Positions 1-49,658 of a stretch of 49,658 nucleotides of DNA are shown in pieces. The notes under the pieces are model-generated. The model made no database searches and was not told the origin of the DNA. It worked only from the letters and a program-made list of their open reading frames with translations. Origin of the DNA: a virus. The position numbers and the translations under genes are program-made. How positions within the stretch are numbered: position 1 is the first letter of the stretch; every line of letters begins with the position of its first letter. The stretch covers positions 1 through 49,658 of the IMG/VR virus record IMGVR_UViG_3300032265_000583; one strand, written 5' to 3'.

Positions 1-447
1 CCTAAGCCAGCACAAGATCCAGAATGGATGCTGTTTGAAAAATGTATGCGTGGCGATACCAGTGATAATGTCTTCTCAGCTTATCCCGGTGTGCGTACAA
101 AAGGTTCAAAGAATAAAGTTGGTTTACAAGAAGCATTTGCCGACCGTAAAAGCCGCGGATATTCTTGGAACAATCTCATGTTGCAACGTTGGGTTGACCA
201 TAATGGACAAGAACATCGTGTGCTAGAAGATTATCAGCGTAACGTACAGTTATGCGATTTAACAGCACAACCCGAAGATATTAAAATTAAAATTAAAGAA
301 ACAATTCAAGCAAATGCTATGCCTAAATCAGTAGATCAGGTAGGTATACGTATGCTTAAATTTTGCAATACATGGGACATGAAGAAAATTGCAGACAACA
401 TACAAACGTATGCTGAGCCGTTCCAAGCCAAATATAAGGAAATATAA
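1..447 (+). CDS. rnh: RNase H-like 5'-3' exonuclease, C-terminal part (T4 Rnh family)
   Basis: Partial gene: the frame is open from base 1, so the start and the N-terminal metal-binding residues lie outside the window. The visible part carries the motif GDTSDNVFSAYPGV, which fits the helix-3-turn-helix/metal-binding region of FEN-1/T4 RNase H nucleases (GDxxDN, then a P-G loop). A helical C-terminal region follows. In T4 this enzyme removes RNA primers and trims lagging-strand 5' ends. The stop codon lies directly against the ATG of the next gene, so the two are probably co-transcribed. The family call rests on the GDxSDN motif and resemblance to the T4 Rnh C-terminus; other FEN-family phage exonucleases remain possible. 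Confidence 0.75.
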   Translation, partial: PKPAQDPEWMLFEKCMRGDTSDNVFSAYPGVRTKGSKNKVGLQEAFADRKSRGYSWNNLMLQRWVDHNGQEHRVLEDYQRNVQLCDLTAQPEDIKIKIKETIQANAMPKSVDQVGIRMLKFCNTWDMKKIADNIQTYAEPFQAKYKEI

Positions 448-954
448 ATGAGTCGCGTATATTTGATTAAACCCTTACATAAAAAAAGCATTTGTTGGCA
501 CATAGAGTTATTCCGAGATAATGCAGACGGTTCTATTAGTTGGGTTAACATTGACGATCATCATCGATGGGGTCAAGGATTTGTCGAAGAAGATATGGAT
601 TGTAATTTGCCATACGAAGGTGATCTGCAAACAACTGCTCGTACAGATGTAGGCTGGGGAGCAGAGCTTGAAGATCAACACTCTTGCTGGTTTGACTACA
701 GTGACGATTTTACCGACGAACAAAAAAAAGAATTTGAAACAGCATATCACGAAGGCGGTGCAGGTTGGTTATTTGACGGTGAGCACAATTGGCAAATTGA
801 AGACGATTACTTAATAATTGACGCTCCGTATCAAGTTAGCCTATGTGACGAAGACGGAACAGTTATTGAAGAAAATGTTAAACTAAAGCCTAGACCTGAT
901 CCTAGTACAAGTTGGCCTTTTAGTTCGGCATTTCCAAAATTAGAGGAAGAATAA
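448..954 (+). CDS. Conserved phage hypothetical protein, acidic (168 aa)
   Basis: Function not recognised. It is strongly acidic, with many Asp/Glu runs, and rich in Trp and Tyr in the first 130 residues, ending in a Pro-rich, Glu-rich tail. No signal peptide or membrane segment is visible. It starts directly after the rnh stop with a purine-rich site (AAGGAA) upstream, and its TAA overlaps the next ATG (TAATG). Acidic Trp-rich small proteins can be DNA mimics, but nothing here proves that. Its place after rnh corresponds to the T4 segment that carries dsbA, 33 and 59, yet no resemblance to those proteins is apparent. Confidence 0.75.
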   Translation: MSRVYLIKPLHKKSICWHIELFRDNADGSISWVNIDDHHRWGQGFVEEDMDCNLPYEGDLQTTARTDVGWGAELEDQHSCWFDYSDDFTDEQKKEFETAYHEGGAGWLFDGEHNWQIEDDYLIIDAPYQVSLCDEDGTVIEENVKLKPRPDPSTSWPFSSAFPKLEEE

Positions 955-1433
955 TGACAGAAATATACGCAAAGCCAATTGTAGATGGCAAGTTTTGGAT
1001 TGTAGAAAAAGACGGATCTAAAATTGCAACCCTACATAAAAAAGAAAATAATAAGTTTATACTTTCAAGTACAAACGGTGAAGTTATGTTTAATAAAAAA
1101 GACGAACTTACTAAACAGTTTGGTAAAGATTTTTTCTTAACTAACAAAAAAGTTAAAGTTACTGGCACCGACCCAACTGATTGTCATGGGTTTCCTACAA
1201 GTGTAAAACCATACAACAGTATGTATGACGTTAGAAATAAATTACCATTGTTTACTAAGAGTAATGCAAGTAAAAGTTTATATTGTGCAGGGTATTATAC
1301 TATACAATTTAACAAAGGTTGGGTTAAGAGCTTTTGTCCTAAATTGATTACATTAGAACGTAATCCATATAAAGGTCCGTTTAAAACAGAGTTTGAAATG
1401 AAACAGGTATTGTCTAATGCAAAATCCGATTAA
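954..1433 (+). CDS. Conserved phage hypothetical protein (159 aa)
   Basis: Function not recognised. It is Lys-rich and probably a small soluble beta-rich protein. The first 60 residues look like a short beta domain, and residues about 105-145 contain a compact segment with aromatic and Cys residues (YCAGYYTIQF, then KSFCPKL). It overlaps the upstream gene by one base (TAATG) and the downstream gene by 17 bases, so it belongs to the same translationally coupled run after rnh. Two basic, Cys-containing blocks could suggest nucleic-acid contact, but that is inference only. Confidence 0.75.
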   Translation: MTEIYAKPIVDGKFWIVEKDGSKIATLHKKENNKFILSSTNGEVMFNKKDELTKQFGKDFFLTNKKVKVTGTDPTDCHGFPTSVKPYNSMYDVRNKLPLFTKSNASKSLYCAGYYTIQFNKGWVKSFCPKLITLERNPYKGPFKTEFEMKQVLSNAKSD

Positions 1434-1662
1434 CCTTAGTCCAATTACGCAGTTTGCTCAGCTAGTAAGATCTGCAGAATTATCTCAGAGCAAAGAGGTT
1501 AAGATTCCAATCCAACAAGCGAGACTAATGAATCTTGCTCTTATTGAACTAATGGATCAACTGCACCAAGATTACGAAACAATGTATAATGCATTAAAAC
1601 GTGGTGTAAACGAAGAGCCTATTTCCGTTTCTATGGACGGTGGCGGCTTTTCCAACAAATAA
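1417..1662 (+). CDS. Small conserved hypothetical protein (81 aa), in the T4 dsbA/33 slot
   Basis: Function not recognised. A mostly helical 81-residue protein: helices about 5-30 and 35-65, then a Gly-rich C-terminal tail (SMDGGGFSNK). It starts inside the last codons of the previous gene, with AGG about ten bases before the ATG. In T4 the genes after rnh include dsbA and 33, the late-transcription coactivator. This and the following gene are small enough to be a diverged gp33, but no sequence match can be seen by eye. Confidence 0.7.
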   Translation: MQNPINLSPITQFAQLVRSAELSQSKEVKIPIQQARLMNLALIELMDQLHQDYETMYNALKRGVNEEPISVSMDGGGFSNK

Positions 1663-1664
1663 TA

Positions 1665-1672
1665 GATAAATA
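1665..1672 (+). promoter_or_regulatory. Possible late promoter motif GATAAATA
   Basis: GATAAATA matches the T4-type late promoter element TATAAATA at seven of eight positions. It lies 25 nt before the ATG at 1698, close to the 18-24 nt spacing seen at the minus-strand structural genes in this window. It also argues against the ATG at 1674, which would begin one base after the motif. Confidence 0.4.
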
Positions 1673-1697
1673 TATGCGTACATTTGGATACGCATAT

Positions 1698-1982
1698 ATG
1701 TCAAGACCTAAACCACAAGTATTGTTAGAATTCACTAACAAAAAAACTTATAAATCTGAGCAGATCTTGGAAGCGGAAGCCATTTGGGCAGTTTTCTACA
1801 AAAACGAGCCGTTTAATTTAAAAAGCTTCAATAGCCTTACCAGTTATCCTGGGCCAAAATACAAAAAAGTTAGCTTTTCAAATCCAGGGCATGCCATCAA
1901 TCTTGCTAAGAAACTTAATTTGACCTTTGGAACTACAGATTTCCAAGTAGTTAAATTAACGCAAGGCACAATAATAAAATGA
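1698..1982 (+). CDS. Conserved phage hypothetical protein (94 aa)
   Basis: Function not recognised. The start at 1698 is preferred over an in-frame ATG at 1674, because the latter lies right next to a GATAAATA motif and has no ribosome binding site. The protein is basic, with a core pattern of KTYKSEQ, IWAVFYKNEPFNL, YPGPKYKKVSFSNPGHA and a C-terminal beta segment. It resembles a conserved family seen in marine T4-like phages near rnh. Its stop overlaps the next ATG (ATGA). A diverged late-transcription coactivator is possible from position alone. Confidence 0.7.
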   Translation: MSRPKPQVLLEFTNKKTYKSEQILEAEAIWAVFYKNEPFNLKSFNSLTSYPGPKYKKVSFSNPGHAINLAKKLNLTFGTTDFQVVKLTQGTIIK

Positions 1983-2380
1983 TTACAAGAGATGCGTTAA
2001 CTAAAATATTTTTACAACAATGGGGCAAAAGTACAGACGAAACCAATGTAAAATTATTTGGAAGAAAATGGTGGCAAAGCACTCGTGCTGGTAAACAGAC
2101 TAATTTTCGATTAAGTGAAGACGGTTACGAATTTTTGGTTAAAGAATTAGATTTAAAAGAGTATGAGATTCCGTTTACTGAACCCATTGAACTAAGTCCT
2201 CAAACTATCATATTTTTGGAAAGGTATGTGGATTGCCCATATTATCTTACCAACATGAGTATTACTGTATTCTCCGAGCGCAAGGGTTTTGAGCTGATGT
2301 TGTTTTCGGACGACATTCGTAAATTTGGTCTGCTCAAAGCTATGAACGAGCGTGATAAAGATTTGGCAAAACTGGACTAA
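1979..2380 (+). CDS. Conserved phage hypothetical protein (133 aa)
   Basis: Function not recognised. The central block EPIELSPQTIIFLERYVDCPYYLT and the following FSERKGFELMLFSDDIRKFGLLKAM look like a compact mixed alpha/beta fold that recurs as an unnamed family in T4-like marine phages. It overlaps the upstream gene by an ATGA junction and ends the first operon. A sigma70 promoter begins 18 bases after its stop, so the next gene is transcribed separately. Confidence 0.75.
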   Translation: MITRDALTKIFLQQWGKSTDETNVKLFGRKWWQSTRAGKQTNFRLSEDGYEFLVKELDLKEYEIPFTEPIELSPQTIIFLERYVDCPYYLTNMSITVFSERKGFELMLFSDDIRKFGLLKAMNERDKDLAKLD

Positions 2381-2397
2381 AATAGTTTAAAAAGGCG

Positions 2398-2426
2398 TTG
2401 ACACATTACTGTTTCTGCCGTATAAT
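2398..2426 (+). promoter_or_regulatory. Consensus sigma70 promoter of the MoxR-like gene
   Basis: TTGACA at 2398-2403, a 17-base spacer, and TATAAT at 2421-2426: both hexamers match the bacterial sigma70 consensus exactly with ideal spacing. A leader of about 50 bases follows, ending in an AGGAACG site before the ATG at 2482. It implies expression by unmodified host polymerase early in infection. Confidence 0.9.
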
Positions 2427-2481
2427 ACATACATAGACAGCGTTATTCAACAACAAGTTTTTTACTACGATAGGAACGAAA

Positions 2482-3582
2482 ATGGCAGATATTGCTTCTC
2501 GAACAGTGGGCCCAAAAGGTGCTAAAAAATCCCTCCGCAAAGCGTTTAAAAATAAACGTCCAATTTTCCTATGGGGTCCTCCCGGAATTGGTAAGTCAGA
2601 CATTATCAAACAACTTGGTACTGAACTTGACGCTCACGTAATTGACGTTCGTTTAAGTCTTTGGGAACCTACCGATATTAAAGGTATTCCTTACTTCGAT
2701 TCAAATTCTAATACAATGGTATGGGCACCTCCTGGTGAATTGCCCAGCAAAGAATTTGCTAAAAATCATAAACAAATTATCCTGTTTATGGATGAAATGA
2801 ACTCTGCGGCTCCTAGCGTACAAGCGGCGGCTTATCAGTTAGTGCTTAATCGCAAGGTAGGTACTTACGAACTGCCCGATAACGTTGTAATGGTTGCGGC
2901 TGGTAATCGTGAAACTGACAAGGGTGTAACTTATCGTATGCCTGCTCCGTTGGCAAATCGTTTTGTTCACTTGGAAATGCAAGTAGACTGGGAAGACTAT
3001 TTTGAGTGGGCTACTGAAAACAAGATTCACAAAGATGTGGTTGGTTTCTTGAGCTTCTCTAAAAAGGACTTGTACGATTTTGACCCCAAGTCTAGCTCAC
3101 GTGCGTTTGCTACTCCACGTAGCTGGTCGTTTGTATCTGAATTGTTGCATGACGACGACTGCGAAAACGACACGCTGACCGATTTGGTTAGTGGTTCGGT
3201 TGGCGAAGGTCTTGCTATTAAGTTTATGGCTCACCGTAAGCATGCCAGCAAAATGCCCAACCCTAGCGACATTTTGAGCGGTAAAGTTAAAAAGATGGAC
3301 TCAAAAGAAATTTCAGCAATGTACTCTTTGACTGTGTCTTTGTGCTATGAATTGAAAGACGCTTGCGACAAGAATGCTAAAAACTGGAATGACCAGACTA
3401 ACAACTTTTTTGAATTTATGATGAATAACTTTGAAACAGAATTAGTTATTATGGGTACTAAGCTGGCATTGAGCACTTACAAACTGCCGTTGGATCCAGA
3501 CGAGATCAAATGCTTTGATGCGTTCCACGCTAAATTTGGCAAGTACATTTCTGCGGCAACCGAAAAAGACAGCCGCAAATAA
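2482..3582 (+). CDS. MoxR-type AAA+ ATPase
   Basis: The Walker A motif GPPGIGKS is at residues 32-39, Walker B ILFMDE near 100-105, a sensor-1 Asn in AAGNRETD near 142, and an Arg-finger-like ANR near 160. This order and spacing fit the MoxR branch of AAA+ ATPases, and the total length (366 aa) is usual. MoxR ATPases typically work with a VWA-domain partner to remodel or load metal cofactors into target complexes. The next gene encodes such a partner, so the pair probably acts together. The phage target is unknown. The gene is monocistronic by layout: consensus sigma70 promoter upstream and another promoter right after its stop. The C-terminal 200 residues are helical, as expected for a lid and oligomerisation domain. 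Confidence 0.85.
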   Translation: MADIASRTVGPKGAKKSLRKAFKNKRPIFLWGPPGIGKSDIIKQLGTELDAHVIDVRLSLWEPTDIKGIPYFDSNSNTMVWAPPGELPSKEFAKNHKQIILFMDEMNSAAPSVQAAAYQLVLNRKVGTYELPDNVVMVAAGNRETDKGVTYRMPAPLANRFVHLEMQVDWEDYFEWATENKIHKDVVGFLSFSKKDLYDFDPKSSSRAFATPRSWSFVSELLHDDDCENDTLTDLVSGSVGEGLAIKFMAHRKHASKMPNPSDILSGKVKKMDSKEISAMYSLTVSLCYELKDACDKNAKNWNDQTNNFFEFMMNNFETELVIMGTKLALSTYKLPLDPDEIKCFDAFHAKFGKYISAATEKDSRK

Positions 3583-3598
3583 TTCGGTTTAGAACCAT

Positions 3599-3627
3599 TT
3601 GACACCTCCTTCGGGAGGTGTTATACT
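3599..3627 (+). promoter_or_regulatory. Sigma70 promoter of the VWA gene with hairpin-forming spacer
   Basis: TTGACA at 3599-3604, a 17-base spacer, and TATACT at 3622-3627. The spacer is almost entirely an inverted repeat (see the separate entry). A strong AAGGAG site lies before the ATG at 3657. Confidence 0.85.
3602..3621 (+). repeat. Perfect inverted repeat with TTCG loop in the promoter spacer
   Basis: ACACCTCC, TTCG, GGAGGTGT: an 8-bp perfect stem closed by C-G around the very stable UUCG tetraloop. It begins inside the -35 element and ends one base before the -10. No T run follows on either strand, so it is not an ordinary intrinsic terminator. It could be an operator, or an RNA hairpin at the 3' end of the upstream transcript. 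Confidence 0.8.
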
Positions 3628-3656
3628 ATATATATAGTAACAGTTAAGGAGCAAGT

Positions 3657-4841
3657 ATGTCACATCAAGATCCCATTATTGACAAAATTATTGTAGCCCG
3701 TGTGGGTCTACTACTTCGCCATCCGTTCTTTGGTAACATGGCTACACGTCTTAAAATTGAAGAAGGTAGTGAATGGATGGGCACAGCCGCTACAGACGGT
3801 CGCACTATCTATTTTAATCGTAAGTTTTTTGAACCACTCACAGTTAAACAAGTTGAGTTTGTTATTGCGCACGAAATTTTGCACAACGTATTTGATCACA
3901 TGGGACGTCGCGAAGGTCGCAATGCTAAGATTTTTAACATTGCCGCTGACTATTGTGTAAACGGACAATTGGTACGTGACCGTATTGGTGAGCACAATAT
4001 TGAAGGTATTAAAATCTTCCATGATCCAAAATACTACGGCATGGGTGCTGAAGAAGTTTACGATAAAATCTTTGACGAAATGGACGAGCAAGAATTGAGT
4101 GCTCTTGGTCAATTGCTTGACGACCACATTGACTGGGGTGAGAACGGCAAAGACGGCAAGCCTACCTACACTAAAGAAGAATTAAAACAAATTCGTGACG
4201 AGATTCGCGAAGCAACAATTCAAGCCGCACAAGCCGCGGGTGCAGGCAATACTCCTGCAAATGTACAACGCATGATTAAAGAACTCACAGAGCCTAAAAT
4301 GAACTGGCGTGAAATTTTGCGCCAACAAATTCAAAGCACTATTAAGAATGATTATTCTTTTATGCGTCCTAACCGTAAAGGCTGGCACATGAGTGCAATA
4401 CTGCCGGGCACACAATTTCAAGAAACAATCGATATCTGCGTAGCAATTGATATGTCAGGCTCTATCGGTGATGAACAAGCAAAAGACTTTTTGACAGAGA
4501 TCAAAGGTATTATGCAAGAGTACAAAGACTTTAAAATTAAAGTGTGGTGCTTCGATACTAAAGTGTACAATGAACAAGACTATGACGGTTATACTATGGA
4601 CGAGTTCGACGAGTACGAAGTAATGGGCGGTGGCGGCACTGAGTTTGATGCTAACTGGGAATACATGAAAGAAAATGATATTCAACCTAAAAAGTTTATC
4701 ATGTTTACAGACGGTTATCCTTGGGGTAGTTGGGGTGATGAAAACTACTGTGAAACAGTATTCATTATCCACGGCAATACTACAATTGTTCCTCCATTTG
4801 GAGAATATGCATATTACGAACAAGTGACAGAAGAGGCATGA
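3657..4841 (+). CDS. Metallopeptidase-like/VWA protein (DUF2201 type), partner of the MoxR ATPase
   Basis: Two domains. The N-terminal part carries the zinc-protease-like motif HEILH (residues 72-76) followed by NVFDHMGRR, as in the putative metallopeptidase domain of DUF2201-type proteins. A helical linker spans about 165-235. The C-terminal part is a von Willebrand A-like domain with the MIDAS motif DMSGS (265-269), a GGGGT turn and a later FTDG. Proteins of this build are commonly encoded beside MoxR ATPases, as here, and act as substrate adaptors. Proteolytic activity is not certain, because only the HExxH signature is seen. It has its own sigma70 promoter and a good ribosome binding site. 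Its stop overlaps the start of the next gene (ATGA). Confidence 0.85.
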   Translation: MSHQDPIIDKIIVARVGLLLRHPFFGNMATRLKIEEGSEWMGTAATDGRTIYFNRKFFEPLTVKQVEFVIAHEILHNVFDHMGRREGRNAKIFNIAADYCVNGQLVRDRIGEHNIEGIKIFHDPKYYGMGAEEVYDKIFDEMDEQELSALGQLLDDHIDWGENGKDGKPTYTKEELKQIRDEIREATIQAAQAAGAGNTPANVQRMIKELTEPKMNWREILRQQIQSTIKNDYSFMRPNRKGWHMSAILPGTQFQETIDICVAIDMSGSIGDEQAKDFLTEIKGIMQEYKDFKIKVWCFDTKVYNEQDYDGYTMDEFDEYEVMGGGGTEFDANWEYMKENDIQPKKFIMFTDGYPWGSWGDENYCETVFIIHGNTTIVPPFGEYAYYEQVTEEA

Positions 4842-5125
4842 GTCTTAAAAACGGCAAACCTAACCCTTTAAATTATTTTGACTTAAGGAGGGTTGAGTTT
4901 GCCTGCCCTCATTTTAAGTATACAACCATTGAAAAATATAACCCCACTTTAATCAAGAATATAGACTCTTGGATTAAAAAGAATTTAAATAATAGGTATT
5001 ATGTTGGACAAGGTATTGCACTAGATAATACCAATACTATTGTGTATACTACACGCATTGGATTTGAGTCAGAAAAAGAACTAAGTTTTTTCACAATTGC
5101 CTGTCCACATTTACAATTCAGATAA
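4838..5125 (+). CDS. Hypothetical protein (95 aa)
   Basis: Function not recognised. It is translationally coupled to the VWA gene by an ATGA overlap, so probably on the same transcript. It contains two similar short blocks, FACPHFKY near residue 25 and IACPHLQF at the C-terminus, which may reflect an internal symmetry or a paired Cys/His metal site. No membrane segment is visible. Confidence 0.7.
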   Translation: MSLKNGKPNPLNYFDLRRVEFACPHFKYTTIEKYNPTLIKNIDSWIKKNLNNRYYVGQGIALDNTNTIVYTTRIGFESEKELSFFTIACPHLQFR

Positions 5126-5156
5126 TTAATTACGTACTTACCAAGGAGATACAACA

Positions 5157-5417
5157 ATGACTGAAACAGTACAGACGCCACAAGAAAATGCGGCTCCAGA
5201 GAATTCAACAGAACTAACAATTAACGATCTTAATGCAATGAAGGTTATTATCGATATTGCTAGCTCACGCGGTGCTTTCAAACCAAATGAAATGGTAGCT
5301 GTAGGACAAACTTATACCAAGCTAACTGCTTTCTTAGAGAATGTTGCACAACAACAAGCCGCACAACAAGCCGCAAATCCAGCTCCAGCACCTGCCGCTC
5401 CAGCTCAAGGAGCTTAA
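5157..5417 (+). CDS. Conserved small phage protein with Ala/Pro/Gln tail (86 aa)
   Basis: Function not recognised. A helical core (LTINDLNAMKVIIDIASSRG, then NEMVAVGQTYTKL) is followed by a low-complexity tail of Gln, Ala and Pro. The core pattern is familiar from an unnamed family in T4-like marine phages. A strong AAGGAG site precedes the ATG. It stands one base before the next gene and is probably co-transcribed with it. Confidence 0.8.
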   Translation: MTETVQTPQENAAPENSTELTINDLNAMKVIIDIASSRGAFKPNEMVAVGQTYTKLTAFLENVAQQQAAQQAANPAPAPAAPAQGA

Positions 5418-5418
5418 T

Positions 5419-6015
5419 ATGGCCCAAGAACTCAAACACGTAGGTCGTGTTAAAGCTACAAATAAAAAATGTTTGGTAGCATATAGAACACTGCCTGGCG
5501 AAGCACATTATTGTTTAATTGTGCCTACAGAAAATCTTCCAGATATCTATCATGATGCTTTGATTAATCTAGTAGAAAGTAATGCTGGCCAAGAATCATA
5601 TGAGTTTGCAGAAGCCATGGATCGTACTCAATTTCCAGACGGCAGTAGAATGTTACCAGCACTTCACGCAACTGGTCGTTTGATCAAAGTAGCAACTGGT
5701 TCTATTGAAATGACTCCAACAACTGGTTATAGTTTATTGTTATCCGAACTAAATCAAGTTATTGCAGAACAGCGTGGTGTGTCAGTTGATGATCTTTCTT
5801 TAAAGGAATCTCTAGAAGATAAAGTTAAAGAAACTAAGAAAACTGAAACAGTTACCAAAGTTGAAGAAATAGTTCAAACTAGCGAACCAACTACATTTGA
5901 TAGCCCCGAAATCGAAGCAAAATACTATCGTAGTCAAGCTGATAAAATGGCCAAGCAGGCTGCTGAAATGCGCCGTAAAGCCGAGGAGTTGGTTCCGACC
6001 AAGAAGAAAGTATAG
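5419..6015 (+). CDS. Conserved phage hypothetical protein with basic coiled C-terminus (198 aa)
   Basis: The ATG at 5419 is chosen rather than the upstream in-frame start at 5341, because AAGGAG precedes it and the upstream part would overlap the previous gene. Residues 1-125 form a conserved domain (HVGRVKATNKK at the start, GRLIKVATGSIEMTP in the middle, LNQVIAEQRGVS at the end) known as an unnamed family in T4-like cyanophages. A charged linker and a Lys/Arg-rich helix end the protein. Role unknown. The basic tail could bind nucleic acid, which is inference only. Confidence 0.75.
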   Translation: MAQELKHVGRVKATNKKCLVAYRTLPGEAHYCLIVPTENLPDIYHDALINLVESNAGQESYEFAEAMDRTQFPDGSRMLPALHATGRLIKVATGSIEMTPTTGYSLLLSELNQVIAEQRGVSVDDLSLKESLEDKVKETKKTETVTKVEEIVQTSEPTTFDSPEIEAKYYRSQADKMAKQAAEMRRKAEELVPTKKKV

Positions 6016-6335
6016 TGACAAACCAGGGAAGAATTCTTCCCAAGGATGTCATAGCACACTGGCCAGAAGTATTTGGTGAAGTACAATTAAATGTGTTACC
6101 CTTGAGGTATCTTCATACTGTGCTGGTCAGTTTTAAGGATGGCAAAATTTGGGAAATACGTATAACAGCCAAAACTAAACGTGAAGGTTGGACCGCCTTT
6201 GAAAAGAATCTTTCTGAAATTTTTAAAACTTACGAAGAGAAAATTGACAATATAGATTTCAAACTAGACACAGAAAAAGTAAGAAAAGATATAGAAGCAA
6301 GTACTCAAAAATTCCTTAAAAAAAAGAAGTTATAA
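6015..6335 (+). CDS. Conserved hypothetical protein, GTG start (106 aa)
   Basis: Function not recognised. The start is a GTG that overlaps the previous stop by one base, a coupled junction. Residues 1-60 look like an alpha/beta domain (LPLRYLHTVLVSFKDGKIWEIRI), and residues 60-106 a Lys/Glu-rich helix ending in FLKKKKL. Its stop lies three bases before thyX, so the three genes form one unit. Confidence 0.7.
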   Translation: MTNQGRILPKDVIAHWPEVFGEVQLNVLPLRYLHTVLVSFKDGKIWEIRITAKTKREGWTAFEKNLSEIFKTYEEKIDNIDFKLDTEKVRKDIEASTQKFLKKKKL

Positions 6336-6338
6336 ATA

Positions 6339-7007
6339 ATGAATGTTCGACTACTTAGTTACAGCCAACCCACAGAAGAATTTGCAAGTATGGGCATTGC
6401 AGATGCGCAGGAACTCATTGCGTATTGCGCCCGTGTCAGCAATCCGAGCAATCAACTCAACACAGAGACATCAGACAAGCTCATCAGATACTTGGTCAAA
6501 CACCAACACTGGAGCCCACTCGAAATGGTCAGTGCCTGTATCGAAATTACAACAACAAGAGATATTGCCCGACAAATCTTGCGACACAGAAGTTTCAGTT
6601 TCCAAGAGTTCAGTCAGCGATATGCTGACCCTACTAAAGACCTGTCGTTTGTATGTAGAGAAGCACGCCTGCAAGACAATAAAAACAGACAAAACAGCAT
6701 CGCAGTGGATGATCAACTGTTACAAAATGAATGGTACAGAGCTCAACAAAGAGTTATCTATGCCGCCAAACGTGAATACGAATGGGCCATTGCTAACGGT
6801 ATAGCTAAAGAGCAGGCTCGCGCAGTATTACCGGAAGGTCTTACAGAAAGTCGCTTATATATGAATGGAACACTACGTAGTTGGATTCATTTTATTGAAT
6901 TGCGTAGTGCTAACGGCACACAGAAAGAGCACCAAGAAGTTGCTATTGCGTGTGCTCGGGCGATAGCTGAGATTTTTCCAATGACCACTGATCTTGTAGC
7001 CAAGTAA
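6339..7007 (+). CDS. thyX: Flavin-dependent thymidylate synthase ThyX
   Basis: This enzyme makes dTMP from dUMP using methylenetetrahydrofolate and FAD/NADPH. The ThyX signature RHRx7S is present: R82-H83-R84 followed by seven residues and S92, inside RHRSFSFQEFSQRY. The conserved Arg-rich C-terminal segment (ARAVLPEGLTES) is also present. Length (222 aa) is normal for the family and the protein looks intact. T4 itself uses the unrelated ThyA type; ThyX is usual in marine T4-like phages. It is the last gene of the plus-strand block, followed by a strong terminator, and its last 65 bases overlap the 3' end of the convergent glycosyltransferase gene. Confidence 0.95.
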   Translation: MNVRLLSYSQPTEEFASMGIADAQELIAYCARVSNPSNQLNTETSDKLIRYLVKHQHWSPLEMVSACIEITTTRDIARQILRHRSFSFQEFSQRYADPTKDLSFVCREARLQDNKNRQNSIAVDDQLLQNEWYRAQQRVIYAAKREYEWAIANGIAKEQARAVLPEGLTESRLYMNGTLRSWIHFIELRSANGTQKEHQEVAIACARAIAEIFPMTTDLVAK

Positions 7008-8295
7008 AATCATTTATCTTGCTCAATGCCTCCTTATTGGAGGCATTTTTTTCTCCGTACGCTTTGCCGGCGAGTGCGCCTGAGTAAGCATAAAATCCAT
7101 AAGACACAGAATCGTTAAGTGTACACCATGCATCTAATCTTGATAAAGATTCGTCATCGTTGTTTATTGTTAACTTAACACATTCTCTAAAAGCACTTCT
7201 CCATGTGCTGTAAGCATCTGTATTGAAAGCAGTAATATTACTAATATCTGACATAACTTTAAAATGTTTACTAATACTAGTAGTCATATCCGTAGTAGTT
7301 GTATCCATTTCAAGAGTTAATTTTGTTGGTAATAATTTGACGCCGCCGTATCCGTACTCTAATCCAGTTATTGGATTTTGACTTCGCCATACGTGTACAA
7401 TTTCTTTTAAAATATTACGTGCTTGAACATTATAAAAGGGAATATATTCAAAATCAAAATTAAATGATTTTTCAATTATGGCATCGGCATCTACCACCCA
7501 AAACATGTCTGTAGTAGATAGTTTTGCGGCTTCTATATGAGCTTGATGAATTCCTGTTACTCCGTGTATGCGCTTTGCTCTTGGAAAACGTTCTTTCAAT
7601 TTTTCATAATTTTGATCAGCTTGCGGTTCGTTATAGCTTATAAAGATAATATCAAACGGTTTAGGAATACTAGCCTGTACGTCTATTTCTTTTTTAGTAA
7701 CAAAAAATCGATAATTAAATTCGCGTTCTGATACTTTATTCTTTTTTGAAAATAAACAAACACCGTCGTAATATTCACCGTTTTTAAAAATATATGTTGA
7801 TGTATCATATGCTGGAGTGCGATAAGTAAAATCAAAATTATTGTTAACTATTATGTCATTCCAAATAACCCAGAATCTGTCAGTTGTAGTTTTTTCAATT
7901 GCATCTAAATAACTGTTATAATCATCTATATAAAATATTTCGTAAGGCAGTGTTATACTAGCCTGTACATCTATTTCTTTTTTGTTTATATAGAACCGAT
8001 TTTTAAGTTCTCGAGAAGATACAGTTTTTATTTTTGGATGTAAACTAACTCCATCGTAATATTCTCCGTTTTTAAAAACGTGAACATAGTCTTTGTCCCA
8101 GTCTGTCACTTGATAATTAAAATCAAATGAAGTATTAATACTTAAATCTGGCCAGACTATCCAGAAAAATTTTGTAAAAGCCCTGCGTTTAGCTTCTTCG
8201 TAAGTGTTTACTATCTTAGCTAACGGAAAACGTTCTTTTAAAATATTAAACTGTTTATGTGTTTGACTGTCAGAAATAAAAAAGATATCATACAT
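6943..8295 (-). CDS. Glycosyltransferase-like protein with two degenerate N-terminal modules (450 aa)
   Basis: Three related parts. Residues 1-115 and 116-211 are two repeats with a 96-residue period (each contains KNGEYYDGV and KKEIDVQASI). Residues 212-450 are a fuller domain starting FDIIFISYNEP and carrying the nucleotide-sugar/metal motif DAD (269-271), like the neighbouring 298-aa protein. In the two front modules the DAD position reads WPD (48-50) and WND (145-147), so they have probably lost catalysis and may bind acceptor. A role in glycosylating virion or host surface molecules is inferred. It is the last gene of the minus-strand operon and overlaps the upstream gene by 8 bases. Confidence 0.7.
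   Translation of the reverse strand: MYDIFFISDSQTHKQFNILKERFPLAKIVNTYEEAKRRAFTKFFWIVWPDLSINTSFDFNYQVTDWDKDYVHVFKNGEYYDGVSLHPKIKTVSSRELKNRFYINKKEIDVQASITLPYEIFYIDDYNSYLDAIEKTTTDRFWVIWNDIIVNNNFDFTYRTPAYDTSTYIFKNGEYYDGVCLFSKKNKVSEREFNYRFFVTKKEIDVQASIPKPFDIIFISYNEPQADQNYEKLKERFPRAKRIHGVTGIHQAHIEAAKLSTTDMFWVVDADAIIEKSFNFDFEYIPFYNVQARNILKEIVHVWRSQNPITGLEYGYGGVKLLPTKLTLEMDTTTTDMTTSISKHFKVMSDISNITAFNTDAYSTWRSAFRECVKLTINNDDESLSRLDAWCTLNDSVSYGFYAYSGALAGKAYGEKNASNKEALSKINDFTWLQDQWSLEKSQLSPEHTQ
7025..7052 (+). terminator. Rho-independent terminator after thyX
   Basis: A perfect 9-bp stem (AATGCCTCC / GGAGGCATT) with a five-base loop runs straight into seven T residues. It begins 18 bases after the thyX stop. 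It lies inside the coding region of the convergent glycosyltransferase gene. On the minus strand no T run follows, so it should act on plus-strand transcripts only. Confidence 0.9.
7666..8241 (-). repeat. Tandem 288-bp repeat inside the glycosyltransferase gene
   Basis: Two diverged direct copies with a 288-bp (96-codon) period. For example, TAGCCTGTAC occurs at 7671 and again at 7959, followed in both by a near-identical CTATTTCTTTTTT stretch. It encodes the two degenerate front modules. Confidence 0.75.
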
Positions 8296-9184
8296 AACGT
8301 TTTCTAATTATCCGTGGGCTATTGCTGTATACGGTTTTAAAGAATTGACTACCTGCGGCATCAAGATTTGCTATTTCAATTTTGCATTTATCTTGAAGTT
8401 CTTTTCCGTAAAAATTAATTTGGTTTGTTTTTTCGTCTGCTGAAGCATTTTTATAATGTTCATTCCAATAGTTAGTCAAATATTCAAAATCTCTAACATT
8501 GGCATAATCCCAGTCGGTACAATTAGTTAAAGCGGCACCTTCTCTAGCACCCAGTATACTATAAATTCCATTTTCTACATCAGCACCAACACTACACCAA
8601 ATAAGGAGTCTATGATAATTTTGCCACCAAACTGTGTTTAAATCAGAAACTTTAGCACCTTGGTCTAAGGACATTTTTACGCCTTCACGGAATCCTGCTC
8701 TCCATGCTTGAAATGGGCTGGCATTGGTAAAACTTTCACTGTAACACTCTTGAAACTGATGATACTTGTTGTCAAAACAAAATTCAACCAACCCCTTGGT
8801 ATCTGTTGGATCACTGTTTTCGTGTGTTTTCATTTCGTTAACAAATTTACGTGTCCATAATTTCAATCCACCGTTGCCGTACATAAGTCCATTGACATGT
8901 ACTTTGCCGCACCAACTAAACACATGGTTGGGTGTTAGATTTAACTTTTCAATATCTATTTCAATTTCAAGAAACTTTGGATCTATAATATTGTCAGCAT
9001 CCACAGTAACAAAATACTCAGTATCACTCAGTGCGGCGCAGGCCTTGTGTGCGGCATCACTGCCCTTAACTCCGTGTACTCGTTTTGCCCAAGGTACTTT
9101 TGCGCATAAATCCGCATAATTTTTTTCAGCATTGGACTCGTCATAACTGAGAAATATGATATCTTGTTCTATGATTTTAATCAT
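8288..9184 (-). CDS. Putative glycosyltransferase, GT-A-like (298 aa)
   Basis: It begins with a strand-rich segment (DIIFLSYDESNAEKNY), then WAKRVHGVKG, and a DAD motif (62-64) in FVTVDADNIID, where GT-A transferases bind the metal and sugar nucleotide. MYGNGGLKLW and FQAWRAGFREGVKM follow and match the last domain of the downstream 450-aa protein (YGYGGVKLLP, STWRSAFRECVKL), so the two are paralogues. No signal peptide or membrane segment is seen, suggesting a cytoplasmic enzyme. Donor and acceptor are unknown. This protein type is recurrent near tail genes of marine T4-like phages. Confidence 0.75.
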   Translation of the reverse strand: MIKIIEQDIIFLSYDESNAEKNYADLCAKVPWAKRVHGVKGSDAAHKACAALSDTEYFVTVDADNIIDPKFLEIEIDIEKLNLTPNHVFSWCGKVHVNGLMYGNGGLKLWTRKFVNEMKTHENSDPTDTKGLVEFCFDNKYHQFQECYSESFTNASPFQAWRAGFREGVKMSLDQGAKVSDLNTVWWQNYHRLLIWCSVGADVENGIYSILGAREGAALTNCTDWDYANVRDFEYLTNYWNEHYKNASADEKTNQINFYGKELQDKCKIEIANLDAAGSQFFKTVYSNSPRIIRKRYV

Positions 9185-9779
9185 TTATTTTTAATCCATA
9201 ACTATCAAAAAATCGTCTTGTTGAAATTGAAAGATTACTTATATTATCTTCTATTTTACTTTCAAAATTGTATACTAGTTTTCCTGCTTTTAATATTTCG
9301 TGTAATTTGATGTAAAAAGTTCTGACCAAAAAATCAAAATCAGTTTCTAATATAATAAAAAATACCAGGGTGCTATCATACATTCCGCCATCCAGTATTT
9401 TTCTTCCTTCGTCGGTTACATAAAATATCCATTGCCGATTTGGTAAATCCCATTCTATAATAAATTCTGTGTATTTTACAGGTGCATTGTTTATCCATTC
9501 TAGTAAACTATTTTGAAAATTAAACTCGTTATACATTTGAGGAGTTAATAACTTGTATAATATACTACCATCAAAATCAATGTGTTTGTCAAGAATACAA
9601 TCTGTTAATTTCAGTTTTCCTGCACAAATATCTCTATGCTCATCTTCTTTGATTATGGCATAATGTATAATCGTTGAATCTAAAACATTAGAAGATGAGA
9701 AAAACTTTTCAGTTTCAGGATTAAAATATGCATAATATGTATGTATTGGAGGCTCTGTATTTTTTTTAGATCTTGCCAT
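9177..9779 (-). CDS. Hypothetical protein within the glycosyltransferase operon (200 aa)
   Basis: Function not recognised. It has a basic, hydrophilic N-terminus (MARSKKNTEPP), then an aromatic-rich alpha/beta body with no DxD motif and no clear membrane segment. It overlaps the genes on both sides (8 and 14 bases), so it is translated with the transferases. It may be an accessory or acceptor-recognition protein, which is inference from context only. Confidence 0.7.
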   Translation of the reverse strand: MARSKKNTEPPIHTYYAYFNPETEKFFSSSNVLDSTIIHYAIIKEDEHRDICAGKLKLTDCILDKHIDFDGSILYKLLTPQMYNEFNFQNSLLEWINNAPVKYTEFIIEWDLPNRQWIFYVTDEGRKILDGGMYDSTLVFFIILETDFDFLVRTFYIKLHEILKAGKLVYNFESKIEDNISNLSISTRRFFDSYGLKIND

Positions 9780-10611
9780 TTGCCAAATCCTCCAATCGTT
9801 TAAGAAATCTAGGGGTAATAAAATCTTTTTCTATATAATGAAAAAGTTTACTTTGTTTGATATTTCCAACAACTAAATCGCCCTTGGTATTTAATACAGA
9901 CAATACAGTGTCCTGCCAGTTTTCACTTGGATTATCCCATCCTTGTAAATGGGATTTCATATGTATGAATTCCAAAGGACTATGTTTGTCAAATATAGTA
10001 TCTTGGCACATGAGTATTTCAATGGCAACAGCAGTTGCCAAATCTAAACTGCAAGTGTCCTGATATTCAATCGGTGCAAATCTGCTCCAACACCATTCCC
10101 AATTATTACAAACAAATTCAAGTGTTTTATAAAATTCATGAGCAGAATTAGATTTTTTAAAATAATGCAGTGCTATATACGGTTCGCTTAAATTATTGGC
10201 AATGAATGTTTTTCTATGAAATGTATCTCTTACCACTTCTAGTTTATAATTTTTAATACGAGAACATATTTTTAAATTATAATTACCGCAATAATCCCAC
10301 CAAGTCGATATATCTTCAAGCATTAACATATCAGCATCTAATACCATTGTTTCTTCGTAGGGACTAACGTGATATAATTTCCACCTATGCTCAGTTGCAT
10401 ACCTACTATTTACAGAGCCGTCTGTCCAAGGTGTAGGTATAATTTTATCAAACACAGATTTGTATTTTTTAGGAACTTTATCAGATGTGACAATTGATAC
10501 TGCCGAAACAGAAGTTTGACTGTATTTTATGCTAAGTGCAAGTGCATATGCCTGTTCTAAATAATTAACAGAATCTGTATTCTGCGCAAAAATTAAAAAT
10601 CCTTTAGACAC
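9766..10611 (-). CDS. Putative GT8-like glycosyltransferase (about 281 aa)
   Basis: The motif VLDADML (DAD at residues 92-94 from the chosen start) and the preceding pattern of a Rossmann-like start, SIVTSDKVP, FDKIIPTPW and HRWKLYHVSPYEETM match the layout of GT8/glycogenin-like GT-A transferases. The GTG at 10611 is preferred because GGAGG stands five bases before it and the product then starts like its paralogue upstream. An ATG at 10623 in frame would add four residues. The C-terminal part has HMKSHLQGW, where GT8-like enzymes carry an HxxGxxKPW-like block. Acceptor unknown. Confidence 0.75.
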   Translation of the reverse strand: MSKGFLIFAQNTDSVNYLEQAYALALSIKYSQTSVSAVSIVTSDKVPKKYKSVFDKIIPTPWTDGSVNSRYATEHRWKLYHVSPYEETMVLDADMLMLEDISTWWDYCGNYNLKICSRIKNYKLEVVRDTFHRKTFIANNLSEPYIALHYFKKSNSAHEFYKTLEFVCNNWEWCWSRFAPIEYQDTCSLDLATAVAIEILMCQDTIFDKHSPLEFIHMKSHLQGWDNPSENWQDTVLSVLNTKGDLVVGNIKQSKLFHYIEKDFITPRFLKRLEDLANGKI

Positions 10612-11452
10612 CCAGACCTCCATCTATACATCTACATAAACTAGGTTTATTCATCACATGGATATCTATTCCTTGTGTTTTTGCTAAAATATACTCCCCA
10701 ATGTGATTTTCTTTTTCAATTAAAAACTTTAATTTATCACTATTAATATTTACTAACAAATCTTTGTCTGTAGAATAAGTCATGGTTCCTGGTAAATCTA
10801 TGGCAAATTCTCCATTAGTTTTTCCATTCATAATATGTATAGCAATACTAAATGCGTAATCGTTTCGATATGCACTGGCAACTATGGAATATAAGGTTCT
10901 AAAATAGGTCCAATTAGATTTAATATAGGCTATTAGATTAAAAAAAGAATCCATAATTTCGTTTTTTGTAAAGATGAATACAGTAGCCCAATAAAAAGGA
11001 ATACTCCATTGGCTTATACGGGTAAATTCTGCTGTAGAGCGCCAATGCGCAAGATCCATACTTTTACTGTAAATTTGAAAATCATAATGGTTATCGAATG
11101 CTGGTTTCAATACATTGGAATTAATAATGTAATCGCTATCAATAACTAAGGTCTTATCGTATGGTGTTAAATCATATACGCGATCTCTGGTGAAATTTTT
11201 CCACTCGATAGTCTTGCTTGCCAATGCGCCGTCGCTGATTTTTTTATATTGATTATTTTCTGAATAGCCTATAGGTATAATTTGATCAAACACATGATCA
11301 GGGTAACCTTTTTTAAGCCAGTCGGCACTGTCTGTAATAATACTTACAGGAATATCCAAGTGTTCTTTTAATTTTTTAGCCGAGAACACTGCCATCTTAA
11401 CATAATCTATATTAGCACTGTTCTGTGCAAAAATTACAGCACCGTTAGTCAT
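10604..11452 (-). CDS. Putative glycosyltransferase, GT-A-like (282 aa)
   Basis: It starts GAVIFAQNSANIDYVKMA, parallel to the downstream paralogue (FLIFAQNTDSVNYLEQA). It carries VIDSDYII with the DxD motif at 105-107, after a YDLTPYDKTL segment equivalent to YHVSPYEETM in that paralogue. The two genes are therefore diverged duplicates. The second half is aromatic-rich and may bind the acceptor. The start overlaps the stop of the 116-aa gene (ATGA). No membrane segment is seen. Confidence 0.75.
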   Translation of the reverse strand: MTNGAVIFAQNSANIDYVKMAVFSAKKLKEHLDIPVSIITDSADWLKKGYPDHVFDQIIPIGYSENNQYKKISDGALASKTIEWKNFTRDRVYDLTPYDKTLVIDSDYIINSNVLKPAFDNHYDFQIYSKSMDLAHWRSTAEFTRISQWSIPFYWATVFIFTKNEIMDSFFNLIAYIKSNWTYFRTLYSIVASAYRNDYAFSIAIHIMNGKTNGEFAIDLPGTMTYSTDKDLLVNINSDKLKFLIEKENHIGEYILAKTQGIDIHVMNKPSLCRCIDGGLGV

Positions 11453-11799
11453 AGGTCAACTATATCAGCAATCTTGCGTTTGCTTTTTAAACTAGCATAC
11501 TTGACAGCATACTCGTTGGTAGCTTCAAAATAAATTGCGATAATGCTGTCAAAAAATTCTTGGACATCAGTAACAATTATGGGAAAATTATTGGAATCTA
11601 CAAAAGCAACATCCGTAGTTTGGCCAAGTTCTAAAATTGTTTTTGTAAGATTTATTAGCTCAGGAGTGATTCGAAAAGTAGCACCATTGATATAGTGTAC
11701 TAATTTTTGATTGTATTCTTCTAAAACTATTCGTCTTTGATTAGATAAAGTTGCCATATAGTTGGCAACTTCAAAAGCCTTTTCAATTCTCTCATCCAT
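11449..11799 (-). CDS. Conserved hypothetical protein heading the glycosyltransferase operon (116 aa)
   Basis: Function not recognised. A mostly helical small protein (ERIEKAFEVANYMATLSNQR at the start) with a short beta segment (DVAFVDSNNFPIIVTD) and a helical, basic end. It is the first gene behind the sigma70-like promoter and is coupled by ATGA to the first transferase. Small helical proteins of this kind recur in this position in related phages. A regulatory or chaperone role would be a guess. Confidence 0.7.
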   Translation of the reverse strand: MDERIEKAFEVANYMATLSNQRRIVLEEYNQKLVHYINGATFRITPELINLTKTILELGQTTDVAFVDSNNFPIIVTDVQEFFDSIIAIYFEATNEYAVKYASLKSKRKIADIVDL

Positions 11800-11820
11800 A
11801 GATAAACTCCGTAGTGTACT

Positions 11821-11850
11821 ATAATAACACTACAGTAGTTATGTTGTCAA
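11821..11850 (-). promoter_or_regulatory. Sigma70-like promoter of the glycosyltransferase operon
   Basis: On the minus strand: TTGACA (11850-11845), an 18-base spacer, and TATTAT (11826-11821), then about 20 bases to the ATG at 11799. The spacer contains an 11-base palindrome (ACTACAGTAGT on the plus strand, 11829-11839). There is no late motif, so expression is probably by host-type polymerase, unlike the flanking virion genes. Confidence 0.75.
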
Positions 11851-11862
11851 GAGTTTAGAGTA

Positions 11863-12807
11863 TTAAGGATTTGGACTTGCAAGAACTGTAACATCAAAGT
11901 TTCCAGGAGTGGGTCTATACGCACTCACATCAACTTCTCCAACGCCCGAACCGTAATAAGCACTAAGAGAAGTGTTAAGCGTGGCTGTTACATCTTCGTC
12001 AATTGTGTATGTGCCGGCTGGATCATTCAAGTCTTCATATTCGATTGTGAAAACTATAGAAGTACTACTACTTTTAGCAAAAATTCTAATTGTGTTTGGA
12101 TTATACGTACTGGTGTTTTTTGAGAATATAAGTTGATTACTGTTATTAATCAGTTGATAATATCCTATTGCAGATCCAGTACCTGCGCCGGTCGCTCCAG
12201 CAAGTGTTCGTGTACTATTAGTGCCAAATATCACAGTACCCATTTCATTGGCGGCACTTTTCCAAGAATAATCTTTTGTGCCTACAGTAGCTACTGTACC
12301 TCCAGTGAAAGTGTTACTCCAACGAAGTTGGCCGCCACTGTTGAAAAAATATTGTTGAGCAACGAGCGTTGGAAAATTTACAGATACAACTATTTTCAAA
12401 GTATTTCTACCAGTTCTTCCCCAAGTATACCCAACCTGGTCTCCCGATGTTAGTGATGTGATTGACGATATTGTACTATTATCGGGAAATAATAAAGAAT
12501 TAGTAAGACAATCAGCTGCCATTGTTTCGTACGCATTATAATCGGCAGCGGCAACTTTTGTACCAGTGGTTGGATCTGTTAAAGTTCCCACTGCGGCTGG
12601 ATTAAGCTGGTGACGATTGCATTTTAAAATGTCTGAGCGTAGATTACTCCATGCTAACGAAGTGATTTTTGTGCTAGTTCCCGGCAAGGCGATTTGTGAA
12701 CTTGCTGGAGTTTGTCCATAATTTGTAGCCAAGACTTGATTAATGTTAGCTTGTATACTATTATACTGTGCCGCTGTTGGTTTATCTACTCCTGCTACTA
12801 CTGCCAT
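11863..12807 (-). CDS. Putative virion structural protein (314 aa)
   Basis: The N-terminus (AGVDKPTAAQYNSIQANINQ, then a helical segment ending in DILKCNRHQ) matches a family of virion proteins found in T4-like cyanophages and pelagiphages. The rest is Ser/Thr/Gly-rich beta-sheet typical of tail or fibre proteins, with no enzyme motif. It is the last gene of the fibre module and has its own exact TATAAATA late motif 20 bases upstream. It may be an adhesin, tip or decoration protein; a precise role cannot be seen. Confidence 0.65.
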   Translation of the reverse strand: MAVVAGVDKPTAAQYNSIQANINQVLATNYGQTPASSQIALPGTSTKITSLAWSNLRSDILKCNRHQLNPAAVGTLTDPTTGTKVAAADYNAYETMAADCLTNSLLFPDNSTISSITSLTSGDQVGYTWGRTGRNTLKIVVSVNFPTLVAQQYFFNSGGQLRWSNTFTGGTVATVGTKDYSWKSAANEMGTVIFGTNSTRTLAGATGAGTGSAIGYYQLINNSNQLIFSKNTSTYNPNTIRIFAKSSSTSIVFTIEYEDLNDPAGTYTIDEDVTATLNTSLSAYYGSGVGEVDVSAYRPTPGNFDVTVLASPNP

Positions 12808-12827
12808 GATATGTCCTTAATCTTAAT

Positions 12828-12835
12828 TATTTATA
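12828..12835 (-). promoter_or_regulatory. Late promoter TATAAATA
   Basis: An exact T4 late-promoter octamer on the minus strand, 20 nt before the ATG at 12807. The octamer overlaps the 3' end of the preceding fibre gene. Confidence 0.75.
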
Positions 12836-14810
12836 GTATTACACATTCAACTAGTTTTACACCGACATCATCGTTTGATTCTAATGCTATGGCAAATTGT
12901 CTAATTGTTAAATCTTCTAAAGGATCAACGCGAGCAACACCTGCATGTCCTGCAATTAAAGCATCTCCTTTTTTAACTGGATATTCAACTTTAACAGGAA
13001 CACGACCTTTTAGAGCAATATAAGTTCCGCCTTCCAATGTATCATTCATTTTAAACGCAGGATTAGCACTTACGACTCCAATTGCATTTGAATGAAGTGT
13101 TGCGGCTGTAACTTCTTTTTCTCCGCCTACCATTATAACTGTGCCAACTTCGTACTCTGCATCTGCAAGATATTTTTCTGCTAAGTCGGCATAGTAAGCA
13201 CTTGTTGAAGTACCGTATAGTACACCAAATCGATTACTTGTTTGCCCAATATCTCCAACTCCGTTAGTACCGCTTTTCTGAATTGATGCAACTACTACTG
13301 CATTAGCTGTAATATTTTGACTAGAGTCACGTGCCGCAATAGTATTTGCTAGAGAGCTAGTAACTGCCGATACATATAGATTTCCATCAAGTTGTAGTTG
13401 ACTTGCTTTTTGTGCAATTCCTGTTACATTACCTGTTAAACTTGCAGTAATTACGTTAGCTGTAAAGTTTCCTGACGAATCTCTTGCTACAATTGTATTA
13501 TTAGCAGTAACAGATGCTGTCAAATAACTGGCTCCCACTTGTAATGCATTAGATTGTTGAGCTGTTCCAGCCATATAGTTAACAGCGATGTTTGCACTGG
13601 CATCTCTAACTACAATTGTGCTGGCTACTGAACTAACATTAGTAGAAATATACGAAGCACCGTACTTTAATGTGTCTGCTTGACTAACTGTTGCTGTGAT
13701 GTTTCTTGCTGTGAAATCTCCGTTACTATCTCGAGCTACAACGCTAGTTTTATTAGTGGTAGATGGTAATACGGTATTTGTTTGAACGTACTGAGCGCCG
13801 ACTAGTAGTGCATCTGTTTGTTGCGATGTGCCATAGTAGTATCCTGCATAAACGTTTTTCCATTGTAAGGATACAGATCCTAAATTATTAGTGGCGGTTA
13901 ACGATCCTGGCAATACATCGTTACCCAATACTTTCATTGGATATGCGGTTGAGCTATCTGACAATTTAGTTTGGAATACAATTGGAGTACTATTAATCAT
14001 CGACTGAATAGTCGGTGTAGTTGCACCGTCGTTAAATACTGCTAATTTAGCAGTTGGGTTACCAACAGTATATCCAGTATCTGAAAAATTAACTAATGTA
14101 CTAAAACTGGCATTTGAAGAACGTATATAATTGCTGGCTGTTAACCCGCCTAAACGATCCGAGTTAGTAGCAGTTCCATAAAATCTATGACTTGATGTTG
14201 TCTGGCCTTCTTGTGCATCGTTATTTGTATAACATAAAGTTATACCTTGACGAATTTTAGTAAATCCTGGAATAGCATTAGCAGTATTATCTAGTGTAAA
14301 ATCAGCGTCTGCACTAATTGTAAAAACTACAGTTCCGTTATCAATAGCTTCAATTATAGCATGATTTCCGCCAGTTGCATCTCTTACGCTAACACTTTGC
14401 ATTTGTGTAATAGCGGCACCGGCAACTGCTTGTGGTCCAATTAACTGAAATGTAGTTCCGTCCCATGCTTTAAGCTGTTTACTGCTTGTATCAAACCAAA
14501 AATCTCCAGTACTTAATCCAGTAGGGGCAGATACACTAACTTCAGCACCGCCTGCACTACGGAATTTATTACCGTCATAAAACTTTAATTTTTTATTCCC
14601 GCTATCAAACCAAATTTGTCCGGATAATGGATTAGGGGGTTGTACAGAATTGGAAAAATTTTCTAACAGGTGTACAAAATTTTCATTCTGTGCTTGTCCA
14701 TATCCTGCATAACTTTTTCCAATTAACTTGATGTCAAGAGAAGTGTCAACAGTACCATCGGCAACCGTCTTTAATAAAGTTCCATTCCATCTGTTAATTG
14801 AGTATGACAT
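12831..14810 (-). CDS. Tail fibre protein with peptidase-G2-like C-terminal domain (659 aa)
   Basis: Residues 1-130 are the N-terminal domain shared by four proteins here (DGTVDTSLDIKLIGKSYAGYG, LLENFSN, GQIWFDS, GDFWFDT). A second shared region of about 100 residues ends in FYGTATNSDRLGG. The middle has several imperfect repeats of about 40-50 residues with the theme IxARDSSGNFTANxIxA, typical of trimeric fibre shafts. The last 120 residues begin YADLAEKYLADAEYEVGTV and resemble the peptidase-G2-like self-processing domain of some fibre proteins, possibly an intramolecular chaperone. A late motif lies 24 nt upstream. Confidence 0.8.
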   Translation of the reverse strand: MSYSINRWNGTLLKTVADGTVDTSLDIKLIGKSYAGYGQAQNENFVHLLENFSNSVQPPNPLSGQIWFDSGNKKLKFYDGNKFRSAGGAEVSVSAPTGLSTGDFWFDTSSKQLKAWDGTTFQLIGPQAVAGAAITQMQSVSVRDATGGNHAIIEAIDNGTVVFTISADADFTLDNTANAIPGFTKIRQGITLCYTNNDAQEGQTTSSHRFYGTATNSDRLGGLTASNYIRSSNASFSTLVNFSDTGYTVGNPTAKLAVFNDGATTPTIQSMINSTPIVFQTKLSDSSTAYPMKVLGNDVLPGSLTATNNLGSVSLQWKNVYAGYYYGTSQQTDALLVGAQYVQTNTVLPSTTNKTSVVARDSNGDFTARNITATVSQADTLKYGASYISTNVSSVASTIVVRDASANIAVNYMAGTAQQSNALQVGASYLTASVTANNTIVARDSSGNFTANVITASLTGNVTGIAQKASQLQLDGNLYVSAVTSSLANTIAARDSSQNITANAVVVASIQKSGTNGVGDIGQTSNRFGVLYGTSTSAYYADLAEKYLADAEYEVGTVIMVGGEKEVTAATLHSNAIGVVSANPAFKMNDTLEGGTYIALKGRVPVKVEYPVKKGDALIAGHAGVARVDPLEDLTIRQFAIALESNDDVGVKLVECVIL

Positions 14811-14834
14811 TTCGCTCGTTCCTTATTATTGTAG

Positions 14835-14842
14835 TATTTATT
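14835..14842 (-). promoter_or_regulatory. Late promoter-like motif AATAAATA
   Basis: AATAAATA on the minus strand, 24 nt before the ATG at 14810, in the only gap (42 bases) between the fibre gene and the 214-aa gene. It has seven of eight matches to TATAAATA. Confidence 0.65.
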
Positions 14843-14852
14843 CTCATTGTTT

Positions 14853-15497
14853 TTACTTAGTAGCGTGCCAAGCGGCTAATTTTGCCAGCTGATCGTCATC
14901 ATATCCGTATAATTCTGGATACAAGCTAATCCAAACATGATCCACTTCAGGGACCATTGCTTTAACTCGTAAAGTTGCACGGCCACGTTTACCCAATTGG
15001 AATGTTACTGTAGATCCGTTGGGTGCAGAAGCTTTGTAAGTAGCAGGATCGCCGCCATTGATGTTGATAGGAAAATCTAATTTGCCCATGTTTTTAATCT
15101 GTATTTCTGTCACATCCGACCAATTTTTACCATGCTCGTCTACAATTCGTGGAATCAGCGTTATCAAGTTGTCTATGCCTACAATAGCATTTCTGGTGTT
15201 ATCGATATAAGTATTTGGGCCAAAATCCACAACTGCTTTTCTTAACTTTATTTTATTTTCAGCTGTCCAAAATACTAACTGGCCAGGGTTAATGATACTC
15301 TCAGCAATATTGTCGTAATACTCTTTGCTAATTTGACCTAGATAATGCGAGCCCATGTTACTATCAGAGTGTACTACGTCTTCAAACGGAGCAATTGCGC
15401 CGTAAAGACCTGTAATTAATCTATTAATAGTAGAAAAATTAATTGAATACTGTTTATCAGCAGTCCACCCTGTTTGGATTGTTATTTCATCTGTCAT
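14853..15497 (-). CDS. Hypothetical protein coupled to the U32-like gene (214 aa)
   Basis: Function not recognised. The N-terminal half is helical (FSTINRLITGLYGAIAPFED, then YYDNIAESIINPGQL). The second half looks like a beta sandwich (MGKLDFPININGGDP, GSTVTFQLGKRGRATLRVK) that could be an Ig-like or carbohydrate-binding fold. Its ATG overlaps the stop of the U32-like gene (ATGA), so the two are made together, and both sit between fibre genes. It may be a virion component or the partner or substrate of the U32-like protein. Confidence 0.7.
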   Translation of the reverse strand: MTDEITIQTGWTADKQYSINFSTINRLITGLYGAIAPFEDVVHSDSNMGSHYLGQISKEYYDNIAESIINPGQLVFWTAENKIKLRKAVVDFGPNTYIDNTRNAIVGIDNLITLIPRIVDEHGKNWSDVTEIQIKNMGKLDFPININGGDPATYKASAPNGSTVTFQLGKRGRATLRVKAMVPEVDHVWISLYPELYGYDDDQLAKLAAWHATK

Positions 15498-16492
15498 ACA
15501 AAAACCCTTGTCATTTTATCATATATTTTATCGCAGTGGTTACACTCTGTACCACACACTGTTTTACAATTATTAGTTAATTCATTGAATCCAAGATCTG
15601 CTAAATCATTTGCCAATACATTTGTAAGGAACATTGTACCGGTGGTACTTAATAAATCTCCAAACTTTATATTTCCACTACGCTTCTGATAAGCATCAAT
15701 TACTCTAAACCAGCGATTTACAGGAAAACCTCGTCCAGCAATTTTAATAACATCAACCAGTCCGTCAAATTTGCTCAGATCGTTTGGCAATGTAAAAGCT
15801 GTCTTTAACCACTCTGCTGGATTCTCTTTAAAATAACTTACACAGCCAAGTCGATTGTGTACATTATCTGTAATATCTCGCTTATCGTGCATTTTCACTT
15901 GGCTAATGATTAAATCATCCCATTGCTTCCATTTGCAATCAACTATGCATCCTTCATTAACTAACATAGTTATCTTAATACCATGCTGGTTGCCGTAATT
16001 TCTCATTTTTATCAGTGTATCTAAATCTCTGTTCAAGCTACGGTCAACAATGATACTGGTAACACCCAGCACTTCATGCATAAAAATAAAATCTTTTAAT
16101 GTTCTTACTAAATTGTTCACGCTGTTCTTTACTTCTATCGTAGGTTTATTAGCTTGGAAATCTTTAGTAACGCCAGCTCTTAATAGATACGTGTTATTTA
16201 AAGTTATCATATCAACATCTATGTTCTTAACATGTTCTATAAGTTCTGGAACTTGCCCATAAAATTCATTAGAATATAAACTTGGATTAACAAGATAGTG
16301 CATTTTGATACCATACATTTTTCTAATGGCGTACAATTCCTCGAACATTTCAGTGCCGTTAAATATACTTCTGGCACTTCCAAATTTATTGTCGCTAAAA
16401 TATATGTCCGAGATACTTTCAATATCTAGACTGGGCAATGCTTCAAGCATACCCTGTGTGTATGGTATACTAAATTTATGGAGTGTAGACAT
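15494..16492 (-). CDS. U32 peptidase-like (UbiU/RlhA-type) Cys-rich protein (332 aa)
   Basis: The start at 16492 is chosen because AGGA lies six bases before it. An ATG at 16543 would overlap the fibre gene by 68 bases. The order of features matches U32-family proteins: a TIM-barrel-like series (DISDIYFSD, IKMHYLVNPSLYSNEF, VDMITLNN, KPTIEVKNSVNN, ITSIIVDRSLNRDLDT-like), then the family hallmark region EGCIVDC (C182, C186). It ends in a Cys cluster, C309-x3-C313-x3-C317-x2-C320, suggesting an Fe-S or metal site. Known U32 proteins are linked to oxygen-independent hydroxylation of ubiquinone or RNA and to tRNA modification, not proven proteolysis. The substrate here is unknown; a modifier of virion proteins is one option. 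Confidence 0.65.
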   Translation of the reverse strand: MSTLHKFSIPYTQGMLEALPSLDIESISDIYFSDNKFGSARSIFNGTEMFEELYAIRKMYGIKMHYLVNPSLYSNEFYGQVPELIEHVKNIDVDMITLNNTYLLRAGVTKDFQANKPTIEVKNSVNNLVRTLKDFIFMHEVLGVTSIIVDRSLNRDLDTLIKMRNYGNQHGIKITMLVNEGCIVDCKWKQWDDLIISQVKMHDKRDITDNVHNRLGCVSYFKENPAEWLKTAFTLPNDLSKFDGLVDVIKIAGRGFPVNRWFRVIDAYQKRSGNIKFGDLLSTTGTMFLTNVLANDLADLGFNELTNNCKTVCGTECNHCDKIYDKMTRVFV

Positions 16493-19262
16493 TGTTTGTC
16501 CTACTTGCAATGCCGATCCATCCGGCTGTAATACTAGTTCCATGATACCAGTGTTCGGCTCCGGCGGTAGTAAGTGTTAGATTAAACCATCCATAATAAC
16601 CGCTATTTCTATCATATGTCAATGGGGCTACAGAAACACCCCAAGTTTGTTGTCCCATACCGTAATATTCAATACGAGCATCATAAATTCGTGTTAAACT
16701 TGGAGCTACCCCAAACTCATAGTTACCTTTCCAAGTCAAGTCAGCTGGGTTGTTGCTTAGTCCTACAAACCCTGGAATATTAACTGTCAGCGTAACACTA
16801 CCTAGAGTATTTCCAGTAAATGCTGTAGCACTTGTATAGTTGCCGCCAGTTGAACTTGACCAGCCTGCGCCTACATTAGCACTAACATACCCAGCTGAAT
16901 ATCCGCTGCCTCCGCTGGAGCTTAGGTACATGTCAATCGAACCAATAATAGTTTTTACAATATTTTGTAGTTGTGCTTGCGGGCTTGCTGTTGGCGCTGG
17001 TATAGTTGGCTTGTTGGCTAAATCGTTATAACTACCACTTGTTGCCACTGCTGGCAATGTAGAACCAAAGTTTGCATCGGTAAGAATTTTTGCCCATGGA
17101 CTCCAAGTATTTCCAGTATCTCTTCGACTGCGAATATAATTATCTGCATGAGAACCAGTACTGCCTGACCACCCTACTAGTACTTCACCACCGCCATTAC
17201 CGCCTAGTGTAATTACATTACCATAAGCGGTTGGATAACCGTTATTATAAACACTGCGCAGTGTCAGTGCTTGTCCCGGTTCTGCAACACCATTTGATTC
17301 AGCAGTAATAGTACCAAGATTTCTTATATTAGAAGACGATCCCTGAGCATTACCAGTAATATTACCTACTACATCACCTGTTAGATTGCCAACAAATGAA
17401 TTTGAAGTTACTGTTGATAATCCAGAAATAGTAGCAGATGTGCTGCCTAATGATATTGTTGTTGATCCAAAGGTAATACTACTATTAGATAATTTGTTAT
17501 TAGCAATACTTCCAGCTAACATGGTGTTAGTAACAGTGCCTGTATCAGTAACATATACGCCATTGGTAACTGTTCCAGCATTACCTGATACATTACCAGT
17601 TACATTGCCAGTCACGTTACCAGTTAAGTTACCTGTTACATTACCAACCACTGGTCCGGTATGTGTTCCTCGACTATCACCAGTTACGTTACCAGTTATA
17701 TTACCAATTACATTTCCGGTGTGTAATCCTGTAGAATCTCCAGTTACATTACCAGTTAAATTACCAGTTACATTACCTGTTACATTGCCCGTTACTGGAC
17801 CAGTATGTGTTCCTGCGGTATTACCAGTTACATTACCAGTTACATTACCAATTACTGGACCAGTATGTGTTCCTGCGGTATTACCAGTTACATTACCAGT
17901 TACATTACCTGTGACACTTCCAAATACATTACCTGTATGAAAACCCGTTGTATTGCCAGTTACATTACCAGTTACAGGACCAAGGTGCGTTCCGGTTGTT
18001 GTTCCGGTTAAATTTCCAGTTACATTACCAGTTACATTTCCTGAAATACTAATATTGTATGTAGCAAAATTATCATAAACAAAATTATTAGGTTTTTGAC
18101 CTACTTGATCCCAGCGAATATAATTAGCCACATTTGCCGTATTTGCTAAAACTGCAACGTCTGCTAATAGTGTATGATCTGATTCTATTGAAGAATCTGC
18201 TTTACCAATAAATCTATTTGCTATCAAATTTCCACTAGAATTTCTAGCGGCAATAGTATTTGCACTGGCAGCGGTGCTTGCTGTTAAATAGTTTCCAGAT
18301 AAGTTTAACGAATCTGCTTTTTGTGCGGTAGAATACACATATCCAGCATATACATTATTAAACTGTGCTAAGGTACTGCCTAAATTAGTTCCAAAATTAG
18401 TTCCTGGTAGTATATTTGATCCTACTAACTGGATTGGGGTGTTAACAACAGATCCGCTAGTAGTCTGAAAATTTATAGTAGTACCGCTGTTATTTTTAAT
18501 AACTGGAATGCCATTTGTGTTTTTAATAGTAAGTGCTGTACCAATGTTAACTCCATCATTATCGACATTAATACTAGTTAAGAATGTTGGGTTAGTTACT
18601 GGTGCATAAAAATTAGGAGGATTATTTCCTAAATTATCTGCGTTTGTTGTAGTTCCATATATTTTATAAGATGAATTAAATGTTACACCTTGAAAAATTG
18701 TCGGAAAACCTTCGATAGAATTTTTAGGTGTGAAATTTAAATTAGAATTTATAACAAAGATTCTTTTATTATCAGCCCACGCTTCTTGAATTGCATGACG
18801 ATTACTTTGACTATCCTCTATCTCTACACTTTTCATCTGTGTTACACCATAACCGGTAACACTTTGAGGTCCGATTAATGTATAGCCGCCGCCATCGAAT
18901 ACTTTTAATTGATTGGAAATTTCATCATACCACATGTCTCCTAATTGAGGATTACTCGGAGGGTTAGGATTACTTGGAGTTGTTACATTATTAATTGCAA
19001 GAGTTTTCCAAATTGCACCGTCATATACATTTAATTTTAATTTATCGGTACCAGAATTAAACCATGCCTGACCTTTGATAGGTTTAGGAGGAGGAGATAT
19101 GTTAGCAAAATGTTCTAACAACCATAAAAAGTTATCGTTTTGTTTTTCACCATAACCAGCATAATTTTTACCAATTAGAGTAATATCTAAAATGGTATTA
19201 ATAGTGCCGTCTGCAACTAGTGCAAATGATTCTCCGTTAAATTTAGTTATGTTATATGACAT
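16476..19262 (-). CDS. Tail fibre protein with GNVTGN repeat shaft and knob-like end (928 aa)
   Basis: Residues 1-135 are the shared N-terminal attachment domain (DGTINTILDITLIGKNYAGYG, GQAWFNS, GDMWYDE), followed by the second shared region (FKxIYGTTTNADNLG-like). Residues about 405-565 consist of GNVTGN/GTHTGPVxGN repeats, partly as exact 20-residue units, a likely trimeric beta or polyglycine-type shaft. Further on, a pyocin-knob-like block (NTWSPWAKILTDANF) precedes a C-terminal beta domain of about 170 residues, probably the receptor-binding tip. It overlaps the U32-like start by 17 bases. No clear late motif was found in the 33-base gap upstream, so it may be read from the preceding fibre genes. 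Confidence 0.8.
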   Translation of the reverse strand: MSYNITKFNGESFALVADGTINTILDITLIGKNYAGYGEKQNDNFLWLLEHFANISPPPKPIKGQAWFNSGTDKLKLNVYDGAIWKTLAINNVTTPSNPNPPSNPQLGDMWYDEISNQLKVFDGGGYTLIGPQSVTGYGVTQMKSVEIEDSQSNRHAIQEAWADNKRIFVINSNLNFTPKNSIEGFPTIFQGVTFNSSYKIYGTTTNADNLGNNPPNFYAPVTNPTFLTSINVDNDGVNIGTALTIKNTNGIPVIKNNSGTTINFQTTSGSVVNTPIQLVGSNILPGTNFGTNLGSTLAQFNNVYAGYVYSTAQKADSLNLSGNYLTASTAASANTIAARNSSGNLIANRFIGKADSSIESDHTLLADVAVLANTANVANYIRWDQVGQKPNNFVYDNFATYNISISGNVTGNVTGNLTGTTTGTHLGPVTGNVTGNTTGFHTGNVFGSVTGNVTGNVTGNTAGTHTGPVIGNVTGNVTGNTAGTHTGPVTGNVTGNVTGNLTGNVTGDSTGLHTGNVIGNITGNVTGDSRGTHTGPVVGNVTGNLTGNVTGNVTGNVSGNAGTVTNGVYVTDTGTVTNTMLAGSIANNKLSNSSITFGSTTISLGSTSATISGLSTVTSNSFVGNLTGDVVGNITGNAQGSSSNIRNLGTITAESNGVAEPGQALTLRSVYNNGYPTAYGNVITLGGNGGGEVLVGWSGSTGSHADNYIRSRRDTGNTWSPWAKILTDANFGSTLPAVATSGSYNDLANKPTIPAPTASPQAQLQNIVKTIIGSIDMYLSSSGGSGYSAGYVSANVGAGWSSSTGGNYTSATAFTGNTLGSVTLTVNIPGFVGLSNNPADLTWKGNYEFGVAPSLTRIYDARIEYYGMGQQTWGVSVAPLTYDRNSGYYGWFNLTLTTAGAEHWYHGTSITAGWIGIASRTNNVYTP
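17574..18042 (-). repeat. Tandem repeats coding for GNVTGN units in the fibre shaft
   Basis: A 12-base theme (ATTACCAGTTAC on the plus strand) repeated many times. Within it is a higher-order 60-base unit that is nearly identical at 17761-17820 and 17821-17880 and continues in part at 17881. In frame, the units encode GNVTGN and GTHTGPV blocks. Confidence 0.85.
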
Positions 19263-19295
19263 TGTCGCTCTCTATTAATAATTATTCATGTTGGA

Positions 19296-20948
19296 TTATA
19301 AATTAAATTGATAAGTCCATATTCCTGATAACAATTGAAACTGTCTAATAGTTACTGCTCCGCCATCTGTACAAACTACTCGACAAATTGTATCTGGTTG
19401 ATGCTCTGCTGATGGGAATACTTTACTCAAATAGGTAGTTGCTATCTGTGAATTAGTTAGCCCAGTCGTAGTTAACGACAACGCAACAGATGCTAGTTGT
19501 ATTTTTTTATCAACATAATCTTTATTTGCCGCATCTGTTAAATTTTGTGGGGATGCTAAACTAGTAATAGTAGCAGAACTAACATCAACACTGCCAGTTC
19601 CTTTGGGTTTTAAAACAACATTACCGTTGCCCATAACTGGATTTACATAACTTATAATATTAGTTGCAATACCAATATTTCCTGCTACTACACTGGTCAA
19701 TGCTCCAATTGTTTGTAATCCTGGGGCTGCAATTATTGAACTTCCTAAGCTACTGGCTGTAATAACATCAAGGTTGTTAATCTTATAAGTTTTTCCTGAT
19801 GCTAAATTTATATGCTCGCTACTAGTCCAAGAATCAGTACTATCAATCCAGTTAAAAGTCTTGTCTGTTGATCCTTTTAATGTAATTCCGCCACCGTCAG
19901 CTAACACATCAGACGGTGAAGCAATTTTACCTAATTCAATATTTTTATCAGTAACTGTTAATGTTGTTGAATTAACTGTAAGAGTGCTACCTTTAACTGT
20001 TAAATTTCCTTGAACAGTAAGATCGCCATTTACATCAAGAGTAGTTTCTGGATTCTGAGTTAAAATTCCTACTTTACTAGTAGACCCATTAATAAAGAAT
20101 GCAATTGGTTGGCTCGAAGCAGTCTTTGTTTGAATTTGAAAATTTTGATCTGCTCTATTCGATTTAATGTTAAAAAGAGAAGATGTTACATACAGCTCGC
20201 TGTCAGAGCCTGTTCCTAATTTTAACGGGGTCGAATTCTGTATGCTAAGAGTGCCTGTACTTTGACTGTTATCATTAGTTGATACAAAATTTTCTGCTGT
20301 TTTTAAAACACCTTCGGCAGATACCAATGCATTTGCTTTAGTTGCAACTGTGTCAAATACAAAATTTGAAAGCGAACTAGCAGTGAAACCAACATTTAAA
20401 ATTGCAGGCATTCCGCTAATTTGTTCTTTAGGAGTAAATGAAACTTTACTGAACACTCCTAATAATGTTTGCGCTACAAACAGATAAACAACAGTCCTAG
20501 AAATGTTGTTTGAATCTAAAATATCTTCAACAGTAAAACCTGATAATCCTTGCTGAGCCGAGTATATCGGACCCGCAAGCATAGTTGCAATGCCGTCATT
20601 AAAATATAATTGCTCACGAACATTATCAATCCATAAATCGCCAGCGGCTAAATTGCTTGGAGGAGTACTCGATGTTATGGTGCCGCCACTGACAACAAAT
20701 TGCATTCCGTTATAAACTTTTAAACGATTTTCTGCGGTGTCATACCACAATTGTCCTTGTATTGGATTATTGGGCTCCACTGTATTAGAAAAGTTTTCTA
20801 GTAATCTAACAAAATTGTCGTTAATAAACACACCAAATCCAGAAAAGTTTTTTCCAATTAGTGTTAAATCTGTTGCAAGTTGATCAATAGTACCGTCTAC
20901 AACACTAGTTAATGCCGAGCCGTCAGTTTTTAATATAGTATAGCTCAT
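19296..20948 (-). CDS. Tail fibre protein (550 aa)
   Basis: The shared N-terminal domain is clear (DGTIDQLATDLTLIGKNFSG, LLENFSN, GQLWYDT, GDLWIDN), then the second shared region with FVAQTLLGVFSKVSFTPKE. The C-terminal part contains a patterned beta stretch (TTLDVNGDLTVQGNLTVKGS, LTVTDKNIELGKIASP) and NLTDAANKDYVDKKI, typical of T4-like long-fibre or gp36-type proteins. The last 80 residues form a small beta end domain. Its ATG overlaps the previous stop by one base (TAATG), so it is made together with the 714-aa fibre. Confidence 0.8.
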   Translation of the reverse strand: MSYTILKTDGSALTSVVDGTIDQLATDLTLIGKNFSGFGVFINDNFVRLLENFSNTVEPNNPIQGQLWYDTAENRLKVYNGMQFVVSGGTITSSTPPSNLAAGDLWIDNVREQLYFNDGIATMLAGPIYSAQQGLSGFTVEDILDSNNISRTVVYLFVAQTLLGVFSKVSFTPKEQISGMPAILNVGFTASSLSNFVFDTVATKANALVSAEGVLKTAENFVSTNDNSQSTGTLSIQNSTPLKLGTGSDSELYVTSSLFNIKSNRADQNFQIQTKTASSQPIAFFINGSTSKVGILTQNPETTLDVNGDLTVQGNLTVKGSTLTVNSTTLTVTDKNIELGKIASPSDVLADGGGITLKGSTDKTFNWIDSTDSWTSSEHINLASGKTYKINNLDVITASSLGSSIIAAPGLQTIGALTSVVAGNIGIATNIISYVNPVMGNGNVVLKPKGTGSVDVSSATITSLASPQNLTDAANKDYVDKKIQLASVALSLTTTGLTNSQIATTYLSKVFPSAEHQPDTICRVVCTDGGAVTIRQFQLLSGIWTYQFNL

Positions 20949-23092
20949 TATAGGACCCCAGTAAAAATTATATAATTAATAGTTTCGTAAGGATTCATAA
21001 TATTAATAGATGCACCAGTTTGATTTGATAGTACACCGCCACTATTAGATAATGCTTGGCCAGTTCCGGTATCTGCGGCTAGTGCCACTGCCGAGCCAGC
21101 CGAGTAAGGATCTGATGGTGCATTTTGCACACCAACTGCATAATACTGAGTATTACTGTCGCTTTTTAAACTATGTTTATGGTCTGGAAGATTAGATTGA
21201 GTTAGTGTAACTTGTTGATTTCCCGATCCTGTTCCAATTATGTCAGCTGTAACATCACTTACCCTATTAGCAGAACCTCCTCCAGCACTAATTTGTGTTC
21301 CAGATCCGTCCTTATACGGAACTGTTAATCCGTTACTCATGTTATCACGACCTAACGGAAATCTTCCTCTAAGGTCAGGAATTGCAAAAGTGTTTAATCC
21401 TTGTAGCAATACTGCCGCCTTATATGTATAACCAATTATTCCAAACAATACAGAATAAGTGCTTATCGGTAACTCACTTCCATCGCATAGTAAATATCCA
21501 GACGGAATTATTGTTCCCGCAAATGGCATTACACAACCAACTGGCATAGTTGCCACATGATTTAATAATGTTTGTTTTGTAGTTTTTAATAATCCCACTC
21601 CTGGTCGATGCATTAAGAATTCGTCACTAAGTGTAGTATCTGATACTGCTGTTTTGTTAGTAATAATAGCATTACTAACAGTAGTATTAAAAATTGCCTG
21701 ACTTGAACTACTTTGTCCGTCAAAACTAACAATATTACTAGACACATCGCCTGTTAAACTAAACTGTGTTGGACTTGCTAATTTTGCGGCGCTACCGTTT
21801 ACACTTCCTGCTAGCGACCCTGTGAAACTACCGTTAAACGTTCCAATAAACGATTGAGCATACACATTTCTAAATCTTCTCAATGAAGATCCAATGTCAT
21901 ATAAGCCCGTTGCAGAATCTGTTCCAGGCAATAAAACTGCGCCCGCGCTAGGAGTTCCGTTAACTAAATTGTTAACTAATACATTACCATAAGCTGTTAC
22001 TGTGCCGCCAAAGTTACTGTTTAGTGTAACAGCTAAACCGCCCTGAGTTTTAATACTTCCAGTAGTCAAACTAGTTGAATTTGTATTTCCAGTAATATTT
22101 AAACCAGTACTTGCAGTAATTAATCCAGATACATCTAAGGTTGAGACAGGACTAGTATTATCTAAACCTATACCAACTTTTCCAGATGAATCAAGATATA
22201 CAGTTGTTTGTGTTTTAGTACCGCTATTCAACTGGAACGAAATGTTACTGCCGCTATTTCTATTATAAAATACTGTCGAGCTTCCAGAAGTTCCGATATT
22301 AAAACTTAAATCAGTTCCTAATGTTACACCACCGCTTGATCTAATACTTAACGGATAATTAGTTACGCTACTAGTATCAGATCTTAAAAAATTAGAAGAA
22401 GGAACTGTTGTATTTCCGACTAATAAAGCATCTGCTTGTTGTGCTGTTCCCCAAAATCTTGTAAGACTAGTAGTGCCAGTGGCATCCACTGTACTTAAAT
22501 TAACACCTTGATTGATTGTAGTAAATCCTGGAACTGCAAGTTTAGGCGTGAACGTGTCTTTACTAATAATACTAATTCTATAACTGACTTTTGTAGACGA
22601 ATTTGAAGCGTAATTAGAAATTACACTATGAGAGATATTGTTAGTATCAACAATAGTTTCAACTTGCGGACCTGTTAATGTACCCTGACTATATTGAGGT
22701 CCTACAAGTAACCAATTAGATCCTGAAAACAAATACAACTGGCTATTTGCAGTATCAACCCACAAATCTCCTTGCAAACTATTTGCAACTTCTGGAGCAC
22801 TTGTTGATTTTTTTAATGATCCAGCAGTATTCCAAGTAGTACTGTCCCATACATATAGTGTACTAACTTCGGTATTATACCAAAGTTGTCCTTCGACAGG
22901 GCTGGCTGGAGGAACTGGGCTAGCAAAATTTTCTAGTAAATGTAAAAAATTATTGGCAATTATTGGGCCGTACCCAGAATAATTTTGCCCAACAAATGAT
23001 ACACTTGTCTGACTGTTAAGACTTTGATCCTGTACAACTAATGGAGGTTTTGCTGGATTATCGGCTTCAGTAAAAGTAACTTGATAAGTCAT
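20948..23092 (-). CDS. Tail fibre protein with phage tail collar domain (714 aa)
   Basis: It has the shared N-terminal domain (SVSFVGQNYSGYG, LLENFASPVPP, GQLWYNT, GDLWVDT) and a long beta shaft. Near residues 515-600 is a tail collar domain: PVGCVMPFAGTIIPSGYLLCDG, then YSVLFGIIGYTY and FAIPDLRGRFPLGRD, as in T4 gp12 and many receptor-binding fibres. The remaining C-terminal part (HKHSLKSDSN, NPYETINYIIFTG) matches the usual end of collar proteins. It may be the short tail fibre equivalent of gp12. A GGAG site precedes the ATG, and the stop overlaps the next fibre start. Confidence 0.85.
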   Translation of the reverse strand: MTYQVTFTEADNPAKPPLVVQDQSLNSQTSVSFVGQNYSGYGPIIANNFLHLLENFASPVPPASPVEGQLWYNTEVSTLYVWDSTTWNTAGSLKKSTSAPEVANSLQGDLWVDTANSQLYLFSGSNWLLVGPQYSQGTLTGPQVETIVDTNNISHSVISNYASNSSTKVSYRISIISKDTFTPKLAVPGFTTINQGVNLSTVDATGTTSLTRFWGTAQQADALLVGNTTVPSSNFLRSDTSSVTNYPLSIRSSGGVTLGTDLSFNIGTSGSSTVFYNRNSGSNISFQLNSGTKTQTTVYLDSSGKVGIGLDNTSPVSTLDVSGLITASTGLNITGNTNSTSLTTGSIKTQGGLAVTLNSNFGGTVTAYGNVLVNNLVNGTPSAGAVLLPGTDSATGLYDIGSSLRRFRNVYAQSFIGTFNGSFTGSLAGSVNGSAAKLASPTQFSLTGDVSSNIVSFDGQSSSSQAIFNTTVSNAIITNKTAVSDTTLSDEFLMHRPGVGLLKTTKQTLLNHVATMPVGCVMPFAGTIIPSGYLLCDGSELPISTYSVLFGIIGYTYKAAVLLQGLNTFAIPDLRGRFPLGRDNMSNGLTVPYKDGSGTQISAGGGSANRVSDVTADIIGTGSGNQQVTLTQSNLPDHKHSLKSDSNTQYYAVGVQNAPSDPYSAGSAVALAADTGTGQALSNSGGVLSNQTGASINIMNPYETINYIIFTGVL

Positions 23093-23095
23093 TTA

Positions 23096-23704
23096 TTAAA
23101 CTCCTACTAAACCAGTTAAACTTTGAATTCTTACTGTATAATCAATTTGTATCAATCGGTTTAAACTTTTTAATACAGGATGAAAAATGACATGGGTTAA
23201 TAACAAAGTAGAACCGTCTGCGTTTCTACTTTGCAGTCCTAGTTCGTCAAAAACAAAAGTTGATTGATTATCTGATACCGTGTCGTATGCACTTTGTCCG
23301 TTAGGTTCGCCGTAGTCTAATAAACAAGTGACAAAAATATCAGTATAATTAGTGCCGGTAACATGCCTTGATTCTATAAAGTTTCTTGTAGGGTCAAGAT
23401 TAGTACTAGAATTATTATTAACTACTTTATTATAAGTTTGATTATACAAACTTGCATTTGTACCGCTGGTATTTGGAGTTAAATATGTAATAATTCCTGT
23501 TGGATCTATAGCGGTTCCGCCATTTCCAAATGCCATTGTGTAGATAAATCCCTGGCCGCTATTGGCCATACTTTCTGCTAGAGCAATACTAATATTTTCG
23601 TAGTGAATTGCGTTGCGTTTATCAATATAAACTTCAGCGGAAAGGGGGTCATATATTTTAATATGACCCTCTATATGGATTCCAGTTGCGTCTTTAGTCT
23701 GCAT
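23096..23704 (-). CDS. Putative baseplate/virion structural protein (202 aa)
   Basis: Function not firmly recognised. The protein starts with a short beta segment (TGIHIEGHIKIYDP), then a helix (ISIALAESMANSGQGFIYTM), and ends in beta strands (LTHVIFHPVLKSLNRLIQIDYT). This pattern recurs as a conserved structural protein between the giant baseplate-associated protein and the fibres in T4-like marine phages. It is in the position where T4 has gp8, but no gp8 similarity is visible. A late motif lies 20 nt upstream. It stands three bases from the next fibre gene. Confidence 0.65.
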   Translation of the reverse strand: MQTKDATGIHIEGHIKIYDPLSAEVYIDKRNAIHYENISIALAESMANSGQGFIYTMAFGNGGTAIDPTGIITYLTPNTSGTNASLYNQTYNKVVNNNSSTNLDPTRNFIESRHVTGTNYTDIFVTCLLDYGEPNGQSAYDTVSDNQSTFVFDELGLQSRNADGSTLLLTHVIFHPVLKSLNRLIQIDYTVRIQSLTGLVGV

Positions 23705-23724
23705 ATCAATCTCTCTTTATCTTA

Positions 23725-23732
23725 TATTTATC
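23725..23732 (-). promoter_or_regulatory. Late promoter-like motif GATAAATA
   Basis: GATAAATA on the minus strand, 20 nt before the ATG at 23704, in a 56-base gap after the giant gene. It has seven of eight matches to the T4 late octamer. Confidence 0.65.
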
Positions 23733-23760
23733 AACAGCTATTATCTGCTAGTTTATTCAT

Positions 23761-26700
23761 TTAGTTCTTATAGTCTGTGTACCAAATTCCGGGACTTGCT
23801 TTTAAAAATTCAGCAATTTTACTCGAATCATTTTGAATATTTACGGTACTATCCCAAGCTATACCAGTACGTTTAACAACAGTTACCTGTGTGCCAGTGC
23901 TTAGTAAATGGGTTAATCGAAGTTGGTTCGATGTTCCGTTAACAGCAAACTCAGAATCTAACTGCACATCTCCGTCTGGACTATGTGGTGCTTTATTAAC
24001 ATTGTGCATTTTGTAAGGTTTCTTCTTTAACCTAATATTACCTACAAAAAACTCCCAGTTAGAAACATCGTCATTGAAATTTAATCCGCTGGTGTGAGCT
24101 GTCGTACATCTATATGTATAACTTCCAACATTTACAATAATTCCAATAGAATATACAACATTTGAAGCCCATACTGCACCGTCATTATAGCCGCCAATAA
24201 ACACTTCTATGTCGTCTGACTGGCCATACGAACTTGGAATTGTGCTACTAAATCCTGAGCTATATGTCCACGAACCATTTGATTTAGTTGGTGGAAAACC
24301 TAAATTAACAAAATGACTACCGTCAGAAATAACTTGTTCTACAATAGAGCTTTCTGTATAAGGAACAGTTTCAGTAGGTCCAATATCCTGAACTGCTGTT
24401 CCACTAGAATAAATTGTCTTAACACCTGTTCCAAGAGTACCACGTCGTAATCTACTTAATGTATTTCCAGATTTACTAAAATATTCAATTCGTTCTCCGT
24501 TAATTTCAACAACTCCTGGTAGGTTTTTAGATGGATTAGGTGTATCAAAATTAGTCGCATCTTCAACAACAATGTTTGTATCATTCCATTTTAAATCTTG
24601 AGTTAATTTAGTTCTTTTATTTAAACTTAAACGTTTAAAGTGTGTTCTGTTTAACATATCTTTAAATTGTTGATACGCAATACCAGATGTTAACACATTA
24701 TTTCCAAATGTAATAACTGTAATTGCTTGATTGCTAGTTGGAGCAGTTGCTAACTGAATTGATTTTCTATCATCAATAACTTTAAAATCTATGCTTGGAA
24801 CTAATAATGTATTATCTTTTATAACCCATATATAGTTATCGTCAATTACTGAACGGTCAAGTTGGATTAAGCCTGATTTAATTTCTGAATAGTAATAAAA
24901 TTCTAATGTATCAGGAGTTAGCGATATATTGGATGTAACATTAACTTCTGAACGTTTCATATCCAATGTTGCATGATTAAACGAGCTCACTACTTCAACA
25001 ATATTGTTAGTGCTATAAACTGATTTGAATGCAATTTCTTGTGTTAATGGATTATAAAAATATCCTTCATTTTCAGTAATACTTACAATTAACTGAGTAT
25101 TCTTGTACTTTGAATAAGCGGCTTTTGTAATTTTAACAGTAATGCCAGATAAATCAATTGTGTAATCTTTTCCTAATGATAGTTTAACACCGTTGGCCAG
25201 TACATTAATATTATTTAATTCTACAGAATCTGGAAGAACTTTTGACGGATTAAGTGTATAACTTAATCTATTTTTTTCTATAGTAAAATAATTGTCATTT
25301 GGACCTTTTAATATAGCCTGGTCAACTCTCACTAGCATACTTGATTCAAGTGGATATGTGTTTCCAACAACTGTACTTAATTTAAAAGTCTTATCTACAT
25401 TATTTGTAGCAATTCTTTCAGTATTAGTAATTGCAAAAGTTTGTTGATTTCCGCTAACAACAATAAAATTAATAAGACTACCAGATGCTGGCGGAGCAGT
25501 AAATCTAAATCCAACTGCATTAACAAAATCATAGGATGCATCTGTTTTGAATACTTCAGGAGTTACAACTATACCGTCTACATAAATTAATGTTGTAAGT
25601 GTTGGTAACCAGTGTGCTTTAGTAATAAATTCTATCGTAGTGCCATCACCAACAAAATAATCAAGGTCTAATAAATTCGAACCGTTGAATCCAATGTTAA
25701 AAATGCTTACAATTTGATTGGCAGTTGGTGGTGTTACAAAAGTTATTAATTTATTTTCATAGTTAATCGAATAATCAACTCCCAATGTTTTAATTGAATT
25801 TCCAACCTTAACAATAACTGCCTTGCTACTATTTGGTTGCTGAGTCATTGTAAATGCCTGCTGTGAACCAGTAGCTACAAAATTGTCTACTTTCATAGAT
25901 GATGATCCAGAACTTGGTCTATCGTATACTTTAATAGCAACTGCATCAACTACTTGTCCTGGAATAATTTCTTCCGGTGCAGGGCTGGATGTAGGAGTCA
26001 CAAAACCATCGCCGTCAACTAATATATCATCGGCCGCAATGCCAATTGCTGTAGTATATGATAAATTTCCTCCAATTAATGAAGTATCGTAATCTGTCTC
26101 AGCTGGAGCAATAGATCCATCGCTAGTGCTCTTTCTAAAGATAAATTTATCACCATCAACCACTGTAAATGTGTTAGGAAGTGTAATTGTAAATCCTGTA
26201 GTTCCGTTATACACAGGAGTTGTTATTATGGCATTATCATTTGTCTGAATATGCGGGCCACTATGTATTCCGTAATACGGATCGTCTAGTCTTTCAGGAT
26301 TAATAGTACCTGTTATGTTTATTGTTACACCTGTTGGTACAGGGTCTACTAATACAAGCGTTCCGTTGGCATTGATAGTAACATCTGTAGGTTCTAACAA
26401 TGTTCTTGTGAATGTTAAATTAATATTTGGTAATAAATTTGCATAAACTAGCGAATTAAGTTTAACTGTTGTACTATTGACTATCTCAGTAACTGTTGCA
26501 TTATATAGCAATGCTTTAATTGTTGAACAAGCAACTGCATCTCCTACATGAACTGTTGAAGAATCAGCTACAGTCAAATATGTACTTCCTGAAAATCCAA
26601 ATGTAAAAATTAATTGTCCGCTTGGAATACTATCAGGAGCTTTGTTCAACTTAACAGTAGTCGAATCTACTACTGAAGCAACTGTATGGACAGAACTTCC

Positions 26701-29700
26701 TCGAACAGTTCCTGGACGAGTTTGAGTTCCAGTAGTTGTTGCTATAAATTTTACACTAGTAGTAGTACATTCAGTAACAATATGAGAACCATTGTATGCT
26801 GATGGAAGAACATTTGATATAACTATTGCCTGTCCTACATTGTATGGAGGAGTAGTCTGCGCATCAAATGTAACAGTGACTACTGATCCGTTTCCAGTAA
26901 TTCCTGTAGTAACCAGCGCCGCAACATTAGATGCAAATCCAACTCCTATAATTCCCATTCCTTCAATTATACCTGTTGTATCTGAAAGTTTTAATGTAGT
27001 ATCGTAGCTTCCTGCATCAACAAATGTTTTTGTTATTCCCGATGTTTGGATTGTTGATACTGTAGTAACCACAGGATTATTATCTAGCGGATTATAAACA
27101 AATTCTTTTTGTATACCGTTAGAAACATAGGAATCGACATTATTTTTAACATGATATATGTTAATCTGCGTACCTGATCCCCAACTATTAGGAAACGGTA
27201 CTCCGTTTACTGGAGGAAATGTATGAGTATTTGCACTAACAGTTACAAAATAATCATCAAAGTTGCTATCGACACTATCCCATTTATCAGTATAATACGG
27301 TTGAGAACTCCATCCAGATGTTATGTTAAATCCTAAACCATCTACCACAACGCCTCCGTAGTCAAGGCCAGTCATTAACTGACTTAGATCTTTTCCTAGC
27401 TGGCCTTCTTGTGGAGAATAATAAAACTCTATTCTATCCGCAGAATTTAAGGATGATTCATTGATTAAGTAAGTTACTACTACATCACCCTTTATTGGTC
27501 TCAACGATATATCAAGGGTAAGTAAGCCAGTGTAAGACTCGTATCCTTTATAGGACGAAGTAACTGTACTAAGTGTATACAATTCTCTCAATACAGGTAT
27601 TCCATTTAGTGTTACCGAAGAAGTACCAATTGTAACATCCGGTGCCCACTTTAATGGGAATTGCAAATTACTACCTGTTCCTGTAAAAGTTTCAACTTGT
27701 TTAAGTTGTGTAATATATTGTTTTGAAGTATGTCTATCAAATTTAATTGTAACTTTAGTAGAACGTACAACACTATTTCCAATAATTGCAGAAACAGATC
27801 CTGCTTTTCCAGTTTCTGATAACCCACCGTCTAAAATTACAGTTGGAGCAGATAAGTATCCACTTCCCGGGGTCAATAATACTACTCTATTGACCTTACC
27901 GTTGCTGATGAATGCTCTTGCAGTTGCTCCAGAACCGCTATCACTTATAATTTTTATATCAGGTTCTTTAATATATCCAGATCCACCATCATTCAAAATT
28001 AAATCTGTAATGTCAAAAGAATTGTTGTCTAACCAAAATTTCCAAGGATATTCTCTAATTTTTGCGTTATCAGCAAATATTTTTCCGTTTGTAACGTCTG
28101 TATTAATTAAACCTATAGAACCATTATCGTAGATTGGCATTAAATCAAAATCAGTTATTGGTAACTGGGCAGAGTCCGTGCCATCGTAATTGCTAATATA
28201 TTCTCTAATATTAGTTCTGTAAGGTTTAACTTCATTAATGTATTCTTCAAAATTAGACAAATTATCTACAGGATAATTTACAGGTTGATCAAGATCTCCA
28301 ACATTATGCTGAGCCTTTACAAAACTTGTTTTAAATATCCAATCAACATATACTTGTTCGCTAAGAACATAATGTACACTATTGAAGAATAAATTTAAAT
28401 ATTCTTGTTTTAAGTCTCCTACAAAAATTACATCTTTTAACGCAGTTAATATTTTTCTTAATTCAATACTTGCAACAACATCATATACGTTGTCATCGTA
28501 AATTCCAGAATCATAACCGACTAGAGTGTTAGCAAATTGATATAACGAACTACTAAATTGTATAGTTCCATTTTCTACACCAACTACTTGATACGACTGT
28601 GTCCAATCAATACTTGAAGAATCACTATATTTTTCTAATAATAACCAGCCACCAGAGTTTGCAGATCTAATTTTTACAGTATCCCCAATAGTAGTTGTGA
28701 GATTATTTAAATCTGCAAATGTGTCAACTGCAAAGTCTACTAAGGTAAACTGATTATACCCAGATGAAAACCAATCAGTGTATGACCAATAATTTCTAAC
28801 ATCAAATCTCTGAGTTAACGTTCTTGACCATACTTTAAAAATAGGATCGTAAGAATAAATGCTCCATGTTCCAGTAGCCTGTGTATCGCTATGAACAAGA
28901 ACACTATAATTTCTAATAGAGCAAGTTGTATTAGAATCGTAGCCTTCGCCGCTAGAAATAACGGTTGTATCAACTACTTGTCCTAAGCTATTAATTACGG
29001 ATTGTACAACCGCACCTGTACCTATTCCGCTAATAGTAATAAATGGTGCTGTATCAGTACCGTTTATTGTTTTAATATATCCTTTACCTGCATTTTTTAT
29101 AATTATATCAACAATTTTTCCGTCAACAATAACAGGAGTTAGTACAGGAATTGTAAAATTTGCAACGTTTGTATAAGATAATTCTAAGTCAGTGTCTAAA
29201 ATTTTATCGTACAATCCTGATAGTATAGACGGTTCAGGATCAAACGATTCTAATGAACTAATATTGTTATTTTTAACAATTTGATTCTTAATTAAAATTT
29301 GATTAGCATATTCAATTAATTCTTTTAATGCTTCCAGTCTGTTTACAAACATTCCTTGTCTAGGTCGATTTTCAATTCCATATCGTAATTTAATTGGTAA
29401 TAACGGATTAGGAACTAAACGACCGCTAGCATCGGCGCCACAAAGGCTATCGACCCATTTTTGCTCAATTGAGGAAGGTATTAAAGTTTTTGGATCGTTA
29501 CTAATAATCTTATACTGGCTGTGAATGTTTTGATCTATTTTATCGTTAGTCCAATATTCGACAGACAACACTACATCTGAACCTGTTAGATAAGTTTCTG
29601 CATTTATTAAACTAAAAGAATTTAATCCTGTAAGAGCAAGATAGGTGTATGCTTGTCCCTGAGGGTTTGAAATTAAAGAAGATACATCTTTAGCAGACAT

Positions 29701-32700
29701 AAAACGATTAGGAATTCTTGGAATTATAACCGTATTTTTAACCCAATAGTAATACTTGTTTTTAAATGTCTTACTTATTTTATCATATGTTTGTGTTAAC
29801 GAGTATGTATCGTCACCATACAAGGTAGAACCACTAACTCCATTTGCAAGTCCTGCAACTGTGTCTGCTTGTGAGTTCCACTGACTAGGTTTTAAGTGTG
29901 TGCTTACCCATTCATAAATATCAATACTAGCACTATGTGCTAAATTATTCCAGGTGTTGGTTCTGTAAGTAATATTACTATCGTAACTATTAATAAATTT
30001 AGCTGTTCTTAAATCCCACCATAGTGTTCCTACTTGAGCAGTGGACCAGATATTTGAAGAATCTACTGTAACTGCACTAGTACCTATTGAGTAAACAGCC
30101 GGGTCATAAAATGTTTTATATTTGATTTCTTCTTCTGCGGGTCCAGCAATTTTTCCCTGTAAAGGATCAATAACATCAAGATATGTTAACAAAGTTCCTA
30201 AAGATTTATTATACAAAAATGCTTTTTTAATTTTCTTGATATCTGGAACTGATGTTTGTTCTGTATATTTTTTCCAAGTATAATTGTTAGGCAGTTTACT
30301 GTAATTAAAAACTTTCCCCGAAGCTGTTGAATTAACTACTGCATATGGTGCGCCAACAAATATCTGATCTTGTCCGACGGTTAAGCTAACTCCGTAACCG
30401 TCATTGTTTACGCTAGTTGTTGGCAATGTTTCACTGTATACCCATTTATTTAAATAACGGTCATATATATCTATTCGTCCGCTATTAATATGCGGAGAAA
30501 CAAATGTTGTTGAATTTTTATCAAATGTAGTCGGTGTAGTTACAGAAGATGTTGGATCACTAACATACGTAGACGAATGAGATCCTGTCGAATCCGTATA
30601 CTTGTATTCTGGATAAGTTACAGAATAAGAATCAAATGTTGTGTTTAATCTTGAATCGCCTTCTTGACTATAAACTACTAGAGTTTTATAGTCATTCATG
30701 AAAAATAGTTTATTACCAAACTTTTGTGAAACCTCAGGAAGATGGTCAACCAATGTTTGATAAAGAATGTATGACAAACCATTAAATTTGTATATCTTAA
30801 CACTACCTTCTTGATTTACAGTCTGAGTACTTTCTATATCATCACTTATTGTGATATAAGTACCATCATCTGAAATAGCAATACTAGATCCAAATTTAGA
30901 AGTTACACCAGTTAAGGTCTGTGTTAATGCTAATGACTCGATACTTGCTGTATACTTGTACACATAAACACTTCCTAGTGAAGATACTACTAGTGTTTTA
31001 TTATCTAAACTTATTTGTATAGCTGTTCCGTATTGTGTTGCACCAACTGGAACTACTTGTAATGCTATAACTGAAGAATCGTATCTCCAAGATGTTGTTA
31101 CAAAGTCTAAAACTCCGGACGGAGTTGAATCTGGACTACCACTTAATAATAAAGTGGTACTGTTTGTCACTGACAATACATACTGGCCGCTGGTAAACCC
31201 TGTGCCTTTTACAAACATGCCAGGTTTGATTTTAATAGTATCAGTCACAACTATTGTAGAATTAGAACTTCCAACAGGATTATAAGCTGATGATACATTA
31301 ATTAAACTTGAATATTTTAATTTATAAATTTTTCCAACACCGTTATTAGATCCAATTGCTCCAATATATAATTCGTTATTGCCAAATGTTAATGTTGAAC
31401 CAAAATTTTCATCAATTGCTGGAACTGGACTAATAATAGAATCAATTAAAGAATAACTATTTGTTGCATCTTTTTTGTACAAGGTAATAACCCCTTGTCC
31501 GTGCAATGAACTATTAGTTCCGTTGAGACTTGTAGGTACATATGGAATTTCTATCCATCCAGAAATACCAGTAGCACTAACCGTCGACGATACTGACAGT
31601 CCGCCAGATGGTACAATCACTGTAATATCATTAAGAATATTTACACCACCTACTTTACTACCTAAAATTAATATGCGATCACCTTCTACATAATTAATTC
31701 CTATACTAGAAACAGTTGCAGTATATCCTGTTATAGTAGTTGTAACATTAAACGTGGCGCCAGTTCCTAAAATAATATCGCCTGGCAAGGTAATATAAGT
31801 TTTTGGAGGACAAGTTCCGGTAGCAGTTACTGAAATAATACTGGATTCTGAAACTCCAGTAACGGTAATAGTTATATCGTTAACCGTGTCAATGCCGCCA
31901 ACAACTGATCCTAAAATTTTAATTTTATTTCCAGTCTTGTAGCCAGCGCCGCCAGATTCTATATTTACAGTATAAGAAGATCCAATAACAACAATAGTAA
32001 ATCTAGCTCCTTGTCCTTGATTTATTGTTGTGCCGCCAATAGATGCATAAGTTGATTTTATTACTAACTCTGATTGATAATATTTACTAGCATATGATAC
32101 TATAGATTTTGCAGTATAATTTACACCAGACGAATAATTTCCAAGATAATATGTTGAGGCATATCCTGCTAGCGGACTACCAGTTGCCATCCACATATTA
32201 TCACTACTAAATGCAATCACAGATGATAATGTGCTATCTTGATTTAAATTAATGCTTGATACGTTCACTGTAAATGGAATATTTACTGTTCCGCCAATCA
32301 AAGATGCATTAGCACTCAATGTATTTCCAGGTGTATAGTTTGTACCACCATCGATTATTTGTACAAAACTAACTTCTCCGTTCTTTACAGTAATATCAGC
32401 AGTAGCTCCAGTTCCAGAACCGCCAGTCAATGAAACACTACGATAAGTAACTGTTCCTACAGTTGGAGAATATCCAGAACCACAAGAATTAACAATTTTA
32501 GTCTGGAATGTAATTGTAGACGATCCGCCAAGTAGTGCTGTCGATGCACTCAATAACTCGCCAGAAACATAGTTATCTGTATAGCGCAATAAATTTACAC
32601 TAGTAACTGATCCGTTAGTTACGGTAATGTCGGCAATTGCTCCTGTTCCAGATCCGCCAGTTAACGGAATTGATGAATATACTTGTGTTCCGGTTGATGG

Positions 32701-35700
32701 CAAATATCCAGATCCTACAGTAGCACCAACCATAGTTGTTGTTGAAAGTAATACACTAACATCTAAATTTTCTATTGTTCCTGAAAAACCAGGAGAAATT
32801 AAATTTGAAGATACTTCTGGTTTTTGTAACAACTGATGATTTGTCCAAGGCTCTAAAATTCCAGGCTTGGTATAGATTTGTAATTGTCCGCTTGTTGAAC
32901 TAAATGCTACTATATTTCCTAACTTTGAAATTGCCATCGATTTGCCGTATTTTGAAATTGCAGGGGAGTTAGAATTTATAATTTCAGTTTCGTTGTATAC
33001 TGTATTATATTGCCAAACAGACCATTTATTTTCTGCATTAGTATCGGTCCATAGCAATTCGCCGCCTTTTAATTTTAAAGGCAGAACAGCATCTAGATTA
33101 TCCATGCTATTAGTTCGCTGTGACAATAAAGCATAGACTATTATAGTTTGTAGATCATTAAACGAACTAAAAGATTTCACAGCAGGAGCCGCAACTGTGA
33201 ATGAATTTAAAGATATTGAAATAACCTTATAAAATCCATTTATATTAGTTGTCTGCGTTATCCCTATATAGTTGCCAACTGTTATTGATAACAATGCATC
33301 TGTGGTAATTGTTATATTTTTACTTGTAGTATCATATACTACATCAGTAACCGTTAATCCGAGATCGCTAAATCTATAAACATTCCAATCTGCTACATCA
33401 AATGAAGACCAAATATAACTGCCATCTGTTAATGTCGAAGGATCATAACTAAGAATTTCTGCTATATTTCCTATGGAGATAGTAACATCTCCCGAATTAA
33501 CATACCCAGCTGATCTTAATAACGGTTTGTAAACTGATGCTTCAGGCCATGGGGTAGAATCGTAATCGCTTGGTTTTAAATATATATTATTAGGAGTTAG
33601 TTGTACTACAAAAGAATTTAAAGTAGGGTCTATTTGATTAGAAAGTACAAATCCTTGAGGATTACTCTTGACTACAGATTCGTCAATAACAAATTCAATT
33701 TGTTCAAATGCAGAATTTGCACCGTATTGTCCGACTCTTACTGCCCATTCTTCGTAAAACTCTATGCTTTCTTTATTTTCAGATTTCAAAACATCAAATA
33801 GTTTGTTAAGAACATTTGCTGTTCCTTTTTCTCGAATCATTCCTTGATAAAATTTAAATTCACTTACATCATCTTGGATAATATTACTTAGATATTGACG
33901 TTTTTGATAACCAATAAGATGGTGAGCAATTGCTTGTTGATTATAATCAAAGCTATCAGTATCTAAATTATAAAAATCTGTGAACTGTGTTGCAATATTT
34001 GTCCAATTAGGCAATATTTTAGGTTCTGGTTTTTTATCTATTGTTGTCCAGTCTGTTGGAGTAAAATTAGTAGAACCTGGCAAAAACTTTTTAGCACTAT
34101 AGTAGAACCCTTGGTGATTAACAATATCACCAAGATTATAGTCTTGCCAAGGTTGCCATTCTACAATCGTAGCTGAATCAAATATAAAACCTGGGATATC
34201 TAAACCGCCATACCAGCCGTTTGTAATATAGCCAGAAATTTTAATTCTTTCTTGTCTATATCCGCTTTCAGGGTTATAGATAGTGTCATTAAATATTGTA
34301 TTGTTATCAATAATAATTACATGTTCATGCTGTATTAGATAAAAACTAGCACCATATATACCGTCATTAGTTCTAGGTTTGTAACTAACTGTATTATTAT
34401 TTCTATAAGATTCTAAATCTGGCGGTAATATTGATGTGCCGTCAACTTTTACAATTTCATAATTATTAAACTGATTTTTAATATCATCAACTACAGATAA
34501 TACAGTATTAAAAGTTATGTTGCCAGCAACTGGGCTTAAACTAATTACGCTAGCACCAGAAATATTAAGAGAGGATAACTTTGTAAATTTAGCAGGATCA
34601 AAAGCTAAATCTTGAGAAGTCATTATAGCACTATAATATTCTCCATTATATCTAACTATGTTACCGTATTCTAATTTTTCACCAGGAGACCAGTCACTCC
34701 ATTTATCTTGGCCTGAACTCCAGTTTTGTGTAGTCCAAAACAAGAATTCTTTTGCACTAGTTTCCCAGTTCGAGACTTGACCTAAATTACTATTAAACTC
34801 ATTGAATACAAAACCCTGATCTTTTAACCATTCACCATACCCTAGTAAAAAGTCAACTACCTCTTGGATTGACTCAAATCCAGTGCCGTATGGAACTGTA
34901 ATTACATTTGATTTGTCCCAAGTTTTTCTAAAGATAGCAGAGTTTCCCCCTTGTATCGGGATCGAAGTAAGTACATCAAAATTTTGTTGATTAAAATCAG
35001 CTGTAGAAGTATGTGTAATCGAAGTTCTGAAAAATTTATTAATATATTTTACAACTGTGCCAACTACATAGTATTCGCCGGCAGTCCAAGTTACATATGA
35101 TTCGGTTATACCGCCAATATTGATTACAGAACCAGATTGTACATGTGAATAGCATTTAAAAAATGGTTCGCTTAGACTGTATCCAGATACCTGATATACA
35201 TCTTTAAGACGAGTAATCATAACACCGCTATATAATAATTTTTTAATAGGGTTTGATGTATTTAAAAATATAGAATAGTTTTCTTTAGGTACAAAGACAC
35301 TGCCAGTACTGCTTGGAGTCTTACTATCAAGTAGTAAATTAAATTGATTTTTGTTTGTAAAAGATCCAAGTCTGTAAGATAGTTGACATGTCATCTCTGC
35401 TAGATCATAAACATATTTAGAATAAGATTTTAAATTATTACTAAACACATAATGTAAAATGTGATTTACAAGATAATTAACAATTCCGGCAGTTTGTACT
35501 CTTTTGCTACTGCTATACAAGCTAGGTAAAACAATATCCTGTGGACGTATTCTTAAATTAGTATCTTTATAAATTAATTGTCCTGTTTTATTTCTTAAAA
35601 TTCGACTTCTATCAGTTAATAGTCCAAATAACTTAGAAGGGTTTAATAAAATCCCAGTCACTAGTACGCTAAAAGGATAGTAACTGCTTCTTCTCCAAGA

Positions 35701-38700
35701 CGCTTCTACAGGGCCAACATCTCCAAAAACGAAATTAAGATTAGAACTAGATGTAATTGTTCCAGATGCAAGTCCTGAGACTGTAGGACTTATTAAATTT
35801 CCGCTACTGTCGACAGGAATGCGTGTCATTAAAAATGGTTTTGCATACTTAGACACTGTCGATATTGGAGCATTAGGCTGTCTTATGATGCCATCTGTAA
35901 TATCTTGCCACATAACTTTATTATCAGACGTATATGGAGCAGGGCCGTATGAATCTACCCACCAGCTAGGTTCTAATGTAAAACCTAACATTTCCCACGG
36001 GCAAATATGCGGCCTGTCTGTATCTAAAAGCCACCTATATACTCCTCTCCAATACCCTGGAAGAGCAGTACCGGTTGGGGAGCTATTCCTAGAATAATTA
36101 TAAGAAAAAGAATTAGTGTTATCAAACGACAGTGAATTTGAAAAATCATTATTGACTGTTTTAGCCCACTTATAAAAATGAGGAGCTAATACTGAATTAA
36201 ATTCAGCATAATCGTATGGAGTTTTTCTGTTATAGCTTGGGATTATATCATCAATGTCAAATATAGATTTATCATACTGTACTTTAATATTATTAAAAAT
36301 TCGTTTTTCTAATTCTAAAATTAAATTATCTCTATAGTCACCGTATGCTAGTGTTTGACTTCCATCATGTCCTTGAATCATTACTCGAGGTGTGACTAAA
36401 CTTGTATCTAAATAAATTTTAGGTTCGTACTTTGGCCAGATTCCTAATTTTGTAGGAGTTTCTGGTATAAAACATCCATCCGTACTTTCATACTCGTAAA
36501 TTGTAATAATATCATCGTCAAAAAATTCTAAAGAATCAGATATCTCTATAAATCCTTGGGAATTAAATGTATAGTCTTTTTCGTAAAGTAACTGATTTCC
36601 GTTAATATAAATTAAACAAGATTTACTCGATAGTGTATCTAAAGAAAATACAGTAGTTAACGGATATGTTTTAATACGGTGATCTACAACATTAATTTCA
36701 GTTTTAATAGATGCGCCATATCCAACCATATCGCTAAAATAATAAGGACCAGAGTGTGGTTTATCTTTATTAATTTTTTGAAGTACTAAATCTACCATTG
36801 ACACTGGGTCGCTATCAATACCTAAATTTTCAGAGATACTTACAAATACTTTTTTAAAGTTTGTATAATCATCTCTTGACTGCTCAATTGCTCTAACTAT
36901 ATTGTTCGATTCAGAAGTAATATGGTATAATGATAAACTTGCAGGGCCGCTATGTTGAACAAATTTAGTTCCGTATTTTGTAACATTTCCTAAATCTCTT
37001 AAATTATTAGCGCCTGGGAACTTTCCTTTAAAACTAGTTAAATTTTCAATTATGGAAGATGTGTGATCTATAATTTCACCTAAGGTAAAATCTCCCATAG
37101 CATTGTTCATAGGATTATTTTGTAAATTTAAAGGAATTTCATAAAACCCGTTGCTATTGATCGGTTGAGAAGCGTATGCTTTAATTGTTAAAATATCTTG
37201 GCTAGTTATTGCATTTTTTAAAATAATATTTTTATAAAGTGGACCATCTGATAAAATCCAATCTTCAGTGGAAAGTAAAATACTATTAACATATACACGA
37301 ATAATTAGATCGTCTAATTGTTCTATGTTATCAAAAATATCAATATCAAAATTATTAAATTTATTTTTATCTTTATAAATGCGTACAGCCGCTTGAGATT
37401 GTGTAACTTCAGAAATTTCCCAACCGTTTAAATATTTAATATTGCCATTATAGTCTTGGCTTGCTAAGTATCCGGCGTTAATCGCTTGCGATACAACAGT
37501 ACTATCATTCTTAAATTCAAAAGTATCTAATACTAAATCAAAGTTAAAAAGAATATCTCCAATATTTCCAACATTTTTATAACTTAATTTAAATCCCAAT
37601 ATTGAATCAACAATACCTGTCGATCCTACTTTATAAGAAAATATTTTAGTACCTTTAAAAGTAGAACCGGTTAATTCACTGTAACTTATACCAGATTCGT
37701 TTACTACATCAAACAATGGTGGTTGATTTGTATTAGATTTTGTTGGGCCTTTAATCCATTTAGTGCCGTTAAACCAGTACATGGCACTTTGATTTTTTAA
37801 TCCTTCCTTGATTAATAGTGTTTGATTAACGAACGGGGCAGCAACTTCTACTAGATGAATTTGATTATTTCTAGATCCGTTAACATGTGTAACGTCAATA
37901 AATTCAACTTTATATATTTTGTTATTTACTAGGGGATCTGTATCTGCTGTAATCAAAATAGTCTGTCCTTGACTTAGACTAATTCCGTCAACATTGTATC
38001 CTGTAGACCCTTCTATTATTGAAAATACATCTAAAGTAAAATCGTCTATAATATTAACATCAATAGTAGATGTTGTTCCAAAATTAAACAATTTTAAATC
38101 TGCATTAAATTCTATAATCGGTCTAACTGCTCTAGCTGCCTGATCTAGAACTACATCAACTCCATTATGTGCCGCTGATTTAGTTATTGCATCTTTATGA
38201 AACCAGCGATTGTATCGACTCCACGGATTCCTATCCCTACTTGCCCTATTGATAACAATATAGTCTGCTATACTTGCATATCCAGTTGCATCACTAAAGG
38301 GATCTTTGTCAAATGGTGTGGAATCAAATTTAATTGATTCAGCCATAGTATAAGCAGTTACGACTTGTAACACACTTTCTGGAACAAGTCTAATAGCAGT
38401 GCCAACTCCCTCAACATAGTATTGACCTGTTGCATACTCATTAGGCAATACATTGCCTTCAAATTTTACCTTCATACCGTTACTAAGAACAGTACCATCA
38501 GTTAATGTATAAGTTTGTTTTCCTAATAAGTCTGCGTCAACATCAATAAATGTATTTTCATCAATATCGTATATTTGAATTACTCCGCCTAAATTAAGAT
38601 CGGATTCACTTTGATAATAAATCAGCGACGGAGCATCGTTAGGCACTTGGAATGTAATTGTGCCAGTTTCTACACTGTGTGCATCTATTGAATCAGTAAT

Positions 38701-39363
38701 ATATCTACTTGGATTTCCTATTATCCTTTGTAATTTAAAACTAAATGGATTTCCTGGACTGTTAATTACAAACTTATAAGTTTGTCCACGATATAGTTTA
38801 AGAACTGGATTTGGAGTTAATCCGTTTGGTGTGAAAACATATTGATTATCCGAACCAACGGTTACTAGATCTACTTGATATGTGCTAATGACTTTTAATT
38901 GTTGCCCTGTAATTGAAATTGTTTCAGGGCCGTAAGGCAACCAGTAATAATTTTGAAAGTCAGTTAATTTATCCCAGTCGATATTAGGATTCCAACTATA
39001 AAATTCTTGATTGTTTAATCTAGCGTGATTGTTAGTATTTCCGCCAAAGACATTTATTTGATTAATATAATCAATGTAGTCTTTAAAAAATTCAATATTA
39101 TTAAGATTGTCTTTAATAACAATCCCTGGTTCTAGTTGATAGTTTTTTCTAAGTGCATCAACAGAGGCAACAAATGTGTCAGACACAACAGAGGCTTTAC
39201 TATTTTCTCTTCCTATATAACCATTAATTTTTGTTACATTTCCAGGCTGATATAGTTGATCTATAGTTGCTTGAAGAAATTTCTTATTAGGCGTAGTTTG
39301 ATAAAATCCCGGTAAAAGATTTGCACTTAACCCGTTATTTCCAAAAGGCGTATTGTTAGCCAT
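23761..39363 (-). CDS. Giant baseplate-associated structural protein (about 5,200 aa)
   Basis: The start at 39363 (MANNTPFGNN) is preferred because GGAG lies six bases before it. An in-frame ATG at 39384 would add seven residues inside the gp6 end. The N-terminal 170 residues (LLPGFYQTTPNKKFLQATID, FFKDYIDYINQINVFGG, NWDKLTDFQNYYWLPYGP-like) match a large virion protein family in T4-like cyanophages and pelagiphages. Around residues 2140-3030 lie repeats resembling FG-GAP/integrin-type propeller blades, interrupted by Gly-rich GGSGTGA repeats. More such repeats occur near 3440 and 3810. The C-terminal 300 residues include NGERIEYFSKSGNTL and RRGTLGTGVK. The position right after gp6 corresponds to T4 gp7, so a wedge or peripheral baseplate role is inferred. 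No enzyme motif was found. Confidence 0.85.
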   Translation of the reverse strand: MANNTPFGNNGLSANLLPGFYQTTPNKKFLQATIDQLYQPGNVTKINGYIGRENSKASVVSDTFVASVDALRKNYQLEPGIVIKDNLNNIEFFKDYIDYINQINVFGGNTNNHARLNNQEFYSWNPNIDWDKLTDFQNYYWLPYGPETISITGQQLKVISTYQVDLVTVGSDNQYVFTPNGLTPNPVLKLYRGQTYKFVINSPGNPFSFKLQRIIGNPSRYITDSIDAHSVETGTITFQVPNDAPSLIYYQSESDLNLGGVIQIYDIDENTFIDVDADLLGKQTYTLTDGTVLSNGMKVKFEGNVLPNEYATGQYYVEGVGTAIRLVPESVLQVVTAYTMAESIKFDSTPFDKDPFSDATGYASIADYIVINRASRDRNPWSRYNRWFHKDAITKSAAHNGVDVVLDQAARAVRPIIEFNADLKLFNFGTTSTIDVNIIDDFTLDVFSIIEGSTGYNVDGISLSQGQTILITADTDPLVNNKIYKVEFIDVTHVNGSRNNQIHLVEVAAPFVNQTLLIKEGLKNQSAMYWFNGTKWIKGPTKSNTNQPPLFDVVNESGISYSELTGSTFKGTKIFSYKVGSTGIVDSILGFKLSYKNVGNIGDILFNFDLVLDTFEFKNDSTVVSQAINAGYLASQDYNGNIKYLNGWEISEVTQSQAAVRIYKDKNKFNNFDIDIFDNIEQLDDLIIRVYVNSILLSTEDWILSDGPLYKNIILKNAITSQDILTIKAYASQPINSNGFYEIPLNLQNNPMNNAMGDFTLGEIIDHTSSIIENLTSFKGKFPGANNLRDLGNVTKYGTKFVQHSGPASLSLYHITSESNNIVRAIEQSRDDYTNFKKVFVSISENLGIDSDPVSMVDLVLQKINKDKPHSGPYYFSDMVGYGASIKTEINVVDHRIKTYPLTTVFSLDTLSSKSCLIYINGNQLLYEKDYTFNSQGFIEISDSLEFFDDDIITIYEYESTDGCFIPETPTKLGIWPKYEPKIYLDTSLVTPRVMIQGHDGSQTLAYGDYRDNLILELEKRIFNNIKVQYDKSIFDIDDIIPSYNRKTPYDYAEFNSVLAPHFYKWAKTVNNDFSNSLSFDNTNSFSYNYSRNSSPTGTALPGYWRGVYRWLLDTDRPHICPWEMLGFTLEPSWWVDSYGPAPYTSDNKVMWQDITDGIIRQPNAPISTVSKYAKPFLMTRIPVDSSGNLISPTVSGLASGTITSSSNLNFVFGDVGPVEASWRRSSYYPFSVLVTGILLNPSKLFGLLTDRSRILRNKTGQLIYKDTNLRIRPQDIVLPSLYSSSKRVQTAGIVNYLVNHILHYVFSNNLKSYSKYVYDLAEMTCQLSYRLGSFTNKNQFNLLLDSKTPSSTGSVFVPKENYSIFLNTSNPIKKLLYSGVMITRLKDVYQVSGYSLSEPFFKCYSHVQSGSVINIGGITESYVTWTAGEYYVVGTVVKYINKFFRTSITHTSTADFNQQNFDVLTSIPIQGGNSAIFRKTWDKSNVITVPYGTGFESIQEVVDFLLGYGEWLKDQGFVFNEFNSNLGQVSNWETSAKEFLFWTTQNWSSGQDKWSDWSPGEKLEYGNIVRYNGEYYSAIMTSQDLAFDPAKFTKLSSLNISGASVISLSPVAGNITFNTVLSVVDDIKNQFNNYEIVKVDGTSILPPDLESYRNNNTVSYKPRTNDGIYGASFYLIQHEHVIIIDNNTIFNDTIYNPESGYRQERIKISGYITNGWYGGLDIPGFIFDSATIVEWQPWQDYNLGDIVNHQGFYYSAKKFLPGSTNFTPTDWTTIDKKPEPKILPNWTNIATQFTDFYNLDTDSFDYNQQAIAHHLIGYQKRQYLSNIIQDDVSEFKFYQGMIREKGTANVLNKLFDVLKSENKESIEFYEEWAVRVGQYGANSAFEQIEFVIDESVVKSNPQGFVLSNQIDPTLNSFVVQLTPNNIYLKPSDYDSTPWPEASVYKPLLRSAGYVNSGDVTISIGNIAEILSYDPSTLTDGSYIWSSFDVADWNVYRFSDLGLTVTDVVYDTTSKNITITTDALLSITVGNYIGITQTTNINGFYKVISISLNSFTVAAPAVKSFSSFNDLQTIIVYALLSQRTNSMDNLDAVLPLKLKGGELLWTDTNAENKWSVWQYNTVYNETEIINSNSPAISKYGKSMAISKLGNIVAFSSTSGQLQIYTKPGILEPWTNHQLLQKPEVSSNLISPGFSGTIENLDVSVLLSTTTMVGATVGSGYLPSTGTQVYSSIPLTGGSGTGAIADITVTNGSVTSVNLLRYTDNYVSGELLSASTALLGGSSTITFQTKIVNSCGSGYSPTVGTVTYRSVSLTGGSGTGATADITVKNGEVSFVQIIDGGTNYTPGNTLSANASLIGGTVNIPFTVNVSSINLNQDSTLSSVIAFSSDNMWMATGSPLAGYASTYYLGNYSSGVNYTAKSIVSYASKYYQSELVIKSTYASIGGTTINQGQGARFTIVVIGSSYTVNIESGGAGYKTGNKIKILGSVVGGIDTVNDITITVTGVSESSIISVTATGTCPPKTYITLPGDIILGTGATFNVTTTITGYTATVSSIGINYVEGDRILILGSKVGGVNILNDITVIVPSGGLSVSSTVSATGISGWIEIPYVPTSLNGTNSSLHGQGVITLYKKDATNSYSLIDSIISPVPAIDENFGSTLTFGNNELYIGAIGSNNGVGKIYKLKYSSLINVSSAYNPVGSSNSTIVVTDTIKIKPGMFVKGTGFTSGQYVLSVTNSTTLLLSGSPDSTPSGVLDFVTTSWRYDSSVIALQVVPVGATQYGTAIQISLDNKTLVVSSLGSVYVYKYTASIESLALTQTLTGVTSKFGSSIAISDDGTYITISDDIESTQTVNQEGSVKIYKFNGLSYILYQTLVDHLPEVSQKFGNKLFFMNDYKTLVVYSQEGDSRLNTTFDSYSVTYPEYKYTDSTGSHSSTYVSDPTSSVTTPTTFDKNSTTFVSPHINSGRIDIYDRYLNKWVYSETLPTTSVNNDGYGVSLTVGQDQIFVGAPYAVVNSTASGKVFNYSKLPNNYTWKKYTEQTSVPDIKKIKKAFLYNKSLGTLLTYLDVIDPLQGKIAGPAEEEIKYKTFYDPAVYSIGTSAVTVDSSNIWSTAQVGTLWWDLRTAKFINSYDSNITYRTNTWNNLAHSASIDIYEWVSTHLKPSQWNSQADTVAGLANGVSGSTLYGDDTYSLTQTYDKISKTFKNKYYYWVKNTVIIPRIPNRFMSAKDVSSLISNPQGQAYTYLALTGLNSFSLINAETYLTGSDVVLSVEYWTNDKIDQNIHSQYKIISNDPKTLIPSSIEQKWVDSLCGADASGRLVPNPLLPIKLRYGIENRPRQGMFVNRLEALKELIEYANQILIKNQIVKNNNISSLESFDPEPSILSGLYDKILDTDLELSYTNVANFTIPVLTPVIVDGKIVDIIIKNAGKGYIKTINGTDTAPFITISGIGTGAVVQSVINSLGQVVDTTVISSGEGYDSNTTCSIRNYSVLVHSDTQATGTWSIYSYDPIFKVWSRTLTQRFDVRNYWSYTDWFSSGYNQFTLVDFAVDTFADLNNLTTTIGDTVKIRSANSGGWLLLEKYSDSSSIDWTQSYQVVGVENGTIQFSSSLYQFANTLVGYDSGIYDDNVYDVVASIELRKILTALKDVIFVGDLKQEYLNLFFNSVHYVLSEQVYVDWIFKTSFVKAQHNVGDLDQPVNYPVDNLSNFEEYINEVKPYRTNIREYISNYDGTDSAQLPITDFDLMPIYDNGSIGLINTDVTNGKIFADNAKIREYPWKFWLDNNSFDITDLILNDGGSGYIKEPDIKIISDSGSGATARAFISNGKVNRVVLLTPGSGYLSAPTVILDGGLSETGKAGSVSAIIGNSVVRSTKVTIKFDRHTSKQYITQLKQVETFTGTGSNLQFPLKWAPDVTIGTSSVTLNGIPVLRELYTLSTVTSSYKGYESYTGLLTLDISLRPIKGDVVVTYLINESSLNSADRIEFYYSPQEGQLGKDLSQLMTGLDYGGVVVDGLGFNITSGWSSQPYYTDKWDSVDSNFDDYFVTVSANTHTFPPVNGVPFPNSWGSGTQINIYHVKNNVDSYVSNGIQKEFVYNPLDNNPVVTTVSTIQTSGITKTFVDAGSYDTTLKLSDTTGIIEGMGIIGVGFASNVAALVTTGITGNGSVVTVTFDAQTTPPYNVGQAIVISNVLPSAYNGSHIVTECTTTSVKFIATTTGTQTRPGTVRGSSVHTVASVVDSTTVKLNKAPDSIPSGQLIFTFGFSGSTYLTVADSSTVHVGDAVACSTIKALLYNATVTEIVNSTTVKLNSLVYANLLPNINLTFTRTLLEPTDVTINANGTLVLVDPVPTGVTINITGTINPERLDDPYYGIHSGPHIQTNDNAIITTPVYNGTTGFTITLPNTFTVVDGDKFIFRKSTSDGSIAPAETDYDTSLIGGNLSYTTAIGIAADDILVDGDGFVTPTSSPAPEEIIPGQVVDAVAIKVYDRPSSGSSSMKVDNFVATGSQQAFTMTQQPNSSKAVIVKVGNSIKTLGVDYSINYENKLITFVTPPTANQIVSIFNIGFNGSNLLDLDYFVGDGTTIEFITKAHWLPTLTTLIYVDGIVVTPEVFKTDASYDFVNAVGFRFTAPPASGSLINFIVVSGNQQTFAITNTERIATNNVDKTFKLSTVVGNTYPLESSMLVRVDQAILKGPNDNYFTIEKNRLSYTLNPSKVLPDSVELNNINVLANGVKLSLGKDYTIDLSGITVKITKAAYSKYKNTQLIVSITENEGYFYNPLTQEIAFKSVYSTNNIVEVVSSFNHATLDMKRSEVNVTSNISLTPDTLEFYYYSEIKSGLIQLDRSVIDDNYIWVIKDNTLLVPSIDFKVIDDRKSIQLATAPTSNQAITVITFGNNVLTSGIAYQQFKDMLNRTHFKRLSLNKRTKLTQDLKWNDTNIVVEDATNFDTPNPSKNLPGVVEINGERIEYFSKSGNTLSRLRRGTLGTGVKTIYSSGTAVQDIGPTETVPYTESSIVEQVISDGSHFVNLGFPPTKSNGSWTYSSGFSSTIPSSYGQSDDIEVFIGGYNDGAVWASNVVYSIGIIVNVGSYTYRCTTAHTSGLNFNDDVSNWEFFVGNIRLKKKPYKMHNVNKAPHSPDGDVQLDSEFAVNGTSNQLRLTHLLSTGTQVTVVKRTGIAWDSTVNIQNDSSKIAEFLKASPGIWYTDYKN

Positions 39364-42300
39364 TCGTTGCTCCATTTGTTGCACTAGTTATAACCTGACT
39401 ATCTAAAAAAGATGTCAAGCCTTGACCTGTTATTGTTTTAAGATTATTAGATGTTAATCCAGATACTACACTGATGTCATTTGCGGTGGCAGAACTTACA
39501 AAAATTTGATCGCTAGGACATTTAATTTCAAATAAACTACCAAAATATTTTCCGGCCTGTCTAGGAACAATAACAAAATTAGTTACATCAGGAGATAGTG
39601 TTGACATAACATACGTTGCTAACTCGGTAAAATAAAAGGTATCACCGAAGTCCCAGTTTTCTAAAGCAAAAAATTGATTAATTGCTGTTAAAACTCTTGC
39701 AGTAATATTACTATCAGACACTGTTGAGTTTGGATTCTTAATCACATTAAAGTATGCCTGTAAATTTGTATCTGCGCTTGTGCCAAATAATAAACGATAT
39801 TTCACTGGATGATATACTATCTCATCGCTTGTAGCTTTAATTAAATTTAAATTAGTACTCAATAAAGAGTTTAATTCTCCGCTACTAGGAGGCATTGGCT
39901 GACTAACGTTTGCACCATTTAACCATTGTCTAAATTGTCTATCATAACTGTTTGTCAATACATAAACATCAATAATGTTACTGGCACCAGGGTCTATTCT
40001 ACTGTTATAATCAGCACCGTGGGTATATTGAAATCTTAGTCTGTCTCTACCAACAAACACTTTATAATCTAATGTTGGATTTAAAACAGAAGATGTTAAA
40101 TCTAATTGTTTTACTACATCAGTATCAACAAAATAAAAATACTGGCCGTCTGTGTATTGTAACAACGATCCTATTGAACTTTCCGAATTTAAAATAATAA
40201 CCGGTCCCTTAATTGAATCATTTATTACGTATTTGTAATCTTCCTGCCCTTGACTTATTAGATATTTTTTCTGTACGATATATTTTGTCAACGGATTTGT
40301 CAACGGATTTACGATATCACTAAAAAGTTGAGGATTATCAACACTACCATCGTTATCACTGTCAGCAAATGTAACAACTATCTTTTTAGGATCTACATAG
40401 CCGTCAAGGCCGTTATATTCTGAAATTACATCCCATTTTAAATCAGAGTTAAACGGTACAATTGCATCAGGTTTAGTATTAATATTCAATATTTTTATAT
40501 TGTCTTTTATCACAGTCGAAGATACAGTATCGTAGATATTCACATCTGGATCAAAATAAAAATTAAGTTGTTTATCACTTTCAAATACATATCGAGACTG
40601 TCTTGTTGTGATTGTATAGTATTCTTTATTAGTATTAAACAGTAGTAACCAACTAGAATCTTTTTGCAAATTAGTAGTATCTCCTTGATTACCTAAACTA
40701 AATGCACTTGACGGATTTAAATTTGTTTGGAATATAATTTTCCAACTCTGTGATGCGCCGTCATATCGTAATCCAAATGATTGATTTGAAAATAGCAAAT
40801 CAATGATAGAACTTACAACAGAAGAAGAAATTGTTTTAGTTAACCTTGGAATGATTTGGCTTAATACTGCGTCTTGGGGAATTACTTGACTTAGTGTTAT
40901 AGGGCCAAAGCCAGTAGACAACACGCCAGTATCTGATGCTGTTCCATCATCTGCTACATTAATTACTTCTGCCCATACATAGGAACTTGCACCCACTGTG
41001 TTTACATTTCCTGTAACTATTTTGTTGTTATCAAGTGTATCAAAATATTGTGTTGCCGGATTTGATACTGTAAATTTAATTAAGGCGCCAGCAGTTAAAT
41101 ATTTTAAATCAGTAGTGGTTGCATAACCTACTTTGTAAGGCAAGGTTGATGTAGTTCCAGCAACGCCGCCGACATATCCTGTGCAACTATTGCTATCTGT
41201 GGTTTTATTATACCATACAATATTAAGACTTGCAGTCAAATAATTAATATAATTTGAATAGTAAAAATTTCTTAAATTTGGAGAATTTAATAACTTATAA
41301 ATGTCACCGTATATAACATTTTCAATATCTGTTTGTGTAACGTATGTAAAATTGATATCAGTGGTAAATGTTTCTTGATAAAGTATACCATCGTCGGCAA
41401 ATAAATTAGTAGTGCTGTATTTTCCTGTTGGATCAGTAAGATCAAAATATCTGCTTATACCGCTACTAGACCTATTAATCGCTTTTACTTTTGAAACTTG
41501 TGTTGTGGCACTTAGGGGACTAATATTATAATCCTCGCCTGTAATCATACGATTTTGTGTATAATAATTTTGAGGAGCATTAGCTTTAATACTTGCGTTG
41601 GTTTCTGTACTAGTAGAATTAGATACAGTAGTAGCTAAGTTTAAACTAATAGTTAATATTTCATTAAGACCTTGCGCAGATCTATAAGGTATAGCAATAG
41701 AAACATTTCGAATATCTGTTGGGTTTATTGTATAGGTAAGATTGTTGCTAGATCTGTAGTAAACTCTAAAATTGCCTAATGGTAGGTTTCCAAAAGTACC
41801 GTCGCTGAAATTTAAACTAACTGCATCGTTTGCCCTAGTTATAACACTATAAATGTTTTTTATCTTACTATTTAAACTGTTATAGATAATGTTATTTCCA
41901 ACTGTCGACGGAACTTGTGTCCATAGATCTGTTTCTAATCCTGCTTGATTTAGTCCATAAAGCCAAATATCTGTATTATTAATGTTTTGGGTAGCAACAT
42001 CAACTAGTTGGTTGCTACTTGGTTGGGTGATACTAAAACTGCTTGTGTTCAATGAACCTTGTGTAAAATTAAAAAAGAATCCTGTGCCTGCACTGCCAGC
42101 ACCGTAACCATCGTCTTTATAGATACATGCAATCGAGTTAGCAATCTTTGGAGGCTCTTCGTATACAAAAGTTTTTTTACTAAAAGTAGTACTAGTAATT
42201 TCAAAATTCATGTTTCGTCCAGCTACATTTTTAGTAAAACTATACACAGGAACATCAGTATTCACAGCATTAAAGCGATACTGCGAGGTAGGAACTCCAT

Positions 42301-42838
42301 AAATTGACGCTGAATCTGACGGGGTTCCAAATTGCTGAGTTGTTGGAAATGCCGCATTGACAATCTTAATAAACTGATCGTACCAAGCAGGATTAGCACT
42401 ATCGTTCCAAGTAATGTACTGTCCTGCTAAATTTCTTCCGCTACTGTCTAGAACGGCCTCAGTTGTGCTAATAGTATTAAATTTTAATAATCCAGAGGCT
42501 GCTTTATTTCTACTAGAATTATAGCTGATCATACGTGCTAAACGTAACACACTATCACGACGTTCTGCTAATTCTAAGAAATTTTCACGGGCATTTAAGT
42601 CCACACGGAAAGCTATGCTTTGGCCCACATACGCAATAAGGTCGATCAGGGCAAGGTATTCGCTAGACTCAATATAGTCGTTAAAATCTTCTGGAAAATT
42701 AATTCGAATATAATCAATCAGTGTTCTACGTAAATTTTCAAAATCGTAACTTTGAAAGTCGGCGTTTTTAAAAGACTGGTAAATTTTTTTCCAATCTTGA
42801 GATACTAACAAGTTATTTTGTCTATCAGTTGAGCTCAT
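39356..42838 (-). CDS. gp6: Baseplate wedge protein gp6 (1,160 aa)
   Basis: The N-terminal 130 residues match T4 gp6 closely in pattern: LRRTLIDYIRINFPEDFNDY, SSEYLALIDLIAYVGQSIAFRVDLNARENF, and ERRDSVLRLARMISYN. gp6 dimers join neighbouring wedges into the ring that surrounds the baseplate hub. The protein is longer than T4 gp6 (about 660 aa), as is usual in cyanophage-type relatives. The C-terminal region (FENWDFGDTFYFTELATYV) keeps the gp6 arm-like end. A late motif lies 18 nt upstream and AGGA lies before the ATG. It overlaps the giant gene start by 8 bases. Confidence 0.9.
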   Translation of the reverse strand: MSSTDRQNNLLVSQDWKKIYQSFKNADFQSYDFENLRRTLIDYIRINFPEDFNDYIESSEYLALIDLIAYVGQSIAFRVDLNARENFLELAERRDSVLRLARMISYNSSRNKAASGLLKFNTISTTEAVLDSSGRNLAGQYITWNDSANPAWYDQFIKIVNAAFPTTQQFGTPSDSASIYGVPTSQYRFNAVNTDVPVYSFTKNVAGRNMNFEITSTTFSKKTFVYEEPPKIANSIACIYKDDGYGAGSAGTGFFFNFTQGSLNTSSFSITQPSSNQLVDVATQNINNTDIWLYGLNQAGLETDLWTQVPSTVGNNIIYNSLNSKIKNIYSVITRANDAVSLNFSDGTFGNLPLGNFRVYYRSSNNLTYTINPTDIRNVSIAIPYRSAQGLNEILTISLNLATTVSNSTSTETNASIKANAPQNYYTQNRMITGEDYNISPLSATTQVSKVKAINRSSSGISRYFDLTDPTGKYSTTNLFADDGILYQETFTTDINFTYVTQTDIENVIYGDIYKLLNSPNLRNFYYSNYINYLTASLNIVWYNKTTDSNSCTGYVGGVAGTTSTLPYKVGYATTTDLKYLTAGALIKFTVSNPATQYFDTLDNNKIVTGNVNTVGASSYVWAEVINVADDGTASDTGVLSTGFGPITLSQVIPQDAVLSQIIPRLTKTISSSVVSSIIDLLFSNQSFGLRYDGASQSWKIIFQTNLNPSSAFSLGNQGDTTNLQKDSSWLLLFNTNKEYYTITTRQSRYVFESDKQLNFYFDPDVNIYDTVSSTVIKDNIKILNINTKPDAIVPFNSDLKWDVISEYNGLDGYVDPKKIVVTFADSDNDGSVDNPQLFSDIVNPLTNPLTKYIVQKKYLISQGQEDYKYVINDSIKGPVIILNSESSIGSLLQYTDGQYFYFVDTDVVKQLDLTSSVLNPTLDYKVFVGRDRLRFQYTHGADYNSRIDPGASNIIDVYVLTNSYDRQFRQWLNGANVSQPMPPSSGELNSLLSTNLNLIKATSDEIVYHPVKYRLLFGTSADTNLQAYFNVIKNPNSTVSDSNITARVLTAINQFFALENWDFGDTFYFTELATYVMSTLSPDVTNFVIVPRQAGKYFGSLFEIKCPSDQIFVSSATANDISVVSGLTSNNLKTITGQGLTSFLDSQVITSATNGATNG

Positions 42839-42856
42839 GTCGTGTCCTAGTAGCTA

Positions 42857-42864
42857 TATTTATT
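42857..42864 (-). promoter_or_regulatory. Late promoter-like motif AATAAATA
   Basis: AATAAATA on the minus strand, 18 nt before the gp6 ATG at 42838, in the 50-base gap after gp25. It probably gives extra late transcription of gp6 and the giant gene. Confidence 0.65.
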
Positions 42865-42888
42865 GATTAAAATTATGTGGGCACTTTA

Positions 42889-43320
42889 TTACATACTGAT
42901 CAGCCCGTTGGCTTGATCAAATTTTAATTGCAATTTTTGTTGAATATTATAAGGAGTATATTTTAAAGTAGCTTCAATTTGTAAACCTGTATCGTACGGT
43001 GTAATAAGCACGTTAGAAGCTTGTATACGCGGGTCATAATTTAGTATTTCATTAACATTTTGTAGTATCAGATCTTTAAGTTGCTCGGTTAATGGCTCAA
43101 ATAATAAACTCCATATAATAGTTCCAAAATTTGGTTGCATTAAACGCTCGCCTTGTCGTATGTAAAAGTGATTGATCAAATCTTGTTTAATTAAGTCAAA
43201 ATCATATAGTACAAAATTTTCAGATTTGCTGTTAACCGAGCTAAATCCTTTATACATTTTTGGTGTGGCTAAGCCAGGGTTAGGTGCCGCAGGCAATGTT
43301 ACTTTTTTATATAAAGACAT
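42889..43320 (-). CDS. gp25: Baseplate wedge protein gp25 (143 aa)
   Basis: Length and pattern match T4 gp25, the sheath-nucleating wedge protein with the gpW/gp25 fold: FVLYDFDLIKQDLINHFYIRQGERLMQPNFGTIIW, then LFEPLTEQLKDLILQNVNEILNYDPRI. The RxGERLMxPxFG core is the conserved gp25 signature. T4 gp25 was once described as lysozyme-like, but the fold is structural. It lies between gp5 and gp6, five bases after the gp5 stop, with a purine-rich site (AAGGATAA) before the ATG. Confidence 0.92.
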   Translation of the reverse strand: MSLYKKVTLPAAPNPGLATPKMYKGFSSVNSKSENFVLYDFDLIKQDLINHFYIRQGERLMQPNFGTIIWSLLFEPLTEQLKDLILQNVNEILNYDPRIQASNVLITPYDTGLQIEATLKYTPYNIQQKLQLKFDQANGLISM

Positions 43321-43325
43321 AATTA

Positions 43326-45008
43326 TTATCCTTGATTTTTCTTAAATGTATCTGTGCTTGTACTGTAAACTTGCCATGCTGGCGGAACTTCAATGGCAGT
43401 TGCCGCTTCTCTATCAGTAGCATCTGGCTTGAACATTGTACCGTCTAAGTTTTCGTGGTGTGGGTACGGTTCTGTAGTTGGAATACGTGCCATAATACTT
43501 GTTATTGTTGTACCATCTACTTCTGTTGGATTATCAATGGTTTTTAAAGATTTTGGAGGAGTTGCCGGTGCGGCTGATCCTGCACTTGCGGCTGTAGGAC
43601 CGTTAAAGTTAATGTTCCCGCCAGATACTGTAGTATTGGCTGCTTTAATATCCATGTTGCCGCCTGATGTTAATTTGTTGCCGCCTGCTGTTTTAAGGTC
43701 AAAGCCTGCACCTATAGTCATGCTGGTTTGTTTGCCTGTTGTAACGTTCCAAGTATCGTTGAATGATTGTTTTAATGATTTTTTAATAGTGTCGTCTTGC
43801 GTTCCGTCTACTTTTGTAAAACCGTTGCCATTTACAATTTTAATAAAATCACCAACTGCTTCTATTTGAATTCTTCCACTTAATTTTGTGTCACCTACTT
43901 TATCTTTATCAGTAGCTTTTATATTGATATTTCTACCAGCTTCCATATTAATATCTCTATCAGCATAGAAATTTAAATCGGTTTCAGTGTGTACACTTAT
44001 ACTGTCTTTAGCATAGATATCAATTTTTCCATCGCTAGTCAGTTCAATCCAACTGGTTCCCCGAGCATTGGTAATATAAATTAAATCTTCAGTATTGTGA
44101 AATAAAATCTGATGACCGGTCCTAGTACGAATTCTAAAAAGTTCGTTGTGTAGCAAAGTTGGATCGCCATCCGTTTCTCCGTTTTCTACACTAGCATACT
44201 CAGGCGGGCCATCAGTAGGTTTCGTTTTACGTAAAAATTTATCATCCCCATCGTCCATTACAAAGGTAGTTCCACCTAGGCGACTTACCGGAGCGTTAGG
44301 AATTTCATGTTCTTTTTTCCCCACTGGTCCAGTTTTTGCGCCATCTTGCTTATCCAATGGTCCAGGTGTACTAATACCAAAGACCATACTTGGAGCTTCT
44401 CGTCTAGAACTACTAGTAGTAATACCGCGAGTATCGTCAAATAATAATCCCTGATCAGATAAAATTTTAGCAAGCGGGTGTTGAGGTTTTAAATTTTGTG
44501 TAGGATCGTTTGGGCTGTTATTAGACGGGCCAATTTTGTTATATTCTGCAACTGGAACTCTACCATACCTATCTTGTTTATCAGGATCAACATCTTCAAC
44601 AACACGTTGAGTCGCGGCAATTCCTGGAACCATAAAGTTCATGTTTTCGTCAGGAATACATCCCATCCAATATCCTCGTTTTGGATCGCCGTCAATAAAG
44701 ATCACAACAACTGTAACTCCAACATCAGGAGGCATCATCCACATGCCGTAGCTTTTTTGTGTGTTATTATAATCGTCTGGGTCTTCACCTAAATATCTGC
44801 TATTAGTAGATCCGTAAAAAGGACTCATGTAAGCCACTTGATGTAACTGACCTTCACCACCACTTGCACCTACTGGTCTTAATAATTCAACTTCTAATGT
44901 TCCCATATAAGTTGGATCAATATTACTGACTACTTTGGCCAAAAACGGGCCAGGCATCGGTTGCGGTTGCGACGTGTCACTAGCGTTAATATCGTTTTGA
45001 TCTGACAT
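43326..45008 (-). CDS. gp5: Baseplate hub/central spike protein gp5 without lysozyme domain (560 aa)
   Basis: Residues about 18-135 form the gp5/VgrG-type OB fold (FLAKVVSNIDPTYMGTLEVEL, MWMMPPDVGVTVVVIFIDGDPKRGYWMG). Residues about 290-390 show the regular short strands of the spike beta helix (GHQILFHNTEDLIYI, WIELTSDGKIDIYAKDSISV, DINMEAGRNINIKA). Between them T4 has a lysozyme domain of about 165 residues. Here that stretch is Pro/Gly-rich without catalytic Glu/Asp/Thr patterns, so the spike probably does not cut peptidoglycan. The C-terminal 100 residues add a further domain (YPHHENLDGTMFKP). It is 9 bases from the hub gene upstream. Confidence 0.85.
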   Translation of the reverse strand: MSDQNDINASDTSQPQPMPGPFLAKVVSNIDPTYMGTLEVELLRPVGASGGEGQLHQVAYMSPFYGSTNSRYLGEDPDDYNNTQKSYGMWMMPPDVGVTVVVIFIDGDPKRGYWMGCIPDENMNFMVPGIAATQRVVEDVDPDKQDRYGRVPVAEYNKIGPSNNSPNDPTQNLKPQHPLAKILSDQGLLFDDTRGITTSSSRREAPSMVFGISTPGPLDKQDGAKTGPVGKKEHEIPNAPVSRLGGTTFVMDDGDDKFLRKTKPTDGPPEYASVENGETDGDPTLLHNELFRIRTRTGHQILFHNTEDLIYITNARGTSWIELTSDGKIDIYAKDSISVHTETDLNFYADRDINMEAGRNINIKATDKDKVGDTKLSGRIQIEAVGDFIKIVNGNGFTKVDGTQDDTIKKSLKQSFNDTWNVTTGKQTSMTIGAGFDLKTAGGNKLTSGGNMDIKAANTTVSGGNINFNGPTAASAGSAAPATPPKSLKTIDNPTEVDGTTITSIMARIPTTEPYPHHENLDGTMFKPDATDREAATAIEVPPAWQVYSTSTDTFKKNQG

Positions 45009-45017
45009 GTTTAATTG

Positions 45018-47363
45018 TTATCCTGTAGCGTCTGTTGATGTAATATTGCCGTCCGAGTCTGTGACTAATGTTGACCCATCATCAAATGTTTGTATACTTG
45101 AACCGTCATCGAACCTTTGTACAGCATCAAACGGAATAGGATCAGGAACTTTGTTGTTAGGATTAAATGTCTCTGCAGGTTTAAGTTCTGGTTTGGTAGA
45201 TTCTTGCATTGGTCGTCTATACCCCGTAAGAGTTTGTGTAAACTTTCCTTGAGAAAATACACTAGTCACATTAGTCAGTTTATATAATCCACTAAATTGC
45301 ATTACCGGAGCGGTGTCAGTATTTGGTCCAAAATTATACATACCGGTACTTTGATTTATATCGATTGGAGTTCTAAAGTTAACAACAATATCAACTTCTC
45401 CGTTTTGATAGCTTACAGAGCCGTCATCATTTAAATTAGAAAATTGTGTTGGTTGAGCTGTATAGTTGCCTGCGCCGCTTTGCGCAATGTAATATGGGTC
45501 GCCAATAATTTGCATACTAAGGTCAACCATATCAGTTCCTTTAGTCAACGAATCATGGAATAATCTAGCGGCACGGGTAACTTGAGTTTCAGAACCACCA
45601 CCACCTAACTTATCAGTGCCAGCAAGTGTTTTAACAAACGATACGATCTGTGTTCCAACTCCTAATGTGCTGTCTGGCTCAGATCCCTTTGGCAAAGGTC
45701 GAACTTCTTGTGGTGGTTTTCCGTCTGTTTCTCCGCCATTATCTCTTGCAGATTTAGAATCCTGTGTATCAATTAATCCGTCTGGACTCATTTGATTCAT
45801 AAAATTGCTCTTATAATTAATATCAAATTTTATTATGTCAACATTCTTGCCTGTATAGATATAATTGTATTGTTTTACTGCTTGTAATTTTAATTGATCA
45901 TATCCTGGAGGTTTCCTACCTGCGGGAGTTGGTCCAGAGCTAACATGAACATTATACGGCACTATTCTATAAACTAACAAACGAGGTTTCTGTCCTGTGG
46001 TCTTATTAATAGGACCGTTTGTATAACTTTGTACATCTACACTCCACCAACCTCTATAACCTTCTGGTGTCATATTAGCATTATCAAATGTAGCATCTAT
46101 ATAGTTGCTGTTTAGTACAACTTGATTTATTGCATTAGGAATGTCTGTATCTTGTCTAAATTTAAAATCACTTTCATTTTGATTTATATAGTTTTGATCG
46201 CGTTGCATAACTTTTGTATCTGCATTATATACAGCGTTATCTTTACCTATAGGTGTGCTTCCTTTACGTGTATCGTCAAAACCTAACTTAGCTTTTCCTA
46301 TTGCATTACATTCTGCTTGAGATTGTTCTAAGCTGCCGCTTTTTGTATTACGGGTAACTCCTAATTTGGAAAAAAGAGCTGTGCTATCGATAGTATCTTT
46401 AGGATTAGCAGTAGCAGACGAAAGTATTTCTGAATTAGCACTACTCGCAGCCGTAGATGCAGAACTTATATCTTTAGGAAATAATATTAAAATTTCATCA
46501 GCTTTTTCTATTCCGTTAAGTTTAGCAATATCTTGAAGTTTTTGATTTAACACAGTTTGTAAACTTTTTTCGCCAGTCTGTAACATTTCTTGAACTGTGG
46601 TTCCTTTGATTGCTTGATCACTTTTGAATTTAGAATTTTTATTTGACAATGCTTCTTGATTAAAAGGCAAGCCTTTACAATTATAAGTAGCTCCCGTTTC
46701 CTTTACCGACATGTCTAGTTCTGTAAATTTAAAAGGAATATATCTAGCAGTCTTTGGAATATTTAAAATTTGTCCTGTTTCAGTGTTACCTCTAAATTCT
46801 ATTGCTAGTATAAAAGGTGCGTCATTCCAATTAGAATGTCCAGATTGTTTTGCAAGCTGTTGAATAGCTATGAATAACATTCCCATGCTATAAGGTTCTG
46901 TTATAGTAAATGTTATCGGGCCCGATACGTTGGTATTATTTCCAGCTTCAAACCCGATGATACTGTCAATTTTTATGTTATCAATGAAGAAATCAAATTT
47001 ACCATAAGGTGTGTTAACTCTATTGCTAGGATCAGCATTTGCACTTTTTAATAGCAGAGGAAATTTTTTGCCTGCGCGGTATGTTGAGTCTGGATTATTT
47101 AAAAATTCGTCAGTTAACATACCAATACTAATTACATACGTATAACTTGCATAAGAAAATAACGGATTAGGTAAAGGTAATTTTACATTTGCAGTTTGTT
47201 TAAAAACTTGATTAACTGTAGATAATACACTACCAACCACATCAGTTATAGAACTAAGACCTGATGCAAGGCCGCCAGCAACAGCAGAGATTGAAGAAGC
47301 GGCATTAGATACACTACTTGTTACAGACGAGACTGTTGCGCCGAGATCATCAAAGACTCCCAT
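45018..47363 (-). CDS. Putative baseplate hub protein, gp27-like (781 aa)
   Basis: It starts with an Ala/Ser-rich helical segment (residues 1-55) and then a tail-tube-like beta domain (LFSYASYTYVISIGML, GKFDFFIDNIKIDSIIG, GPITFTITEPYSMGM). The C-terminal part has DLSMQIIGDPYYIAQSG, GEVDIVVNFRTP and LYKLTNVTSVFSQGKFTQTLTGYRR, as in hub proteins of the gp27/gpD class that join the tube to the gp5 spike. It stands directly before gp5, where a hub protein is expected. Similarity to T4 gp27 itself is not obvious by eye, so the name is inferred from context and fold pattern. Confidence 0.6.
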   Translation of the reverse strand: MGVFDDLGATVSSVTSSVSNAASSISAVAGGLASGLSSITDVVGSVLSTVNQVFKQTANVKLPLPNPLFSYASYTYVISIGMLTDEFLNNPDSTYRAGKKFPLLLKSANADPSNRVNTPYGKFDFFIDNIKIDSIIGFEAGNNTNVSGPITFTITEPYSMGMLFIAIQQLAKQSGHSNWNDAPFILAIEFRGNTETGQILNIPKTARYIPFKFTELDMSVKETGATYNCKGLPFNQEALSNKNSKFKSDQAIKGTTVQEMLQTGEKSLQTVLNQKLQDIAKLNGIEKADEILILFPKDISSASTAASSANSEILSSATANPKDTIDSTALFSKLGVTRNTKSGSLEQSQAECNAIGKAKLGFDDTRKGSTPIGKDNAVYNADTKVMQRDQNYINQNESDFKFRQDTDIPNAINQVVLNSNYIDATFDNANMTPEGYRGWWSVDVQSYTNGPINKTTGQKPRLLVYRIVPYNVHVSSGPTPAGRKPPGYDQLKLQAVKQYNYIYTGKNVDIIKFDINYKSNFMNQMSPDGLIDTQDSKSARDNGGETDGKPPQEVRPLPKGSEPDSTLGVGTQIVSFVKTLAGTDKLGGGGSETQVTRAARLFHDSLTKGTDMVDLSMQIIGDPYYIAQSGAGNYTAQPTQFSNLNDDGSVSYQNGEVDIVVNFRTPIDINQSTGMYNFGPNTDTAPVMQFSGLYKLTNVTSVFSQGKFTQTLTGYRRPMQESTKPELKPAETFNPNNKVPDPIPFDAVQRFDDGSSIQTFDDGSTLVTDSDGNITSTDATG

Positions 47364-47364
47364 T

Positions 47365-47664
47365 TTATAATCCTAATACTGTTTTTAAACTACTATTTTT
47401 TGGAATATAGATTTTTGTTCCAGGAACAAAATCAAGAACTGGGTCTTGTATAATATCTAAATTACGTTGCATAAACACCCACCAAAGAGATGATGTTCCA
47501 TACAAGTCGTGAGCCAACAAATCAGGACGGTAAGTGTACTGCGCTTGTATCGTGTATAAAAAATCATCCGGTTCCGCACTAACTGGTCTGATAGATAATA
47601 TGTCTAAGTAATTTTGCACTACTCTTGTAGAATACCAAGGACTTGTATTTGTATATTGTGCCAT
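47365..47664 (-). CDS. gp53: Baseplate wedge protein gp53-like (99 aa)
   Basis: The block YRPDLLAHDLYGTSSLWWVFMQRN matches the core of T4 gp53 (RPxxLAxxIYGxxxLYWVLLxxN). A LysM-like end follows (FVPGTKIYIPK). gp53 bridges adjacent wedges in the baseplate. The protein is half the size of T4 gp53 (196 aa) but complete as a minimal form. It lies between two baseplate genes with gaps of one and two bases, so it is co-translated with them. Confidence 0.8.
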   Translation of the reverse strand: MAQYTNTSPWYSTRVVQNYLDILSIRPVSAEPDDFLYTIQAQYTYRPDLLAHDLYGTSSLWWVFMQRNLDIIQDPVLDFVPGTKIYIPKNSSLKTVLGL

Positions 47665-47666
47665 AA

Positions 47667-48659
47667 TTAAATGTATCCAAAACTATTATTAAGGTAGCCG
47701 CCTTGAACAAATCTATCAAGACTAAAATTACGGGCGCTGTTTCTACTGTAAATTGGTTTTAATTTTACTGTAAACGTGCTCTTGGTCGGCACATGGCTAA
47801 CACCGCCACTTGTAGTTCCACCGATGCCAAAACTTCCAAGTAAACCAGCAACGTTACCAATTCCACCTGCTATGTTACTTACCGTACTTGTTATACCTCC
47901 AATGTCAGGAATGGCTCCGCCAAGCGCACCGGCTATTCCACTAACACTATCTGCCACGCCTTGTATTTGGCCTGCGGCACTGCCAACTACGTTAACACCA
48001 ATGTAGTCACATTCTTTACTCAGTGTTGTATTAAATCCAGTAACAATTACAGGAACATTTTTAAAAACATAATTTCCGTAACCATTTAGCATGACAATGG
48101 GAGGTGGATTACCGGCCTTTGGATCAGATCCTGTGAACATTTTAGTAAGGCTTCTTAAATAATGTACGGCAGCAATCCAGTATAATCCTTGTGTAGCATC
48201 TTCTACGTTCATAGGCGCGGTGATAGATATTTCACCAGGGTCGCTATTTTGGTAAGCATGAAAAGTATAATTTGTATGTGTAGTAGGAATATCTGAATAT
48301 CTTGCACTACTGGCTATGGTGATTTCAGGAGTATAAGGAAAAATTAGGCCGCCAGCATCTTTTAATGGTTGTAATACTGGACTTGATTTAAAACTGGTCC
48401 AATTGGCTAGACTTAATCTTACACGCCAATCGTTAGAATTTGCATCACCGCCAAAACTAGCTACAGCACTTATGATATCACCAACTGCTTCACCAGCGGC
48501 TGGTAAGTCAATACTACGTATAGCACTAGCTACATCGCCAGGACTGTTAAACGGCCCGGATAATGCAGAAGCTAAATTGCTACCAACGTTTATGGCACTA
48601 GTAGCGGCTCCTACTAAATTTTGTGATGCTGTTAATGTTTGTGTTAAGTCGAACGCCAT
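47667..48659 (-). CDS. Tail tube-fold baseplate protein, gp48/gp54-like candidate (330 aa)
   Basis: A helical Ala/Ser-rich start (residues 1-70) is followed by a tail-tube-like domain: WRVRLSLANWTSFKSSP, LIFPYTPEITIASSARYSDI, THTNYTFHAYQNSDPGEISI, YWIAAVHYLRSLTKMFTGSD. A Gly/Ala/Ile-rich stretch (about 232-282) and a C-terminal segment with FSLDRFVQGGYL end the protein. As first gene of the baseplate operon it may cap the hub and start the tail tube, as gp48 and gp54 do in T4; which one it replaces cannot be told. A late motif lies 20 nt upstream. Confidence 0.6.
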   Translation of the reverse strand: MAFDLTQTLTASQNLVGAATSAINVGSNLASALSGPFNSPGDVASAIRSIDLPAAGEAVGDIISAVASFGGDANSNDWRVRLSLANWTSFKSSPVLQPLKDAGGLIFPYTPEITIASSARYSDIPTTHTNYTFHAYQNSDPGEISITAPMNVEDATQGLYWIAAVHYLRSLTKMFTGSDPKAGNPPPIVMLNGYGNYVFKNVPVIVTGFNTTLSKECDYIGVNVVGSAAGQIQGVADSVSGIAGALGGAIPDIGGITSTVSNIAGGIGNVAGLLGSFGIGGTTSGGVSHVPTKSTFTVKLKPIYSRNSARNFSLDRFVQGGYLNNSFGYI

Positions 48660-48661
48660 AA

Positions 48662-48678
48662 AGTATCCTTTTGATACT
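48662..48678. repeat. Small inverted repeat before the tail-tube-fold gene
   Basis: AGTATC, CTTTT, GATACT: a perfect 6-bp stem with a five-base loop, just before the minus-strand ATG at 48659. The minus-strand ribosome binding site (AAAAGGA) overlaps the loop and stem. A role in translation control is possible but weakly supported. Confidence 0.4.
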
Positions 48679-48679
48679 C

Positions 48680-48687
48680 TATTTATT
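48680..48687 (-). promoter_or_regulatory. Late promoter-like motif AATAAATA
   Basis: AATAAATA on the minus strand, 20 nt before the ATG at 48659, at the head of the baseplate operon. It shares base 48687 with the -35 hexamer of the divergent gp55 promoter. Confidence 0.7.
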
Positions 48688-48715
48688 TGACTTTATTAAG
48701 TGCGTAGTTTATAAT
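48687..48715 (+). promoter_or_regulatory. Sigma70 promoter of gp55
   Basis: TTGACT at 48687-48692, a 17-base spacer, and TATAAT at 48710-48715. The ATG of gp55 follows 22 bases later, behind a GGAG site. The promoter fits early or middle expression of the late sigma factor by host polymerase. Confidence 0.85.
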
Positions 48716-48737
48716 AACAAATCGGAGACTGAACAGG

Positions 48738-49583
48738 ATGATACCAAATACACCCAAAGTGAATTACCTAAACAACAAGGATATGTTGTTAGAAATACAT
48801 AGAAGCAAAACGTCATATTGTAGTTTTACCAAACCAGAATATCATCAATATGACTTGATATTGCCAAGCACAGACAAGATTAATATACGCAGTATTGCAG
48901 AAGCCAAACGTGCTAGGGCCAAACGTATTGGTGATTTAGAGTATGCCACCCGTAAAAAAGCAGGAGAAAAAGTCAAACAAGCAGATTGTGAAGTTGACTA
49001 TAAAAAAATAGCAAAAACGGATGTGGTATTCCGTATTATGACATTTGATCATATTCCGCTAAACGGAATTAGGAAAAAGAATCCTAAAACACTTGCTGAC
49101 CATAGAGACAAGGTAAATTTTCCGCCATTTCAACATTGGAAGTTCGATGATGAAAATCCAGAGAATCTAATATGTGTAGGTAAAAGTCACTGGAAAGGTG
49201 ATCTAGAAAAAGGGCACTTTGACAAAGATGCAGGCCAAATTACTAACACCTTAGCTAGAATGATGTTAAAATTGTGTGAGAGGTATGCTACTCGCGGCAA
49301 CGTTCGTGGCTACACATACAATGACGAAATGAAGGGTCAAGCCATTTTGCAGTTAACACAGATTGGTTTACAATTTGACGAAAGCAAGTCGGACAATCCG
49401 TTTGCTTATTTTACTGCGGCTGTAACTAACTCATTTGTTCGTGTTATTAATATTGAAAAGCGTAATCAAAACATCCGCGATGACATCTTAGAAATTAACG
49501 GCATGAATCCAAGCTACAGTCGTACTGGTGCTGGTGAACATGCGGCGGCTATGAAGCGCAACGAGGAAAATACTAGTGAGTAA
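48738..49583 (+). CDS. gp55: Late transcription sigma factor gp55 with large insertion (281 aa)
   Basis: The N-terminus (PKVNYLNNKDMLLEI) matches the T4 gp55 start (PKYNYVNNKELLQAI). Residues about 153-260 match the sigma-2-like core: LARMMLKLCERYA, GYTYNDEMKGQAILQLTQIGLQFDESKSDNPFAYFTAAVTNSFVRVI, then KRNQNIRDDIL. gp55 directs RNA polymerase to TATAAATA-type late promoters. T4 gp55 has 185 residues; here roughly residues 26-150 are an extra basic, Cys-containing segment with no counterpart in T4. It starts behind a sigma70 promoter and overlaps the next gene by 8 bases, so it is coupled to gp47. Confidence 0.88.
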   Translation: MIPNTPKVNYLNNKDMLLEIHRSKTSYCSFTKPEYHQYDLILPSTDKINIRSIAEAKRARAKRIGDLEYATRKKAGEKVKQADCEVDYKKIAKTDVVFRIMTFDHIPLNGIRKKNPKTLADHRDKVNFPPFQHWKFDDENPENLICVGKSHWKGDLEKGHFDKDAGQITNTLARMMLKLCERYATRGNVRGYTYNDEMKGQAILQLTQIGLQFDESKSDNPFAYFTAAVTNSFVRVINIEKRNQNIRDDILEINGMNPSYSRTGAGEHAAAMKRNEENTSE

Positions 49584-49658
49584 TTTGTTTAAAAAAGTAG
49601 CCTGTTTTACAGATATCCATTTTGGATTGAAATCTAACAGTAGTGTACATAACCAAGA
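49576..49658 (+). CDS. gp47: Recombination endonuclease subunit gp47, N-terminal fragment
   Basis: Partial: the GTG start at 49576 overlaps the end of gp55 by 8 bases and the frame is open to the window end (27 complete codons). The motif CFTDIHFGLKSN holds the DxH metal-binding start of SbcD/Mre11-type metallophosphoesterases, as in T4 gp47. With gp46 it would form the nuclease-ATPase complex that resects DNA ends for recombination. gp46 would be expected downstream, outside the window. Confidence 0.8.
   Translation, partial: MSNLFKKVACFTDIHFGLKSNSSVHNQ

Follow-up and report, generated by a model that had tools for sequence, protein, structure and literature searches.

A diverged seven-cysteine U32-superfamily protein, encoded with a fibre tip in a phage fibre operon, as a candidate fibre-modifying enzyme

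UbiU and UbiV are 4Fe-4S proteins of O2-independent hydroxylation (PMC6747719), TrhP hydroxylates tRNA, and the position targeted by the characterised U32 proteins that act on nucleic acid, RlhA included as it is cited in PMC6747719, is C5 of U or C (PMC6599085). Canonical U32 proteins use four cysteines, and the spacing CX6CX15CX3/4C recurs in most families (PMC6747719). TrhP carries a characteristic C-terminal motif or domain after its U32 domain, and TrhP1 and TrhP2, which share an operon with the catechol-O-methyltransferase-like TrmR, act with it in forming mo5U34 (PMC6599085). In RB69-like phages a U32 gene lies next to a thymidylate-synthase-like gene whose product has been described as a 5-hydroxy-dCMP synthase (PMC13390438). 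The hydroxylation of RNA bases and ubiquinone is what this enzyme family has been known for until now; the U32 gene described here lies in a fibre operon, a new setting for the family.

The window, the whole stretch of 49,658 bases of the virus record that was analysed, is assigned from its sequence to a jumbo T4-superfamily myophage, of which it would be a fragment, given that baseplate, tail and late-sigma genes were detected in it and that the nearest relatives of its gp6-like baseplate protein are those of Phosso, SCTP-2, Atu_ph07 and RaK2. The initial annotation placed a cysteine-rich U32-like gene at 15494-16492, between fibre genes and overlapping the upstream one. The gene is genuine and lies on the minus strand, where it encodes a protein of 332 residues identified by its open frame, conservation, AF2 fold and profile matches; the plus strand of the span has many stops and no long frame. 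Translation is assigned to the ATG at 16492, a start common to nearly all relatives and directly preceded by a purine-rich stretch, with an alternative ATG upstream at 16543. The overlap is likewise real: the upstream fibre ORF (16476-19262) shares 17 nt at its 3' end with the U32 gene, and a second overlap of 4 nt joins the U32 gene to the following gene (14853-15497). As to its position, in related contigs that are long enough to show it, U32 and the 214-aa gene stand in this order between two fibre genes. The frame is not a chance one, since homologues of 71-90% identity are encoded on 25 other viral contigs and, relative to the nearest copy (L001:5733-6731), dN is 0.056 and dS 1.43; the gene is under strong purifying selection. 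Between the same two contigs the fibre gene behind U32 is near-identical (dS 0.02), and this disparity with the U32 dS of 1.43 is a sign that the segment around U32 has been exchanged by recombination.

Assignment to the U32 superfamily does not come from the Pfam score, as PF01136 gives the window protein 13.3 bits, below the gathering cut-off of 22.4; a search of the whole record with PF01136 at E 0.001 returned nothing and left this one sub-threshold U32 gene. It comes from a joint phage profile, a bridge through the RB69 family and the predicted fold. RB69ORF050c, a distant homologue (about 23% identity), clears the Pfam U32 cut-off at 42.2 bits, and PHROG 5757, labelled 'peptidase', matches the window protein at E 1e-5. 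With hhalign, the window family matches the RB69 family over nearly its full length (probability 96.5%) and the cyanophage family with a probability of 99%. Taken singly against the E. coli UbiU/UbiV/RlhA/TrhP set, the window, cyanophage and RB69 families reach probabilities of 55%, 9% and 93%, and the combined phage alignment reaches 97%. The AF2 model, built from 70 sequences (pLDDT 80, pTM 0.83), contains eight strands, which alternate with helices, and its best Foldseek match in the PDB is the U32 protein Mk0906 (5d88; E 1.7e-7, probability 1.00, TM 0.67 on the target), the best match among viral models being an RB69-type 'peptidase'. The likeness to a U32 barrel first noticed in the sequence is thus borne out by both structure and profile, and the protein is firmly predicted to be a genuine, highly diverged (beta/alpha)8 barrel of this superfamily. 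By sequence search, PDB chains gave no meaningful match for the window protein or the RB69 homologue, NCBIfam gave none for the window protein, and the cyanophage-type domain found no relative in a collection of bacterial and archaeal genomes; the joint alignment of the three phage families contained no segment of sufficient conservation to serve as a query there.

The cysteines set the protein apart from its cellular relatives. There are seven and no others (C182, C186, C217, C309, C313, C317 and C320), in the pattern C-x3-C-x30-C-x91-C-x3-C-x3-C-x2-C, the first three belonging to the barrel and the last four to the C-terminal tail. The EGCxxxDC region of the initial annotation is EGCIVDC, residues 180-186 (15935-15955, minus strand), and the proposed C-terminal cluster is present as C309-x3-C313-x3-C317-x2-C320 (15533-15568, minus strand) and is kept in the window and cyanophage families. 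All seven cysteines are invariant within the window family, and each can be matched in two distant phage families. Among 70 aligned homologues from three phage lineages, six cysteines are invariant, together with N179, E180, R155, K250, G253 and R254; the six include C182 and C186 of EGCIVDC and the third barrel cysteine, C217 (codon 15842-15844, minus strand), and C309 is found in 70 of 70, with its spacing shifted by one residue in the RB69 family. Conservation thus extends to every cysteine that had been singled out beforehand (C182, C186, C309, C313, C317 and C320). In the hhalign alignment EGCIVDC coincides with the canonical strand-plus-Cys region and is the positional equivalent of the first cysteine pair of canonical U32 proteins, while KIAGR, residues 250-254 (15731-15745, minus strand), aligns with the KIEGR of UbiU, RlhA and TrhP, a motif that UbiV does not share.

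E. coli TrhP (YegQ), RlhA and UbiU/UbiV have in common with the window protein a U32 barrel and barrel cysteines at the corresponding place. Unlike them, the window protein does not have the canonical four-cysteine spacing, CX6CX15CX3/4C, and it carries the extra C-terminal four-cysteine cluster. It also has no counterpart of the C-terminal domains of TrhP and RlhA, ending 12 residues after C320, and the E. coli profile match covers the barrel only. UbiU and UbiV form a heterodimer encoded by an adjacent gene pair, with spacings CX6CX16CX38C and CXnCX12CX3C, whereas the window has a single U32 gene of other spacing. Given the sub-threshold Pfam score and the non-canonical cysteine spacing, the protein is best classed by sequence as a separate seven-cysteine phage branch of U32 and not as UbiU, TrhP or RlhA. 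Three barrel and four C-terminal cysteines could possibly hold one or two Fe-S clusters; since the cysteine-bearing loops of the AF2 model are of low confidence, their grouping into clusters cannot be read from it.

The best annotated relatives of the window protein are the RB69ORF050c family of T4-like phages (PHROG 5757; L026:5905-7074 and L029-L039). At 19-23% identity they share the barrel, seven equivalent cysteines and K-x-x-G-R, but differ in an x10 insert in the C182-C186 loop (x3 in the window), in extra cysteines and in greater length. Their setting also differs, being no fibre region but a cluster for the arabinosyl-5-hydroxycytosine modification of DNA, where the gene has arabinose genes on one side and the thymidylate-synthase-like gene for 5-hodCMP synthase on the other (11 of 11 contigs). 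The RB69-type protein could supply an oxygen-insertion or accessory step of 5-hydroxycytosine synthesis. For the label of the phage AlbertHofmann homologue, 'enzyme involved in UDP-arabinose biosynthesis', no stated basis was found in the literature consulted.

The cyanophage type (L028:5671-7347; L040-L119; L120:7142-8707, the last being PSSM4_035) corresponds to T4-GC 354 (P-SSM4, P-HM2) and to PHROG 1458 and 36869, is present in at least 123 phage records and is annotated there as 'hypothetical' or 'unknown function'. Like the window protein it has a homologous U32 domain (25-28% identity) with the same seven cysteines and lies near virion or fibre genes; unlike it, the domain is fused to a C-terminal Methyltransf_24 domain in 80 of 80 loci and is followed not by p214, the 214-aa protein of the window, but by halogenases and 2OG oxygenases. 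The gene lies within three genes of one recurring virion-region gene in 67 of 74 loci, and a 2OG oxygenase or Trp halogenase follows within five genes in 62 of 79. The fibre region of S-SM1, the phage of Sullivan et al. (PMC3037559), has no T4-GC 354 gene, and the virion proteome of that study is therefore uninformative on whether a U32 protein enters the virion.

In the window the U32 gene is the middle member of a three-gene module, all on the minus strand. The first gene encodes the fibre F928 (16476-19262), whose last 165 residues (16476-16973) form a Tyr/Trp-rich tip domain, and the third encodes p214 (14853-15497), which AF2 models as an all-beta protein. F928 also includes a long tract of four-residue GNVT-type repeats, mirrored on the plus strand by a spurious frame at 17386-17940. 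The module is flanked by the fibre genes F550 upstream (19296-20948) and F659 downstream (12831-14810). For comparison, 80 sister loci were taken out of more than 600 through a conserved gene that precedes the fibre genes (window 23096-23704). Their order is gA202-F714-F550-F659-F314-s116-GT1-GT2, with further genes beyond, and in most of them F550 and F659 are neighbours separated by some 25-50 nt; in the window clade F928-U32-p214 is inserted at precisely this junction, where the sister loci have no F928.

The three genes travel together. The tip domain is present in every U32 locus that covers the site and in 0 of 80 sister loci, among which L168 is likely to be a U32-type contig that has been cut short. 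Among viral contigs, 25 carry the tip domain, 24 of them with U32 and the 25th cut at its end, and 26 carry p214, 24 with U32 and the other two being contig-end fragments. Tip domain, U32 and p214 are never found apart in viral contigs where contig ends permit testing, and on this co-occurrence they are one inherited unit. Nevertheless, the tip domain is unique to the U32 clade and a single acquisition fits the data, which lowers the strength of the linkage: the co-occurrence may reflect one ancestral event, and would then be largely one evolutionary observation and not 25 independent ones. On the F550 tree up to 5 changes are needed to account for the module, but the test does not reject a single U32 clade (p-AU 0.185); several independent gains were for this reason not accepted. 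When 50,697 phage records were searched, nothing matched the tip domain, and p214 gave no more than three hits, all weak and partial (E 0.04 or worse); p214 matched no family, and its model (pLDDT 90) has no fold match below E 0.001. In the last 160 residues Tyr and Trp together make up 9-16% of F928 homologues, as against 3-7% of the other fibres of the window, and the tip holds invariant W, Y and H residues. By analogy, such a tip fits the preference of known U32 hydroxylases for aromatic rings; it would fit a carbohydrate-binding tip equally.

Putative hydroxylases behind fibre genes are a recurring arrangement, given that in two sister loci (L177:16324-19064 and L184:16379-20608) one or two Pfam-confirmed 2OG-Fe(II) oxygenases begin, with overlap, at the stop of a fibre-region gene of 723 aa and 1036 aa respectively, and that S-SM1 has three 2OG oxygenases and a 'leprecan' gene behind its fibre genes. 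In the window clade this slot is occupied by U32. The likeness is one of position, directly after fibre-region genes, and of putative activity; the 2OG-Fe(II) oxygenases are unrelated to U32, being double-stranded beta-helix enzymes that depend on O2 and Fe(II).

Among the three roles envisaged beforehand, the linkage within the module favours modification of the fibre, and together with the insertion into the fibre operon, the tail-to-head overlaps, the parallel of the 2OG oxygenases, the place of the cyanophage fusion near virion or fibre genes and the aromatic tip it leads us to infer, with an even balance of confidence and doubt, that U32 is a fibre-dedicated Fe-S enzyme, probably an O2-independent hydroxylase, of the co-encoded F928 tip. 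The F928-U32-p214 module would be an accessory unit among the fibre genes of a jumbo myophage of the T4 superfamily. With its seven conserved cysteines the diverged barrel would hold one or more Fe-S clusters, and it would, by analogy with other U32 enzymes, hydroxylate the tip without O2, the residues modified being possibly its conserved aromatics. Modification could then tune receptor binding or contribute to fibre maturation, and p214 may be a virion partner, a co-substrate or an assembly factor. A more specific version, in which the Fe-S enzyme hydroxylates tip aromatics (for example Tyr to DOPA) and three phage lineages have put a single seven-cysteine branch to use in both fibre and DNA base chemistry, is speculative and on balance doubtful.

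The same barrel could act on nucleic acid, hydroxylating C5 of pyrimidines in tRNA, rRNA or the precursors of phage DNA. There is precedent, as C5 of U or C is the position hydroxylated by the characterised nucleic-acid U32 proteins (PMC6599085; for RlhA, as it is cited in PMC6747719), and the RB69-type U32 gene stands beside the 5-hodCMP synthase gene in all 11 contigs of its type (PMC13390438). The cyanophage U32-methyltransferase fusion, furthermore, recalls TrhP1/TrhP2 with TrmR (PMC6599085), an analogy of hydroxylation followed by methylation that would suit an aromatic residue no less than a base. However, the U32 gene of the window clade belongs to a fibre operon and passes down together with a fibre tip, and a search for thymidylate-synthase-type genes (PF00303) in 11 sister contigs, fragments of at most 98 kb, came back empty. 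A nucleic-acid substrate, the strongest of the rivals, is therefore unlikely for this clade, though it deserves serious weight.

Fibre-assembly chaperones such as T4 gp38 lie directly behind the fibre gene, and U32, placed directly behind F928 and strictly linked to one tip domain, has the gene order expected of one; this raises the possibility that the barrel is catalytically inert, a virion part or a folding chaperone of the F928 tip in which the cysteines hold a structural metal. This is rather improbable, given that core U32 residues (KIxGR, the strand cysteines and R155) are kept across three otherwise dissimilar lineages and that U32 is far more conserved across relatives than the fibre (71-90% identity against about 45-60% for most), whereas a chaperone would co-evolve with its fibre. 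It is less probable still that U32 serves the synthesis of a small molecule or of a precursor of sugars, for instance for a downstream glycosyltransferase cassette, and modifies no protein. Glycosyltransferase-like genes do lie downstream in many of these phages and the RB69-type gene is within an arabinose-nucleotide cluster, but several U32 loci have no such cassette and most sister loci have the cassette but no U32; as each occurs without the other, cassette and U32 are independent.

The U32 family itself is already known; what is new is the seven-cysteine branch, its 'hypothetical' cyanophage members and its packaging with a fibre tip, of none of which an account was found in the literature searched. 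The family is thereby extended to a phage branch that had been hidden in cyanophages under an uninformative label, and for RB69-like phages, whose U32 gene neighbours that of 5-hydroxycytosine synthesis, a direct hypothesis is gained. We know of no U32 protein that hydroxylates proteins. If the fibre is the substrate, U32 chemistry would extend to proteins, and host recognition would depend on an enzymatic modification that is invisible to sequence-based host prediction. If aromatic residues of the tip are indeed hydroxylated, this would be the first protein-acting U32 hydroxylase, and the fibre tip would be packaged with its own modifying enzyme.

Other features of the window were also recorded. 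Downstream of the fibres, 6943-11799 (minus strand) is a cassette of glycosyltransferase-like genes with DxD-like motifs; some U32 loci have it and others do not, and where it is missing F659 is shortened and F314 is lost. In the tail region a single open frame of 5207 codons with a GTG start spans 23761-39384 (minus strand). At 2482-4841 (plus strand) an AAA ATPase lies beside a DUF2201 metallopeptidase/VWA-like protein, an arrangement of the MoxR-VWA type, and the latter protein carries the PHROGs label HNH endonuclease.
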